Positions 1 through 64,000 of a stretch of DNA of 64,000 nucleotides are shown here, piece after piece (within the stretch, counting starts at the first letter, position 1; every line of letters begins with the position of its first letter). Made by a program: the position numbers and the translations under genes. A model generated the notes under the pieces. That model had not been told where the DNA came from, made no database searches, and was given only the letters and a program-made list of their open reading frames with translations. Source of the DNA: Pyropia yezoensis (Eukaryota > Rhodophyta > Bangiophyceae > Bangiales > Bangiaceae); the NCBI GenBank assembly GCA_009829735.1, contig CM020619.1:11398375-11462374 (forward strand), in the 5' to 3' direction.

Positions 1-207
1 AAGTTGAGTAAAGGCATCCAACAACTTGTTAGGAATGCGAGTAAGAAGTCGGCTACGAACGAAGTACGTTCACGCCGCGAGGGTGGGTCTCGACCGGTGG
101 TGGCGGTCGCCACACCCTCGGCGGAGGGGGCGGACACGTCGTCCTCGGACTCGTCGTTTTCCCCTTCGTCCTCAGATTCGGACGCCAAGTCGGCGGGAAA
201 CGAATGA
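1..207 (+). CDS. C-terminal tail of gypsy Gag (partial)
   Basis: This is an open frame entering from the left edge and ending at 205-207. It ends in a Ser/Asp-rich acidic tail (serine clusters around residues 46-60 of the visible part). Its last codons overlap the ATG of the protease frame at 204 in an ATGA arrangement, one base back in frame, which is how many gypsy elements couple Gag to Pol. No CCHC zinc knuckle is visible in the part shown. The Gag call rests on position rather than on a motif. Confidence 0.4.
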   Translation, partial: KLSKGIQQLVRNASKKSATNEVRSRREGGSRPVVAVATPSAEGADTSSSDSSFSPSSSDSDAKSAGNE

Positions 208-1253
208 CCGTTGGAGCTCGCCGTCCGAAGCTCACAACGGCAGCCTCGGCCAAGTGGGTCAAGAGGACGAACCAACCGTGCCGGATACTGCGGCGACCTA
301 AGGGAGTCCGCCCACCTCGGGTAGGACTCCCCAAGAACGTAAACCCACGTCGGGTCATCGCGGTGCTGACGGGTGAGAACTTCCAGGTGGCTGGACGGGT
401 GCAACTTGCCCCCGGCCGTGCCTGCTGTGCCCGTATCGTACTTGATATCGGGTCAGGAGCCTCCTTGATACGCAAGTCGCTATTACCAAAGGAGATGAAG
501 CTCCAACGCTGGAGGTCCAAAGCTGACCGTCTGATCGATATCAATGGTGGGGTACTTCCCATCGTTGGTGCCGTGACCCTACCAACTAGGTTGGGGACCC
601 ATGAGGTCGACGTGACCTATGGTGTAGTTGAGAATATATCGGTACCCCTGCTTCTGGGTACCCCTTATGTCGTAACACAAGTGCCTTTGATTTGTGGCCC
701 TGAGTACTGGGTCAAGTTAATGAATGGGGAGACTATCCCCATCCTTGGTAAGGGAAAGTCTGTGGCTCCTGTGACAGTCTCACAGTCGAAGCCTGTTTGT
801 TCGGTGAGGGAAGGGTTTACTGCTACCCTGCGTTTAGCCCGTAAAGTCACGTTGCCCCCCAACTCGGTGGCGCACGTTGACGTTGTAACTGATTATACGG
901 GGAACGGGTTGGTGCACCCTTACCCCCGTCTTGCTCGCAAGCACCAAGTGCATGTTGCCCTTGGCACGATGGACTCCAAAGCCGGAACCCCGTGGAGGAT
1001 CCAGGTGATGAACCTGAGCTCGTCGCCCAAGTACTTCAAGTCGGGAGCCAAGTTCGGCTATATCGACCAACACGAGGGACCGGTAGTAGCGGTCACCCTC
1101 AACGCGGGCGCAAGTAGCGACCCGAAGTCCGGAAAGGAGAAGCATCAAGCCAAGTCGGCCGCCTCTCCTCGGCCCCATGTGAACATGGAGGGTGTCCCAC
1201 CCAGGTTGAGGGTTCAAGTTGAACGCCTCTTGGACCAATATCACAAGTTGTGA
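204..1253 (+). CDS. Gypsy protease-domain ORF (5' part of Pol)
   Basis: The 349-codon frame contains a retropepsin-like segment. An Asp-Ile-Gly followed by Ser-Gly-Ala-Ser at residues 81-87 sits after a hydrophobic strand, where the catalytic D-T/S-G of aspartic proteases belongs. A second hydrophobic, glycine-containing strand (VPLLLGTPYV, about residues 147-156) fits the retropepsin fold. Ile in place of Thr/Ser in the catalytic triad is unusual. The frame ends at TGA 1251-1253 and the RT frame continues in the same phase straight after it, so protease and RT were probably one polyprotein. The TGA is the 3' arm of a perfect hairpin at 1241-1253. Confidence 0.7.
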   Translation: MTVGARRPKLTTAASAKWVKRTNQPCRILRRPKGVRPPRVGLPKNVNPRRVIAVLTGENFQVAGRVQLAPGRACCARIVLDIGSGASLIRKSLLPKEMKLQRWRSKADRLIDINGGVLPIVGAVTLPTRLGTHEVDVTYGVVENISVPLLLGTPYVVTQVPLICGPEYWVKLMNGETIPILGKGKSVAPVTVSQSKPVCSVREGFTATLRLARKVTLPPNSVAHVDVVTDYTGNGLVHPYPRLARKHQVHVALGTMDSKAGTPWRIQVMNLSSSPKYFKSGAKFGYIDQHEGPVVAVTLNAGASSDPKSGKEKHQAKSAASPRPHVNMEGVPPRLRVQVERLLDQYHKL

Positions 1254-3752
1254 GATGGTCAATTGGGACTCATGAGAGCCACCCAACACTGGATCGAGTT
1301 GAAGCCCGGTGCACTTCCTATACGCCAACAACCGTATAGGGGAGGACCCCGTTCAAGGGCCCCCGTTAAGGAGCAAGTTGCTCGCATGGAGGCCCTCGAT
1401 GTGATCGAGGCCAGTAACGCCGAGTGGGCGAGTCCGGTGGTTATCGTCCCCAAAGTTGATGGGACCCCCCGGTTCTGTATCGACTACCGTAAGCTCAACG
1501 AGAGCACGGTGAAGGACAGTTATCCCCTACCTAGGATGGACGACTGTCTGGACTCCCTGGGGGAGGCGAACGTGTTCTCTACCCTGGACTGTAACGCGGG
1601 GTACTGGCAAATTCCCATTGCCCCGGAGGACGGGCATAAAACTACCTTTACCTGTCACTGTGGTACCTACCAGTGCAACCGTCTACCGTTTGGCCTGTGT
1701 AACGCGCCGGCAACTTTCCAGCGCGCTATGGACATGATTCTGGCCGGAGTACGGTGGCAGATCTGTCTCGTGTACCTAGACGATATCATTGTGTTCTCCC
1801 GAAGTCCGGAGGAACACATTGGCCATCTTGGCCAGGTGTTCAAGCTACTTGCTGACGCCGGTGTGTCACTGAAGGCGAGTAAGTGCCACCTCTTCTCTCA
1901 AGAGGTGGAATACTTGGGACATGTTGTCCGTCCGGGGCGTCTCAGTGTCAACGAGAAAAACTTGAGGGCCATCCGTAAGGCTCAGTACCCCCGGACCCAG
2001 ACCCAGATGAGGAGCTTCCTCGGGATGTGTAACGTGTACCGACGTTTCACCAAGGGCTTCGCCAAGGTGGCGAAACCGTTGAATGAGTTAGTGAGCTCAA
2101 CGCTACCGAAGAACCTGCCTCCCCCCAGTCGGGTGGAGCAGGAATCCTTTGAGACTCTTCGGGACCTTCTGCTGAAGCTTCCTATCCTGGCTATTCCCAG
2201 GTTGGGAGGCCACTACATCCTGGATGTGGACGCTAGCTACGACCAACTTGGTTGTGCGTTGCTTCAGCAGCAGCCGGACAAGGAGTACTTGCCGGTGGGA
2301 TACTTTAGCAAGGGGCTGAACTCGGCCGAGAAGAACTACGGAGTCACGGAGTTGGAAGGACTCGCAGTCGTGTGGGCGGTGACGTCACTTCGTCAATACC
2401 TAGAGGGTGAGAAGTTCCTCATCCGCTGTGACCACCGCGCGTTGCAGTTCATCTTTAAGACGGACTGTACGAACTCTCGTCTCAACCGGTGGAGGGTGCG
2501 ACTGGCACCCTTCAACTTTGATATTGAGTACCGACCTGGCAGGCAACATGCCCTTGCCGACGGCCTCTCTCGGGTACCTACCGAGGGGCTGGACACTAAC
2601 CCAGTCGATGAGGACATCCCCATCGTGGGGGTAGTCACGCGCTCGGGTCAGGCGTTGAACCCCGAGGCGCCAGGGAACAAGAAGTACTTGCCCCTGTCCC
2701 TGGACGAGGTGGTGAAGGCCCAGGCCGAGGATCCCTTCTGCAAGTCGCAGAGGGATACACTGGATACAGTGGCGGAGACGCGGTTCTTTCTGGGAGACGA
2801 TGGCCTCCTCATGAGGAGGGGGGTATTCCAGGGGACCGAACAACTTGTCGTCCCCGCATCCCTCAAGGACAGTATCCTTGAGAGGGAGCATAACGCTCCC
2901 TCAGGTGGACACCTGGGGTCTAGTAAACTGTACCAGACCCTGAGGACCAGGTACTACTGGCCGTCCATGGTGGTGGACATCTACAGTTGGGTGGCTGCCT
3001 GCACAAGTTGTGCACAGAACCGTCTGATGGAGCGGCGGCCTACTACGGCTATGCTATTGTTCCCGGCCAAGGAGCCCTTTGCCGCGTTGGCGATGGACAT
3101 CCTTGGGCCACTGCCAGTGACCGAGGAGGGCAACCAGTACCTCCTGGTTATCTGTGACCGCTTCACGAAACTTACGCGAGCGATCCCACTGGCAGAGATC
3201 ACGGCCATGTCGGTCGTGTCAGCCTTCCTAGATCACTGGGTTGCCGCGTATGGCATTCCGGATAGTACACTATCGGACAATGGACCGCAATTTGCGTCTG
3301 TACTGTTTCAGGGAGTGCTAGATATGTTGGGGGTGCGGGCAAACTATGCCACCCCCTACCACCCACAAACTAATGGGCAGGTGGAGCGCTTCAACAAAAC
3401 TATGGTTAGGCAGCTGCGCCACTATGTGAGTGAGCACGTGAAAACGTGGGACCAATACATTTCTATTCTTACCACTGCCTACAATTCGCAGGTTCACTCA
3501 TCTACCGGGGAAGTACCCCTCGCTTTTGTGACTCCCCGTCGCGTGCGGTCTATTGCCGTGCGGCGGCCGCTCCCAACTAGGGAGGATGGTGGCAGGACGC
3601 CTACTCCTACTGAGATTAAGGCGGAGTTCGCTGCTAGGCTTGAAAACCTCATCCCTAAAGTCAGGGCTGAGATGGACAAAGCACAAAAGCGCAACAAGCG
3701 TACCTTTGACAAAAAAGGTGCGCACCGCCAAGCATGTCCCCGAGCAGGGTGA
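1254..3752 (+). CDS. Gypsy reverse transcriptase - RNase H - integrase
   Basis: Residues counted from the first Met (1263) give a complete catalytic core. RT has YLDD at 171-174 and the SPVVIVPKVDG and FCIDYRKLN blocks at about 57-79. RNase H carries acidic residues at about D323, E365, D390 and D433. Integrase has an HHCC zinc module (H543, H550, C580, C583) and the DDE triad at about D612, D672, E708, with the PYHPQTNGQVERFNK block typical of Ty3/gypsy. The frame is open upstream to 1254. It ends at 3752 after leaving its natural phase near an A-run at 3711-3716. All catalytic residues look intact, so the copy may be young despite its two breaks. Confidence 0.93.
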   Translation, partial: DGQLGLMRATQHWIELKPGALPIRQQPYRGGPRSRAPVKEQVARMEALDVIEASNAEWASPVVIVPKVDGTPRFCIDYRKLNESTVKDSYPLPRMDDCLDSLGEANVFSTLDCNAGYWQIPIAPEDGHKTTFTCHCGTYQCNRLPFGLCNAPATFQRAMDMILAGVRWQICLVYLDDIIVFSRSPEEHIGHLGQVFKLLADAGVSLKASKCHLFSQEVEYLGHVVRPGRLSVNEKNLRAIRKAQYPRTQTQMRSFLGMCNVYRRFTKGFAKVAKPLNELVSSTLPKNLPPPSRVEQESFETLRDLLLKLPILAIPRLGGHYILDVDASYDQLGCALLQQQPDKEYLPVGYFSKGLNSAEKNYGVTELEGLAVVWAVTSLRQYLEGEKFLIRCDHRALQFIFKTDCTNSRLNRWRVRLAPFNFDIEYRPGRQHALADGLSRVPTEGLDTNPVDEDIPIVGVVTRSGQALNPEAPGNKKYLPLSLDEVVKAQAEDPFCKSQRDTLDTVAETRFFLGDDGLLMRRGVFQGTEQLVVPASLKDSILEREHNAPSGGHLGSSKLYQTLRTRYYWPSMVVDIYSWVAACTSCAQNRLMERRPTTAMLLFPAKEPFAALAMDILGPLPVTEEGNQYLLVICDRFTKLTRAIPLAEITAMSVVSAFLDHWVAAYGIPDSTLSDNGPQFASVLFQGVLDMLGVRANYATPYHPQTNGQVERFNKTMVRQLRHYVSEHVKTWDQYISILTTAYNSQVHSSTGEVPLAFVTPRRVRSIAVRRPLPTREDGGRTPTPTEIKAEFAARLENLIPKVRAEMDKAQKRNKRTFDKKGAHRQACPRAG

Positions 3753-4188
3753 CTGGGTATTGGTCCACTCACACACCCCAACTGGGGGTAAGTTGGTATT
3801 CCAGACGAAGGGGCCGTACCAGGTCCTTCGTACTGATGGGCGGCGCTTCACCATCGAAAGTGACGATGGGGTCCGCACAGTGAACGGACAGGACGTGGTC
3901 AAAGTTGCACCACCGCCTGCGGGCGACCCAGCTTGGGCGCGTGCGTTGGAAGCGTGGCGCCTCCCCTCACTGCCTGCGGCCAAAAGGGGCCCGCAGGAGT
4001 ACGTGTTCGATAAGTTCATCGACCACGGCTGGGATGAGGACAATGACCGCCTCATGTTGAGGGTGCGTTGGCTTGGCTACAAAGCCAAGGATGATACGTG
4101 GGAGTATGTGGAGGACCTTCCCGCTGAGAAGGTCCGGGCCTACTGTGCCCGGAACGAGATAGACCCTAACAGCCCTCCCTCAACGTGA
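3718..4188 (+). CDS. Gypsy integrase C-terminus with chromodomain, +1 frame
   Basis: The integrase reading continues here one base forward of the preceding frame. A GPY/F-like motif (KGPYQVLRT, about 3810-3836) closes the integrase. From about 3997 to 4150 a chromodomain follows: EYVFDKFIDH, LRVRWLGY and DDTWEYVEDL are the usual landmarks, with the aromatic residues that bind methyl-lysine. This domain defines chromoviruses and is thought to steer integration to marked histones. It ends at TGA/TAG-type stop 4186-4188. The shift lies at six A residues (3711-3716); one fewer A would restore the phase, so it may be a mutation, a homopolymer read error or a recoding site. Confidence 0.82.
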   Translation: MRTAKHVPEQGDWVLVHSHTPTGGKLVFQTKGPYQVLRTDGRRFTIESDDGVRTVNGQDVVKVAPPPAGDPAWARALEAWRLPSLPAAKRGPQEYVFDKFIDHGWDEDNDRLMLRVRWLGYKAKDDTWEYVEDLPAEKVRAYCARNEIDPNSPPST

Positions 4189-4299
4189 GGGACGGCCGAG
4201 CAACAGTGCCAAGAGAGTGCTTCAAGTCGAAGTGGTACGCAGAGTGGCTTTTAACTACAGCCCTAACCCTCACACTCTCACAACAAAGGCAGCTGCCAA

Positions 4300-6414
4300 C
4301 TAGGCATGCATGCTAGACTCTCCAACCCCACGGCCCTCGCCCTCACGTGGAGGCGAGCGGCGAGACCCCCGGCGATAACGCTCCCCACCAGTCGGAGGGG
4401 CCGGCGGCTCCAAGTCGGACCCGTCGCGCCCCTCACGGTCGCGCAAGTGGCGACGACCGCGGCTACTCTTCTGCTCAGTCTTGCGCGCAAGTTGGCGACG
4501 CAGACGCCGGACCGACTCCGACTCTGACGGAGTCGAGGACTCCGAGACGGAGTAAGACAACTCGTCTTCCGACACGGAGGGAGAGCGCCGCGAGCGTCGG
4601 CGACGACGGCGAGGAGGCGAGTATGCCCGGCTCGCACGACGTTTGCCACGCCCAAGTGGGGCTGGCTGAGGCATAATAGCCCCAATGCGAGCCAACTCGG
4701 CCGTCATAAACTCCGCCACCGACTCGCAACTCGCGGTCGCCACTGCAGTACGAACGCGCTCCTCAAGTTGAGGAGTCTCGGAAGTTTGAAGGGTTGCGGT
4801 CGACGCGGCCAACCAGGAAATGGTGCGCACCAACGTGGTGATCATCATCTCTGAGGTTAGAGGCGTGGGCGGTAACACCAACTTGGGGTATACCGTCAGG
4901 AGGGTGGCCCCCATGTTGGGGGACACCGGAGTGGACGACTCAACGGCCACGCTAATCGGGATGTCCCCGTGCGGCTGGTAAGGGACAGGAGGAAGCGGAG
5001 GGGCACGCCGAGGTGGCGGGACCCGGGTGTAACTGCGACCCCGACTTGGGGCGCCCGCAGTGGGTTGAGTCATATGGTCATCATGTGAGGGCACGGCCAT
5101 AACTATGGCCTTGTCCGGGGGTGGCGCAGTGTGGCGATCCACCCCCGGGGCATACGGGTAGTCCCCGATGCCCAACCCCTCTCGTAGGACCACACGGCCG
5201 TCGTGAAGTTCACGAGCGACCCATACGAACTGGCGAAGTGCGCCATCGTCCTTGGGCCCACGAGTGGGGCGGCGCAACGTGTGCTCGATGCTCTCCCACT
5301 CGATAAACTTGTGGAGGCGGAGCATCTCCTCAAGTAGAGTGAGTTGTCCTGATGAGCACCCCTCAGCAACTAGCTGAGGGGTGAGCTGTTCCAAACCTTG
5401 GATAAGCCGGAGGGGGAGATGCCAGAGCATCCCCCGCCGCTGGACACAAGACACCCAGGTCGACATGACCTCGAGGAGCCACTGGGTGGCCAACATGGCC
5501 CACACCAGGTGATCAGGGCCAGCCGTCAACATGACGGAGCCGAAGTGGTCAAGCAACCGTGGCAGCAACGCCGGGAACCCGTAGGGGACCTCAACCTGAG
5601 GCCACCACTCGGGCTTCTTCGGATAGTACTGCTCCTTACTGGCAGCAGACTGCTGAGGAAACTCAAGTTGAGCCGAGGTCACCAAGTAGGGACCTCGCCG
5701 GAAGTCCTTCTCCATCCGCACATCAAAGTGATGAGTGTGCGGATCGGCCTCGTGAAGGTACGGGGGGCGAGTTGCCACCGCGTCCCAAGTAAAGGTCGGC
5801 AAGTCGCCGGGACCCGGGATAGTTCCCCCGCGGTCCACCATGGCCTTGGCCCGCTGTACGTCTTCGACCTCCTCGTCGTCCAGGAAGGCAAACTGGTCCG
5901 TCCTGAAGCCGGCAGGGAACCCGACCCTACGGGGATACTTCTCCCGTAGGCGGTCCCATACCCGACCCATCGCTGCGCCAAGTCGGCCACAGCGAAGAAC
6001 AGTCAACCCCTCCTCATATAGAGGCCAAGCGGGGTAAAACCACCGCCCCAAGGCCTCACGCGGGACAACTTGTCCCGCCTCCGGGGGAGATCCCGCCGTC
6101 AACCCAAAGCCGGGTGAAGCGGGAGTCCCATCCCCCGGCGCGATCGCGGAGCCCCCGCCAAAAGTCCCTGCGGGCGCTGCACCGTAGGAGGTGTCCTCCA
6201 TACGTTCGTCGAGAGAGTCCGTCTCCACCCCCGGGGTCGCCATGGCTCTCCCCAAGTTGGGGAGAGACGCCCTGGCTACAGCGGCACGAGATCCGCCTCG
6301 AGTTGAGGGGGACTCGGATCGTGGGTAGACGGGTGGCCCCCCCAGCGTGGAGCGGCCCAGTGGAAGGTGAAGGGGAGGTGGTGGTGATGGTGAAGTGCGA
6401 ACCGGGGAGAGCAA
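4300..6414 (-). CDS. 704-aa opposite-strand ORF inside the gypsy element
   Basis: This frame runs against the retroelement from ATG at 6414 to a stop at 4300, just 111 bases past the chromodomain stop. I do not recognise the product. The N-terminal 100 residues are Pro/Ser/Gly-rich. A folded-looking middle follows (about residues 120-430), with aromatic-rich stretches such as YPAWPLYEEGL and WWPQVEVPYGFPALLPRLLDHFGS. A Pro-rich linker comes next, and the basic tail is rich in Arg and Ser-Glu repeats (about 590-700), like an RNA- or chromatin-binding tail. There is no zinc knuckle, DDE or RT motif. The length and shift from folded to basic composition argue for a real protein, perhaps a Gag-like or accessory product made from antisense transcription. 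It could also be the gag of a second, inverted element. Confidence 0.55.
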   Translation of the reverse strand: MLSPVRTSPSPPPPLHLPLGRSTLGGPPVYPRSESPSTRGGSRAAVARASLPNLGRAMATPGVETDSLDERMEDTSYGAAPAGTFGGGSAIAPGDGTPASPGFGLTAGSPPEAGQVVPREALGRWFYPAWPLYEEGLTVLRCGRLGAAMGRVWDRLREKYPRRVGFPAGFRTDQFAFLDDEEVEDVQRAKAMVDRGGTIPGPGDLPTFTWDAVATRPPYLHEADPHTHHFDVRMEKDFRRGPYLVTSAQLEFPQQSAASKEQYYPKKPEWWPQVEVPYGFPALLPRLLDHFGSVMLTAGPDHLVWAMLATQWLLEVMSTWVSCVQRRGMLWHLPLRLIQGLEQLTPQLVAEGCSSGQLTLLEEMLRLHKFIEWESIEHTLRRPTRGPKDDGALRQFVWVARELHDGRVVLREGLGIGDYPYAPGVDRHTAPPPDKAIVMAVPSHDDHMTQPTAGAPSRGRSYTRVPPPRRAPPLPPVPYQPHGDIPISVAVESSTPVSPNMGATLLTVYPKLVLPPTPLTSEMMITTLVRTISWLAASTATLQTSETPQLEERVRTAVATASCESVAEFMTAELARIGAIMPQPAPLGRGKRRASRAYSPPRRRRRRSRRSPSVSEDELSYSVSESSTPSESESVRRLRRQLARKTEQKSSRGRRHLRDREGRDGSDLEPPAPPTGGERYRRGSRRSPPREGEGRGVGESSMHA

Positions 6415-6568
6415 GCTGCCGAGTGGGCAAGCTTGAGGAAAGGGGCGGTCAACGTGACCGCCTCCACATCCGCGTTACGTACTCAAGGGGGGACAGCAAG
6501 TCGCGCCCCCAACGCCGAGACGTGCGTTTACGCACCCCCTCACAGGGCCGACCGGGTCGGTCGGAACT

Positions 6569-6581
6569 GAGGAGAGGGGAG
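6569..6581 (+). other. Polypurine tract next to LTR
   Basis: Thirteen consecutive purines (GAGGAGAGGGGAG) end exactly where the LTR begins at 6582. In LTR retroelements this tract primes plus-strand DNA synthesis and always abuts the 3' LTR. Its position marks the LTR as the 3' LTR of a plus-strand element, so it belongs with the gypsy Pol and not with a minus-strand element. Confidence 0.7.
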
Positions 6582-7050
6582 TGTGGCAGTATTAACCCCC
6601 AGGTACGGGGGCAACACGTGCCATGCAAGGGGCGGCAGGCCACTAGCCTGATCCGTTCCTCCCCCTTCATTTGGGTCCGTATTCCCTAAGTTTGGGATAG
6701 TTAGCTTAGTAGTAAATCCAACTTGGATTTGAGGGTTTTCTGCATTTATCGTCTTGAATTTTCGTGTGGCCCGGTGGGCAGGTGCTGGGGTGGGAGATTC
6801 TGAGTGGCGAGATTCTGAGGGGACCCTCGGGGGATAAGGGGAGGGACAGCGGGGCTTGGCCCTGCGTCCCCGTCCCGACCAAGAAACTGTTGGACCACAC
6901 ACCATCCTCTTGTTTGTCAGTGGGGGGTTTGCCCCACAACAGGGACAGAGTGTGTGCGACTTGCACTTCTTCCGGTTCCCCCGACACGGGAGGCAGCCCT
7001 TGTACACCGCCCCAACTTGGGTGCCGTGTGTGTAAGTGGTTTTTGCCACA
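6582..7050 (+). repeat. Gypsy 3' LTR, 469 bp
   Basis: The repeat starts TGTGGCA and ends TGCCACA, a perfect 7-bp terminal inverted repeat with the canonical TG...CA ends. It is preceded by a polypurine tract. A second copy of the same length lies inverted at 7845-8313; by eye the two agree at roughly nine positions in ten. It contains two palindromic hairpins of the element's own class, at 6714-6730 (arms AAATCC/GGATTT, loop AACTT) and 7011-7021. Its right end joins copia coding sequence directly at 7051. Confidence 0.85.
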
Positions 7051-7818
7051 ATCCTGAAGCGGTTCAACATGACGAACGCCAACCCGGTGCGCCTACCGAT
7101 GGGGGTGGGATCCAAACTCCGCAAGGCGGGGGAGCCCCTCCCGACGGATGCCATCAAAACCTAGCAGGAGTTGATTGGGTCCTTGCTGTACCTGTCAGCG
7201 TGCACCCGGCCTGACCTCTCCTGTGCGGTCGGCCGGCTGTCCAGGTTTGTGGCCGCACCCACTGCAGATCACGTGGCGGCGGCCAAGACGGTGCTGCGCT
7301 ACCTGTGCGGCACGCCCGACCTGTCTCGAATGTACCGAGGGTCGGGAAAGCTGATTGGGCACTGTGACGCAGACTACGCCGGCGACCTGGACACCCGTCG
7401 ATCGACGACGGGGTACGTGTTCACGTACTTTGGGGCAGCAGTGAGCTGGGGGAGCAAGCAACAGGCCTCGGTCGCCAAGTCAACGACCGAGGCTGAGTCC
7501 GTGGCGGCGACCGCTGCGACCAAGGAAGCTGCTTGGCTTCGTCACCTTGTCGGGGACCTACCGGGCAAGGTTCCCAAGCTCACCCTCCACTGCGACAACC
7601 AGGGGGCGGTAGCGATGATGCACAACGCGGTGAGCTCCCCGCGCACAAAGCACATCGACATCGACCTCCACTTCATCCGGGAGATGATCGAGGACGGCCT
7701 GCTGGTGGTCGTCTTGATCCTGTCGGCCAGCGACCTTGCGGACATCCTCACAAAGGCTCTACCAGTGCATGCCCACTCCACTATCCGTAAGGGCATGGGA
7801 GTAGGCGACTCCCTCTGA
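7051..7818 (+). pseudogene. Ty1/copia pol remnant: RT end and RNase H
   Basis: Translation from 7051 gives the end of a copia RT (ILKRFNM and a PVRLPMG block) and then a full copia RNase H: IGSLLYLS, RPDLSCAVGRLSRF, the HCDADYAGD catalytic block, STTGYVF, the SVAKSTTEAESVA block, and the ADILTKALP end. The upstream RT, integrase and gag are missing because a gypsy LTR meets this frame at 7050/7051. An in-frame TAG at 7162-7164 sits where a Tyr codon is expected, so the piece is dead. A purine-rich GCGGGGGAG at 7831-7839 followed by TGTTG looks like the polypurine tract and first bases of the lost copia 3' LTR. Confidence 0.88.
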
Positions 7819-7844
7819 TGGACGAAGCCCGCGGGGGAGTGTTG

Positions 7845-8313
7845 TGTGGCAAAAACCACTCGCGCACGCAGCACCCAAGTTGGGGCGGTGCACAAGGGCT
7901 GCCTCCAGTGTCGGAGGAACCGGAAGAAGTGCAAGTCGCACACACGCTATCCCTGTTGTCGGGCAATCCCCCCACCAGTAAACAAGATGATGGTGTGTGG
8001 GCCAACAGTTTCTTGGTCGGGACGGGGAAGCGACGCCAAGCCCTGCTGTCCCTCCCCTTATCCCTCCAGGGCCCTCTCAGAATCTTGCCACTCGAAATCT
8101 CCCACCCCAGCACCTGCCCACCGGGCCACACGAAAATTCAAGACGATAAAATGCAGAAAACCCTCAAATCCACGTTGGATCTACTACTAAGCTAACTATC
8201 CCTTACTTAGGGAGTATGGACCCAAATGCCTGGGGAGAAACGGGTCAGGCTAGCTGCCTGCCGCCCCTTGCATGGCACGTGCTGCCCCCCTACCTGGGGT
8301 CAATACTGCCACA
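7845..8313 (-). repeat. Second gypsy LTR, inverted
   Basis: This is the reverse complement of the LTR at 6582-7050, of identical length (469 bp) and with the same TGTGGCA/TGCCACA ends. Several substitutions and small indels separate the two; the AAATCC palindrome is damaged here near 8163-8178 while the short one is kept at 7874-7884. No polypurine tract lies beside it in its own orientation and the 5-bp flanks (TGTTG and GCCGG) do not match, so it is a solo or rearranged LTR. Confidence 0.83.
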
Positions 8314-9154
8314 GCCGGCGCGCCGCCGGTCGACACTCCGAGATTCGGCGACGCTGCGGTAAAGCCCGCTGGCGTAACAACGTACGTTGCACCACCTGCC
8401 AGGCCCGTTTCTTGAGTGTTGCGACTTCGCCCGCGCCGTGGAGACACGCTGCGTGAGGTGCCTTTTGGGCCATCCGCGGAACGGTGCGAGTGTTGGCAAG
8501 GCCTGCCGGTTGCTTGCGAGTTGTGTGTTATCGTGCCGAAATGAGGGATGACACCAACACCACATCGCGGCGACGCGAATCACGCTCTTGAGCGAAAACG
8601 CGAATGCCCATAAAGTTCAGGGAAATGCTGAGCACAAGATCTCTGAATCAGCGTTAAAACTTCACACCGGGTTCGAGGATATGGGTACTGCATGAGCAAG
8701 AATCGGCTCGGCGAGTCTGTCCAGAAGGACTCCCTCCGGTGCCTCACGCAGCATCGTGCCCACGCCGAGGTTTGTGCCGACGGCCTGGTTTAAGACGGTA
8801 CGTAATCGCACCGCGCGTCCGACGGCGAGGCCGACAACACTGGGCCCTGTCGGCATTTCAGGCCCGTTCGCAGACCGCGTTCGCAGGAGGCGCACCCCGC
8901 AAATCGACGTTCCTATTGGCTGGCGGCTCGCGGCGGGGCCCCGCGGTGCTGCGCAGCACCTCAACATACGCGACGATGCCGCGTACGTTGACGGGCTGCG
9001 CCGCGCTGCGTCGCACGAGAGTTGGAGCGAGTGAGCAATATTTGTCCTGTTGAAATTCTTGCAGCGTCACTCAATTAGTTCTCGATCAGTCGTCATTTTT
9101 TTTTTTCTCGCATCGCGCGACGTAGCGGTCAGCTCTTTCCAGTCCAACAAGCAC

Positions 9155-9487
9155 TCAGCGTCTCCTGCCAAGAGCCACATCCGTTCCGTCGCCTGTGCCC
9201 AGCCACATCCTTCCATCTTCCGACCACCATGGCGTGCGACACAGCGGTGATAGTCCCCGGCGCGGGAGTCGAGGACGCAAAACGGCAACCAAGTTCTGGA
9301 CGGCGTCTGCAGGCATCCGCATCGCGCGGGCAAAGTTGGCACCGTACCGGGCCTGCACATCCTCGACAGTAACAGGTATGTTTACTTGAGGGGAAGGAGA
9401 AGCAAGCACCCCACGTCTATCGTACATGGTGGCAGCTGCAGAGATGACATGCGCCGCAGCGGCCGTCTGCCAGACAGGGAGGTACAT
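9155..9487 (-). pseudogene. Possible transposase fragment
   Basis: A 110-codon frame contains ARYGANFARAMRMPADAVQNLVAVLRPRLPRR, split here only for description. An FxxxRM stretch followed by a helix and LRPxLP is the usual look of the N-terminal part of PIF/Harbinger-type transposases (the FRM...LLxxLxPxL region). Nothing resembling the DDE core follows in any frame, and the surrounding frames are broken. This is a weak call made on one short motif. Confidence 0.22.
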
Positions 9488-10780
9488 GGCGGCTTGTCTG
9501 CCGCGAAGCAGACGAGCAGCCTTCGTGGTAGAACGGCAGTGCTTCTAAGGGACACCCTATTTCGACGCTAAGTATTCCAACATCAGTATATACTTGTATC
9601 TTTGGCGTCATAACTGCTTCTCGTGCGCCGCTGCGCGCGCCTTGTGCCTTCGCAGCTTCGGACCCCGGGGATGCACTGTTCGGCTTCTGCCAAGCGCTTC
9701 AGCGAACGGGCCTCAGGGGGGGGGGGGGTCTGAGGATCCTGAGCTTCCCTGCCTGTGGATACTATGACCTCTCCCCGACGCCTTCCGCCCCTCCCCCAAT
9801 CCCCGACATGCTCCCTGCGCCGCCGCTTCCTCCGACTCCCCGTCCCCCCCCGCCAACCGGCGCGGCATCCCCCACCCGCCTGACCCACATGCGCGCCCTT
9901 CCCGCCGCGCCCACCAACCCCCCCCCCAACCCTCTGCCGCGGCCTCCTCCGCCCCGCCCACTTACCCGCCACTAACCCCGTCGGACCTCTGTCGCCTGTT
10001 GCTGCAATCGCCGCACGACACGCACTCGACGTTCTTCTCGTCGCGGTCTGCCCCGGTCACCGGCAGAAAGGTCGCTGCCCACGCCGCCCGCCGAGCTGCG
10101 GCAACTCCTTGCGCCGGCGGTACTCGCAGGCGCCCCTCGAAGGCGCTGCTGGCGCCGGGAGGAACGCGGCGCGCTGCCGCCACCTCCCTTGGCTTCTTGA
10201 GAGTATGTTGAGCGGAGACCAGGCGTTGGAGCCTGTCCGCCGGGACTTTGCCCCCCCCGGCCCTCCGCCTGACGAGGGGGACCTGGTGACGGTCGTGCAG
10301 GCCGCCAGAGCCATCATAGCGCGGGAGTGCGTTTCGGGAGGCGGCGCAAGTGGTCGTGGCGTACAGGAGGTACCGCAGGACGCCGGGAAGAGGCGATAGA
10401 GGAGGCATCCACCCCGATGCCGCTGCTTCCAGCTCATCACCGGCACAGTCCCTGCCGCCGCACCCGCAGCCCCGGAAAGTCGCTGTCGCAGCACTTCCGT
10501 TCTTTCACGCCAGCACCCCCCAGGGACCACCCCAGCGCCTGCAAGCAGCCCCCGCGGAGCTCACCCGGACGCACGTAGCCCCCGCACCACACTTCAAACT
10601 CCAACCCGCTCCTTGTTCGCGCCCTAAGCCAGCGCTCTTTTCTGTCTGGGGCAGGGCGGCGTCGCCAGCTCCCCCCTCCTTCCCAGTACTGATTTGATTC
10701 CGATGGCGCTTTGGCGAGCGGCGCCCGCAGCGGGCGCCGCCCCCCCTGCCCGTTGCGACAGTTGATCAGTGGCGGAAGCC

Positions 10781-10896
10781 GTCCGGCGGCGGCAGCCCGG
10801 CGGCAGCGCGGTACTGGCGCCCCACGCCCCCCCACCCCGTCCGACGGCGGCAACCCGGCGGCGGCGTCGTACTGGCGCCCCACGCCCCCGCACCCA
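10781..10896. repeat. 58-bp tandem duplication
   Basis: Two adjacent 58-bp units (10781-10838 and 10839-10896) share the core GTACTGGCGCCCCACGCCCC and the GTCC-ACGGCGGC start, with a handful of substitutions. No coding role is evident. Confidence 0.7.
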
Positions 10897-11170
10897 CGTG
10901 GCAGCTCCGGGCCCTCCCCAGGGGTGCCTTGCTCACATGTGCAAAATGCACGCGGCTTCGTATAAAATACGGCGTGCATAACCCGAGCAGTCTTAGTGGT
11001 CACAATAGCCACCTTACAGAGAGAATGGGCCAATAGACTGGCTCGCACACAGCGCCGGTATCCATCTCTCGCCACACAACGCGGTCAATCTGCGTGAGAA
11101 AAGCCCCGCGACCAGGTCTCGCGTGGCGAGGTCCGACCCCCCCCCCCCCTCTGGAGAGGCCGTACGGAAG

Positions 11171-11248
11171 CCTTCGGCACGGATTCCGTGCCGATCTAGC
11201 GTGCCGAAGGGCCTCTATGGCCTGGATTGGCCGCCGTTCCAGGCCATA
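11171..11248. repeat. Two adjacent perfect foldbacks
   Basis: The first foldback pairs CCTTCGGCACG (11171-11181) with its complement at 11200-11210, and contains a competing inner hairpin (GGCACGG/CCGTGCC). The second pairs TATGGCCTGG (11216-11225) with its complement at 11239-11248 around a 13-base loop. Both are perfect. They could be a MITE remnant or a structured RNA; I cannot tell which. Confidence 0.55.
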
Positions 11249-11998
11249 TGGGCACTTCATGGTTACCTGCCGGCGAATGGTCACGGTTCCTTTACGCCAC
11301 ATGGGACAAAACTCGGAAAACTGCATTTTTGTCATCTCCAATCCGACTATGTATTTGTGATCCAATTAGTAAGCTAATAGAACTTACCCTCAATATGTGA
11401 GAGTAAACCGTGCACTTCTGGGAACGAATTGATGGCTAGCGATAGTTGTGTCGACGACTTGGTCGTCTCGTCCCCATTGGCCCCCGTCAAACGCGCTGCG
11501 CCGCGCTCTCGTCACTGCCCAGCGCAACTCATTTCCCCCACGCCCGCGCATGCGCACACGTACACCTCCGTCCGCTGCCAGACCGCGGCAGGTCGGCGCG
11601 CCCAGTGCGCAGTGGACGTTGCGCAGGACGAGCACCACCCACCCTGCACCTGCGCGGCCTGCTGGTACATACGGGGCCCGCGCGCTTTGTGCCGCGCGTG
11701 TCCGTGGGATTCACGCGCGCGTTTGCAGTTGGCCTGCTTTGGTGGCAGCGGGGTCCGGCCGGAAGGCTCGTCGCAGCCAAGCCGGGCTTCGCGCCTCTTT
11801 CCTTCCTTCTTGCCCGCATCTCCCCTTCGCCTCCTCTCGGCGCGGTACCTGACGGCGAGGGTCACCTGCGGCGCCTGGCGTTATCGGTGTCGTATTGTGT
11901 CGCGTCTCTGCTTGGCTCGGGCCGCATGCTGCCGCTGCCGTTGCGGGCCCACTCGTAGCTGCCGGTGCTGTGAGTGCCCCAAATCAGCGTGCTCCATC

Positions 11999-13701
11999 AT
12001 GGATCCGGCGTCTTCATCGAGGCGGTACGTCAGTCTGTTTCTTTCGCGGCGACCTGTGCTGCGGTGTTGTCGCACTGGTAGATGCGGTGACCTAGGGGGT
12101 GCAGCTACTGCTGTTTCTGGCCATCCTGCGCTCCTTTCTCGTTTTTTTGTGGGCAATCAGTGTGGCATGTGGTGTTCAAGTGGTGGTAACATCTGCGAGT
12201 CGACCGCCTTGTTTACTTACTCTCTCTCCGGTCGAGCACGCGTGTTGCGGCTTGTGTTTTTTGCTGCTTTTGTCTTGTTCTTCTTATCTGAACCTACCCT
12301 TTCTCTTGATGTTATGGACAGTGGTGGCGAGCTCAACGTCGACTCGATCATTGAGCGTCTGCTCGAGGTGCGTTGTTGCAGCGTGCTTGTTCTATTTGAC
12401 TGGTAGCACATTGCTCGTGGTCAGGTCGCGCACAGTGCGGTGTGTTTGAGCTGTGACCTACCATTTCGTTTTGCTAATGTCATTCTGCCTGACCCGTCCG
12501 CGTTTTCTTGCTCTTTGTCTGTCTTATGCGTGGACGCACCATTTGCTTCCTCCTCTCGTATTCCTTTACGTGTGCAGCACAAGCCGTCTGGGGGGGGGAA
12601 GAAGTCGAAGGTCCGTGGTCAGCGTCCAGGCCGGCAGGTGAACCTTCTTGAAGAGGAGATCAAGCAGCTGTGTCTGCAGGCGAGGCAAATCTTCCTCTCG
12701 CAGGCGCCGCTGCTGGAGTTGGACGCGCCCATCAAAATCTGTGGCGACATCCACGGACAGTACCACGACTTGTTGCGGCTGTTTGAGTATGGTGGCTTCC
12801 CTCCGACTAGCAACTGTACGTTTGACTCTGGGGGGACGTTTGTGTTGCATGCTGACTGTGTTTCGACTTGTCCATGAGGGCTATGACCTTTGCTGGGGGT
12901 ACAGGCTCGGAACATCTGTCGTGTTGTGACCCGGAATGGGTTAGCTGTACCATGACTCGCGTTGCAGGTGGGCTGACGTGCATGTGGTTTCTTTGGCCCT
13001 TTGTTTCCTGTCTCTCTCGCCTTGCAGTCCTCTTCCTCGGAGATTACGTTGACCGGGGAAAGCAGAGCATTGAGACTATTTGCTTGCTGATGGCCTTTAA
13101 GGTGCGCTACCCGGAAAACTTCTTTGTGCTTCGCGGCAACCACGAGTGTTCGAGCATCAACCGCATCTATGGCTTTTACGACGAGTGCCGGCGGCGCTAC
13201 AACGTCAAGCTGTGGAAGACCTTCTGCGACGTCTTCAACTGCATGCCCGTGGCGGCCATTGTGGACGAGAAGATTTTTTGCACTCATGGTGGGCTCTCCC
13301 CTGAGTTGACGTCCATGGAGCAGATCCGCCGCATCCAGCGCCCTACGGACGTGCCCGACCAAGGCCTGCTGTGTGATCTTCTTTGGTCGGACCCCGACGG
13401 CGAAATCAAGGGATGGGGCGAAAATGACCGAGGGGTCTCTTTCACGTTTGGCGGCGACATTGTGGCTCGCTTCCTGCAGCGGTTCGACTTGGACTTGGTG
13501 TGTCGCGCCCACCAGGTTGTGGAAGACGGCTACTCTTTCTTTTGCGACCGTCGCCTGGTGACCATCTTTTCGGCACCCAACTACTGCGGCGAGTTTGACA
13601 ACGCAGGCGCCATGATGTCGGTGGATGAGACGCTGATGTGCTCCTTCCAAATCCTCAAGCCAGCCGACAAGAAGAAGCTGATTGGTTTTGGCAACCAGTA
13701 G
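11999..13701 (+). CDS. Serine/threonine protein phosphatase PP1 catalytic subunit
   Basis: PP1 removes phosphate from Ser/Thr residues with a two-metal centre and is targeted by regulatory subunits. The metal-site signatures are all present: GDIHGQ, GDYVDRG, RGNHE, HGGLSP and [11 protein letters not shown]. My exon model is 11999-12024, 12322-12367, 12611-12815 and 13028-13701, with GT-AG introns between. Exon 1 (MDPASSSR) and the first join are inferred from a good donor (CG|GTACGT) and from phase; a start at the in-frame ATG 12313-12315 is the alternative. Exon 3 may instead begin at 12578, which has the better pyrimidine tract and would add 11 residues ([11 protein letters not shown]) before VRGQRPG. 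The 12611 start matches the PP1 consensus LLEV-GxRPG without insertion. The protein ends shortly after [10 protein letters not shown], as PP1 does. Confidence 0.92.
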
Positions 13702-14555
13702 GCCCAAGCGCACTGCGTGTTGCTCGACTGAGTGTGACATCTTGATTGGAGCTGTTTTCCGCCCCTTTCTCTTTCTTGTTCTTCCTCTCCCTTGGGCTTG
13801 CGTGTTTCCCATGTGAGTTGATACGTCTACCGACTGCTATGGGTTTTGGGTGCTTGTTCCAAGTGTCTGGGCGCATCAGGTGAACCTCACTGGGCAACCC
13901 TCTGCTTTGGTTCCGTTTATATCTAGCCTTACGTTTGGCAAACACCTGGAGGGCCAGAAGAGAGGCTGCGGGTGTCAAGCACACCACGTATCCTCTTGAT
14001 AGACAACCTGTTTCCCTCTTGTAGGTGTGTGCGCAGAAAAGGACTGGCTGATCAAAGATTTTGGGGTGCTATTGTGCGGGTGAGAGACTGAGAAGCGGCG
14101 ACAGGTTCCAGATGACGAAACGGTTCCTAGCTCTCACGCTGCATCGCCACACGCGACGTGCCTGGCAGCACCGACGGCGGTTCATCAGTGGCCCACTGCC
14201 CATCATGTCCCGTGGCATTGCAGGTGCAACACACCTGACACAGCACCAGGCAAGAACGCATACCCACAGCCTGCGAGGCATCAAGACCGACTCGCTATGC
14301 AAGCGCTCCTCTGGACCCTCCACGGAAACTTTAATGCGTGCATCACCAACCCGTCTGCTTTTCGCAAGACCAACAATTGCCACCTGGCTAGCAATCGCAC
14401 CTCCACACCTCTCCAGCTCTGCGACACGCTCCGTGTATAAAATCTGCTGGCAGAACACAGCATGTGCTCTCCCCTCCCCCAGCACTACTCCCCATTCCTC
14501 TGTTCCCCCATCAACCCTCTCCACGTGACCGGCTCGTCCCATGCCGCGGCACTAG
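13702..14555. other. Convergent spacer, 3' UTRs
   Basis: This lies between the PP1 stop and the HHL1-like stop, which face each other. No gene or repeat is visible. The DNA is less GC-rich than the flanks, as expected for 3' UTRs and terminators. Confidence 0.5.
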
Positions 14556-15164
14556 TCACTTGGTGTTGAGGGGGTTGGTGAGGTTGGAGAAGAAATTGGT
14601 GACGCTGGCCATGAAGCCCTCGCCTTCAACCGGTCGTGCCGCCTCTGTCACCGCCTCGTCGGGAAACTCCTTGAGCTGGTATCCGTACACAAGGTCATCC
14701 GCCACGTCCTTGAGCGTCGGGAAGAGCCGCAGCGCGCCAGTCGCCAGGTCCTTTTCGGTCGCGTAGATGGCACGTACCACCCCTCCAGACCGGGGGACGG
14801 TCAGGCTGCCCACCGGGTACCAGTTTGGCTTTTCCCCCGTATCCTCTGGCCGCCGCACCCAAATGTTGTACTCGGGCATCCCCGACGACTTCATGTCATC
14901 GTACTTGGAGGCGGCCGCGCTGCGGCGGACCGCCGTTGCCGACGGGGGGGGGGGCGCCGCCTTGGGCGGGCCAAATCCCTTTGGCGCCGCCGCCGCCGCG
15001 GGCACCGGCGCGGCTGCCGCCGGGGGTGGGGCGGCGGCCGCGTCGGGGGTGTCGGCCGCGTCGTCGTTGGCTGCCATCATCGCCGGCCGGCGGGCGCAGG
15101 TGCCGGCGGCGGCCCGCGAGGAGGAACGTCCGGGGAGCGCCGAGAGCGGGGTGACAAACGCCAT
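14556..15164 (-). CDS. HHL1-like chloroplast protein
   Basis: The 202-residue product begins MAFVTPLSALPGRSSSRAAA, a typical plastid transit peptide rich in Ser, Ala and Arg without acidic residues. A Pro/Ala-rich linker follows (about residues 35-85). The conserved C-terminal part starts near YNIWVRRPEDTG, with NWYPVGSL, a GG-hinge, RAIYATEKDL, and DLVYGYQLKEFPDE near the end. This resembles the plant HHL1 family, a thylakoid protein that helps protect and repair photosystem II in high light. The start at 15164 was chosen because it begins the transit peptide; the frame is open further upstream. The assignment is from remembered family features, not a search. Confidence 0.6.
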   Translation of the reverse strand: MAFVTPLSALPGRSSSRAAAGTCARRPAMMAANDDAADTPDAAAAPPPAAAAPVPAAAAAPKGFGPPKAAPPPPSATAVRRSAAASKYDDMKSSGMPEYNIWVRRPEDTGEKPNWYPVGSLTVPRSGGVVRAIYATEKDLATGALRLFPTLKDVADDLVYGYQLKEFPDEAVTEAARPVEGEGFMASVTNFFSNLTNPLNTK

Positions 15165-16541
15165 GGCGGCCGGCACGAGGGGAGGGGGGGCCACGGCAGC
15201 CACAGGTGGGGAAGCAGGCGGAAGGAGCCTGGCAAGAAGGACCGTCAGACGTACGTAGGTCAACGGCCAGGCTGTTGCAGGGTGTCTACGGGGGTAGAGC
15301 GGGAATCGTCCGCGGGGGCGAGGCGGGCGGAGTGACGCTACAGTTTCAGGTCGGGGAGAGGGCGCAGTGGCGGAACGGCATTGCCAGGTGCCACCGCACA
15401 CGCCCCCGGCTGGACGTGTGTGACGTGAGGTGGGCGCGGGCACCCCAGCATGCCAGCCTTCCACGTGTACGGCGCGCACGTCGCCACCTCCACCTCAGGA
15501 GTTAGGTACATACAGTACATCAGATCTCACCAAACAATTGGGTCGGCCGTTTTCTCGGCCCGTGTCGTGCCGCCGCCGTGCCGGTTCCGCCGCCGCCACC
15601 GCAAACCCCACCGCAGTCGACGGGTGCGCGTGTCCGCCCCACGGCCGCCGGCGCTCGTGGTGGCCGCTCGCCACAACAGCCCCCGCCTCCCCTCCGCACT
15701 GCTTGTTCACCTTCCGCCCCCCCCCCACCCGCCCCGCCTACACTTCTTTCCCCGGCGACGCCGTTCGCCGTGCCCCTCCCCGCGGGGCGCCGCCACAGAG
15801 CAGCCCCACGTGGGGCGTCCCCACCCGCGTCCCCGGCCGGCGCCGTCGGCACTGCCCTGCAGCGCCCCCCGCCCGCGCGCTCCGCGGCGGCCCCTGGACG
15901 CGCCCCTCCGCCACTGGGGAAGCGGGGGGTGTTGGGAGGTGGCGCTCGCTCGTCGCTGGGGGGCACCCCCTCTTGTCCTCTCGCCGCTGGGAGGCACTGT
16001 TGTTTTTGTCCCCGCCGCGGGGGCACCGCGCCCTCGCCGGGGCCGCCGCCGCCGCCGCGGCCCGCCCCGGCGGACGCCCGGCCAGGGCGGCCACGCTCGC
16101 GGGGGAGGGAGGGGGGATACGGGGGGGGGGGGGGGGGGTGAGGGCGGTGGCGGTGCGCGCGGCGGCGCGGCAGCGTGGGGGTGGGTTTTGCTGGGTGGTT
16201 GCCCCCGCGCGGGTGCCCGCCGCGGCGGCGACGGCGTCCCCCCCCCGCCGTGCAGGGGTAGGCCCAGCCGGCTGGCCGTGGCGGGCAGTGGCGCCGCGGG
16301 CGCCGCGGCGGGCGGCACGGCGCGGTGCGGGCGTGGGGTGGGTGGGGTGTCTCCCCCGCAGCCGCGGCAGTGGCGGCGGCGGCTTGCCGCCCTCGCCAAT
16401 GCGCCGACTCTTCCCTCCCTACACATACGGGGACAGGGGGGGCGGCGCGGGGCACCTGGCGAGGCGGCGACGCGCCGCACCGTGTTCCTCCGTTGGCTCT
16501 GCTCTGCCCCCTCTCTCCCCCTCTTCCCCCCGGGTGGGTTT

Positions 16542-16577
<36 letters not shown>

Positions 16578-18508
16578 TCTTTTGCGACCGCAGGCTGCCG
16601 CACGGCCGTGTGGCGGCCACAGCGCCACCGCCCGTCGCCACCCCCGGGGGGCGGGGTGTCCCCCCCTACCCCGCGGGGGGGTCAACCCCTCTCCCCGTCT
16701 GGGGCAGCGTCCCAGTGAGCGACGGCGGTCAGGGAGGGAGAAGACGAACACAGAGGAAGAGACAACTGCCCCCACAGCGCGCGACGGTGTGGGGCAAGGC
16801 CAGGACGCGGGCGGCGCAGGTCTCAGCGGCGCAAGTCTCAGCGGCGCAGGCCTCAGCGGCGCCCCCCCCCCCCCCCCCCCCAAAGAAAACAAGCAGCATG
16901 GTAGCCGGTGCGCCCCCCCCTGTAGCCGCTATCGTGTCGCTGGTGCGTTTCCATGGCGGCACTGTCCTTGGGTGCACACCGTACGCGGACACCCGCCCCT
17001 CGCAGAGGGACCACGGGACAGAGTCTAGGACGGGGGGCGGCACAGGTCCGAGCAGCGGCCAAAAAATACAACAGAAAAAAAAAAAAAACGTCGCCCTGCG
17101 CGCGTCCATTTCGTCCATAGCCCTCCTCGTCTTTGGTCTGTACCTCACGCCCCTCCCCCCCCCCGCCCCTCCTCCCTCCCCCCCCGGGGGGGGGAGGAAG
17201 GGAGGAGGGGGCCCCCCCTCCCGCTCCCCGCACGCACCGTATGTGCGGCACCCTCCCCATCGTGCCACGCGTGCCACGAACCCACCCCCCCTCCTCAATT
17301 TCAAAAAAAACGGCGTTGGCCCCGGCTCTCGCCTTCCCCCCCCCCCCCAATCCCCAAAGGCAGCGTGTGCCCGTGCGACCCCGATGCGGCGGCGCTGCTC
17401 CGCGCGCCCCGTTTCAAAAAAAACAACAAAAAACGACGCAACGTTGCGGCGGCGCCGGCGGCGATGGCGCGAAAGCGGGGTCCCGCCCCTGCCCCCCCCC
17501 CCCCCCCCCCCCCGCCCTTGGGTTGTGGGGGGGGGAGGGGGGGGGGGCCCCCCAACCCCCGCAGAGCACGACGCGCCAGCGTCGGGGGGGGGGAAGGGAG
17601 GTGGGGGGGGGTGGTGGGGGGGGGCGGCCGGCCGCTCGAGGTGCACAGCGGGGCCGGCCGCGTCCCTCTTGTGCCCCCCCCCCTCTGTGGTACTGTACTG
17701 TACGTGTACATGGGCAGAGTCGGCGCGGCACCCGCCCGCTCCCCCCCCCCCCTGCCCTCACCCGCGGGGGGCCCGCTCCGCCCCTGTCCCCGCGCTCTCT
17801 CCCCACTGCCGCCCGCGTGCGTGGCCGCCCCACCGCGTCGGCCCGCGGCGCCGGCCGCGCCCCGCGGCGCGCACGCGTGTGTGCGCGGGGGGGGGGGGGG
17901 GGGGGGGGGCCGCGGCGGCGCGCCCAGCCACCTCCCTCCGCCGCCAGTGCCGCTCGCCAGTGGGCACACGCCGCCCCGCCCCGGGCCCGCCCGCCTCTGG
18001 TCGCGTCCCGCCGCGGCGCCCCCCCCACCCACCCACCCACCCCCCCCCCCCTTCCCCCCACCCCCCCCCGGCTGCCCTTCGCACGGCCCTCCCCGCGTGG
18101 CGTTGCCGGCCGCGCCGACGCTGCCCGCCTCCGCGTGCTGCGCGGCCGCACACCCCGCCCGCCGTTGCGGGTGGGCAGGGCTGTGCGGCTGCCGGTCACC
18201 CGCCACCCCCCCCCCCCCACCTGACGTTCCGTACCCACCGTACCGGTACTGTACACACCAGTCCCCTATAGACCACCGACACACACGCCCGTCGTTTGCC
18301 TTTGACGTCACCCTTTTTTTTTTTGCCCTCTCCCCTTTCCCCCTCCCCTGTTTCCCTCCCCCCCCCCCCAACCCCCCCCCCCCCGCCCCCCCGCCCCATC
18401 ATCCCCTACCCTCTTTGCCCACATCCTTCCCCCTCTCCCCCTCCCTTTGTGTGCGTGTTCCTTCCCCCCCCTCCCCGCCCCCCCCTCGGCCCATCTGGGT
18501 AGGCAAGC
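15165..18508. other. 3.3-kb low-complexity G/C-homopolymer spacer
   Basis: I see no gene here. The spacer is dominated by runs of G or C of 8-22 bases, with a 33-base T run at 16544-16576 and A-runs near 17076 and 17310. Long open frames on both strands encode only Pro/Arg/Gly strings and overlap each other, which is what unbiased translation of such DNA gives. It probably contains the promoter of the plastid gene at its left end and of the coiled-coil gene at its right end. Confidence 0.6.
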
Positions 18509-21500
18509 ATGGCAGAACCGCTGCCGCCTGGCTCCTTCCCCTTTGAGGATGAGGCCATCGCGGTGGCCATCATTGAGTGGCTCTCCAACGCCCACGCGGC
18601 GAGCCCCCTCCCCGGCGGCGCCGCCCCCTCCGCCGCTGACGGTAAGTTGTCGTCTGGGGGGGGCGGGGGCGGAGCCGCCGCCACCCCCCCCGCGACGGTC
18701 GCGGCCGCTTCCGCCACAGCCGCCGCGCTCGTCGAGGCGGTGGCGGAGCCACCATGTGGGGAGGCGGTGGCGGCACTCGCGCGCCTCGTCGCCGACGGCT
18801 TCCTCCTCTCCCACACCACCGCCCGGTGGGCGCCGGCGGTCCTCCCCGTGTCGGCCGTGTGCCTGCCCACGCTCCGCCGCGGGCCGGGCGTCGCGGCCTC
18901 GTCGTCGGTGACGGCGGCGCAGGCGCGGGGCAACATCCGGCGGCTGGCGCGGGCGCTGGCGGTGCACTATGGGCTGCCCCTCCCGCCGCCGCCCCCGCCG
19001 GCGGGGGTGGGCGGGCGGGAGGACCCGCCGCCGCCGCCGCCAGAGGGCGACGCCGAGGGCGCCTACTGGGTCCGCCGGGGGCCCTGGTCCGACGCCTCCA
19101 CCGCGTACGCGGAGCGGGAGCGGGAGCAGCGCAGCTGCTCAGACGCTGGCACCGTCACCACCGACGATGACGTCGGCGCGCCCGTCGCGCCCACGGATGT
19201 GGTCCTCACCGCCCTCCTCACCGAGCCGGGCGCCTGGGCCGAGCCGGTCCTCCTCCTCCGCCTCACGGAGGCGGTGCTCAAGGCGGTGACGGGGGTGAGC
19301 CCGGCGGCGGCGGCGATTGTCGACGACCTGCCGGCCGATACCAAGGGCTTTTTTGGCGAGGCCCTCCTCCGCACCGCGATTGTGTCGTCTGCCCCTTCGT
19401 CGCCGGCGCCGTCCTCTCCATTATCACCCGGGGGGGGGGGCGGCGGCACCCCAGCTGGCGGTGGCGACAGCATGGGCGGCTGGGGCACCCGCCGGCGCAG
19501 TCACCTGCGGCCGTCGTCGCCGGGGCTGCTGCTGACCCCCCCGGCGACCCCCCTCCGCTCGAGGCCCGGCGCGGCGAATGGGCACGACGGCGGCCGGACG
19601 CCCGGGACGGGGGCCTACCTCGGCGTCGACGACGGCAGCAGCGGCAGCCTCACCGAGTACCTTCACGGCAGTGCCGCTCGCAGCGCGGCACGCAGCGGTC
19701 GCCGCGGGCGGGCGTCGGCGGTGAAGCTCCGCGGTGGGGGGATGGGCGGCGGCGGCCTCGTCATGGACGGGTGTCCCTCCCCTGACGTGGACGCTGTTGC
19801 GGCGTCGTCGCTCGTGGCCTCTTCAGCGGTGGCCAGCGCGGCCGCGACGGCCGCCGCCACCGCCCGCGCCGACGCGGCGGAAGCACGGGCGGCGGCGGCC
19901 GAGGCGCAAGCAGTCTCGTTGCGGCAAGCGGCCGTGGGGGCAGCGGCCGAGGCCGAGGACTGGCGGGAGCGGGCGCGCGTGGCCGAGGCGGCGGCGGCCG
20001 CCGCGGCGGCCAAACAGCGGAGCCTGGCGGCTGAGGCGGCGAGCGTCAAAGAGCGCAACCGGGAGCTCACCAAGGCCATGGACGATGTGGACAGTACGTC
20101 CCAAAAGGCGGCCGCGGCGCTCCGCGTCGACCGAGCGGCCGCCGCGTCCGCGGCCGCGACGGTTGCCACGCTGAGCAGTCGTGTGGAGACGCTGGAGGAG
20201 GCGGCCGCCGCGTCGCGGCAGGCCGAGGAAGCCGCCACCCGCCGCGCTGTCGCGGCCGAGGCAGACGTAGCCCGCTCCGCGGCGCGGGCAGACGCGGAAA
20301 TCGCCAAGGCGCGGCGGCTGACCGCCGCGGCTGACGCGGCGGCGGCGCGTGCGGAGGCGGCCGAGGCGGCGCTCGCGGCGGCGACGGAGGAGGCGGCGGA
20401 CGCGCGGCAGCAGCTGGACGCGCAGCTGCTGGTGGCGGAGCCATGGGAGGCCAGCGTCCTGGTGGTACCCCCAGCGGCGGTGCCCCCGCCCGTAGCGCCG
20501 TCCCAGCCGCCCGTGCTCACCGCGGCGCTTGCCGAAGCGGCGGCCGCGACGGCGGCAGCGGCGGCGGCCGCGGATCAGCGGGTGGAGGCGGTGGAGGCGG
20601 AAGCGGCCGAGCGGGTTGCGGCGGTGGAGGCGGGCGCTGAGAAGCGGGTGGCGGCGGCCAAGGCGGGCGCCGCGGATCGGGTGGCGGCTGCCAAGGCGCA
20701 GGCGACCCAGCGGGTGGCGGCGGTGAAGACCAAGGCAGCGGCAGCAGCGACGGCGTCTGCGGCGGCGGCAGCCGCCGCAGCTGCCTCGGCGGCCGCCCTG
20801 GCGGACAAAAAGTTGTTGTCGGTTGAGGCCGAAGCGGAGCGTCGTGCGGAGGCAGCAAAGGCCGAGGCGGACCAGCGGGTAGCGGCCATCGAGGCTGATG
20901 CGGTAAAGCGGGTGGCGGCGGTTCGTGCCGAGGCCGACCAGGCGGTGGCGGCGGCCCAAGCCGAGGCTGCCGAGGCCGTCGCAGCTGCTCGGGCCGAGGC
21001 TGACGAGGCGTTGGCGGCCGCGCAGGCCGAGGCGGAGGAGTCGGTGGCTGCGGCTCATGCCGAGGCCCAGCAGGCGGCTGCGGCCGCGGCGGCCGTCGCG
21101 CAGCAGGCGCTAGCCGAGACACAAGCGCAGGCGGAGCGTTCGTTGGCAGCGGCGCAGGCCGACGCCGAGCAGCGGCTGGCGGCCGCCCAGGCGCAGGCCG
21201 AAAAGCGGGTAGCGGCTGTCCAGGAAGAGGCGGCGGCGACCGCCGCTGCGGCTGCGGCGGCTGCTGCGGCTCAGGCTGACAAGCGGGTGGTTGCAGTTGA
21301 GAAGGAAGCGGCCGCTGCCGCGTCGGCCGCCGCGGCCGCCGCCGCTGTCGAGGCTGACAAGCGGGTGGCCGCAGTTAAGGGTGAGGCTGCATCTGCTGCT
21401 GCTGCTGCCGCCACGGCCGCCGCGGAAGAGGCTGAAAAGCGGGTTGCCGCAGTTGAGGAGGAGGCTGCATCGGCCGCTGCTGCTGCCACGGCGGCCGCCG

Positions 21501-24500
21501 CGGCCGAGGCAGACAAGCGGGTGGCCGCCGTTGAGGAGGAGGCTGCATCTGCCGCTGCAGCTGCCGCCGCTGCCGCCACCGCCGAGGCTGACAAGCGGGT
21601 GGCCGCGGTCGAGGAGGAGGCTGCAGCTGCCGCAGCTGCTTCTGCCGCGGCCGCCGCGGCCGAGACAGACAAGCGGGTGGCCGCCGTTGAGGAGGAGGCT
21701 GCATCTGCCGCAGCAGCTGCCGCCGCTGCCGCCACCGCCGAGGCTGACAAGCGGGTGGCCGCGGTCGAGGAGGAGGCTGCAGCTGCCGCAGTTGCTGCCG
21801 CCGCGGCCGCCGTGGATGCGGCAGACGAGCGGGTGGCGGCGGTGGAGGAGAAGGCAGCGTTGGCGGCAGCAGAGGCTGCCGAGCGACTGGCGGCGGCTGA
21901 ACAAAAAGCAGCCGAGGCAGCTGCCGCCGCTACTGCCGCCGCGGCAGAGGCCGACGAGCGGGTGGCTGCGATCCAGGCGGAAGCCGAGGAGCGGGTAGCC
22001 ACTATCCAGCGGGTTTCTGACGACCGGTCTGCCGCGGCCAAGGCCGACGCTGACGAGCGCGTGGCTGCCGTGGAAGCACAGGCTGAGCAACGGCTGGCGG
22101 CTGCCAAGACCGAAGCCGACGAGCGAGTCGCGGCGGTCGAGGCCGATGCGCAGCAGAGGCAGGCAGAAGCGGCAGCGGCGGCTAGGGTCGACGCCGATGC
22201 GCGGGTGGCCGTGGCCGAGGCTGAAGAGGCGCGCCGGCTCGCGACTGTTAAGGCCGATGCCGAGCAGCGGCTGGCGGCAGCAGAAGCGGCCGCGGCCGCC
22301 GACACCGAGGAACGGCTGGCGGCAGCGGCGGCGTCTGCCGCAAAACGGGTTACCGCGGCCGAAGCGGCTGCTGCTGAGGCGACGGCGGCGGCCGAGGAGC
22401 AGCTGGCGACCGCCGCCGCCAATGCCGCCGCTCAAGTTGCAGCTGTGGAGGAGCGGGCGGCCGCGGCGGCCGCAGCCGCGGACGAGCGGCTAGCTGAGGT
22501 CGAGCTGGCCGCCTCGACCACCACCCGGTCGGCCGTGGCGACCGCCGACGAGTCGGCCGCCGCGATGGCGGCGGAGAGTGAGCGGCTGCAGGCGGCGGTG
22601 GCGGATGCGTCTGCGGCATCTACCGCCGCGTCGGCCACCGTTGCAGACCTGCGTGAACGCCTCGACGCCGCGGCCACCGATGCGGCCGCGGCACGGGCCG
22701 AGGCGGCGTCGGGGGCGGCGGAGCTGCGTCGCTTCCGCGACGCGGCTGCTGACGCCGCCGAGGCGGCCGCTGACGCAGACGCCCGGGCGGCCGCCGCCGA
22801 CGCGGAGGCCGCCACTGCCCGCAAGGCGGCGGCTGCCTCGGTGGCCACGGCGGCAGCGTCCGAGGCGGCTGCGGTCGCGGCGACGGCCGACGCGGACGCT
22901 GCACGCGCGGCGGTTGCCGACGCGGTGGCCGACGCGGCCGCTTTACGGGCGGCCGCGGCAGCGGCGGCGGCAGAGGCAGAGGATGCGCGGGCAGCGTTGG
23001 ACACTCGCACGGCAGACGCGGACGTCCTGCGGGAGGCCCTGTCTGCTGTCCAAGCCGACGCCGAGGAGCTGCGTGCGGCACTCGCCGCTGCGGTCGCCGA
23101 CGCGGACAGTGCGCGGTCGGCAGCGGCGGCGGTCAAGGCCGAGGCCGATGACGCGGCAGCAACGGCGGCAGCAGAAGCGGGGGCGGCGGCCGACAGCGCG
23201 GCTACTGCACTGGCCGCGTCCCGGGCAGAGGCAGAAGACGCAACCGCCGCCCGCACCGCGGCAACCAACGACGCCGACAGCTTGCGGACGGCACTCGCGG
23301 CAGCGACCGCCGACGCTGATGCTGCGTGGGCCGCGGCGGCAACATCGCTGGCTGACGCTGACAGCCTGCGGGCTGCACTCGTCACGGCCGTCGCTGACGC
23401 AGACGTGGCGCGGTCCGCGGCGGCGGTGGCAGAGGCCGCCGTCGTCGCCGCGCGGGCAGACGGGGCGACCGCGGCCGCGTCCGTGGCCCGCTCCCGTGAG
23501 CTGGGAGCAGCCGCCGCCGACGAGGCGGCGGCGACGGCCGCCGCCGCGGTCGCTGCCGAGGCGGCCGCCACCGACCGTGCGGCGGCGGCCGAGGCGGCGG
23601 CCGCCGCAGCCGACGCGCGGGCGGCCGACGCGACCGCCACGGCGGCTGCGGCAGCCGCAGCCGAGGCGGCTGCGACGGAGCGGGCGGCCGCCGCCGACGC
23701 GGCGGCGGTCGCGGCCGGCGCTGCCGCCAGCGACCGTGCGGCGGCGGCCGAGGCGGCCGCCGCCGACCGGGCGGCTGCCGCCGCCGAGGCGGTGCGGGTG
23801 GCCGAGGCGGCCGCCGCGGCCGCGGCCGCCGACGCGGCCGCCGCGCGGACCGCCGGGGCAGCCGCCGACGGCCGGGCGGCGGCGGCCGAGGCGGCGGCTG
23901 CCGCTGCCGAGGCGGCCGCCTCTGACCGCGACGCCACGGCGGCGCGGGCGGTGGGGACTGCCGACGCGGCGGCGGCGGCGCTGGCCGCCGCACAGGCCGA
24001 CGTGGCCGCCGCCCGCGACGCGACGGCGCGAGCCGACGCGGCGACGGCCGAGGCGGCCGCCGCGCGGGACGCGGCCGTCGCTGACGCGGCCGCCGCACGG
24101 GACGCGGCGGTCGCCGAGGCGGCTGCCGCCCGCGATGCGGCCATTGCCGACGCTGCCGCCGCGCGGCAGCAGCTGGCCGAGGCGGCGACCTCCCAGACAC
24201 GGTCGCTGTCGGCGGGGTCGCTGGGTAGTCGCGGTGGGGGGTCCCTCGTCGCCACCGCGGCCGCCGCTGCCGGCGACGCTGTGGGCACGCCCCATGGGGA
24301 GGCCGCGCCGCGGTCGGCCCCCGCGGTTGTCGATGACGAGGTGCCAAACACTGGGCGGTCCTTTGCATCCCTCACTGAGCTCCCGACGTGGGCGGCCGGC
24401 CGGCGGGCGAGTGAGCCTGTGGCGGCCAGCGGCGGCGGCGGCGGCGGCGGTGGCGGCGGTGGCCACCTGCCCCCCCCCGCCCCCCCTTCGACGGTCGCGT

Positions 24501-25501
24501 CGTCGGGGGGCTCGGGGTCCCCCCCCGGCCGGGCATCGACCGACGGCCGGCGACCGCGCGGGGCGGCCACGTCGCGGCAGCTGGCGGCCGCGCGGGTGGC
24601 GCTGGCGCGCGCGCAGACCGCCCTCGCGCAGCGCGAGGCGGCACTGTCGGCCGAGCAGGCCGGCTCGTCTGCGCTGTCTGCCCAGCTCACCGCCGCCCGC
24701 TCTGCCGAGGCGACCGCCACCGCCGCGGCGGCGGCGGCGGCCACCGCCGCCGACGCCAAGCGCCTGCAGGTGGTGGCCCTCCGCGCCGAGCGCGCCGGCC
24801 TGGCGCGGCAGCTGCAGGCCGCCACTGCCCGGGCGGCCGCGGGGGAGCGCGACGCGGCCGCGGCCGCGGCGGCGGCGGCGGCGGCCACCGCCGCGCTCGC
24901 CGACCGCGACGAGGCCCTCGCGGCGGCGCGTGCGGACCTGGCCGCCGCCCGCACCGCCGCCACCGCCGCCGCCGAGGCGCGGTCGGCCGACGCGGCGGAG
25001 GTGGCGCGCCTCCACGAGCGGCTCCTCGCGTCGACGGTGGACCACCAGGCGGCGGTGCGCGGCTGGGAGGTGCGCGTGGCGGCCATGGAGGCCCGCCTCG
25101 AGTCGTCGGACGTGCTGGCCCGGCAGGTGGGGGCGGCCGTGTCGGAAACGTCGACGCTAAAGGCGGAGATTGCGCGCGTCCGCGACAGCTACTACTCTGA
25201 GATCATCCTCAATGCCAAGCGCGACAAGGAGGCGGCCGAGGCGGCGGCGCTGGAAGCGCACGCGCTCGCCGAGGCGCGCGACGCTGAGCACCGGTACCGG
25301 GAGCTGGCGGCGTTCAAGGCCGCGTCGGCCGCGTCGTCGGCCGCTGGCCAGGGGGCGGCCGCGGGGGGGTTGCCCCCCGTTCCCCCAGGCGGCGGGGGGG
25401 GCACCGCCGGCCGCACCGGCCGCCGGGGCAGCCTGTTTAGCGCCGTCAAGGGGCGCATTGGGGGGCGCGCCGCCGCGGCGGGGCCGTCATCCCACGGCTG
25501 A
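18509..25501 (+). CDS. Giant Ala-rich coiled-coil protein, 2,330 aa
   Basis: The single-exon gene starts at an ATG preceded by a C-rich leader. Residues 1-280 look globular: FPFEDEAIAVAIIEWLSNAH, a Gly linker, EAVAALARLVADGFLLSH and VLTALLTEPGAWAEPVLLLRL are amphipathic helices that could be a CH/HOOK-like microtubule- or actin-binding head, though this is weak. From about 430 to 1900 the chain is almost pure coiled coil of Ala, Glu, Lys/Arg and Asp. It includes 26-residue repeats built on ADKRVAAVEEEA (about 925-1110), encoded by 78-bp tandem repeats. A Gly/Pro break near 1970-2010 precedes a second coil and an SGxG-rich basic tail. The function is unknown; a cytoskeletal, centrosomal or tethering rod is the natural guess. 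The 884-codon frame on the other strand is a composition shadow. Confidence 0.72.
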   Translation: MAEPLPPGSFPFEDEAIAVAIIEWLSNAHAASPLPGGAAPSAADGKLSSGGGGGGAAATPPATVAAASATAAALVEAVAEPPCGEAVAALARLVADGFLLSHTTARWAPAVLPVSAVCLPTLRRGPGVAASSSVTAAQARGNIRRLARALAVHYGLPLPPPPPPAGVGGREDPPPPPPEGDAEGAYWVRRGPWSDASTAYAEREREQRSCSDAGTVTTDDDVGAPVAPTDVVLTALLTEPGAWAEPVLLLRLTEAVLKAVTGVSPAAAAIVDDLPADTKGFFGEALLRTAIVSSAPSSPAPSSPLSPGGGGGGTPAGGGDSMGGWGTRRRSHLRPSSPGLLLTPPATPLRSRPGAANGHDGGRTPGTGAYLGVDDGSSGSLTEYLHGSAARSAARSGRRGRASAVKLRGGGMGGGGLVMDGCPSPDVDAVAASSLVASSAVASAAATAAATARADAAEARAAAAEAQAVSLRQAAVGAAAEAEDWRERARVAEAAAAAAAAKQRSLAAEAASVKERNRELTKAMDDVDSTSQKAAAALRVDRAAAASAAATVATLSSRVETLEEAAAASRQAEEAATRRAVAAEADVARSAARADAEIAKARRLTAAADAAAARAEAAEAALAAATEEAADARQQLDAQLLVAEPWEASVLVVPPAAVPPPVAPSQPPVLTAALAEAAAATAAAAAAADQRVEAVEAEAAERVAAVEAGAEKRVAAAKAGAADRVAAAKAQATQRVAAVKTKAAAAATASAAAAAAAAASAAALADKKLLSVEAEAERRAEAAKAEADQRVAAIEADAVKRVAAVRAEADQAVAAAQAEAAEAVAAARAEADEALAAAQAEAEESVAAAHAEAQQAAAAAAAVAQQALAETQAQAERSLAAAQADAEQRLAAAQAQAEKRVAAVQEEAAATAAAAAAAAAAQADKRVVAVEKEAAAAASAAAAAAAVEADKRVAAVKGEAASAAAAAATAAAEEAEKRVAAVEEEAASAAAAATAAAAAEADKRVAAVEEEAASAAAAAAAAATAEADKRVAAVEEEAAAAAAASAAAAAAETDKRVAAVEEEAASAAAAAAAAATAEADKRVAAVEEEAAAAAVAAAAAAVDAADERVAAVEEKAALAAAEAAERLAAAEQKAAEAAAAATAAAAEADERVAAIQAEAEERVATIQRVSDDRSAAAKADADERVAAVEAQAEQRLAAAKTEADERVAAVEADAQQRQAEAAAAARVDADARVAVAEAEEARRLATVKADAEQRLAAAEAAAAADTEERLAAAAASAAKRVTAAEAAAAEATAAAEEQLATAAANAAAQVAAVEERAAAAAAAADERLAEVELAASTTTRSAVATADESAAAMAAESERLQAAVADASAASTAASATVADLRERLDAAATDAAAARAEAASGAAELRRFRDAAADAAEAAADADARAAAADAEAATARKAAAASVATAAASEAAAVAATADADAARAAVADAVADAAALRAAAAAAAAEAEDARAALDTRTADADVLREALSAVQADAEELRAALAAAVADADSARSAAAAVKAEADDAAATAAAEAGAAADSAATALAASRAEAEDATAARTAATNDADSLRTALAAATADADAAWAAAATSLADADSLRAALVTAVADADVARSAAAVAEAAVVAARADGATAAASVARSRELGAAAADEAAATAAAAVAAEAAATDRAAAAEAAAAAADARAADATATAAAAAAAEAAATERAAAADAAAVAAGAAASDRAAAAEAAAADRAAAAAEAVRVAEAAAAAAAADAAAARTAGAAADGRAAAAEAAAAAAEAAASDRDATAARAVGTADAAAAALAAAQADVAAARDATARADAATAEAAAARDAAVADAAAARDAAVAEAAAARDAAIADAAAARQQLAEAATSQTRSLSAGSLGSRGGGSLVATAAAAAGDAVGTPHGEAAPRSAPAVVDDEVPNTGRSFASLTELPTWAAGRRASEPVAASGGGGGGGGGGGHLPPPAPPSTVASSGGSGSPPGRASTDGRRPRGAATSRQLAAARVALARAQTALAQREAALSAEQAGSSALSAQLTAARSAEATATAAAAAAATAADAKRLQVVALRAERAGLARQLQAATARAAAGERDAAAAAAAAAAATAALADRDEALAAARADLAAARTAATAAAEARSADAAEVARLHERLLASTVDHQAAVRGWEVRVAAMEARLESSDVLARQVGAAVSETSTLKAEIARVRDSYYSEIILNAKRDKEAAEAAALEAHALAEARDAEHRYRELAAFKAASAASSAAGQGAAAGGLPPVPPGGGGGTAGRTGRRGSLFSAVKGRIGGRAAAAGPSSHG
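21270..21850 (+). repeat. 78-bp tandem repeats coding 26-aa coiled-coil units
   Basis: About seven units are spaced 78 bp apart; GACAAGCGGGTGGCCGC recurs near 21512, 21590, 21668 and 21746. Each encodes a 26-residue unit with ADKRVAAVEEEA at its head. Twenty-six is not a multiple of seven, so successive units must shift register, or the coil carries a regular stutter. Confidence 0.8.
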
Positions 25502-27210
25502 CCGACCTCGTCCCATGCGGGGAGGGGGGGGGGGTTGTAAGCGAAGCTGGGGGGAGGAGCGGATGGGTCTGACCCTCGTCTCTTTTGCGGCGGCCACCGC
25601 CGACGCGGTTGGCCGTTGTGCCTCTATGACTGTCTCGGTGGCGCGTTCCTTTCTTTTTTTTTTGCCTCCCGCCAGACGGCTACGGCACAGCCGTTGCCGC
25701 CGCCGCTACTGTGTGTGCGGGAGGGGTTGTTGGGAGGGAATACGGGAGACGGGGGGGGAGGTGGGGCGGACGGCGCCGACGCCATTGTACAGTACAGCCC
25801 CTCCCCCGCCAATGCGCCCCCGTTGGCGCGCGCCGCGCGCCCGTGTGTCTCACGTGTCGTCGTTTTCTTGCCTGCTCGCCTCTCCCGTTTGCCCGCCCTC
25901 GGCTGACGGCCCGACCGGCCGACGCTCTGACCCCCCGACGGTGTTGGACGTCGCCATCACCCCCCGCCCATCCCCGCGCCCCCATTCCTCTCGAATGGGA
26001 GTGCGGGCAGTGGGTTCCGTCACGCTCGAAATCCCCCCCCATGGTTGCCACCCGCGCGCCGCCGTCTGCGGCGTGCGTCGCTGCACAGCCCCAGTGGCAG
26101 AGGGGGTGCGGGATTGGTCGAAAGAGACGGCGGAGGCAGCGGCGGCAGGCGGTGGGCGCGCAGAGCCGCAGCGTCGGGAATTTCTGATCGCCCTATTTAG
26201 GCCTACCACCCTATTTTTGGGAGGCGCGCGGGGCAAGGGCGTCATGACCAGCCCCACAAAAGGGCGACGACGACCCGCCTGTCTGTCGGTCCCCCCCCAA
26301 CGACGGCGGTGCGTGCGAGCGGCGGGGCGTCTGCCCCGCCCCGCGCCCGCCCGCCGGTGAAGCGGGACGCTCACGGGAGAGACGGCGGGCGTGGGGCGCG
26401 CGTCGCCACCGGCCGAGGGCGGACGTTCCCACCCGTGCCGCCACTGCCGAGATGGGGTGGGGTGGGAAGGGCTGGCGGGGGGGGGCGGGTGGTGCCTTCA
26501 GTCGCCCGCCCGCCGACGCTGCCGCTGCAGCCGTCGGATGCCAACCGAATGGCAAGGTAGGCCGACGGCAGCGTGTGCGGGGGCGTGGGCGACGTGGCCT
26601 CCCCCGCCGGAGAGGGCGATCCCGCCCGCGGGGGCGGTCGCCCCCGTGGCGTTATCGGCCCGCGCGCCCAGCGGCACGACGGCCATCCCAACGTGCCTAC
26701 GTGTTGGTTCACACATCGCCATTGCAATGGGTCTCTCTATAGGCATACATACCCGGGGGCGCTCGACCAGACGGGGAACCGTGCATCCGTACGTAGATGC
26801 ACGATGTGTACGGCGTGTACGTCCTGTTTGTACAGACAGTACTGTACAGTACATACATACACTCCGGCAGCCAGCGCTACTGTAATGGTTGTCCATGTCC
26901 TGGGAGCTCAGCAGTCGAGGCTCTCCCTTCGGGGCCCGTGCTGTGCCTTTGCTGGCAATTCTATCGGAATTGGTGATAAGGCCTATTCCAGTGTGTACAG
27001 TACACCCTCCTGGTTGGCCGCTCTGTCGTCGGCCGGCGAGGGGCGCGCGCAGATCCATGCCCTGGCCTGGCGCAGGGGGCGCGCCCCGTCTCCCCGCTGC
27101 GGCCAGAGTGCCACGCGGCCGTCGGCAGACGGCGCGGTGGCACCCGTCACGGCCCTCCCAGCCATCGTGGCAGGCGGATCCCACCACCGCCGGGCCTTTG
27201 TCTTGTTATA

Positions 27211-27325
27211 GTGCGTCCCTTAAAAAGTGGACCTGCTCGTGTCGTGATCATGTCAAATATCGGCCACTGGACCAATCAAACCCACACTGCACGACCCGTG
27301 CACGTCCACTTTTTACGGGACGCAC
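27211..27325. mobile_element. 115-bp MITE, copy 1
   Basis: The element has near-perfect terminal inverted repeats of about 22 bp (27211-27232 and 27304-27325, starting GTGCGTCCC and ending GGGACGCAC), flanked by TATA-like sequence. A second copy lies at 51448-51561; the interior (GTGTCGTGATCATGTCAAA, CGGCCACTGGACCAATCAAA) is almost identical between them. It has no coding capacity, so it is a non-autonomous DNA element moved by a transposase encoded elsewhere. Confidence 0.85.
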
Positions 27326-27550
27326 GATAGGCGAAGGGGGGGGGGGGGAGGTGTTGGGCAGGAGGGGAAGGGAAAGGGGAGGCGAGGAGGGGAGGCGAGG
27401 GCCGTTGCCACTAAAGGGACTGCCGGCCGCCCCTAGGACACGCCACCCCTGGCTGGCTGACCGCCGCCGCTGCGCCGCCCGCCGAGCAGCGCCGCCAGTC
27501 CAGTGGCGCGCACGCGCCCGCGGGGCGAGCCGCCGCACGGCCTGGCCCAG

Positions 27551-27701
27551 CGCAGTGGGTCTAAGACCGAGTACCTACATTTCCGTGCAAGATGGCCTTT
27601 ACGGCCTCTGTGGGAGGGTCGGCTTCTGTAAGCAGGCCCTCACGACCCCCTGAGGGCCGTCTTGCACGGAAATGTAGGTACTCGGTTTTAGACCCACTGC
27701 G
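27551..27701. mobile_element. 151-bp foldback MITE
   Basis: Two 47-bp arms (27551-27597 and 27655-27701) are inverted copies with two mismatches by my alignment; both begin CGCAGTGGGTCTAA(A/G)ACCGA. A 57-base centre separates them. The high arm identity suggests recent movement. No second copy is visible in the window. Confidence 0.82.
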
Positions 27702-29259
27702 CAGCTGGGGCGACACGCGCGCCGTCCGCAGCTGCACGCGCGCACTCCACCGCCACCACCACCACCACCACGCCCCCCCAACCCTAGAACGGTCCCACCA
27801 CCACCCCGTCAAAACCCAGCCACAGCCACTCATCACGCCCCCCGCCTCCCCTCCCCCCCCCGCACTACCCCCATCGAGAGAGACCCACTACCCCTCTCTC
27901 CCGCACGACGAGCCGCCCGCGCCCACCCCCCGCGGGGGGCGTTTCACAGTCACGTTGCCACCCGGGAGGGGGGGCAGCGCGGTCAGCCGCGAGGCACCTT
28001 GCCGGCTGGCTGGCTGGCCACCGACCTGACCTCGGCCCCTGCCGCTCTCCCCCTCTAGCTAGGACAGTCCTTGCCCACCCCCCCCCCAACCCCCCGTCCC
28101 CGCACCCTCCCTTTGTTACATCACCACCACACAGCCCCCCACCCCCCAACCCCCACTGTTCCAGGGGGGGAGGGGGGGGGGGGGGCGGGGGGGGGGCGGC
28201 GGGGGTGGGGGGGGGTGAGCCACTTCCACGGGCTGGCTGGCGTGCTCCTCTGCTCTCACATCCCTCCACACCGTAGCTAGCTACGCGGCGCGGGACGGGC
28301 GGCGGGCGCGCGGTGGGGGGGGGGGGGGGGGGGAAGAGAGAAGGGAGGCGTCAATGCCCGGGTGGCTATCTAGCCCGCCCCCCCCCCCCCACGCCTGACC
28401 GTGGAGAGTCGTAGCCAGCCGCCGTCAGCGCTGCGCCGCGGAGGCGCGCGCGGAGCGGGGGGCCCCCGCGCCGACCCGCCGCCGCTCCCCGCTGCTCCCC
28501 GCCCCCCTCCTCCTCCGGCTGGGAGAGCGACCGTCCGTCCCGCTGCTGTGCTGGTGTACCTCCCTACCGGCCCTCCCCGCCTCGTGCTTGCCGCGCCGCC
28601 ACGTCGTGTGCGGCCGTTGTGTGGCACGTGGACGACGAGGACCAGGGGGGTGGGGGGGGGGAAGGAGGCGTGGAGTGGGGTTGGGGGGGGGGGGGGGGGG
28701 GGGGGCGTGGCGGTTGGGCACAGTCACCGTCCGTCACTCCAGAGGGTGCTGCCCCCACCCCCCCCCCCCACCCCCACCCCCTTTCTTCACGCCCCTCGTA
28801 CCTGCCCTTCCTTTTCCTCGTCGCCGTGTGGTGGGGGGCAGGTACGGGCCGACCAGCGCTGGCAGCCTGCCGGCCGCGGCGCGCGTCCCCGCTGGTGGTG
28901 GCGCAGCGCCCGCTGCCCGCGCCCCCCCCGACTGGCCGTGTGGGGCGCCGTTGCCCGTCTGACCGCTCGCTTCCCCCCCCCCCTCTGCGGGACCAGGCCG
29001 GCAGGCCCGCCGGCGGGCGGGGCTGGCTGGCCGCCAGCCCCGCACGGCGGTGCGTGGGACCTGCCACCAGGGGGGGGGAGGGGGGGTTGTGGGAGGGGGG
29101 GGGGGGGGAAGACGGCCACCCAGCAGAGGGGCGGGCGGGGCGTACCGGGTGGCCGGGCGGGGCCAACCGGGTGGCCGGGCGGGCGGCAAGGGAGCGGGCG
29201 GGGCGGGCGGGCGGGCGGGGGGAAGCGGGCGGCCGCCCCATTGCGGCGGCGGTCGTGTG

Positions 29260-29379
29260 GCTGTAGAGGCGGTTTCGGGGGGGGAAGGGGGGGGTCGGTG
29301 GCTGTAGAGGCGGTTTCGGGGGGGAAGGGGGGGGTCGGTGGCTGTAGAGGCGGTTTCGGGGGGGGAAGGGGGGGGTCGG
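29260..29379 (+). repeat. 40-bp unit in three tandem copies
   Basis: The unit GCTGTAGAGGCGGTTTCGGG followed by a G-rich tail occurs three times in a row, differing mainly in the length of G runs. Confidence 0.75.
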
Positions 29380-29858
29380 GGGGGGGGGGGGGTAGGACGG
29401 CGCCCGCCCCTACCCGCGGAGCTACCCTGCGGTTGTGCGCGCGGTGGCGGCGGCGGCGGCGGGGTCGTCTCCGCCACCGCCACCGCCATCGTTTGGCGTG
29501 GCCGCCACTGACACTGGCACTGGTGCACAGCCACCGGGCGGCGCGCCCCACCCGCCCCCCCCCCCCCGTCCTCCCACCGGCTCTCCCACCGGGTGCGCCG
29601 GAGCGACCCCATCCACAGACACCCCTCCCACTTCCCCCACCTCCCATTCGTGGTGGTCGTCGTCGTCCCATCTGGTCCCCCCCCCCTCCACACCTTTCTG
29701 CAGCCCCACCACCACCCCGCTGCCACTCCTTTCCGCACCACGCTCTCTCCGCTCTACCCCGCTCTGTCCCTCAGCCGCTCGACTTTCCGCCCCTACTGTG
29801 CCCCCTCCCCCCCCCCCCCCCCCCCCTCCGGCGCCGTCCCCGACGACGGCGCCCCATC

Positions 29859-30113
29859 ATGGTCGGCCGGGTGCGCCTCGGGCGCCCCCCCCCCCGCCCG
29901 CCCCCCCCGACCTTTTCCGTCCGCCTGCTGGTGCGGCGGCTGGAGCACGTGCCGCTGCCCCACGAGCTGCTGTACGTCAAGTGGAAGCTCCTCGCCCCGC
30001 CGCCGGGGTGCTCCCCCGTGGCGGGCGTCACCCGCGCGGTGGCGGTCGCCGCCAACGCGGCGGTGTGGGACGCCCCGTTTGACCTCACCGCCTGCCTCCC
30101 CGTGGCAGTGACG

Positions 30114-30144
<31 letters not shown>

Positions 30145-30417
30145 CGGCAACAGCCGCCACTGACGCCGCCGCCGCCGCCGCCGCCGCCGCCGAGGGGGGA
30201 GGGGAAGGGGGGGAAGACGGCCCCGTCGCCGCACCCCCCGCCGCCGCCCCCGCACTGCGTCCGGCGGTGCTGCGGCTGAGCGTGCGGGCGCTGCGGGGGG
30301 GGGGCGGGGCGGGGGGGAGGCTGGGCGCCAAGGCCGCCCGCTCGGCTGCGGCGGGGGCCGCCAAGGGAGGGGGCGCCACCCCCGCGGGCGGTGGCACGCG
30401 GGGGAAGGCCACGCAGC

Positions 30418-30469
<52 letters not shown>

Positions 30470-32969
30470 GCCGCCGCCGCTCCTGCTCTCGCGGGCGGGC
30501 GGTCCCGCCGGCGCTGCCGGCGCTGCTGCTGCCGCTGCCGCGGCCGCCACCGCCACTGCCCCCTCCGCCACCGCCGCAGCTCCCGACGCTGTCGCCGCCG
30601 CCGCTGCCGCCGCCGATGGCCTCCTCCACGGCGTCCCCGCCGCCGGTGGCGGTACCGGCGGCAGCGGCGGCGGCCCGGCCCGCGGCCTGGCCATCCCCGC
30701 CAAGGCGCCGCACGAGCGTATTGGGGTGGTGGAGGTGGACCTGGCGGCCATTGCCGCCCGTGGCGCTACAGTAACGCGGGTGGAGCTGCTGCACGAGTCC
30801 CTCCTCAACGCGACGCTGTCGCTGGTGGTGCGGGCCGTCCAGACGGGGGGGGAGCGCCTGGCGTGTGTTGACAGGGGCGTCGGCGACCGCCGCGGAGCGC
30901 TGGGGGGGCACCCGTGCGGCGGTGGGGCGTCTACGCTGCTGCTGCCGGCAACGGCTGACGGCGGCGGCGGTGGCGGCGGTGGCGGCAGATGCGGCGGCGG
31001 CCGCAGGAGGCCGTCGTCCGTGTCGGCGCCCGCAGCGGCAACGGCGGGCGGTGGGGATGGGCGCGGCGGTGGGACTACTGGCGGTGGCCTGCTGCTGCTG
31101 CCGTCGGTGGGCAGCATGCGGCGGTCCGCGTCGACGGTGGCGACGGGGGTGCCCGTGGGGGGGGCCTCCCCGGCGCCCCTGCGGACGGCGCCCCGCTCGG
31201 CCACCGTCGACGGCGTCGCGGCCGCGGCGGCCGCGGCGGCCGTCGCCTGGCCGCGCCCTCCCCGTCGGTGCGCCCCCGCCACCACCGGCGCCCCCCGCGG
31301 CGGCGCCACCACCCTCGGCAGCACCGAGTCGGACGAGGACGGGCTGCCGCCGCCACCGCGGTGGCTGACCGACGTGCTGCCCCCTCTGTCGGCGGCGCCG
31401 TCGCCGCCGCCGTCGCCACCCGATGTGCTCGACAGCGCGTGGTGGGCGGCGGGGTCGGTCGCTCGCGCGGCGGCGGTCGCCGCGGCTGCCGCGACGACCG
31501 CGGCAGAGTCGGCGACCGCCGCCACTGGCGCATCCGCGGCCGCGTGGTCGGCGTGGGCGACCGGCGGGGGCGGTGGTGGAGGGGGGGGGGGGAAGGCCTA
31601 CCCGTCGCTGGGCTCCTCCTCGTCGGGGTGGACACTCGCCAGCACCACAAGCGGCGGCGGCGGCGGTGGCGGTGGCGGCGGTAGCAGCGGCACAGACCCC
31701 ACCAGCAGTGGGCCGGCAGCCACTGCGGCGGGCAAGCGCCGGCCAAAGCGGTGGAGCCTCGACGCCCGCACGCTGGGGCGGCAACGCCGCGCCGCCGCCG
31801 CTGCTGCCACCGCCGCCGCAGCCGCCGCCGTCACGTCTGGCGCGCCGCCACTGCCTGCGGCCGACGCGAGGCTGGCAGCGCGGACGTCGCTCCCGGCGCC
31901 GCCGCTGCCGATGGGGGCTTGGGGCGGCGGCAGCGGCGGGCCCCCCCCTAGAGGGTCCTCCCCTGCCCCACCATCCCTCCCCGCACGGAGGCCGCCGTCG
32001 AGCAGGGCCGCCTCCCCGCCCCGCCTCTGCCCACTCTCGCTGCCGCCACCGCCAGCAGACGCTGCCCGCCCCTCCTCCCACCCCGGGTACGCGCCCTATG
32101 GAGGGTGGCCACCCCCCCGCGACGCCGCGGCGGCGGTGCACGACCACATCCGCGCGACGCGGGCGCGGGCGGCCTTTCCAGCTGCGGTGGTTGCCTCGAG
32201 GGTGGCGGCGGGGGGGGTGGTCGCAACGCTGCTGGCCGCCGCCGGTGCTGCCGTTGGCGACTGGGCCGCCCCTGCGGTCGACGGGGGTGCAGCGTCAGAC
32301 GGCGACGGCGACGGCGACGGCAACGGCGCCGGCGCTGGCGGCTACCGCGATGGCAGCAGCGGCGTCAGCGTTGGCGGGGAGGGGGCGGCCACCCGCCGGT
32401 GGGCGACCGGCTGCGACCACCGCGGCGGCAGCAGCACCGGGAGCAGCAGCCAGTCAGCCAGCGATGCCAGCCTCTCCGCATTTGCAGCGCCCGACGCGGC
32501 GGGCGTGACGGCCGTCTCCCCAGTGGCGTCCTCAGCTGCCATCGTCTTGGCTGCTCCTGCCAACCCCACCTTGCAAGGCACAGCACCATCGTGGCCCTCG
32601 CCCACAACGTTGGGGGGCGGCACGACGGTGCCGTGGAAGGACAGACCCGCGGGCGGCCGGGAGTGGGCACCCGAGCCCAAACTGGCCCCCACCCCACCGT
32701 CCCAGCCGCCGCCACATCCGTCCCCGTCCCCGTCACCACGACCACCGCCACCGACGCCGCCGCTGGCATTGGCTTCTGGGGGGGGAGGGCGACCCCGCCC
32801 GTGGCGCGGCCGCCGTGGCAGAGGCAGCGGCGGCGGCAGCGGGGGTGGCACTGGCGGTAGTGAAGGTGGCGGGGGTGGCGCGGGAGGGGGCGCCACCGCC
32901 GCCCCCCCATGGCCGCCGGGGCAGCAGACGAAGAGGCGGCCGTTTGTGGCAGTGCGGGTGGCCATCTGA
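29859..32969 (+). CDS. NT-C2 domain protein
   Basis: The 1,036-residue product begins with an N-terminal C2-like (NT-C2) domain, as in EEIG1/EHBP1 and plant PMI1-type proteins. Visible landmarks are the first strand TFSVRLLVRRLEHVPLP (about residue 17), LYVKWKL, a VWDAPFDL strand, GVVEVDLAAIA (about 290) and LLHESLLNATLSLVVRAVQ (about 309-327), the usual end of the domain. A poly-Pro/Ala insertion of about 120 residues interrupts it. The other 700 residues are low-complexity Ser/Gly/Ala/Pro with no recognised domain. NT-C2 domains link membranes to actin or microtubules; in plants they act in organelle movement. The start was placed at 29859 because the domain begins there; the frame is open upstream. 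Confidence 0.68.
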
Positions 32970-35239
32970 CTGGGGTTTCCCTCCCCCCCCCCCGGCGGGG
33001 GTGCCCTCTCTGCCAAGCGGGGGGGTGGTTTGCGAGGAAAGCAGGGGATTGGGGGCGAGGCGGGGCAGTAGCGGGTTCCTCCCTACAGGGCTTCTCTGCA
33101 TGTGGATGGTGTCCGTATTTCCGTGCTGTTGGTTCCTGCCGCGTGACTGTTTCCCTCCGCCGGGGCCCTCTACCCGACTTGTACATACCAGTGTAAAAGT
33201 ACTCCACACGAGTCCGAACTTTGGACACGCTTCCGTGGACGCACAGTCGGCTGTCCCGCGCGCCAGAACAGGTGAGGGCGCGGAGGTGCTGGCATACTAC
33301 TCCTCGAGCTTGCCCTTGGCTGGGCTCCTTCCGCAACGACCATAACAGCAGCCGTTCAACCACAATTGGCAAAGCCCGTTGGGAGTCGTGACGCTCCATG
33401 CGCGCGTTCGTCAACCAGCTGCACCGGTGAGCACGTGCGCCCAGCGCGGGGGTCTGGCAGACCCTCGCGGGTGGTAGCCAATGCCCGCGGGCGCCCCGGG
33501 CTGCCGTCCCGAAGGGTGGCGGCGGTGGCAATCCGCAGGGGACCACAGCGGAGAAGCTCAGTAGGCCCTTTTCAGACACCCACTGGAGACGGTTGTGGAC
33601 AGAGCGCCGGCGGTGGCGACGGCGTGCTGCGGCGGTGGCGGAAAATAGAAAGAGGCTCTGGATGAAGCGGCCGGTGCCGCCATCACCCGTAGGCGCATGG
33701 GTTTTTCTCTCCTGTACATACGTCTGTATGTAGGTACTGTACTTTTGCAAGGCACTCTGGGAAGGAGGCCCCAATCAAACCACTCTTGCCCCTCTGTACA
33801 CTCAGTACATACTATAAACATGTACTACAGTACATTCCGGACACGGCGGCGAGGGACGGCGGCATCTTGAGAAACTGCTGACGACTCGTGACGAAGGAAG
33901 ATCAACGTAGGTAATGTATTTGCAACGACCGGAATTTGATGCACTTACCACAACACTTGTCCGTAAGGCCATTGCGTTTCTGAGAACGGGACGCTGTCGC
34001 AAGAGAATGCATGCATTGTGCATCCATTCAAGCTGTTAGAGTGACCCATGGCGGTCTCGGTATCGCAGTCAACCGACCTCTGATTGGCTGCACAGCTCCC
34101 GCATCGTGCCCAGCGGTGATCGCGCGGCCGTGCACCGGGCTCCCGTTGAGCCCACTCGTTTCTGTTCAAAAAAATATATGGGGAGGCCCGCACCGCCACC
34201 GCTCCACGGCGGACCGCGTTTCCCCCCCGCCGGTACGTAGGTTCCGTCGGTGGGCAGCTCTGATCCGCCAAGGCAGCGCGCGCACTCGGCCGCGCGGGCG
34301 CGTGGGCGCGTCGGCTGCCCGCCCAGACCCCGGGGAGAATGGCTGACGGGGACGGCGTACGTTTTCAGCCCCCCCGACGCCTACGCACGCGTCGTCGGCG
34401 CGCTCCCCGCCCGCGGTGAACCGTCAGCCGTGCGCGGTGCGCCCAGCCTCTTGCCCCCCCCACCCCCCCCGCTCACTCCGCGCAAGGCTCCGCACGCACC
34501 CCCCCCCCGCCGAGTCTACCCCCGCCCCAGCCGTCAGGCCCCCGTGCGCGTTGTCTCTGGGGCGCACAATCCCGCTCACTTGCGGCACTGTTTCCCGTTC
34601 GATGGATAGAGGGGGCTGGCTGGCTGCTGGCGGCCCGTGGCGCATCTGAGCATGCAGCGCTCCCCCTTCCTTCCCCTACTCCTCGGCCTCCCCCCCCCCC
34701 CTCCGTGCGTGCCGTTTTCCACTGTAGCGGCTGGGGGTGACGGGCGGGGGAGCGCAAGGGGGGTGGGGGTTGCATGCGCGTGGCGGCGGAGCTGCTGCCG
34801 CACCGGGCGCGCAGGTGTAAAAGGCCGCGCCGCACGGGACCGCGGACGACCGGGAAGGCGGCGGGCGGTGGTGTGCCGGCAGGGGTATCGAGACACGGCT
34901 CTGGGCAGCGGCGGTGGCGACGGCACCGTGGGGAATAGCTGCGGGACCGATCCTGGCAGGGGGAGCGCGGGGTACTTGATAGTGCAAGGGGGAGGAGCAC
35001 GTCCTCTCCTTGCTGCCGCCGCGGCTGGCCAGTCCAACCTGGACGTCAGCCACCGTTGTCGTCTTCACCGGCGTCAACCTTCCGGCCTCGCCGGCTGTCG
35101 GTGGGCTGGCCTTCCCCCTCTCACCACCGCTGTGTGTGTTTTTTCCCCCCTTCACCTAGTTCAAGTATCATAGCCAAGGGCTCATACCAGGCATCATTCG
35201 CTGCTCCCCCCCTAACCCCCCTCTGCCAATCCCCTCGCC
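32970..35239. other. Intergenic region
   Basis: No gene is recognised. It contains a cluster of TGTACTGTAC-like sites at 33733-33835 (four in 100 bp), an A/T-rich AAAAAAATATATG near 34170, and C-homopolymers near 34450 and 34500. The last few hundred bases should hold the promoter of the secreted protein gene. Confidence 0.45.
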
Positions 35240-36793
35240 ATGAACGCCCACTCTCGCTGCCTCGGCAGCACTATGGCCAGCGGTATACCGCCAGCCACCG
35301 CTGCGACGTCGGTGGACGCCCCCTCCGGTGCACCAGCCCAACCCTTCCACCCCGCCTCCCTATCACGGCGCCCCCCACCCGTCCGGCGGTGTCGCAGCGG
35401 TGCCGCTCCCCGCGGCAGGGCGGCGTCCGTCGTGGCCACGGCAGCGGCGGCGGCGGCGGCGGCAGTGGTGGTGGCGGCGTCCCTGGTCACCCGCGCGGCT
35501 GCCCATGGGAGCATGACCGACCCGGTGCCGCGGGGTGTCCTTGGCGGCTCCCGCTTTGCGCCCGGCGCTGAGCACTTCCCTGGCGCCCCCGTGGACTGGA
35601 AGCCCCACTTCCCCGCCGGCGACAAGTCGTCTTCCAGCGGGGCGGGGAAGCGGTCCCAAAAGCGGGCGACGCACAGCGGCATGTGGACGCCCTTTGAGCC
35701 CGCCCGGCGGGGCTTTGAGTGGCGGGCGGGCGTGTGCGGGGACCCCATCCTGGGCGGCCGCGGCGGCGGCGGCGGCGGCGACCACACCCGCGGCGGGCGC
35801 TACTATGGCGGCGCTCGCATTGTACGGACCTACCCCCGCGGCGGCACCCTCCCCGTCTCTATGTACATGGTGCAGACGCACGGCGGGTACGTGGTCGTCC
35901 ACGTGTGCGACGTCAGCCGGTGTGGCGGCGAAATCTCTGGCGACTGCTTTGCCAATGGCCACTGCCGGCGGCTGGAGCGGGAGACGGGCGGCGGCGGCCG
36001 CAACGACGGGTGTGGGGGTGCCCGCGATGGCGACTGCTCCCCTGTCGACCCGGCCCACCCCGACAGGTATGTCATCCCTTGCCCCGCCACGCTGGGCGGC
36101 AAGCGGAAGGTGGGCGGCGAGCGCGGCGGCGCGCGCTTCCGGCTGCCCCCAGACTTTTCTTGCGAGCACTGTGTCCTTCACTGGTACTGGGTGACGGCGA
36201 ACTCATGCAATCCGCCAGGCCACGCCGCCTACTTTAGGGGGTCCCACGCTCCGTCGTGGACGCGCTCTTGCACGCCGCACGGACAGGGCGGCTTCAAGCC
36301 GTCCGTGGGGACTTGTGGAGACGGGCGGAGCGACAATGACTGGCCCGAGGAGTACTACCAGTGTGCAGACATCCGCATTGAAGGGGGTGGTGGCGGCGGC
36401 GGCGGTGGTGGTGGTGGTGGCGGCGGCGGCGGGGTGCCGTCGACCCCCCCACCTCCCTCTGACCCCGCCGCCGGTCTGTGGCTAGTTGCAGACGGCCAAC
36501 AGCGCGAAGAGCTGACCGGCCATGACGGGGTGGTGACCATCGCTGCGGGTGGCTACGGCCACCTCACCTTCCGGGCCATCCCCCCCGGCGGGACGCAGCA
36601 GGGGCCAGTCGTCTTCTCCATCGACGGCCGCCGGGTGTGGCAGGAAAACTCTGCCCCCTACTATATGTACGGCAACCAGGGGGACAACCTGCACTACTGG
36701 CCGGCGGGGCAGGTCATCTGGGGAAGGGAGTTTTCGCTGAAGGTGGAGGCGGGGGGGCACCGCCTCGAGGCCCGCGTGCGACTGAACCGGTGA
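35240..36793 (+). CDS. Secreted LPMO-like chitin-binding type-4 protein
   Basis: The 517-residue product has a long hydrophobic segment ending RAAA, then His-89 of HGSMTDPVPRG. A mature N-terminal His after signal cleavage is the hallmark of lytic polysaccharide monooxygenases, where it forms half of the copper histidine brace. The core (89 to about 380) resembles AA15/AA10-like proteins: WRAGVCGDP-type Cys pairs, CEHCVLHWYWVTANSC at 308, and YYQCADIRI with C375, the usual domain end. A Gly-rich linker (about 379-395) leads to a C-terminal domain of about 115 residues; its VVFSIDGRRVWQENSAPYYMYG and HYWPAG resemble an immunoglobulin-like domain common in bacterial secreted proteins. It probably acts on chitin or cellulose-like wall polysaccharide. 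The start could be Met-12; the second copper His was not assigned. Confidence 0.75.
   Translation: MNAHSRCLGSTMASGIPPATAATSVDAPSGAPAQPFHPASLSRRPPPVRRCRSGAAPRGRAASVVATAAAAAAAAVVVAASLVTRAAAHGSMTDPVPRGVLGGSRFAPGAEHFPGAPVDWKPHFPAGDKSSSSGAGKRSQKRATHSGMWTPFEPARRGFEWRAGVCGDPILGGRGGGGGGDHTRGGRYYGGARIVRTYPRGGTLPVSMYMVQTHGGYVVVHVCDVSRCGGEISGDCFANGHCRRLERETGGGGRNDGCGGARDGDCSPVDPAHPDRYVIPCPATLGGKRKVGGERGGARFRLPPDFSCEHCVLHWYWVTANSCNPPGHAAYFRGSHAPSWTRSCTPHGQGGFKPSVGTCGDGRSDNDWPEEYYQCADIRIEGGGGGGGGGGGGGGGGGVPSTPPPPSDPAAGLWLVADGQQREELTGHDGVVTIAAGGYGHLTFRAIPPGGTQQGPVVFSIDGRRVWQENSAPYYMYGNQGDNLHYWPAGQVIWGREFSLKVEAGGHRLEARVRLNR
36376..36434 (+). repeat. GGT/GGC microsatellite encoding poly-Gly linker
   Basis: An in-frame run of glycine codons joins the LPMO-like domain to the C-terminal domain. 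It is a flexible linker and a likely site of length variation. Confidence 0.8.
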
Positions 36794-37972
36794 GGACCGC
36801 GGGGGGTCGCTGGCCGTCCGGACACGTAGACGTGGACGTGTCCTGTGGGTCGCTCGTCAGCGAGTAACCTGAGGGGGGTTCGGTGTCTATTTTTGTTCCA
36901 CTTCTCACTGCGTGGAGTCCAGAAACACCTCACGCAGGGGGTGCTGTCTTCCCCGCCGCCGCTTCGCCCCCCCCGACCACCTCGCCTGCTTGCCCATGAC
37001 CATGACACCGGGTCCTTCCCCCTGGATCATCAGCCGCCGTTCACAGTGGCATGCGAAACTAAGGGTCGGCGGTGGCCGCAGCGCCGCTAGCGCAACCAGC
37101 CAGGGCCACGCCCCCCTCTGGGGCTCCCCGGCCGGGTGAGGGGGCACCGGGGGGGTGCCCGGCGTCTCGTGAGGGAGGGGCGGGGGGGGGGGTGGAGGGG
37201 CGGGGCACTGGGGTGGCCGTTGGTCCGTGGGGCGTCTCCTTCGTCCGCCCCGTCCGCTACCGCCGCCGCAAACAGAAGTGCCATGCCAATTTGGAATACA
37301 CAATGGGTAAATTGCCACGTGGCCATCGCATGCTCTCGGACCATCTGTTTTCAGCGCGCCCGACCGCGACTGCGACGGCGCGAGGCTACCGTCGCCATCG
37401 ACGACGCGCGGCTCTGATCGAGGGGGCGGGGCGGGGGGGGGGGGGGGGGGCCACGCGCGCCCGTTGTCCCAGGCAGGTCCCCCCGGGCAAGCATCCCGCG
37501 CCGGGGGAGCAACCCCCCGCCACCCCCTCTCCAACGCTCGTGGGGGCGCCGGCGATCTCTCGTCGGCGCCGTCACGCTCCCCCCCCCCCTCCCCGCCGGC
37601 GCCGTCACGCTCCTCCCCCCCCTCCCCGCACACCGACGCGCGCGGGCGCCGCGCGCCTGCGTGGGGGGAAGGGCCGGACAAGCATCGCCGCCGCCGCCGT
37701 TGCCACCGCCTCCGCTGCCACTGGCCGCCACCGCTGCCATCACTAGCCTTCGGCACCACGTGGGGTTGCTCCCCACAATCTCACTCCTGCCGCCACCCCC
37801 CCCCCCACCTCTCCTCTCCACCCCGTGCCCCCCTCCCTCTGCAGTGTGTGCGCCTTTCACCCCGGAGGGTGGTCTGGTTTTGGGGGGGGAAGAGGGTGTT
37901 CGGGGTGGGGGGGGAGTCTTGTTTTTTCTTTTCCCGCGTCGCCCCGCGCGCGCCCCCACGGCGTTGGATATC
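36794..37972. other. Intergenic region
   Basis: No gene is recognised between the secreted protein gene and the RUS gene. It is GC-rich with G/C runs near 37170, 37430, 37585 and 37800. A frame in phase with the RUS gene is open from 37661 but encodes low-complexity Pro/Leu sequence. Confidence 0.45.
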
Positions 37973-40690
37973 ATGGCGGCGGCCTTTATCGGCGGCGGCG
38001 GCGGCGTGCCGGTCACGGCGGCGCGGCGGCCGGCGGCGTGGCCGTCGGTGACGGCGGCCGTCGCGCGGCTGCCGCCGCTGCCGCCGCCACCGGTGATGGC
38101 GGCTGCGTCGATGGTTGCGGCGGCTGCCGTCGCCCCGCGCCCGACCGCCGGCCGCCCGCATGGCCGCCGGGGCATTGCCGCCGCCGCTGCCGCTGCTGCT
38201 GCAGCTGCTGCTTTCGTCTCTGCGGCCGCTGTCCCGCCCGCCGCCACTGCCCCCGCCGCAGCGGCGGCCGCCGGTGCCGCCGGTGCTGCTGCTGCCGCGA
38301 CCGCCCCCCGCGCCGCGGCCGCGGCGGCCACCGCGGCGGCCACTGCGCCCGACGGCGGGCCGGCCCCCCCCCGCCAGGACCGGGGCGGGGGTGCGAGGAT
38401 AGCGGTCGTGTGGCTCCACCCCGGCTGCCTTCGCGTGTACGACAATGCGGCGCTGGTGGCGGCGGCGGCACTCGGCCCCGGCTGGGCGGTCCTCCCCGTC
38501 GCGACGGTCCCGTCGGGTGGGGCGGGGGCTGCCGTGGCCGCGGCGGTGGCGGACCTCGGCCGCTCCCTCCGCGCCCGCGGGAGTGACCTGGTGCTGCGGC
38601 CGGTAGGCGGCGGGGTAGGGGGGGGCGGTGCAGGCGGCGCCGCCGCCGCTGCCGCGATCGACGCGGCCTGTGCGGCGGTCGGCGCGGAGGTGCTCGTCGC
38701 GTTTGGGCCGCCGGGGGGAGGGGGGGTGCCCGTCGCGGCTGCTGCGTCGGTGCGCCGCACCGTGTGGGTGATGGCGTCGGCGGTGGGGGCGCCGCCGCTA
38801 CCCCCACCGCCGGCGCTGCCGCCGATGCCACCCATGGCCGCGGCGCTGGTGGGCGCACTGACGGATGTGGAGGGGGGTGCGGCGGCGGGAGTGGCAGCAG
38901 CTGGCGGGCGCGGTGCAGACCCTGGCGAAACCGCCGCGAGGAGACGGCTCGCCGCCCACGTGGCGCGGGCCTGGCCGGTGGCCGCGGTCGCGGCTGCGGT
39001 CGCGCCGGCGGTGGTCATGCGCCATTTTGGACGGGAGCTGGCGGTTGGCTCCCTTTCCCCCTGCTCCATCGCGGCGGCGTGCCGGTTGAGGGGGGGGCTG
39101 GCTGGGCGCGCCGCCGGGGGCGCCTCCCACTTGGCGCGGGCGGCGGGCTGCGGCGGCGGCATTGCGCCGCGGGGGGCGGCGCTCGCGCTGGGCTCCATGT
39201 CCCCAGGCGCGGTGGCGCTGTCGGGTGTGGCCGCGTATGAGCTCCGTGGGGGCAGCCGGAAACGGCTGGTGTGGGACGACTCGGACGGGACGGGCCGGTT
39301 TGTGCTGCAGGACAAGACGCGCCCCGACGGCCCCTCGGGAGAGCTGTTTGGCACCCACGGCGCGGCCGCCGACGTGCGTGCGTCGGTCGTCTCCTTCTTC
39401 ACCCACGCCTTCTTCCCCGAGGACGTCACCCCGGACTACTACTCCTTTACTGCGTGGCGGTTTTTCCAGCGCTGCGTCTCGGCGACGGTAGGCGTCTTTG
39501 GAACCCAGGCGCTTCTGCTTGCGCTGGGCATCAAGTCGGGACGGCTGGGGCAGGCGGCCGCTATCTCGTGGGTGCTCAAGGACGGCCTCGGGCGAGTAGG
39601 CAAGATGCTATGGGCGGGTAGCGTCGGGCGGGACTTTGACGTGGACCCCCGTCGCTGGCGGTTTCGGTCGGCGCTCATGTACGCGGCGGGCAATGGCCTC
39701 GAGATTGTGACGCAGATCTTCCCCGCCTCCTTCCTGGTGGTTGCCACGGGAGCCAACACGCTCAAGCAGGTGTCCATGCTGACGGCCTCCGCGACCCGCA
39801 ACGCCATGTACCGGTCCTTCGGGGGCAAGGCGCAGAACATCGCCAACATTACTGCAAAGGGGGAGGCCCAGATTGTGGTCGCCGACCTCATTGGCATGAC
39901 CTGCGGTATCCAACTCTCCAAGGCACTGGGCGCGGGTCGGCAAGGCAACATCAACGTCTTTATTGCCTATGTGGTGCTGTCCGCCGTAGATGTCCTCGCC
40001 ATCTACCAGGAGCTCCGGCAGGTGGTGTTCCGGACGATCAACCCTGAGCGCCTGGGAATGACCGTGGCCGCGTATGTGGAGAGCGGCACCGTGCCGCCAC
40101 CACCAGTTGTGAGCCGTCTGGAGCCCATCTTCCTCCCGCCCGTCTATGATCACCGGCAGATTTTCGTGCCGCTGAGCCGCCTAGCCGCCACGCCTGCCGA
40201 GCTCACCCGCACTCTCCGAGCCTTCCGGGGAGAGAAGTACGCTATCCACTGTGTGCGTGACGGGGATGCCAAGGCCCGTGCATCAGGCCTGACGTGTAAG
40301 GTGGCGCTGCGGGAGGATGCTACCAATATGGACGTCTTGCGATCGATGCTGGCCGTCGGCTATGCCTCGTTTGTGCCCGCCGCCGACGGGGGCGAGGGAG
40401 CAGCTACCGACGCCACCTCTACCGTCGCCACTGTGCCGCCACATTCTGCCGCGGCGGCGGATGTGCCAGGGGCTGCCGCCATCCAGCCGCCGCGGCCATT
40501 CTTTGGACAGGCGCCCCGCCTGTGGCGCCGCCGCCCCGCACCCGTCAACGGCAGTGTCCACGCACGGGTGGTGGCTGCCAACCAGCGCGCCTCACGGGCG
40601 GCTTCTGAGTTTTTGTCGGCGCTGAGGGCGAGCGGGTGGGACGTGGACCACCTACTGCTGAGTACGATCAAGCGACGGGCATCCTGGTAG
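37973..40690 (+). CDS. RUS (DUF647) protein with photolyase-like N-terminal part
   Basis: The C-terminal half of this 905-residue product is a clear ROOT UV-B SENSITIVE/DUF647 protein: GRFVLQDKTRPDG, FFPEDVTPDYYSFTAWRF, ISWVLKDGLGRVGKMLWAG, FDVDPRRWRFRSAL and NGLEIVTQIFPASFL from about residue 428 to 770, with several membrane-like helices. RUS proteins act in UV-B responses, auxin and vitamin B6 balance in plants. Residues 1-130 are Ala-rich and may carry a plastid transit peptide. Residues 142-250 (IAVVWLHPGCLRVYDNAALVAA, LPVATV, LGRSLRARGSDLVLR, then a helix and GAEVLVAFG) match the alpha/beta antenna domain of photolyases and cryptochromes. LAVGSLSP (about 352) and ALALGSMSP (about 404) resemble the LALGCLSP block of their FAD domain. 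The rest of the FAD domain is absent. The fusion is read from one frame without a break. Confidence 0.85.
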   Translation: MAAAFIGGGGGVPVTAARRPAAWPSVTAAVARLPPLPPPPVMAAASMVAAAAVAPRPTAGRPHGRRGIAAAAAAAAAAAAFVSAAAVPPAATAPAAAAAAGAAGAAAAATAPRAAAAAATAAATAPDGGPAPPRQDRGGGARIAVVWLHPGCLRVYDNAALVAAAALGPGWAVLPVATVPSGGAGAAVAAAVADLGRSLRARGSDLVLRPVGGGVGGGGAGGAAAAAAIDAACAAVGAEVLVAFGPPGGGGVPVAAAASVRRTVWVMASAVGAPPLPPPPALPPMPPMAAALVGALTDVEGGAAAGVAAAGGRGADPGETAARRRLAAHVARAWPVAAVAAAVAPAVVMRHFGRELAVGSLSPCSIAAACRLRGGLAGRAAGGASHLARAAGCGGGIAPRGAALALGSMSPGAVALSGVAAYELRGGSRKRLVWDDSDGTGRFVLQDKTRPDGPSGELFGTHGAAADVRASVVSFFTHAFFPEDVTPDYYSFTAWRFFQRCVSATVGVFGTQALLLALGIKSGRLGQAAAISWVLKDGLGRVGKMLWAGSVGRDFDVDPRRWRFRSALMYAAGNGLEIVTQIFPASFLVVATGANTLKQVSMLTASATRNAMYRSFGGKAQNIANITAKGEAQIVVADLIGMTCGIQLSKALGAGRQGNINVFIAYVVLSAVDVLAIYQELRQVVFRTINPERLGMTVAAYVESGTVPPPPVVSRLEPIFLPPVYDHRQIFVPLSRLAATPAELTRTLRAFRGEKYAIHCVRDGDAKARASGLTCKVALREDATNMDVLRSMLAVGYASFVPAADGGEGAATDATSTVATVPPHSAAAADVPGAAAIQPPRPFFGQAPRLWRRRPAPVNGSVHARVVAANQRASRAASEFLSALRASGWDVDHLLLSTIKRRASW

Positions 40691-41244
40691 GGGACGGGGG
40701 GAGCGGGGCGCCCTATGCTTCTGGGTGGCCCATCCGTGCTTTCGTGCGTCCTGTGGACTGTTTGGGAGGGTGGGACTCCTCTTACGTTGGTCTCCCCTGG
40801 TCCAGCCATCCCTAGAGGGACGGATAGTATAGCAGCCGATTTCGTAGCTGCGCCACTGAACGGGTTGAGTGGACCCCGCATGTAACAAAATAATCGTGGA
40901 AGGGACAGTGCGTAGACGTGCAGGCAACGCTGCGTGCGCAGACGCAGTGCAGCAGCCTCCAGAGCGTTCTGAGCCCCGCTCCAGGGAAGAGCGTAACGTA
41001 AGGGGGGAAAAAACAACAACTCGGGTAGCACTAGATTGGCACAGGCAGAGGCACTGGCGATCGCCGCAGGGGTCACCTTCGCACAGCCCAACTTCGGCGC
41101 CAGCCCTGAACTTCCATCGTCGAGCCAACAGCAATCCCCGCAGCCGCACACAGCGACGAAACAGGTTCCATACAACACCAGCAGCGGTGGAAGAAAGGGG
41201 AGGAGATAGGGTAGAAGGGATGTACAGCAAGACCGGAGTGCTCC
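40691..41244. other. Convergent spacer
   Basis: This lies between the RUS stop and the COX7a-like stop, which face each other. No gene or repeat is seen; it presumably holds both 3' UTRs. Confidence 0.45.
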
Positions 41245-41847
41245 TTAAAAGCCGTCCTTCTTGCCGTAGCCATTCTGCAGCTTGTGGTATCCCGATGCGG
41301 ACATGCTCAGGCACATAAGAATGAGCGCGCCCGCCGCCAAGTTCACAACCTTGTCGGTCCTGAGCGTCTCCACTCAAAGCAGCCGCACGTACAAAAAATA
41401 TATATATGAGAATAAAAGAAAAAGCGGGCCAGCGAGACGGCGTCAGAGACTGTAGGAAGGCCCAGCACCAACAAGGCGAGTGCATAAAAATGGTGTATCA
41501 GGCCCAACTGCAAGCGAAACCGAAAAGGCCACTGCACAAAACGGCCAGCTGCCAAGACGCCCAACAGCCAACAACGACCAACTGCCAACAACTATGAAGA
41601 GCCCGCGTGCAACGCCAAAGATCGCTGTGGACTGCCCGCGAGTAACCCAAGACGGTAACGGGCCAGCAATCCCAGCACTCGCGCTCGCCAACCAGGCGCG
41701 GACATGAACAAAACGGGTGCAACGGCGGGAGGAAGCGCGGCAGCAGTGGCCCGAGCAACGAACGTACCGGCCAGCCTGGAAAGTGAACTTGCCCTGCTGC
41801 TGCTTCTCGGCGAAGAACTTGATGGCAGCGGGCACCTGGTTCGGCAT
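41245..41847 (-). CDS. COX7a-like small mitochondrial membrane subunit, two exons
   Basis: The 64-residue product comes from exon 1 at 41847-41768 and exon 2 at 41359-41245, joined across a 408-base intron (donor G|GTACG, acceptor CTCAG|G). Exon 1 begins MPNQVPAAIKFFAEKQQQGK, and exon 2 gives TDKVVNLAAGALILMCLSMS followed by a short tail ending NGYGKKDGF. There is one transmembrane helix (about residues 30-48) and a C-terminal GxGKK signature. This layout matches cytochrome c oxidase subunit VIIa of plants and animals, which ends in a G(I/Y)GKKE-type tail after its single helix. It would sit in complex IV in the inner mitochondrial membrane. The two exons are too short to stand out as ORFs; the join keeps phase and both halves fit the family. 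Confidence 0.7.
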
Positions 41848-42595
41848 GATGGAAAAGAGTGAGGGAACCGGCGGTGTGGAATGTGTGTGTATGCAAGGTG
41901 AGGACGACAAGCTGGCGAAGAAGGCGAAGTGGATGGCTTGCCGGATGGCGCACGTGTTGCGGGAGGGCTGGTTGGGTGTGGCTGCTAGTATCTGGGCCGA
42001 GAGAGAAATGCAGTTATGAGCAAGCGAGTTGGTTGCTGGGAGAATTGTCTTGTAATCAGCTCATGGGGAAATTCAAGCTCCCAGTTTCAGAAACACGTGT
42101 CTTGATCGCTCAAGTCGTAATGCATTTGTCGAGCTGACACGAGTGTCCCGGAACAACAAGTGGCCCCATCACAGGGCCAGTCGATTCGGGGGAAACGTGC
42201 GAAACGGCGGTCGCCGTCGGCGCGCCGGCGCCGTCGGCGGCCGCGCTGGATGCAAACGACAGCCGCACATTCACACTCGCCAAGCAAACGCTGTCACATA
42301 GCGGGGACCCGCAGGGCTCTCCTACCCCGGTGTAGGGCCCCTCTGTGCCCAGGCCCCTCCCTGTTTGCCGTTGGTCGCCGGCGGGACAATTTGAGCGAGC
42401 CGTCCATTGGTCGACGGCGACACCGCATTTCCCCTATAGAGGCTGCCGAGTGGACGCGCACCGACCACGCCGCCATCCGCTCCGCACGCACGCACATCGC
42501 TCTTGCTCCCACCTCGCACCCCCGCTACCCCGCCGTTCTTCGCGCCTTCGCCATCCGTAGCGCCCGACCGTTCCCACCCCCCCCCACACCCAATC
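41848..42595. other. Divergent promoter region of COX7a-like gene and eIF4A
   Basis: The two starts face away from each other across about 750 bases. No gene or repeat is recognised. A pyrimidine-rich stretch (42560-42595) immediately precedes the eIF4A ATG, as is common for translation-factor genes. Confidence 0.45.
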
Positions 42596-43469
42596 ATGGC
42601 GGAAGCGTACGTTACGTTCGCGTCACTCGTTGGCGGTATTTCTCACTGCTGCACTGGTGTGGCTGTCCACCAGTTGTGCATGGTGTGCGCGTTCTTTGCG
42701 TTGTGGTCAGGCGGCGGATGCCTATGGTCGAGCGTATACCTGCTGTGAGAGCTCCCTGTGGTCCCGGTTGACCGTGCTAACCACCCCGTCTCTCTGGGCG
42801 ACTTTTGCCTGCTCTGTTGTCACGCTGTTGGTGCTTCCACCCTTGCAGTAATGGCGCCGGCGCGGCCCCCGCCGAGGCTGCCGCGCCCGCGCCTTCGACC
42901 GTCGCGGACCCGTCCGGTGCTGCTGGTGGCTCGTCGGCGGCCCTGGCCGATGGCTCTGAGATCACCACCAATTACACGGAGGTTCACGAGACGTTTGATG
43001 ACATGAACCTGCGCGAGGAGCTGCTGCGGTATGTTTTGTGAGGACTCGATGTGTGGGTGCTCAGTTGGAGAGGCGGCCTGCGCGCGACTGCTGTGCTCAA
43101 GTGCTGTCTGGACGTATGCTCCACGGAGTTTTCTCCGCGGTCTGGAACCTCATGTGGCTTCCGGAGCCTCGTCTCAGAATGCAGTCGACTGACAGTGCTT
43201 TTCTGGTGTGGTTGTTGTTTCTCTTGCTCTTATTTTCTGCGGGCATGGCATGTCGTGTTGTGCTTTCCCCATTTCCATCGTGCGCGGTCTATAGTGGCAT
43301 TTACGCGTACGGTTTCGAGAAGCCTAGCGCTATCCAGCAGCGTGCCATCATGCCGCTCATCCAGAACCGCGACACCATTGCGCAGGCGCAGTCTGGGATG
43401 GGCAAGACCGCGACCTTCTCCATCGGTGTGCTGCAGAACATTGACACGTCGGTGCGCAAGGTACAGGCC

Positions 43470-43500
<31 letters not shown>

Positions 43501-44381
43501 AGCAGATCCACAAGGTCGTGCAGACGCTGAGCGACTTCATGTCGATCTCTTGCCATGCTTGCATTGGCGGCACCCGTGTAATGGAGGACGTGCGCGTCTT
43601 CCAGTCAGAGACTCCCCATGTGGTGGTCGGCACCCCCGGCCGCGTTTTTGACATGATTCAGCGCCGTGCCCTGGACACTGGCAGCATCAAGGCTTTCTGC
43701 CTGGACGAGGCCGACGAGATGCTCAGCCGTGGCTTCAAGGAGCAGATTTATGAGATCTTCCAGTTCATGCCCGCCACTTGCCAGGTTGGCCTGTTCTCTG
43801 CCACCATGCCTGATGATGTGCTGGAGATGACCCAGAAGTTCATGCGCGACCCGATCCGCATCCTTGTGAAGAAAGACGAGCTGACCCTTGAGGGTATCAA
43901 GCAGTTCTACGTTGCGGTTGAGCGCGAGGACTGGAAGCTTGAGACCCTGTGCGACCTGTACGAGACGCTCAACATCACGCAGTCCATCATCTACACTAAC
44001 ACCCGCCGCAAGGTCGAGTGGCTCGTTGCCAAGATGAACGAGCGTGACTTCACGGTTTCGTCGCTGCACGGTGACATGGACCAGAAGGACCGCGACATTA
44101 TCATGCGCGAGTTCCGCACGGGTTCCACCCGTGTGCTCATCACCACCGACCTGCTCGCCCGTGGCATTGATGTGCAGCAGGTGTCGCTGGTGGTCAACTA
44201 TGACCTGCCCACGAACAAGGAGAACTACATCCACCGCATTGGCCGGTCTGGTCGCTTCGGGCGCAAGGGTGTGGCTATCAACTTCATCACGTCGGAGGAT
44301 GCCCGCGCCATGCGTGAGATTGAGGAGTTTTACCAGACGACGATTGGCGAGATGCCCATGGACGTGTCCAACCTCATCTAA
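42596..44381 (+). CDS. eIF4A: Eukaryotic initiation factor 4A, DEAD-box helicase
   Basis: eIF4A unwinds mRNA 5' leaders as part of eIF4F. Exons are 42596-42606, 42849-43028 and 43295-44381, all with GT-AG introns and consistent phase, giving 425 residues. The helicase motifs are complete: Q-motif [21 protein letters not shown] (Met where eIF4A usually has Thr, still within AxxGxGKT), [30 protein letters not shown] and [24 protein letters not shown]-type context, [18 protein letters not shown] and [11 protein letters not shown] favour eIF4A over the exon-junction paralogue eIF4A3. Residues 4-45 are an unusual Ala/Pro/Ser-rich N-terminal extension. The 11-base first exon is inferred from phase and splice sites. 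Confidence 0.95.
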
Positions 44382-44922
44382 ATGACGACAACAACGCGGA
44401 ATAAGCAAAACGTGTGCATGTCGAGAGTGCTGCCAGGGGAGCGCGCCGGCGCCATGACGGGACCGGCTTGCGGAGGGGTTCGTGGGTTTGTGCGTGTTCG
44501 ACGGATACGGTTGTGGACCTGTTTGAGAGGATCTAGTGTGCGGTTGAGATGGTACTGCTGTGTGCTGGGAGGTAGTGGGGTCACTTCTGCCACCTGCTGG
44601 TGGTGGCGATGCGTCTGCGCCTCTCGCTTTTCCACCTGGTTTGTACGATTAAGCTTGCGACTGTTCGGGGACCGTCGCCGCGAGTGGCGCGTCCCATAGG
44701 AATTTTCTTCGCTTCTTTCTTTTATCACTCGCATTCGCGTGTAGCTCTGCAGCCTTGGACTGTCAGCCCGGACCGTGGGTATCGGGGACGTCGTTGCTCG
44801 GTGTGGGAACCTCAGCCTCGTCGAGACGAGAGGCCCATGGCACTGTATGTGGCATCCAGGTCCTCTCATGTTGGACAACACATCCTGGTACCATCGTGCG
44901 AGTGAAAAAGTGCTTGCCCTCG
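44382..44922. other. Convergent spacer
   Basis: This lies between the eIF4A stop and the SNARE stop, which face each other. It is less GC-rich than its neighbours; no gene or repeat is seen. Confidence 0.45.
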
Positions 44923-45639
44923 TCATGACCGCTTCCACCACCACAGCAAAATGACGAGCAGTACCGTCACGCCAATCCCCGCATACACAAGCAGTGCGTC
45001 CATACGGTCCCTCCGCTCGATGCGGGCGATCAACTTCTGCGAAACACCAAGTGCGTGCGCTGCGTCCAGCACCCGCCGGCGGGTGCCCTTCAGACGCTGT
45101 CGCTGCGCAATGAGCGCTTCAAGGGCCCCTCGGCCCGTCGCAAGCAGCGCGTCGGTGGCCCCTTCGGAACGGTCGAGCGCCCCCCTTTCATGGTCCATCC
45201 CCATCTCCATGGTCACTGCCGCGTCGCCGCGGGTGCGGGACCCCCCAGCCGCGCCCGCCCCCCCGCCGACACCCCCAACGGCGCCACTGCCGCCCCGTCT
45301 TTGCAACAGCTCTGCTCGCATGTCTTCCTCCCCTGCCGCCGCTGCCGCGCGGGCAGCTACCCGTCGGTACGACTCCCGGAGGTCCGCCACGTCCCCGTCC
45401 AGTCGTCGAAGCTGCCGCCGGCTGTGCTCCCGCCGCGCGGCCGGCGTCGACCGGAGCAGCGCGGCGAGGGAGGTGGAGAGGCCAGCCAGTTCCTCAACGT
45501 TGGAGCTGAATGCAGCCCGCAGGGACGCCGTTGCGGCCGACGCGAGGGCGCCCGACGCCTCGAGTGCCTCACGCTGGTTGCGCGCCTCTGTCAGCAGTCG
45601 CTGGGCGTCCTTAAAAAGGGGTTCCATCGGGCCAGTCAA
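44923..45639 (-). CDS. Membrin/GOS28-class Golgi Qb-SNARE
   Basis: The 238-residue tail-anchored protein has an N-terminal helical region (MEPLFKDAQRLLTEARNQRE to about residue 100) and a Gly-rich break (115-135). A Qb-SNARE helix follows at about 150-205 with the conserved ALEALIAQRQRLKGTRRRVLDAAHALG; the Gln of IAQR (Q179) fits the zero layer. A C-terminal membrane anchor spans about 213-233 and ends in WWWKRS. The LRxQRxxLKGT...LG order is that of membrin (GOSR2/Bos1), which drives fusion of ER-derived vesicles with the cis-Golgi. Met-5 is a possible alternative start. Confidence 0.85.
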   Translation of the reverse strand: MTGPMEPLFKDAQRLLTEARNQREALEASGALASAATASLRAAFSSNVEELAGLSTSLAALLRSTPAARREHSRRQLRRLDGDVADLRESYRRVAARAAAAAGEEDMRAELLQRRGGSGAVGGVGGGAGAAGGSRTRGDAAVTMEMGMDHERGALDRSEGATDALLATGRGALEALIAQRQRLKGTRRRVLDAAHALGVSQKLIARIERRDRMDALLVYAGIGVTVLLVILLWWWKRS

Positions 45640-46742
45640 CTAGCAAAGAGGAAGAGTTTGTAGAGCTGCGGCAAAGGCTAGGGGTAGGCGCCACAAAAAC
45701 AGATGGGGGGTGCGGCGGGCGACACGAGGTGGTTGGCCCACAGCACAGAAGACGGGAGATAACGAGAAGTCGGACGACGATGTGGGTCTGCAGCGCCGCA
45801 ACGCAACCACCACCCCCTCAGTCGTGCACCGTAGCACTAATGGGCACGCACCTGGGCATCCCACGCGTCTACGCACGGTTGGATGCACAGACCTCAACAG
45901 CGGACGTGGTCGCAACTGGCCATGGGCTGTGGTGGTACACAGATACGGGTGTGTGTTACTGCGGGGACTTCGGCAGCGTTGGCTGCTTGATGTTTCTGCC
46001 GCTCAGTTGGGTACGTTGCTGTCCTCCCCAACTCGTCCGGACCTTGACAGTGTGAGGTTAATTTTCTATCCTTTCAATAATTACTCTCTAATACTCACCA
46101 GGAAGATTTAACGCAATAAAAACCCTTAGATTCGCACTGCGATACAGCAGCACAGCCGTGCAAGACCTGATCCGCTCTTTTCCTACCCGGCCAATGGAAG
46201 CAGCTCCCAATGGTTGTGTGATGTACGCCCAATCAAAGCCGTCCACTGTCTGGAGCTCTAAAGATAGTCACTATGTACTGCTGGCAGCGGCTGGGTGGGC
46301 TTGCTGGGGGGGTCGAGTGGGGACATTTCGCGAACGCAAGCGTCGGCCACGCGGGCGGGGTTGCTTGGACTTTGGTGGGTTGCTTTGTCTCGCTGGCTGT
46401 GTGCCTCCTGCGCCGTCGGCCCGCGGCACCCCCCCGGCGTGGTGCGCCCGCCTGCCGCCCGTTGGTGTCCTGGGTGCCTTGTTTATCGCCGTCTCCGCTG
46501 TAGCGCGCGCGTCCTTTCGGTTCGCCGCCCTCACATCGCCACACGTCCCAACACCATTTCTTGCCCTGTTGCTATCGTTGGCGTTGTTGCGGACGAGCAT
46601 CCCTCTTGTTGTCTCCCTTCTCCGCTCCATTGCTGTCTACCCTTTTGACCTGACCTCCTGTACTCCCTGGCCATCCCCTCCCCCTCTCCACCGCCGCCGT
46701 CGGCGCTCGCAGCTAATCGCGGCAGCCGCTGCGTACGGCGCC
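45640..46742. other. Divergent promoter region
   Basis: Two genes start outward from this 1.1-kb interval. The 46040-46150 part is distinctly A/T-rich (CAATAATTACTCTC, CAATAAAAACCC) and could hold core promoter elements. The frame running into the downstream gene from 46158 is not convincing as protein. Confidence 0.4.
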
Positions 46743-47790
46743 ATGGCCGACGGGGCGACCGAGCCGGTGCCCGTCGAGGTTGCCCGCCTCACCGCCGAGC
46801 TAGCGGCCACCACGGCCCGCCTGACAGAATCGGAAGCCAAGGTGGCTGCCCTGGAGGAAACAGTTGTGCAGATGAAGAAGACGGCTGCCACGGTGGTACG
46901 TGCGCTGCTCCACGTGTGGCACGAGAGAAGGCGGACGTGGGGTGGGGACAACGAACCAGCCGGCGGGATTGGCTCTCGGGGCGATGCTCGTGGGCAGAGG
47001 GGGTGCAGGGGCAGGGGGGCGGAGGCGTCGACCCCTGCCTTGCTCGTGTGTGCCTGTTGCGGGTGCGGTCTGGGTAGGGTGCTGAATTGCCATATGCTTT
47101 TCGCTTGGGTGTCTGGTTTGTTCCTGCCTGTACTTTCTGCATGCCCGGCTTCTCTATTTTTTTTTTCCATCGCTGTGGTTGCCCATCCTTTGTGTTCTCC
47201 TGGCCTTTGACACACTCGAACCCCCGCAGCAAATGCAACTGGAGGCCGAGGAGGAGCTGATTACGAACAAGCTGATCAAACGGCTCAATGCCCTGAAGGC
47301 GGAAAAAGAAGCGCTCGCCATGCAGATCGAACAAGAAGAGGAGTACATCAGCAACAAGCTGCAAGCTAAGCTCGACGCCCTCGCTCGTGACAAGATTGTG
47401 ATGGAGAACGCCCTCGAGGCGGAGCAGGAGTTTATCGTCAACCGGTTGACCCGTCAGCTCTCGGAGGCCAAAGCGGAGAACAGCGCCCTCGAGGGTAAAC
47501 TTGCGCGCCTCAGCCGCTCCAACTCGGCTGCCATCTCGCGGGATGATGGGATGGACGCATCTACGAGCGGCCTATCCGCCGTCGGCCTGGGGGAGGTGTT
47601 AGAGGATGGGCCTGAGGACCCGGCGGCGATTGCCGCCGCGCGCGCGGCGGCAGATGCAGAGGCGACGGCCGAAGCGGCCGCCGCCATGTCTGCCGCCGTG
47701 GCCGCGGCGGCAGCGGCGGCTGAAGCCACGGGCGGAAGGGGGGCGGTGAGAGGGGGGGCGAGGGGGGAGGGTGGTTCACCCGGCTTGTAG
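46743..47790 (+). CDS. CCDC6-like coiled-coil protein
   Basis: The product has 237 residues from exons 46743-46895 and 47230-47790; the intron has donor GTG|GTACGT and acceptor CCCGCAG|C, phase 0. Exon 1 is a Leu/Ala/Glu coiled coil. Exon 2 carries three related segments, EEELITNKLIKRLNALKAEK, EEEYISNKLQAKLDALARDK and EQEFIVNRLTRQLSEAKAEN. The repeated E(E/Q)E(F/Y/L)I-NKL-KL pattern is the signature of CCDC6/DUF2046 proteins, where EEExLxNxL repeats form a long dimeric coil. The human protein takes part in the DNA-damage response, but a role here is not implied by sequence. The C-terminus is poly-Ala and Gly-rich. Confidence 0.78.
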
Positions 47791-49507
47791 CAATCGTCCC
47801 CTGCTGTGCATGCGGGCCGAAGTGGAGCCGTAGACTGATTGGGGGGTGGGGGGGGGGGGGGGGAGGGGGGGGGGGGGGAGGGGGGGGGGAGGGGTGGAGG
47901 TGTGCGCGTTTGAGGACTCTACCGTTGAGTGGGATGTGTCCTGTCTTGTCTCGTTTTTGCTCTTCCGATGCCTTGGGAAGGGGTCGTCCACTCAGGTATT
48001 GGCTTTTCGTCCCCTGTGTATGTGTGGTCTTGACGCTGGTGAGTTTTTCGGGCGGGGTGCTTTGGGTTGTTTTCTTGCCCGTCTTTTTCTGTCTCTCCGC
48101 TCCCCATCGCTCTTTTCTTGACCGGTTTCGTTCCCTGCTCAGCCTGGCTTGGGCCGACTCCAGTGATGCGAATGACTCGATGGGATTGCGCGGGCGTTCG
48201 TGGTGCCGCCGGGCAGGGACCACGTGCGGGCGTCCCAGCCCGCGCTGCGTTTCTGGCCGCGCCGAAGGAATATTGCCGGTTCACTGTTATCTGTCGCGGC
48301 CCGCGATGCGGTCACTGCTCCTGTATCATCCGTCCCCCGTCCGTCTGGGTGACGTGCGCCGCTGAGCATTTGAGACGCCCTCCCCAGCGCCACGTGTAGC
48401 CCCCGCGACCGCGGCCACGTCCTCGTCCGCTGTTCCGACCCCAGTCCGTTTCTTAATTTTGCTGCTTGACGAGTGGGCTGCGTGCACCAGCCCAGCAGTA
48501 CCGGTCAGTGTGCGCGAATTCTGTCCTGGGCGGGCTCTCCGTGCTCCCCCCAGTCCAGGCAGCGGGCGACGCGGAGTAGCCCTGGCCACTCGCGGTGCCC
48601 CCAAAGGACCCCAAATGCAATAGGTTGGCTAACCAGCTGCGTTACGTGGACCGGGCGCGTGGGCACTATCCATCCGCAAGTATCCCACACGCGCAGTCGC
48701 AGGTAGTGTGGTCAAGCGAGTTATAGAGCGGCGGAGGTGAGATATCTGTTGTATCGACCGTCGAGGCCCGACGCAGTGGCTGGAGCCCATCCGGTAGGTG
48801 AGCCGCGAGGGATGCGGTTCGGCAGCCGCAGCGAGGCCGGCGACCTCGGCGGCAGCGATGACGGCCGCGTCTTGTGGCGATGGGGATTCTCCGCCGCGCT
48901 TCTTCGACTCGGGCGCTATGATTCCGCCCAGAGGGCTTCGAGCTTCAGGCTGGCCACGGAAATTCGGACTGGACGCGCTGGCGAGATTCCAGACCTCCTG
49001 AATGTTCAATAGAACGTGATGCGTAGACTTTTGCATATTTTATTTGCAACTCCCTGTTGGTGCGGCAATTCTATGGATAGCGTTCGTGGTGACCAAGCGC
49101 TGGCGGGGCTGTGCCTCGTCCACAGCAGCGTGGTCGAATTCTATGGATAGTGTTCGTGGTGACCAAGCACGTCTTCTGCAGGCGCGGGTGTGCATCGTCG
49201 CCAGCAGCGTGGCCCATCCCCCGCAGTCAACTGTTGCATTCACGCCCCAAACCTCCCCCCTTCTCCCTCCCTCGCCACTCCTTCCTTGCGACCTCCACGG
49301 TTGGCCGTACGTCGGACGCTGTTTTTTTATCTTTCCCGCTTCTGTACCATTCTCTGTGCTGTTCCCCCCGTGTTTCCCTTCCGAGCCCGTCCTCCTCCAT
49401 CCACGCCTAGCCCATGTTTATCTCTGCCTGACGCTTTCAACGAGAACTTCCCTCCTTCCCGCCTTGAATCTCATCCACTTTGGTCTTTAGTTTCCTTCCC
49501 TCCTACG
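47791..49507. other. Intergenic region with tandem repeat
   Basis: A G-rich block at 47842-47896 (about 55 bases, almost all G) follows the upstream stop. A 68-bp tandem duplication lies at 49068-49203. No gene is recognised. The final 250 bases before the RING gene are pyrimidine-rich, as a promoter/5' UTR would be. Confidence 0.45.
49068..49203 (+). repeat. 68-bp tandem duplication
   Basis: The segment AATTCTATGGATAGCGTTCG continues through GTGGTGACCAAGC and ends at CAGCAGCGTGG. It is repeated head to tail (about 49068-49135 and 49136-49203+), with a few substitutions and a short insertion in the second unit. Confidence 0.7.
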
Positions 49508-50917
49508 ATGGGCGCGGCCAACTCCATTCCCGAGGCCCCTCCTGCGGGGTCGTCCACCCCGTCGGGCGCGACACTCGGTCGGCGACCAGAGAACATTCGC
49601 GGTCTCCGCCTCCCTCCCACCACGCCCGCCCTTTCGGGTGCACTCGTTCCGACTGGCACCCAGGGTGGGCGACGACTTCAAGAGGTCCTCGCCGCCCATC
49701 TGTCGGCGGTAGGGGGGGTGGCGGGAGGGCTCTCCGCGGGCGCGGCCATTGCAGAGCTGGAGACGATGGGGACTGTGCGCAACGCCGTGCACCTCAAACC
49801 CGAAGACCTGCGGCTTGTGCCGGTGGCGGAGATGATGGGGGGTGAAGGGGCCGCGGCGGCGGCCTCGGCGGCGGGAGACACGGGAGCAGATTGTCGGGGT
49901 ACCGCCGCTCCCTCCCCAAGCGGTCGCCACTCCCTCGAGTTTTCTTTTGACGCCATTGTCCGTGGGGCGGTGACGGTGTTTTGCCACGCGCGGGAGGTGG
50001 AGCCCCTCGCCGCCGCCGCCGATGCCGCGGGTGGCGGTGGAGGCGTGACCGCCCACTTCACTGGCACCTCCCCGACGGGCGGCGCGCCGTTTCGCACACG
50101 CTTTGACGCTGGTCTCAAGCAGTGGTACCGGCAAAGGCCGGAGACCTCTCTCGACCTGACGTTGGGGGACTGGGTGGTGCGCAGCGGCGGCGGCGGCCCC
50201 GTATGGCCCCTGATCATCTGCATGGAGTCAGGGTGGGATGAGGCGGAGGTGGAGGCGGAGGCAGGGGGGGGGGGAGAGATTGCCGGGGCCGAAGCGGCGA
50301 GCATAACTGGCGGTGTGCGGGCGGGGGTCGGCGGCGGCCGCGATAAGTTGGTGGAGGGGGAGGTGACCTACGTGACGCTCGTGCGGCCGAACCGCAGCGG
50401 TGGCCCGTGGGGATTGCGAGTGGTGAAGCAGAAGGTGCTGTTCGAGGGCGTCTTGTACGACATCCAGACCATTTACGGCATGGGAACGCCGGGTGTGTCG
50501 TCCGCCACAGGTAGAGGAGATGGAGGTCAGGACGACGAATCCGCCGCCGCTGCCGCCGCAGCCACCGTCCCTGCCGCTGTCGCTGCTGCCGCGGCCGGCG
50601 GTGGGGGTTGTGGTGGGGCTGGGGCTGACGGCGGTGGGGGCGGCGACGCAGCGTCGGCGGCGTCTGCCGCCGAGGAGTCGGACGTGGACGCTGAACGCCC
50701 GGCCGTCGAGGAGGTGGACGCCCCCGGCGGCGAGTGTGTAGTGTGCTTGTCCGACAAGCGGGAGGTCTTTGTGCTGCCATGCCGCCACCTGTGCCTGTGT
50801 GTCGACTGCGCACCCGACTACAAGCGGCAGGCCAACAGGTGCCCCATCTGCCGCAAGAGCATCGAACAGTTGGTGCGCTTGCGGCCGCAGCGGCCGCAGA
50901 CAAATGCAGCGACATGA
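49508..50917 (+). CDS. MGRN1/LOG2-like RING E3 ubiquitin ligase
   Basis: The 469-residue product starts MGAANS, a good N-myristoylation signal, which also fixes the start. The middle (about residues 135-330) is the MGRN1/RNF157/LOG2 region: LEFSFDAIVRGAVTVFCHAREVE, VTAHFTGT, FDAGLKQWYRQRPETSLDL, WPLIICME, VTYVTLVR and VVKQKVLFEGVLYDIQTIYG. A C3HC4-type RING follows at about C410-C449 (CVVCLSDKREVFVLPCRHLC, then CPIC). These ligases sit on endosomal or plasma membranes and in plants control amino-acid export and ABA responses. Gly/Ala-rich insertions at 110-135 and 345-395 are specific to this lineage. Confidence 0.9.
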   Translation: MGAANSIPEAPPAGSSTPSGATLGRRPENIRGLRLPPTTPALSGALVPTGTQGGRRLQEVLAAHLSAVGGVAGGLSAGAAIAELETMGTVRNAVHLKPEDLRLVPVAEMMGGEGAAAAASAAGDTGADCRGTAAPSPSGRHSLEFSFDAIVRGAVTVFCHAREVEPLAAAADAAGGGGGVTAHFTGTSPTGGAPFRTRFDAGLKQWYRQRPETSLDLTLGDWVVRSGGGGPVWPLIICMESGWDEAEVEAEAGGGGEIAGAEAASITGGVRAGVGGGRDKLVEGEVTYVTLVRPNRSGGPWGLRVVKQKVLFEGVLYDIQTIYGMGTPGVSSATGRGDGGQDDESAAAAAAATVPAAVAAAAAGGGGCGGAGADGGGGGDAASAASAAEESDVDAERPAVEEVDAPGGECVVCLSDKREVFVLPCRHLCLCVDCAPDYKRQANRCPICRKSIEQLVRLRPQRPQTNAAT

Positions 50918-51664
50918 AGCATGTGGATGGGGAAGGGAAGGGGGGGGGGATGAGAGGGGCCGCTGCGGGGGGGGGGGGGGGGGTGGGCTTGATGGGGAGG
51001 CTGTAATGGGAGCAGGCTGCAAGCGCGGATGGCTGTTGGATACCGTGTCTGTCGGTTGGGAAGAGGCACGCGTGAGCAGGGGTTGCGGCGGCGGCTGCGT
51101 CACCCACGACCCTCCGGTCGCACCGTGCGACGACGGTCGGGCGGCCGTGGGCTACCCGCCCAGCGCGGCCGTCCGGGGTGGCCGGAGCGCCCACACACCC
51201 CCCTTCCGTTTGGGGGCGGCGGGCCCCCGCCCCCGAGGGCAGAGCGATCCCTCTGCCTCGCGAGGCTGCTGCCTGGGCAGGCGGAGCACGGGGGCCCCCG
51301 CGGGCGGTGCCGGTGGCCAGCCCGCCTGCTGCCCCGAGGGGGGGAGGGCGGGGAGGGCGGGGCCTCCCCGCCCACGCCTCCGCCTCCTCTGGCCGCCCCC
51401 CCTTTCACCACGTGCGCCATGACGACGGCAGCGGCCATAGACATATAGTGCGCCCCGTAAAAGTGGACGTGCTCGTGTCGTGATCATGTCAAAAATCGGC
51501 CACTGGACCAATCAAACCCACACTGCAAGACCCGTGCACGTCCACTTTTTGCGTGACGCACAATAGAATACTGTACTACAGTATTGATTTTGTGCTCAGC
51601 AAAAAGCAAATTCTCGAAGAGCCCCTCTTGCCCGCCGCCTCCTCACCTCCCCCCATTTTCCTCC
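50918..51664. other. Intergenic region with MITE
   Basis: No gene is recognised. It contains a G-run near 50970, GC-rich sequence to 51430, the second copy of the 115-bp MITE at 51448-51561, and an A/T-rich ACTGTACTACAGTATTG site directly after it. Confidence 0.45.
51448..51561. mobile_element. 115-bp MITE family, copy 2
   Basis: This has the same terminal repeats (GTGCG...AAAAGTGGAC and its complement) and interior as the element at 27211-27325. About 114 bp are collinear with a handful of substitutions. It is flanked by TATA on the left and AATAG on the right. It lies about 100 bases past the 3' end of the first dehydratase gene. Confidence 0.85.
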
Positions 51665-53008
51665 TCACACAATGTCTGGGTGCGTCGCGCCCGTCTGGGC
51701 CACCCACTTGGCCAGCAGCGCCGGGCTGGCCATGTTCCCCCCACATACCACAATGACCATACCACCCCCCGGCTCGCGCTCGACCTTCCCCTCCCCCTCG
51801 CCGCCGGTGGCGGCGGCGGCGGCGGGCGGGTGGTCAGCCGCCCACGTGAGGCCACCCGCGACGGCCGCACCACACGCCACCTCCACCAGCACCCGCTGCT
51901 CGACGGCGAGCGCCAAGCACCCCTCCACCGCCGCCCGGTCTGACACAACGACGCTGTCCACGCCGCCGCCAAAACGGGCGGCGCCGCCACCGCCGACGCC
52001 GTCGCCGCTGCCGTCACAACGCAGCAGGTCGCGGGCCGCGTCGGCCACCCGCAGGGCGCCCAGCGACGACGCAATAGACGTGATGGCGGGGAGCGTCATG
52101 GGCACGGTGCCGCCCGTGGCGGCGGTTGCCGCAAACGACGCGGCGCCCTCTGTTTCCGCGGCCACAATGCGGACGCGGCCCCACGCGGCGGCGGTGGCGG
52201 CAGCATCGCCGCCGAGGCCGTCCCCGCCGCCGCCGCCACCACCGCCAGGCGCGGCGGCGGCACGCGCCAGCCCCCGGGCGGTGCCGAGCAGCAGCCCCCC
52301 CCCCCCCACCGACACGACCACCGCCCGCGGCGGCGGGAGCCCCGTCCCCGGCCAGTCGGTGACCAGCTCGTCCACCCACGACGCAGCGCCCTCCCAGATG
52401 CGCTCGTCGTCAAACGGGGACACGTAGACGGGGCCGTCACCGCCCGCCGCGACCGCCGCCCGCGCCGCCGCGTCGGCCTCATCCCAAACGGCGCCCGCCA
52501 CCACCACCCGCGCGCCCGCGGCGACGAGGCGGGCCCGCATGTAGGCGGGCGTCGTGGACGGCACAAAGATGGTGGCGGGTACGCCCAGGGCGGCCGCAGC
52601 GGTCGCCACCGCCGCCCCGGCGTTGCCCTCAGAGGAGCACACAAAGTGGAGGGGAGAGCCGCCGCCGTTGCCGCCGCGGCCGTCACCGTTGCCCGCCGCA
52701 GCTGCCTTTGCCGCTGTCGCCGCCGTTACGACGGACAGGAGGTTGCTGTGGCCGCGGAACTTGTACAACCCCGACACCTGGGCGGTCTCCATCTTGAGGT
52801 GGACGGGCATGCCCGCGGCGGCCGACAGGGCGGGCGAGTAGACCAGGGGGGTGTGCCGGTGGAGGGGGCGACGGGTTGCGGGCGTGAGAGGGGGCAGCTG
52901 CGGAGGCGGCGGCGGTGAGAGCGGCGGCGGCAGTGGGACCCCACCCCGGCCAGTTGATGCTGCCGGGGTTCTTGACGGCACAGATGGCGAAGACGGGCGC
53001 GGCGTCAT
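51665..53008 (-). CDS. L-serine/L-threonine dehydratase, copy 1
   Basis: This PLP enzyme of fold type II would convert serine (or threonine) to pyruvate (or 2-oxobutyrate) and ammonia. Landmarks follow vertebrate serine dehydratase in order: HRHTPLVYSPALS, SGLYKFRG with the Schiff-base Lys-83, HFVCSSEGNAGAAVATAAAALG, VWDEADAAAR, VGGGGLLLGTARGLA (phosphate loop), ETEGAASF, LPAITSIASSLGA, VEVACGAAVAGG and VVCGGN. In copy 1 the usual Ser-Gly-Asn after CSS is SEGN, and Leu precedes YK where Ser is normal. The start at 53008 aligns with an ATG in copy 2; the frame is open to 53389, where a 12-bp minisatellite would encode an Arg-rich leader, so an organelle-targeted form is possible. The 3' 753 bp are identical to copy 2. 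Confidence 0.85.
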   Translation of the reverse strand: MTPRPSSPSVPSRTPAASTGRGGVPLPPPLSPPPPPQLPPLTPATRRPLHRHTPLVYSPALSAAAGMPVHLKMETAQVSGLYKFRGHSNLLSVVTAATAAKAAAAGNGDGRGGNGGGSPLHFVCSSEGNAGAAVATAAAALGVPATIFVPSTTPAYMRARLVAAGARVVVAGAVWDEADAAARAAVAAGGDGPVYVSPFDDERIWEGAASWVDELVTDWPGTGLPPPRAVVVSVGGGGLLLGTARGLARAAAAPGGGGGGGGDGLGGDAAATAAAWGRVRIVAAETEGAASFAATAATGGTVPMTLPAITSIASSLGALRVADAARDLLRCDGSGDGVGGGGAARFGGGVDSVVVSDRAAVEGCLALAVEQRVLVEVACGAAVAGGLTWAADHPPAAAAATGGEGEGKVEREPGGGMVIVVCGGNMASPALLAKWVAQTGATHPDIV

Positions 53009-53261
53009 GGTCGGGTGGGGGGGGGGAGCACGCCGCCCGCCCGCTGCCCGCCGCCTGGGGTGGTAATGCCGCCGCTGACAGCCGCTTGGGCGCGTGGGCA
53101 GCCTCCTGACACGCACAGTCCCGGGCTGTACGACGAGAAAGGTGTTGGGCGACAGAGGGAGAAGGTCCCACGTCGCAGCTGCCGACGCCCCCCCCTCAAA
53201 GGCCAATGCCCAACAGGCAGTTTGTGAGTCGAGGGATGGGTGGTGGGAGCGGCAAGGGTGA

Positions 53262-53328
53262 CAGCGACGGCGGCGACAGAAGTGGCGACGGAAGCGGCGA
53301 CGGAAGCGGCGACGGAAGCGGCGACGCG
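53262..53328. repeat. 12-bp minisatellite
   Basis: The unit GCGGCGACGGAA is repeated about five times just upstream of dehydratase copy 1. On the minus strand it is open and would encode repeated RRFR units. Confidence 0.75.
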
Positions 53329-53330
53329 TG

Positions 53331-54180
53331 CGACTGGCACGCGGTCTTCGTGAAGTAGCCGGGGCAAGTCGGCTCCGGCTGACTCTCACTGCGCGTCCAG
53401 CTGCTAGAAAGGTAGCTGGGACAGCAGGCCGCTACGCACCTTCGCCCAGAAGCCAGGTGCATGCATTGCTGCAGCTGCCTGCAGGGAACGTCGTTCCATG
53501 CAACGAACAACGTTGCTGCAGGAACCGACGCAGGGAGCAACGTTCCCTTAAGCAGCGACGTTGTTCCCTGTAGCAGTTTCCAGCACAGCAGCTGCAGCAA
53601 TGAGAACATTGTGCTCTGCAGCAGAGCTGCTCCCACGTATGCATCCATACAGTACATCCTACAGAAGACGCAACGATGAACGCCCCGCACTCCAACCTAA
53701 TTTCAGACGCCAGGCTGGCACTCCCTGAATCTATGAGTGTGGCTCGAACAGCGCGGCTTTACCAGTCGCACGTTTCGTCAACGGAAGCGACGAAACAGGC
53801 GACTGGCACGCTGTCTTCGTGAAGTAGCCGGGCAAGTCGGCTCCGGCTGACTCCCCCTGCGCGTCCAGCTGCTGGAAAGGTAGCTGGGACAGCAGGCCGC
53901 TACGCACCTTCGTCCAGAAGCCAGGTGCATGCATTGCTGCAGCTGCCTGCAGGGCGTTCCTTGCAATGAGCAACGTTGCGTTGCTGCTGTATCCGAATAG
54001 GAACCAATCACATACGTACAGTACATAACGTGCAGGGAGCAACGTTCCCTTCAGCAGCAACGTGGTTCCCTGTCGCGGTTTCCATCTTAGTCGTTACTGC
54101 ATGAGAAAAGTGTGCTCTGTACGTATGTACATTGCAGAGCTGCGCGAACGTATGCATCCATACAGTACATCCTACAGAAG
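53331..54180. repeat. Imperfect direct duplication, about 340-380 bp units
   Basis: Unit 1 is 53331-53667 and unit 2 is 53800-54180. Both start CGACTGGCACGC, share a nearly identical first 150 bp (GTCTTCGTGAAGTAGCCGG through GTGCATGCATTGCTGCAGCT), and end CATACAGTACATCCTACAGAAG. The central parts, rich in GCAGCAACGTTCC, are rearranged. No coding function is seen. Confidence 0.8.
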
Positions 54181-54755
54181 CTGCCGCCATCATGGCGGAT
54201 GCGGCACACCACAGTTACTACAGCTGCGCCGTGCCGCATCTGCGCCACACCAGCACAAGACGGCTCGGCAGGTCGCCCGCGGGCGGGGGGGCTGTCGACC
54301 GGCCTGAACGAGCGCACCTTTGGGGGAAGTGCCCTCTGTGCGGCAGGTGACTCCCTGTCCCTGGGGGCACGTGGGGCTGGGGGTGACGTCGGCTGACTGC
54401 GGGCCAGCTGGAAGCCTTCCCGTTCACACGCCTCGGGGACCATCCACACATGCTGGGGGCCGCTGCGGTCTGGACCTCATCACACAATTCGTCAAGTGCA
54501 GCGAGGACAACACAGGCTCCAGCAAGGACAACACAGGCGCCAGCAAGGACGACACAGGACATGACGGCCAATGGCGGCACCTCGCGTAGGTATCCGGGTA
54601 CTGTATGCAAAGTCTAAATGCTCTGCAGCTGTTCTTTTAAATCTTGCGAGCGTGCACCAGTCTGTCTTTTGGTCGCCTTCCCGCGCTGTGCGTGTAGATT
54701 CAGGGAGTGCCAGCCTGGCCTCCCAGTTTAGGTTGGAGTGCGGGACGTTCATCGA
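53674..54755. mobile_element. Candidate non-autonomous element with 60-bp inverted ends
   Basis: The left end (53674-53732) and right end (54696-54755) are inverted copies of about 60 bp. Left reads CGATGAACGCCCCGCACTCC onward to CTCCCTGAATCT; right is its complement with several differences. They enclose about 960 bp, including the second unit of the direct duplication. It could be a DNA transposon remnant or two inverted insertions. Confidence 0.5.
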
Positions 54756-54982
54756 TGCAGCTTCCAAAAGCCCCCTGCGGAGTTCGGGCCTCACTACCCC
54801 CACCGCCTCCAGTCCCCCTCACCACCGCTCCCACGTATGCGCCACGACCCTTCGCGTTCCTCTCTACGCGGACCGCCCGCTCCTGGGCCATCATAACCCC
54901 ACTGTCGCCACATCCTTGCCGATTCATCCTTGAAGACGTCACTCCTTCCGCCCCCTTCCCCCCCCCTGCCCTCGCGCCGCTT

Positions 54983-55342
54983 ATGGCGACCACTGCCACC
55001 CCATTCCCCCCCTCGGGGACCAGCGCCCCCCCCGCCCCGGTCTCCAAAACCCCCCCCGCCACGGCGCGGGCAGAGGCGGCGGCAGCGGCGGCGGCGGCGG
55101 CCACCGCCGCAGCCGCCACGGCAGCCGCCGCCGCGCAAGGGCGCACCGTCCCCGGCCCCGCCGGCGCCGCTACTGTCGGGGGGGGCGATGACGGTGGGGA
55201 CCGCCGGCGGCGGTGGCGGCGGCGGCGGTGGCGGCAGCCAAACGGGATGCCCAAGCCCAACCCGTGGGAGGAGGCGGGGGTGGAGGACCCGACCAAGCCG
55301 ACGCGGATCATGATGGCGCTCAACTGCTGCTGGCTGCCGTGA
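54983..55342 (+). CDS. Hypothetical small protein, Ala-rich
   Basis: A 119-codon frame begins MATTATPFPPSG, passes an Ala-rich helix (about residues 25-50) and a basic RRRRWRRRRWR stretch, and ends NGMPKPNPWEEAGVEDPTKP and then a short hydrophobic tail with CCW. The less repetitive end suggests a real product, but I recognise no family and the basic stretch may be repeat-derived. The frame is open upstream to 54707. Confidence 0.3.
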   Translation: MATTATPFPPSGTSAPPAPVSKTPPATARAEAAAAAAAAATAAAATAAAAAQGRTVPGPAGAATVGGGDDGGDRRRRWRRRRWRQPNGMPKPNPWEEAGVEDPTKPTRIMMALNCCWLP

Positions 55343-56181
55343 GGGCACTTCCCTCCCTCTCAATGGGTGTGTGTGTGTGTGGAGGAGGCCGGGGGTGCGA
55401 GGAATCCCACCACGGCGGTCTGGGTCATGAATGTGATGACAACGTCAACAGTTGCTGTTTCGTGGGGGCCCACGCAAGGGCGGGCGGGCCGGCGGCCAAG
55501 AGCCCCGCCACCAGCGGTCGTCTGAGTATCGCGGAAGAACATCTCACTCTGATTACAACCGGGTCGTCTCATTATCGGGGAGCGCCTCCCCCGCCGTGGG
55601 CTGTTTTGTTGCGGAGGGTGTGGAAGAGGCTGATGTGTGTGCTAAAAGTACCCCTCTCCGCCAGCGCAAGGCCCACATCGTTGCGAAAGTCCCGGACGTG
55701 AGGATAGCCGGCTGAAGTGACAGGGCTGGCCGCCACGGGTGGGCGCGGCGGCAGACGGGTCGATCGGAGAGGGCAGAGGGGGGTGTTGGGAGAGCGCAGC
55801 GCCCAGCCCCCGCTCCCGAGGGAAGGGGGGGGACACCCGCCGACCCGCAGAGGGGAAGGCATTCCCCCCATCCTCATGCGAGGGCCGCCAGCCCATTGCC
55901 GTACGGGGGGGGAAAGCTCTCCTCGCATAAGCCCCCTCTCCTTGGTCCTGCCCGTGGCCCTGGGGGTAGGGGGACGTTCTTCAGCCCAGGCACATCCCTC
56001 GTCAGCGCGCAGCCCGCGGCACCGCGTACACCGTGACGACGACGGCGGTGCCACCCCCTCCACCCCCTCCTCCCCCCCACTCACCCGCTCTGGCCCACAC
56101 AGCCCACCCCATGACAAAGAGAAAAGAGAGACGCCGCCGCGCCAGCCCCCCCCCCCCTGCCGCAGGCGCCCCCCCACCCTT
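55343..56181. other. Intergenic region
   Basis: No gene is recognised between the small hypothetical ORF and dehydratase copy 2. It has a GT microsatellite near 55368-55380 and moderate GC content; the right end would be the 3' UTR of copy 2, and it does not match the 3' flank of copy 1. Confidence 0.4.
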
Positions 56182-57465
56182 TCACACCAGGTCTGGGTGC
56201 GTCGCGCCCGTCTGGGCCACCCACTTGGCCAGCAGCGCCGGGCTGGCCATGTTCCCCCCACATACCACAATGACCATACCACCCCCCGGCTCGCGCTCGA
56301 CCTTCCCCTCCCCCTCGCCGCCGGTGGCGGCGGCGGCGGCGGGCGGGTGGTCAGCCGCCCACGTGAGGCCACCCGCGACGGCCGCACCACACGCCACCTC
56401 CACCAGCACCCGCTGCTCGACGGCGAGCGCCAAGCACCCCTCCACCGCCGCCCGGTCTGACACAACGACGCTGTCCACGCCGCCGCCAAAACGGGCGGCG
56501 CCGCCACCGCCGACGCCGTCGCCGCTGCCGTCACAACGCAGCAGGTCGCGGGCCGCGTCGGCCACCCGCAGGGCGCCCAGCGACGACGCAATAGACGTGA
56601 TGGCGGGGAGCGTCATGGGCACGGTGCCGCCCGTGGCGGCGGTTGCCGCAAACGACGCGGCGCCCTCTGTTTCCGCGGCCACAATGCGGACGCGGCCCCA
56701 CGCGGCGGCGGTGGCGGCAGCATCGCCGCCGAGGCCGTCCCCGCCGCCGCCGCCACCACCGCCAGGCGCGGCGGCGGCACGCGCCAGCCCCCGGGCGGTG
56801 CCGAGCAGCAGCCCCCCCCCCCCCACCGACACGACCACCGCCCGCGGCGGCGGGAGCCCCGTCCCCGGCCAGTCGGTGACCAGCTCGTCCACCCACGACG
56901 CAGCGCCCTCCCAGATGCGCTCGTCGTCAAACGGGGACACGTACACCGTGGCGCCCCCCCCCGCCGCGACCACCGCCCGCGCCGCCGCGTCGGCCTCATC
57001 CCAAACGGCGCCCGCCACCACCACCCGCGCGCCCGCAGCGACGAGGCGGGCCCGCATGTAGGCGGGCGTCGTGGACGGCACGTAGATGGTGGCGGCAACG
57101 CCCAGGGCGGCGGCGGCGGTCGCCACCGCCGCCCCCGCGTTGCCCCCCGAGGAGCACACAAAGTGCGGCGCCGCGGGGCCGTCGCTAGCGGCGGCGGCCG
57201 CCGCCGCCGCCGCCGTCGTCACCACCGACAGCAGATTGCCGTGGCCGCGGAGCTTGTACGACCCCGACGCCTGGGCGGTCTCCATCTTTAGGTGGACGGG
57301 CATGCCGGCGGCGGCCGACAGGGCGGGGGAGTAGACCAGGGGGGTGTGCCGGTGGAGGGGGGCGCGGCGGGACGCCGCCGCCGCCGCCGCCGCCGCCGCC
57401 GTCGGGCCCAACGTCCCAGACGGCGCCGCCGCGTGGGGGCCAGGCGCGGCGGGGGGCGCCGCCAT
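56182..57465 (-). CDS. L-serine/L-threonine dehydratase, copy 2
   Basis: This is a paralogue of the gene at 51665-53008 on the same strand. The active-site segment is closer to the family norm: SGSYKLRG with Lys-71 and CSSGGNAGAAVATAAAALG. The phosphate loop VGGGGLLLG and the C-terminal VVCGGN match copy 1 exactly. The last 753 bp (56191-56943) show no difference from copy 1; upstream of that point the two diverge at roughly one base in eight. The start at 57465 aligns with copy 1. The frame is open to 57849, giving an Ala/Arg/Pro-rich N-terminus that could be a plastid or mitochondrial presequence. It is divergent from SF3a60. Confidence 0.87.
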   Translation of the reverse strand: MAAPPAAPGPHAAAPSGTLGPTAAAAAAAAASRRAPLHRHTPLVYSPALSAAAGMPVHLKMETAQASGSYKLRGHGNLLSVVTTAAAAAAAAASDGPAAPHFVCSSGGNAGAAVATAAAALGVAATIYVPSTTPAYMRARLVAAGARVVVAGAVWDEADAAARAVVAAGGGATVYVSPFDDERIWEGAASWVDELVTDWPGTGLPPPRAVVVSVGGGGLLLGTARGLARAAAAPGGGGGGGGDGLGGDAAATAAAWGRVRIVAAETEGAASFAATAATGGTVPMTLPAITSIASSLGALRVADAARDLLRCDGSGDGVGGGGAARFGGGVDSVVVSDRAAVEGCLALAVEQRVLVEVACGAAVAGGLTWAADHPPAAAAATGGEGEGKVEREPGGGMVIVVCGGNMASPALLAKWVAQTGATHPDLV

Positions 57466-58420
57466 AGTCGGGCAGAGGGGCGGGGGGGAAGGGGCGGCCG
57501 CGCCCGCCACCGCCGAAAACGCCGACGCCGGCCGCCGGGGGTGCACCTGCCACCGCCGCCGCCGCCAGCCGCCCGCGTGCGGCGCCACCGCCCGGCGGGT
57601 GGTGGGGAGCGACGGGGGCGGGGAGAGGAAGGCGGGGGGCATGGCCGGCCGCGGCCTGCACGGCCGGCGGGTGGCGGCGGCAGCGGCGGCGGCGGGGGCG
57701 GCGGCGGCGGGGTCAGTGGGCGGCCCGCGGCGCTGAGCGGGGGGCGGATCGGTGGTGGCGCCGAGGCGAGCTGGTCGAGCGGGTCGGGGCGTGGCGGAAG
57801 GGAGGGACAGCATGCTGCTAGCAGCGGGGATGGCGCTGGCGTCCTGCATGTCAGTGGAGGCGGAGAGTCGTGTCGTGTGGAGGATGTGCGAGGCGAGCCA
57901 AGCCTACTCGTCGGATCCGGCGCGCGCATCATACTGGATGGATCCGGTACTGTACAGTACATTTGATGCATGCTGTACAGCTCACAAGTTGTCACCGAAC
58001 TCAGTTTCCTAATCGACCAACAGTCGAAAAACTGCTGCACTCCTTTCCCACCAGTGGATCCCGTGGTCCTCTATCGGTCGCGGGCTGCCGCCTTGCCCGC
58101 CTGCCGCGCCGCAACGCCACCGCCCGCCCCCACCATCACGACGCTGCCGACCGCCGGGCCGCGTTGCCCCCCGCGGCCGTCACGCCGGCGGTGGGGGTGA
58201 GTTGGCTCCGAGGGAGTCCCCAGCGCCTTCCCCTCCCCCCCTCCCCCACGGGGCCTCCCCCGCTCCTTTCCCCACAAGCGCGTCCTGCTGGCAGCGCCGC
58301 CGGTCAACGCGCCCCCGCTCCCCCCTCTTCTCCCCCCTCTTGTCGTCTGCCCCTGCCCGCCCCCCCCCCTGCCCGCCCCCGCCGCCGCCGCCCCCGCCGC
58401 CCCCGCCGCCGCCCATCGCC
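57466..58420. other. Divergent promoter region
   Basis: This is shared between dehydratase copy 2 (-) and SF3a60 (+). It contains a GTACTGTACAGTACAT palindromic site at 57947-57962 and TGCTGTACAG at 57971. The 58330-58420 stretch is C-rich and directly precedes the SF3a60 ATG. Confidence 0.45.
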
Positions 58421-61019
58421 ATGTCCCTGCTTCCGACGCCCCTCGAGACGGCCCGCGGGACGCACGCGCGGCTCGAGGCGGGCGTCCGCCTCGCCGCCGC
58501 CGCGCTCGTTGCCGCCGACGACGCGCGGGGGCGGCGGCCGGCCAAGCGGCACCGCCGGGACGGCGACGCCGCCGCCGCCGCCGCGGCGATTGCCGCCACC
58601 GAGGGCGACGCTGCCGCCGCGGCGGCCGCCCTGGCTGGCCTCCCCGCCCCCACCGCCTCCCCCGCCGGCGGGTTGGCGGGTGTGGCTGTTGGGGGTGGTG
58701 GAGAGGGTGGTGGCGGTAGCGGCGCTGGGCACGGGCCGTCGACGACGTGGACCGCCGCCGCCGCCGCGCGGGCGGTGGTGGCGGCCATGCCGCCGCCGTC
58801 GGCAGCGACGGCGCCGCTGGCGGCGGCGGCGGCGGCGGCGGCGGCCGCCGCCGACGCGCCCGTCGCCGCCGTCCTGGCCGTCCCCTACCCGCGGACGGGG
58901 GAGCGGCTGGCGCGGGCGCTGGTGGAGGGCGCCCGCGCCGACGCGGCGGCGCTGGTGGTGCTGTACGAGGGGGGGGGCTCGCCGCCGAGGTGGCCGCGTT
59001 TGGGGGGGGGGGGGGAAAGGGGGGGGGGGGGGGGCGGGCTATGGGGTGGTGGGGGGGGCGGGGGGGGGGGGGACCGCGACCGGGAGCGGGACCGTGACCG
59101 GGAGCGGGAGCGGGAGCGGGACCGTGACCGTGACCAGGAGCGGGAGCGGGAGCGGGAGCGGGAGCGGGAGCGGGAGCGGGAGCGCCCCCCCCGGGGCGCC
59201 CCTCCCCCCCCCTCTGTACCCGCATGGCAGGCGCGGGCGGCACCCCCCGGGCGGGGCCGCCCCCCCCCCCCCCCCCCCCCCCCCGCGCCGAAGAGGCCGC
59301 CGCGCGGACCTTTTACGACCGCCTCGCCCGTCTGTCGGCCGCCCACGCGGCGGCGGGCGGCGGCGGCGGCGGCGGGGCGGGCGTGACCGGCGGCGCCGCG
59401 GCGCGGGCGGCGGACACGGCGCTCGCCGGCGACGCGGCGGCGGCGGTGGTGGCGGCGGGCGGGTGGACCGCCGAGGAGGCGCACGGCAAGTACGTGGACG
59501 TCCACGCCGCCCACGGGGTGTGGGCGGCGCTGCCGGGGGTGCGGGCCGCCATGGGCGCGGGGGGGAAGGCCGCCCCCGCCGCCACCGCGGCGCTGCCGCC
59601 GCCGCCGCCGCCGCCGGTGGGCGCCGCGTCTGGGGGGGGGGGGGGGGGGGGGCGACCGCCGCCGCCGCCGTCGCCACTGCCGCCGCGGTGCCGCCGTCGG
59701 CTGTCACCGCCACGGCCACGGCCACCGCGGCGGCGGCGGCGGCGGCGGCAACGACCGCCGCCGCCGCCGTCGCGGCGGCGCCCGGCAGTGACTATGGCGC
59801 GTACGTTGGCGGGGGCATTGTCGCGTTTGCGGCGGTGCCGCCCGCCACGCGGCGGTCGGTGGCGTACCGGGCCTACCTGGCCGACACGGTCGCCACGCTG
59901 GTCGCCTACGCGCGCCGCGCGGCGCCGCTGGTGGACGTGGACGCTGCGCTGGGCGGCGTTGCCGCCGCCGCCGTGTCGGCGACGGCGTCGACGCTGGCGG
60001 GCCTGACGTCGGCGGCCGGGGTGGACGAGGTGGTCGCCCGCCTCGGGGGGGAGGGCCTCAAGGGGGTCCTCAGGGGGATGGGGCTCAAGTGGGGGGGGAC
60101 GCCCGCCCAGCGGGCGGCGCGGCTGCTCGCCGCCCTGCGGCGGCGGGAGCGGGAGGCAGGCAAGGGGGGGGGGGAGGGGGACGCCCGCGGCAAACCCGCC
60201 CCGACCGCACCGCCGGCGGCGGCGGCGGCGGCGGCTGCCGCGTCGTCGCCTGCCGACGCCGCCGCCGCCCCGCCTGCCGCTGCCGCTGGTACAGCCCGGG
60301 AGGCGCCCACGGTGGCGGTCCTAGAGGCGCAGCTGGCCCACCTGGTGACCGACACCCTGGCGGCGCCGTTTGCGGCGACCGTCGCCAACGTGCAGAAGAA
60401 GCAGTCCCTGTCGTACGAGGAGCTGGAGGCGGAGCGGGCGGCCGAGGAGGCCCCCGCCGCCATTGCCGCCGCCGCGGGGGTGGACCCGGCCGTCCTCGAC
60501 GGCGGCGACGGCGGTAGCGATGGCGACAGCGACGGTGGCGACGGGGGCGGGGGTGGTGGGGGTGGCGGCGGCGGCGGCGGCGGCGGCGGGGGTGGCGGCG
60601 GCGGGGGCAACAACCCCAAGGACGTGCCCCTCGGGTGGGACGGCAAGCCAATGCCCTACTGGCTGTACAAGCTGCACGGCCTCAACCACCGGTTTCCGTG
60701 TGAGGTGTGTGGCGGCGCCGTCTACCGGGGGCCCCGGGAGTTTGAGCGCCACTTTGCGGGCGCCACCCACGGCTACGGCCTCCGCTGCCTGGGCGTGTCG
60801 TACGAGCGGGCCTACTACATGGTCACCCAGATTGAGGACGTCAAGCTGCTGGCCGCCAAGCTCCGGGCCACCCGCGAGACGGCGGCGGCGGCGGCGGCCG
60901 TGGGGGGCGGCGCCGCGGCTGCGGCCGACGTGGCCGCGGACGTGGAGTTTGAAGACACGGAGGGGAACGTGCTGGACCGGAAGACGTACCAGGACTTGGC
61001 CAAGCAGGGACTACTCTAA
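58421..61019 (+). CDS. Splicing factor 3A subunit 3 (SF3a60/Prp9), in three frames
   Basis: SF3a60 is a U2 snRNP protein needed for branch-site recognition. The C-terminal part is unmistakable: NPKDVPLGWDGKPMPYWLYK, LHGLN, a C2H2 zinc finger (CEVCGG...YRGP..FERHFAGATHGYG) and a tail ending KTYQDLAKQGLL. Upstream, WGGTPAQRAARLLA matches the family GLKxGGTxxxRAxRLF block. The N-terminus MSLLPTPLETARGTHARLE fits the usual LLExxRxxHExxERLE start. The reading moves from frame 2 (from 58421) to frame 1 (TFYDRLARLSAAH, GKYVDVHAAHG, about 59285-59620) to frame 0 (from about 59780). The shifts coincide with a C-run at 59261-59284 and a G-run near 59632-59651, so homopolymer miscounts or small introns explain them. 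Large Ala/Gly and Arg-Glu insertions are present. Confidence 0.85.
59060..59190 (+). repeat. CGGGAG hexamer microsatellite
   Basis: Hexamers of CGGGAG mixed with CGTGAC run within SF3a60 and encode alternating Arg-Glu and Arg-Asp. The length is likely to vary between individuals. Confidence 0.85.
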
Positions 61020-61499
61020 TTCAGGTGGGTGTGGGGGTAGGGGGGGGGGGCGTGGGTGGGCGAGGGAGCGGGAGGGTGGAGAGGGGGGCGGCTGTGGAGT
61101 GGGTCACTGGGTTTCGATATATCGTGCTCGTTGCGTGACCATGCCCTTGACGCGGGCCGCCACCAGCCGCTGCCGCGAAAATAAAGTGAGAGCCGGCCGC
61201 CGCGGCGACGACCACCACCTCCCGACCCCAACCCGCCCCGCCCTCACCAGTGGGGGCCGCCGCAAGGCTACCGACTACCACCACCGCCGTCGCCCTTGCC
61301 GCCCCTGCCGCCGCCAGCTGCAGCCACTACCGCCGGCAGCGGCCACCAGCCCCCCGACCGCACCGCTGTGCGGGCGGCTGCGAAAGCGGCGGCAGCTGGC
61401 CTCCCGACCCCGCCCCACCCGCCACTGTCTGCCGCCGCCAGTGCCGGCGGCGCCGAGAGGAAAGAAAAAAGAGGCGGTCGCGGCCGCGGCGCTTCGGGC
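61020..61499. other. Short intergenic region
   Basis: This lies between SF3a60 and the acyltransferase gene. The frame of the latter is open from 61296, but the residues are low-complexity Pro/Ala. A small A/T-rich patch (TTTCGATATATCG, 61110-61123) may be a core promoter. Confidence 0.4.
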
Positions 61500-62564
61500 A
61501 TGGCCGACGCGGGCGGTGCAAATGGCGACGCGGCGGTGGACAAGCCGAGCCGAGCAGAGGAAATTGCAACGATGCGCACCGGCCTGCAATCCTCTGGGGT
61601 TGCCACCGTCTCCCCGCGGGCGCTTACCGGCGTCCTCGTGTCGGGCCAGTGGGCGCTCCTCTTCCCTGGCGGCGCGCGGGAGGCGCTCAAGCGGCGGGCA
61701 GACGCCAAGTACTCCCTCCGCTGGCCCGCCACCCCCGAGTTCATTCGCACCGCCGCCGCCACGGGCGCGCTCATCGTGCCCGTGTCGACGGTGGGCACGG
61801 AGGACATGGCGCAGGTGGTGGTCGACGCGCCCGAGGTGGCCGAGGCGATTCGCATATTTAATCGCTTCAAGCCGGCAGGCCGGACAAGTGGTGACGACAG
61901 CCCTACGGCGAGCAGCTCGACCCGAGGGCGCCGCTCTGGGGCTGGTGCCGCCGCCCGCACTGCCGACGCTGCCGCCGACACCACCACGTCAGACATGGCG
62001 GCGCGCATGCGCGACGCCGCCCGCGTGCCAGGGGCGGGGACTAAGGCGTGGCGCGGGGCCGTTGCCGACGGTGACGACGAAACGGTGCTGGTCCCGCCGC
62101 TAGCGATGCCGACCAGCGTGGACCGCCTGTACGTGCGGTTTGGGGTGCCCCTGCGGCTGGGCGCCGCGGCGCTGGACGACCGCGCTGCAACGGCGGCAGC
62201 GTACGAGGCGGTCCGCGATGCCGTCGCCGGGGGGGTGGAGGAGCTGCTCGACCGCCGCGAGCGGGACGCGTACCGGTCACCCGCTTCGCGGGCGGCGCTG
62301 GGGGTGGGCATGCGCGCGGGGCTCGGCGGCCGGCCAATGGGCGGAGAGGGGGAGCCACCGCGAGCCGACATGGGGGGGGTGGCGGCGGTCGAGGAGCCAC
62401 CGGTATCGGCGCGGGGGAGGGTCGGCGCGGAGGTGCGCCGGCTGGGGCGTCGTGTTGGGACTACCGTCAAGGCGGGGGGGGGGGTGGCCACCCCGGCATG
62501 GGCGTGGTCTGTGGGCGGCAAATACATAGACGCCGACGGCTTCCCGGTAGACGTGGTGGAGTGA
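61500..62564 (+). CDS. Phytyl ester synthase/DGAT2-like acyltransferase, C-terminal half only
   Basis: The 354-residue product carries GVATVSP, VLVSGQWALLFPGGAREALKR, YSLRWPATPEFIRTAAATGA and LIVPVSTVG. These are the central and distal blocks of plastid esterase/acyltransferases of the PES type (LLFPGGxREALH, LFWPExxEFVRMAA, IVPFGxVG), which esterify phytol and diacylglycerol. VDRLYVRFGVPL in the distal part matches the family's closing strand. The catalytic HxxxxD block and the N-terminal hydrolase domain are absent, and no upstream exon is visible in the 480 bases before it. The product is therefore a truncated paralogue, or its first exons lie beyond SF3a60. The start at 61500 is the first Met close to the conserved part; 61296 is an alternative. 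Confidence 0.62.
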   Translation: MADAGGANGDAAVDKPSRAEEIATMRTGLQSSGVATVSPRALTGVLVSGQWALLFPGGAREALKRRADAKYSLRWPATPEFIRTAAATGALIVPVSTVGTEDMAQVVVDAPEVAEAIRIFNRFKPAGRTSGDDSPTASSSTRGRRSGAGAAARTADAAADTTTSDMAARMRDAARVPGAGTKAWRGAVADGDDETVLVPPLAMPTSVDRLYVRFGVPLRLGAAALDDRAATAAAYEAVRDAVAGGVEELLDRRERDAYRSPASRAALGVGMRAGLGGRPMGGEGEPPRADMGGVAAVEEPPVSARGRVGAEVRRLGRRVGTTVKAGGGVATPAWAWSVGGKYIDADGFPVDVVE

Positions 62565-62712
62565 GGAGCCGTGGCGGGAAGCAGGTGAGGGCGAGTGGGG
62601 TTGTGGGGAATGGGGAGGGCGGCGCGTGGAGAGCGACACTCAATGGATAGGACCACACACAATCAAATGAGGCGCACGGAACTGGACCTGGCGGCGTCGG
62701 GTTTCATAAAGC

Positions 62713-63156
62713 TCAGTCGGCCAAGTCCACGCCCACCACCCCCCCGTGCCGCCGCTCAATCCACGCAACCAGTCCGTAGACCACGGCGGCGGTTGCGACG
62801 AGTACCCCCGCGACGCCATACGCCACCGTCGACCCCGCCCACTGCATGACTGCAGAGCCACCGACGGTGCCCACAATCGTCCCCACCGTCCGGACGACGC
62901 TGATAAACGCCTGGCCCGTGGCCTGCAGGTGGGGCGGCGCCAGGCGGGACGCCTCTGCCACGGTCGCTATATTCATCAGTGAGAACGTCACCCCATGCAA
63001 CGGCTCCACGAACAGCACGTATCGAGGGTCACTGATGCACACGTACACCGCCACCTGGACGACGTAGCACGCCATGGCGATGAGGAGCATGGCCGGCGCG
63101 CTGAGACGGCGAGATAGCCAGGGGGCGACCACAAAGAGGGGGACTTCACAAATGAC
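62713..63156 (-). CDS. MFSD6-like major facilitator transporter, last exon
   Basis: The exon starts after an acceptor GCAG at 63160-63157 (minus strand) in phase 0 and ends at the stop at 62713, 147 codons. It encodes VICEVPLFVVAPWLSRRLS, then four or five membrane helices: MLLIAMACYVVQVAVYVCIS, YVLFVEPLHGVTFSLMNIATVAEA, a polar APPHLQATGQ loop, and TVGTIVGTVGG to VLVATAAVVYGLVAWI. The SEIPxF start, E-LHGxTF and APPxLxATxQ blocks are typical of the MFS_1_like (MFSD6) family. The substrate cannot be told. The N-terminal exons lie to the right across the N gap. Confidence 0.78.
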   Translation of the reverse strand, partial: VICEVPLFVVAPWLSRRLSAPAMLLIAMACYVVQVAVYVCISDPRYVLFVEPLHGVTFSLMNIATVAEASRLAPPHLQATGQAFISVVRTVGTIVGTVGGSAVMQWAGSTVAYGVAGVLVATAAVVYGLVAWIERRHGGVVGVDLAD

Positions 63157-63517
63157 CTGCGCGGGTAACACAGGAGAAGGGGGGAGGGCATGGTCGCGGG
63201 GGTAAGAGGGAGCGCGCGCAATAGTGCGAAGAAAGAGTGTGGGTGAGCAGTGGAAGGGAAGGGGCACAGGGAGGAAGCACGTCCTACGACGGAAAAGGCA
63301 CAGTGGCGAGAGTCAGGCGGGTCAGGTGGCGAGCTAGTGCAGCAGCGCGTGACAATGACGGACATGGCCCGCCTTGGCCACAAGAGTAGCGCGGACAGAG
63401 GGCCATGGTGAGCTGCAAAGAGTGTGCGGCCCAACCCCTGACCGGGGGTAATCCATCAGCATGGGGCTTTCCGCAGACGCCTCATGTACATCGAGCCCAC
63501 GGGGTAGCCGCCACCCC
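63157..63517. other. Intron and unresolved sequence of the MFS gene
   Basis: This lies upstream of the last MFS exon on the minus strand. It is probably intronic; no convincing exon could be assigned. The short stretch next to the gap (63450-63517) is open in several frames on the minus strand. Confidence 0.4.
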
Positions 63518-63908
63518 NNNNNNNNNNNNNNNNNNNNNNNNNNNNNNNNNNNNNNNNNNNNNNNNNNNNNNNNNNNNNNNNNNNNNNNNNNNNNNNNNNN
63601 NNNNNNNNNNNNNNNNNNNNNNNNNNNNNNNNNNNNNNNNNNNNNNNNNNNNNNNNNNNNNNNNNNNNNNNNNNNNNNNNNNNNNNNNNNNNNNNNNNNN
63701 NNNNNNNNNNNNNNNNNNNNNNNNNNNNNNNNNNNNNNNNNNNNNNNNNNNNNNNNNNNNNNNNNNNNNNNNNNNNNNNNNNNNNNNNNNNNNNNNNNNN
63801 NNNNNNNNNNNNNNNNNNNNNNNNNNNNNNNNNNNNNNNNNNNNNNNNNNNNNNNNNNNNNNNNNNNNNNNNNNNNNNNNNNNNNNNNNNNNNNNNNNNN
63901 NNNNNNNN
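63518..63908. other. Assembly gap, 391 N
   Basis: This is a run of 391 undetermined bases inside the MFS transporter gene. Confidence 1.
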
Positions 63909-64000
63909 GCGGTGCCAACGTTGAGGATCATCACCGCAGCGAGAAAGACGGCCGAATATGGGGAGCACAGGAGGGAGGTCGCAAACGCGAACGCGCCGCC
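63909..64000 (-). CDS. MFS transporter, upstream exon fragment
   Basis: On the minus strand these 92 bases read AFAFATSLLCSPYSAVFLAA and then VMILNVGTA, a hydrophobic membrane-helix segment that fits the same transporter. The exon runs out of the window on one side and into the gap on the other. Confidence 0.5.

Follow-up and report, generated by a model that had tools for sequence, protein, structure and literature searches.

Family-specific loop lengths in arrays of short hairpins that fill a clade of Ty3/gypsy retrotransposons of the red alga Pyropia yezoensis

Dispersed packaging signals of the MS2 type have been reported as genome-wide stem-loops that share an apical motif with variation and lie in both coding and non-coding sequence (PMC6281560), and pervasive RNA structure of the coronavirus type is described as placing stem-loops throughout the coding sequence (PMC7642675). 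In retroviruses and Ty1, the structured packaging signal Psi is reported near the 5' end (PMC8396678, PMC4974528). For Ty3, a gypsy element, UTR or POL sequence has been reported as necessary for packaging, and the same review states that Ty packaging sequences 'have not been precisely defined' (PMC4974528). RNA choice by LTR retrotransposons is poorly defined even in yeast, and the sequence described here offers dozens of candidate sites.

We analyzed a window of 64,000 nucleotides from Pyropia yezoensis (assembly GCA_009829735.1, contig CM020619.1, positions 11,398,375 to 11,462,374 of the forward strand); positions below are those of the window. Its first 7 kb belong to a retrotransposon studded with short hairpins. 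As in MS2-type signals, the stem-loops are spread over the whole element, in coding and non-coding sequence alike, and share an apical motif with variation; here, however, the carrier is an LTR retrotransposon, the sites are candidate protein sites, the loop length is family-specific and G-U pairs are not favored. The likeness to the published account is one of design, and we claim no membership in that class. Psi shares with these hairpins the setting of structured LTR-element RNA that may serve the element's own Gag, but the hairpins run from LTR to LTR and are not confined to the 5' part. Unlike the pervasive structure of coronaviruses, they are restricted, family by family, in both loop length and loop letters. 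Among the matches listed in a literature search on titles and the starts of abstracts, which covered few subscription papers, such hairpins in retrotransposons were not found.

The hairpins are carried by the 3'-terminal three quarters (1–7050, + strand) of an LTR retrotransposon of the Ty3/gypsy group that is about 9.4 kb long and begins near C2:11396048, upstream of the window. On the + strand, a protease-side ORF of 349 aa (204–1253; protease by eye, no Pfam match at 0.001) is followed by the pol ORF (1263–3752), in which Pfam places reverse transcriptase (RT), RNase H and integrase in that order within a single frame, as in Ty3/gypsy, and by an ORF with a weak chromodomain match (3553–4188; PF00385, E 1e-4, 22.6 bits, below the cut-off of 25.1). 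An antisense ORF of 704 aa (4300–6414, − strand) has no match in Pfam or PHROGs, and the hairpins run on through it. A polypurine tract read from the sequence (6569–6581, +) precedes the 3' LTR (6582–7050, +; TGTGGCA...TGCCACA), whose pairing with the 5' LTR gives 98.5% identity over 468 bases; an inverted LTR copy lies within 7001–8500. The order of domains and the LTRs, together with a putative chromodomain, liken the element to the chromoviruses, from which the hairpin array sets it apart: none of the seven more remote gypsy loci in this genome has one. The element is repeated in the genome, with at least 55 scored matches to the pol protein, nearly all 96–98% identical, and 29 other copies whose pol DNA is about 97% identical to that of the window copy. 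The reading frame of the window copy is broken between the protease side and pol, whereas a single long uninterrupted frame is found in many other copies. In copy L004, the gag side contains the pattern of a CCHC knuckle, a motif that the ends of the scanned pieces cut through in the window copy. Two loci considered as non-autonomous copies with the same LTR, of interest for packaging in trans (L065, L066), are both ordinary copies.

The preliminary description had listed 16 hairpins, and all of them are real, with perfect arms round an AAGTN or AACTN loop (together AASTN) on the + strand. Their loops are AAGTC at 183–195, 4220–4232 and 5797–5809 (4 bp) and 2737–2751 (5 bp); AAGTT at 1212–1224, 1241–1253 and 1371–1383 (4 bp), 3000–3014 and 5201–5215 (5 bp), 4759–4775 (6 bp) and 6246–6266 (8 bp); AAGTG at 4650–4662 (4 bp) and 5231–5245 (5 bp); AACTA at 5357–5383 (11 bp); and AACTT at 6060–6078 (7 bp) and, inside the LTR, 6714–6730 (6 bp). 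Eight more on the same strand are extra to that list: AAGTA at 57–71 (5 bp), 2678–2690 and 3507–3519 (4 bp); AACTA at 3338–3350 and 4294–4306 (4 bp) and 3570–3584 (5 bp); AACTG at 3775–3789 (5 bp); and AACTC at 4554–4568 (5 bp). A full scan for AASTN hairpins with stems of at least 4 bp thus counts 24 in 1–7100, one in 7100–16000 and none in 16000–64000, which bears out the claim that the hairpins lie in pol, the antisense ORF and the LTR, are specific to the chromovirus and are absent from the neighboring copia piece.

The claim that these numbers stand far above chance holds as well. Shuffling 1–7100 under Markov models of order 1, 2 and 3, 200 times each, gave means of 0.18, 0.28 and 0.50, with a maximum of 3. 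Codon-preserving shuffles (300) gave a mean of 0.19 (maximum 2) for pol, where seven AASTN hairpins are observed, and 0.23 (maximum 2) for the antisense ORF, where nine are observed. The protease ORF by itself has no AASTN excess (one observed; mean 0.15, maximum 2; 300 codon shuffles), but holds eight hairpins centered on A[CG]T against 0.94 expected, and the stretch 3750–4187 holds one AASTN hairpin against 0.13 in codon shuffles. The comparison with shuffled and host coding sequence, by which the preliminary description had proposed to judge its claim, was run, and equal density was found in neither. Counted by the wider core A[CG]T, with at least four of five stem pairs, 1–7100 holds 53 hairpins against 4.6 in order-2 shuffles, and the upstream part of the element (L060:849-3175, 5' LTR and gag side) holds 22 more against 1.8 (maximum 6 in 200), that is, about 70 hairpins beyond chance per element of about 9.4 kb. 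In steps of 500 bases, 13 of the 14 in 1–7000 hold two to six hairpins (1501–2000 holds none); past the element, the steps in 7001–8500 hold 0, 1 and 1, and those in 8501–12000 none. The limits of the array coincide with the LTRs: it fills the element and nearly vanishes outside. That the feature is real is beyond reasonable doubt. A search of 1–8400 on both strands against Rfam 15, with matches up to E 1, returned no known RNA family.

Pairing was profiled round all 249 A[CG]T centers in 1–7100. Elevated Watson-Crick pairing extends from offset 2 to about offset 11, at rates of 0.34, 0.46, 0.41, 0.45, 0.39 and 0.35 from offset 2, then 0.30–0.32, falling to 0.25 from offset 13; the 718 such centers in 8300–64000 stay at 0.25–0.29 with no comparable rise. 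T[CG]A, G[CG]C, C[CG]G and A[AT]T centers within the element showed no comparable rise either. Pairing is slightly raised round ACG and TGT centers. In 1–7100, stems of at least 5 bp number 23, 37, 34, 31 and 21 at loop lengths 1, 3, 5, 7 and 9, against 8–10 in 40 simulations, and 14, 15, 12 and 12 at lengths 2, 4, 6 and 8; these counts are not independent, a long stem being scored at neighboring odd lengths as well. Among the 100 pentaloop hairpins of 1–7100, 36 have the core A[CG]T. The AAGTN/AACTN loop that had been named is thus a preferred one, but the core is broader, and GACTT, GAGTT and AACGT also occur.

At the loop center, G and C serve equally (42/169 and 33/157) and A/T poorly (2/82). 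In the window family (family A), none of the 58 centers with G-C or C-G at this position is a hairpin, as against 20/41 with A-T, 10/20 with A-A and 0/16 with T-T. The 0/58 favors an open pentaloop, and a double-stranded palindromic site was rejected on this count although the core, A[CG]T, is symmetric. The earlier view that a hairpin rather than a palindromic DNA site is conserved is supported by the same count.

Sister families were sought in 15 loci taken from the best 150 matches to the integrase zinc domain, plus further loci. Family B (L045, L051, L052, L055–L057) has a pol about 66% identical to that of A, family C (L053, L054, L064) about 61%, and family D (L058, L061–L063) 63%, D being 70% identical to C; all three have a hairpin excess. 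For each family, about 2.3 kb of pol was scored at loop lengths 3 to 9 against 100 codon shuffles. The z scores, in order of loop length, are 5.3, 1.9, 3.7, 1.7, 4.0, 1.0 and 1.7 for A; 5.0, 1.0, 5.4, 3.3, 4.4, 1.9 and 1.3 for B; 6.9, 2.2, 6.2, 3.4, 3.3, 1.7 and 1.1 for C; and 0.7, 7.9, 0.1, 5.4, 2.7, 3.8 and 3.4 for D. By these profiles, D has moved to even loop lengths. Every one of the clade's four families in this genome is enriched in hairpins, and the loop length is a family trait: 5 in A, 5, 7 or 9 in B, 3 in C and 4 or 6 in D. The use of other loop lengths by the sister families had not been anticipated in the preliminary description. No such peak was seen in any of the seven distant gypsy loci (L043, L044, L046–L050; 31–37% identical, several evidently one family), in four copia ORFs (from 4 of 11 copia loci, entered in the shuffle test) or in four host frames (the window's four longest stop-free frames, putative genes); of the 105 z values of these 15 controls, six exceed 2, all in gypsy, the largest being 3.0. 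A genome-wide feature was rejected for the lack of the peak in these copia, distant gypsy and long host frames. The antisense ORF was also considered as the cause of the hairpins and rejected: neither of the B stretches L045 and L059 contains a relative of this ORF, and the hairpins also occur beyond its limits.

Loop lengths were also counted in stretches that had played no part in defining them; a shuffle control accompanies the A stretch only, and no such stretch exists for C. The gag side of A has 16 hairpins at loop length 5 against 5 and 6 at lengths 4 and 6. Upstream in B, lengths 5, 7 and 9 have 16, 22 and 18 against 7, 9 and 9 at 4, 6 and 8, and downstream in D, lengths 4, 6 and 8 have 21, 23 and 19 against 4, 8 and 8 at 5, 7 and 9. 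The 1.5 kb downstream in B showed no loop-length peak.

Bacterial and viral contigs were scanned for relatives, the former with the four pol proteins. No viral contig was found, and two contigs filed in bacterial MAGs (L069, L070) were, which we infer to be eukaryotic contaminants. L070 (3.4 kb; 56% identical over residues 1–136) has loops of length 3: its triloop hairpins number 23 where 3.8 are expected (z 9.8), and against codon shuffles the two ORFs score z 7.0 and 6.9. L069 (50% identical) has no hairpin excess in its gag-pol ORF of 1704 codons (z −1.4 to 0.8); its loop-5 excess (z 4.1) comes mostly from a hairpin unit present nine times beyond base 6299, which is a different thing from the family hairpins.

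The families differ partly in loop letters as well. Motifs read from the hits are AASTN (loop of 5) for A, NTACTCN (7) for B, TAN (3) for C and WYAR (4) for D, the last resembling the (x)xYA loop reported for MS2 (PMC6281560). Counted as hairpins per site in pol, the A motif scores 9/23 in A, 4/24 in B, 1/13 in C and 0/10 in D; the B motif in its wider form, ACTC, 7/29 in B and 0/7 in each of A, C and D; the C motif 9/101 in C, 1/96 in A, 1/101 in B and 2/124 in D; and the D motif 13/48 in D, 0/41 in A, 0/47 in B and 3/43 in C. Own against other families, p is 0.009 for A, 0.017 for B, 0.0006 for C and 3e-6 for D, the values for B, C and D being flattered because the motifs were derived from the same stretches. 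In independent stretches, the A motif scores 12/25 in A gag (12/29 on the other strand) and the D motif 8/52 downstream in D (3/28 on the other strand; p 0.74), while upstream in B TACTC scores 0/5 (2/4 on the other strand) and the A motif 7/18. On these letters, A and B have a common core, with loop length as the main difference between them, while C and D stand clearly apart; the overlap of A and B in letters tells against the explanation favored below.

Covariation of the arms between copies, the remaining claim of the preliminary description, is not borne out: copies are too alike (about 97% identical), and the hairpins of sister families mostly lie elsewhere. In one copy compared in detail with the window, one of 60 stem sites differs. 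Within families, six pairs of copies showed no clear compensation, with difference rates in stems and outside of 0.017/0.025, 0.040/0.035, 0.065/0.107, 0.037/0.047, 0.040/0.036 and 0.044/0.052. Between A and B, whose pol is of equal length, only two center columns are common to 15 and 22 hairpins. When a distance of up to four columns was allowed, 6 of the 19 A hairpins had a B hairpin nearby (on average 1.8 and at most 6 in shifted controls), and the other five pairs of families have one to three near-matches (controls 1.6–2.1). One site near column 643 is common to all four families, and the protein letters there are invariant in the four.

The stems were also compared with the protein. Unique amino-acid replacements fall on 8/54 stem codons against 27/345 others in A (p 0.12), 8/76 against 39/335 in B, 4/61 against 28/335 in C and 7/66 against 33/338 in D, with no significant excess at stems in any of the four families, and stem codons are as often as others at positions invariant in the other three. 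Hairpin density and loop type thus persist while the place turns over, with silent freedom used. Such turnover in place at constant density fits interchangeable sites.

We therefore favor, tentatively and as falling just short of probable, the explanation that the hairpins are many interchangeable stem-loop sites bound by one of the element's own proteins, probably Gag. The nucleic acid of the element, most likely the genomic RNA, would carry about 70 short stem-loops from LTR to LTR; selection would keep them, mostly at silent and non-coding positions; loop length, and in part the loop letters, are peculiar to each family; and a protein of the element, with Gag as the preferred candidate, would bind these stem-loops and so recognize and condense the element's own RNA. 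That selection made the hairpins, that RNA is what acts, that a protein binds and that this protein is Gag are the parts that we infer. That sister families in one host differ in their loops points to the element, not the host, as the source of the factor. Gag packaging was among the functions first suggested; it is the preferred reading here too and remains unproven. It may be, though this is less likely than not, that the clade labels its entire genome with a hairpin code, private to each family in loop length and partly in loop letters, that co-diverges with the family's protein, by which sister elements in one cell tell self from non-self, and in which cDNA rather than RNA may be read. Sister families with different loops in one genome amount to a natural experiment in which own-versus-foreign recognition can be tested, and the loop-length scan, needing nothing but sequence, is applicable to any retroelement library.

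The foremost alternative is that the acting molecule is single-stranded DNA, cDNA hairpins being bound by nucleocapsid, integrase or RT, or compacting or protecting the cDNA. G-U pairs, expected to be tolerated in RNA stems, are not favored over A-C in either of two independent counts: single interior stem mismatches in A comprise 14 G-U and 14 A-C of 74 (background 43 and 50 of 253), and those in L070 comprise 11 G-U and 13 A-C of 44, both above the counts at loop lengths 2 and 4. This speaks against a simple RNA reading. Strand symmetry points the same way, with AASTV at 28/82 and BASTT at 10/47 across the whole element in A (p 0.16) and 6/16 and 6/20 in gag, as does the equal use of G and C at the loop center, which is unusual for a protein reading one strand. 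Against cDNA stands some strand bias, though it is uneven: A-A outer pairs form hairpins in A and the reverse, T-T, do not; purine-purine scores 28/90 and its reverse 5/52 in A (p 0.004, a contrast chosen afterwards); and the D motif in pol scores 13/48 against 5/61 on the other strand (p 0.01). The G-U and symmetry results keep the cDNA reading alive, and we regard it as unlikely. A strictly strand-specific loop is weakened by the gag side and the other-strand counts.

Loop-loop (kissing) pairing within or between genomic RNAs, dimerizing or condensing them with no protein reader, would suit the complementarity of AAGTT and AACTT, both common A loops, and the about equal use of G- and C-centered loops, and Ty1 RNA is reported to dimerize via kissing loops (PMC5454406). 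Partner loops, however, are missing, AAGTA forming hairpins at 4/8 sites and TACTT at 0/9, and AACTA at 6/11 and TAGTT at 0/3. Triloops, as in C and L070, and tetraloops, as in D, are short for kissing contacts, and we consider this explanation distinctly improbable. We give as little credence to selection by a host protein or silencing pathway, with the hairpins recruiting a host factor or hiding the RNA from one. The element has to work in host cells, and nothing more specific speaks for it, whereas loop length differs among four families within a single host, whose other gypsy and copia elements lack the feature.

Mutation bias, such as RT fold-back copying at hairpin starts, might make perfect arms without selection, and the mismatch types do resemble plain decay while the hairpins turn over in place; copying of arms should, however, alter amino acids, and the lack of a significant amino-acid cost in stem codons, together with the lack of any clear recent hairpin birth in the six pairs of copies, makes it very improbable. 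Chance, base composition or codon usage is contradicted by the Markov and codon shuffles, the other elements and the host frames, and is virtually excluded.

RNA folding of eight short stretches formed the named hairpin in seven, and that of 1212–1253 formed one of its two. Where the loop is AASTT, the folding program closes one further A-U pair.

The hairpins in the pol region of the family D stretch (L058) showed a preference for a single codon register, which was common to 23 of the 36 even-loop hairpins counted and in which codon positions 1 and 3 pair with each other; this preference was not observed in the sister families A, B and C. At positions 1–1500 of L059, downstream in family B, the number of hairpins climbed with loop length (13, 10 and 14 for loops of 12, 13 and 14, respectively), and no peak was observed at loops of 5–9. 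Read in the orientation of the element, the family C copy L053 contains a family A piece past approximately base 2780; this piece is about 95% identical in the pol protein and is a nested insertion or a rearrangement.

Within the chromovirus, an antisense ORF of 704 codons (4300–6414, minus strand) is flanked by the chromodomain on one side and the 3' LTR on the other. Neither Pfam nor PHROGs gave a match to it, and the family B stretches compared contained no relative. Matches resembling dUTPase were detected 5' of RT in an ORF of L058 and at positions 1621–3408 of L070, both weak and below the Pfam cut-offs, and a comparable stretch may be present on the protease side of the window's element.

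The retrotransposon-carrying contigs L069 and L070 are filed as Moorena and Robiginitomaculum MAGs, respectively, and we infer that both represent eukaryotic contamination of bacterial MAGs. Nine pentaloop hairpins at L069 positions 6299–7951, with 7-bp stems of almost identical letters and loops of CTACG, CTGCG or CTTCG, are a repeated hairpin unit.

Beside the chromovirus, a copia RNase H piece (7171–7818) is closely followed by a second, inverted LTR of the chromovirus type (7845–8313, minus strand; 90% identity to the chromovirus LTR), in which the LTR hairpins are partly retained with altered loops. Elsewhere in the window, two tRNA-Ser (GCT) genes are encoded on the minus strand at 51971–52054 and 56488–56571, approximately 4.5 kb apart.
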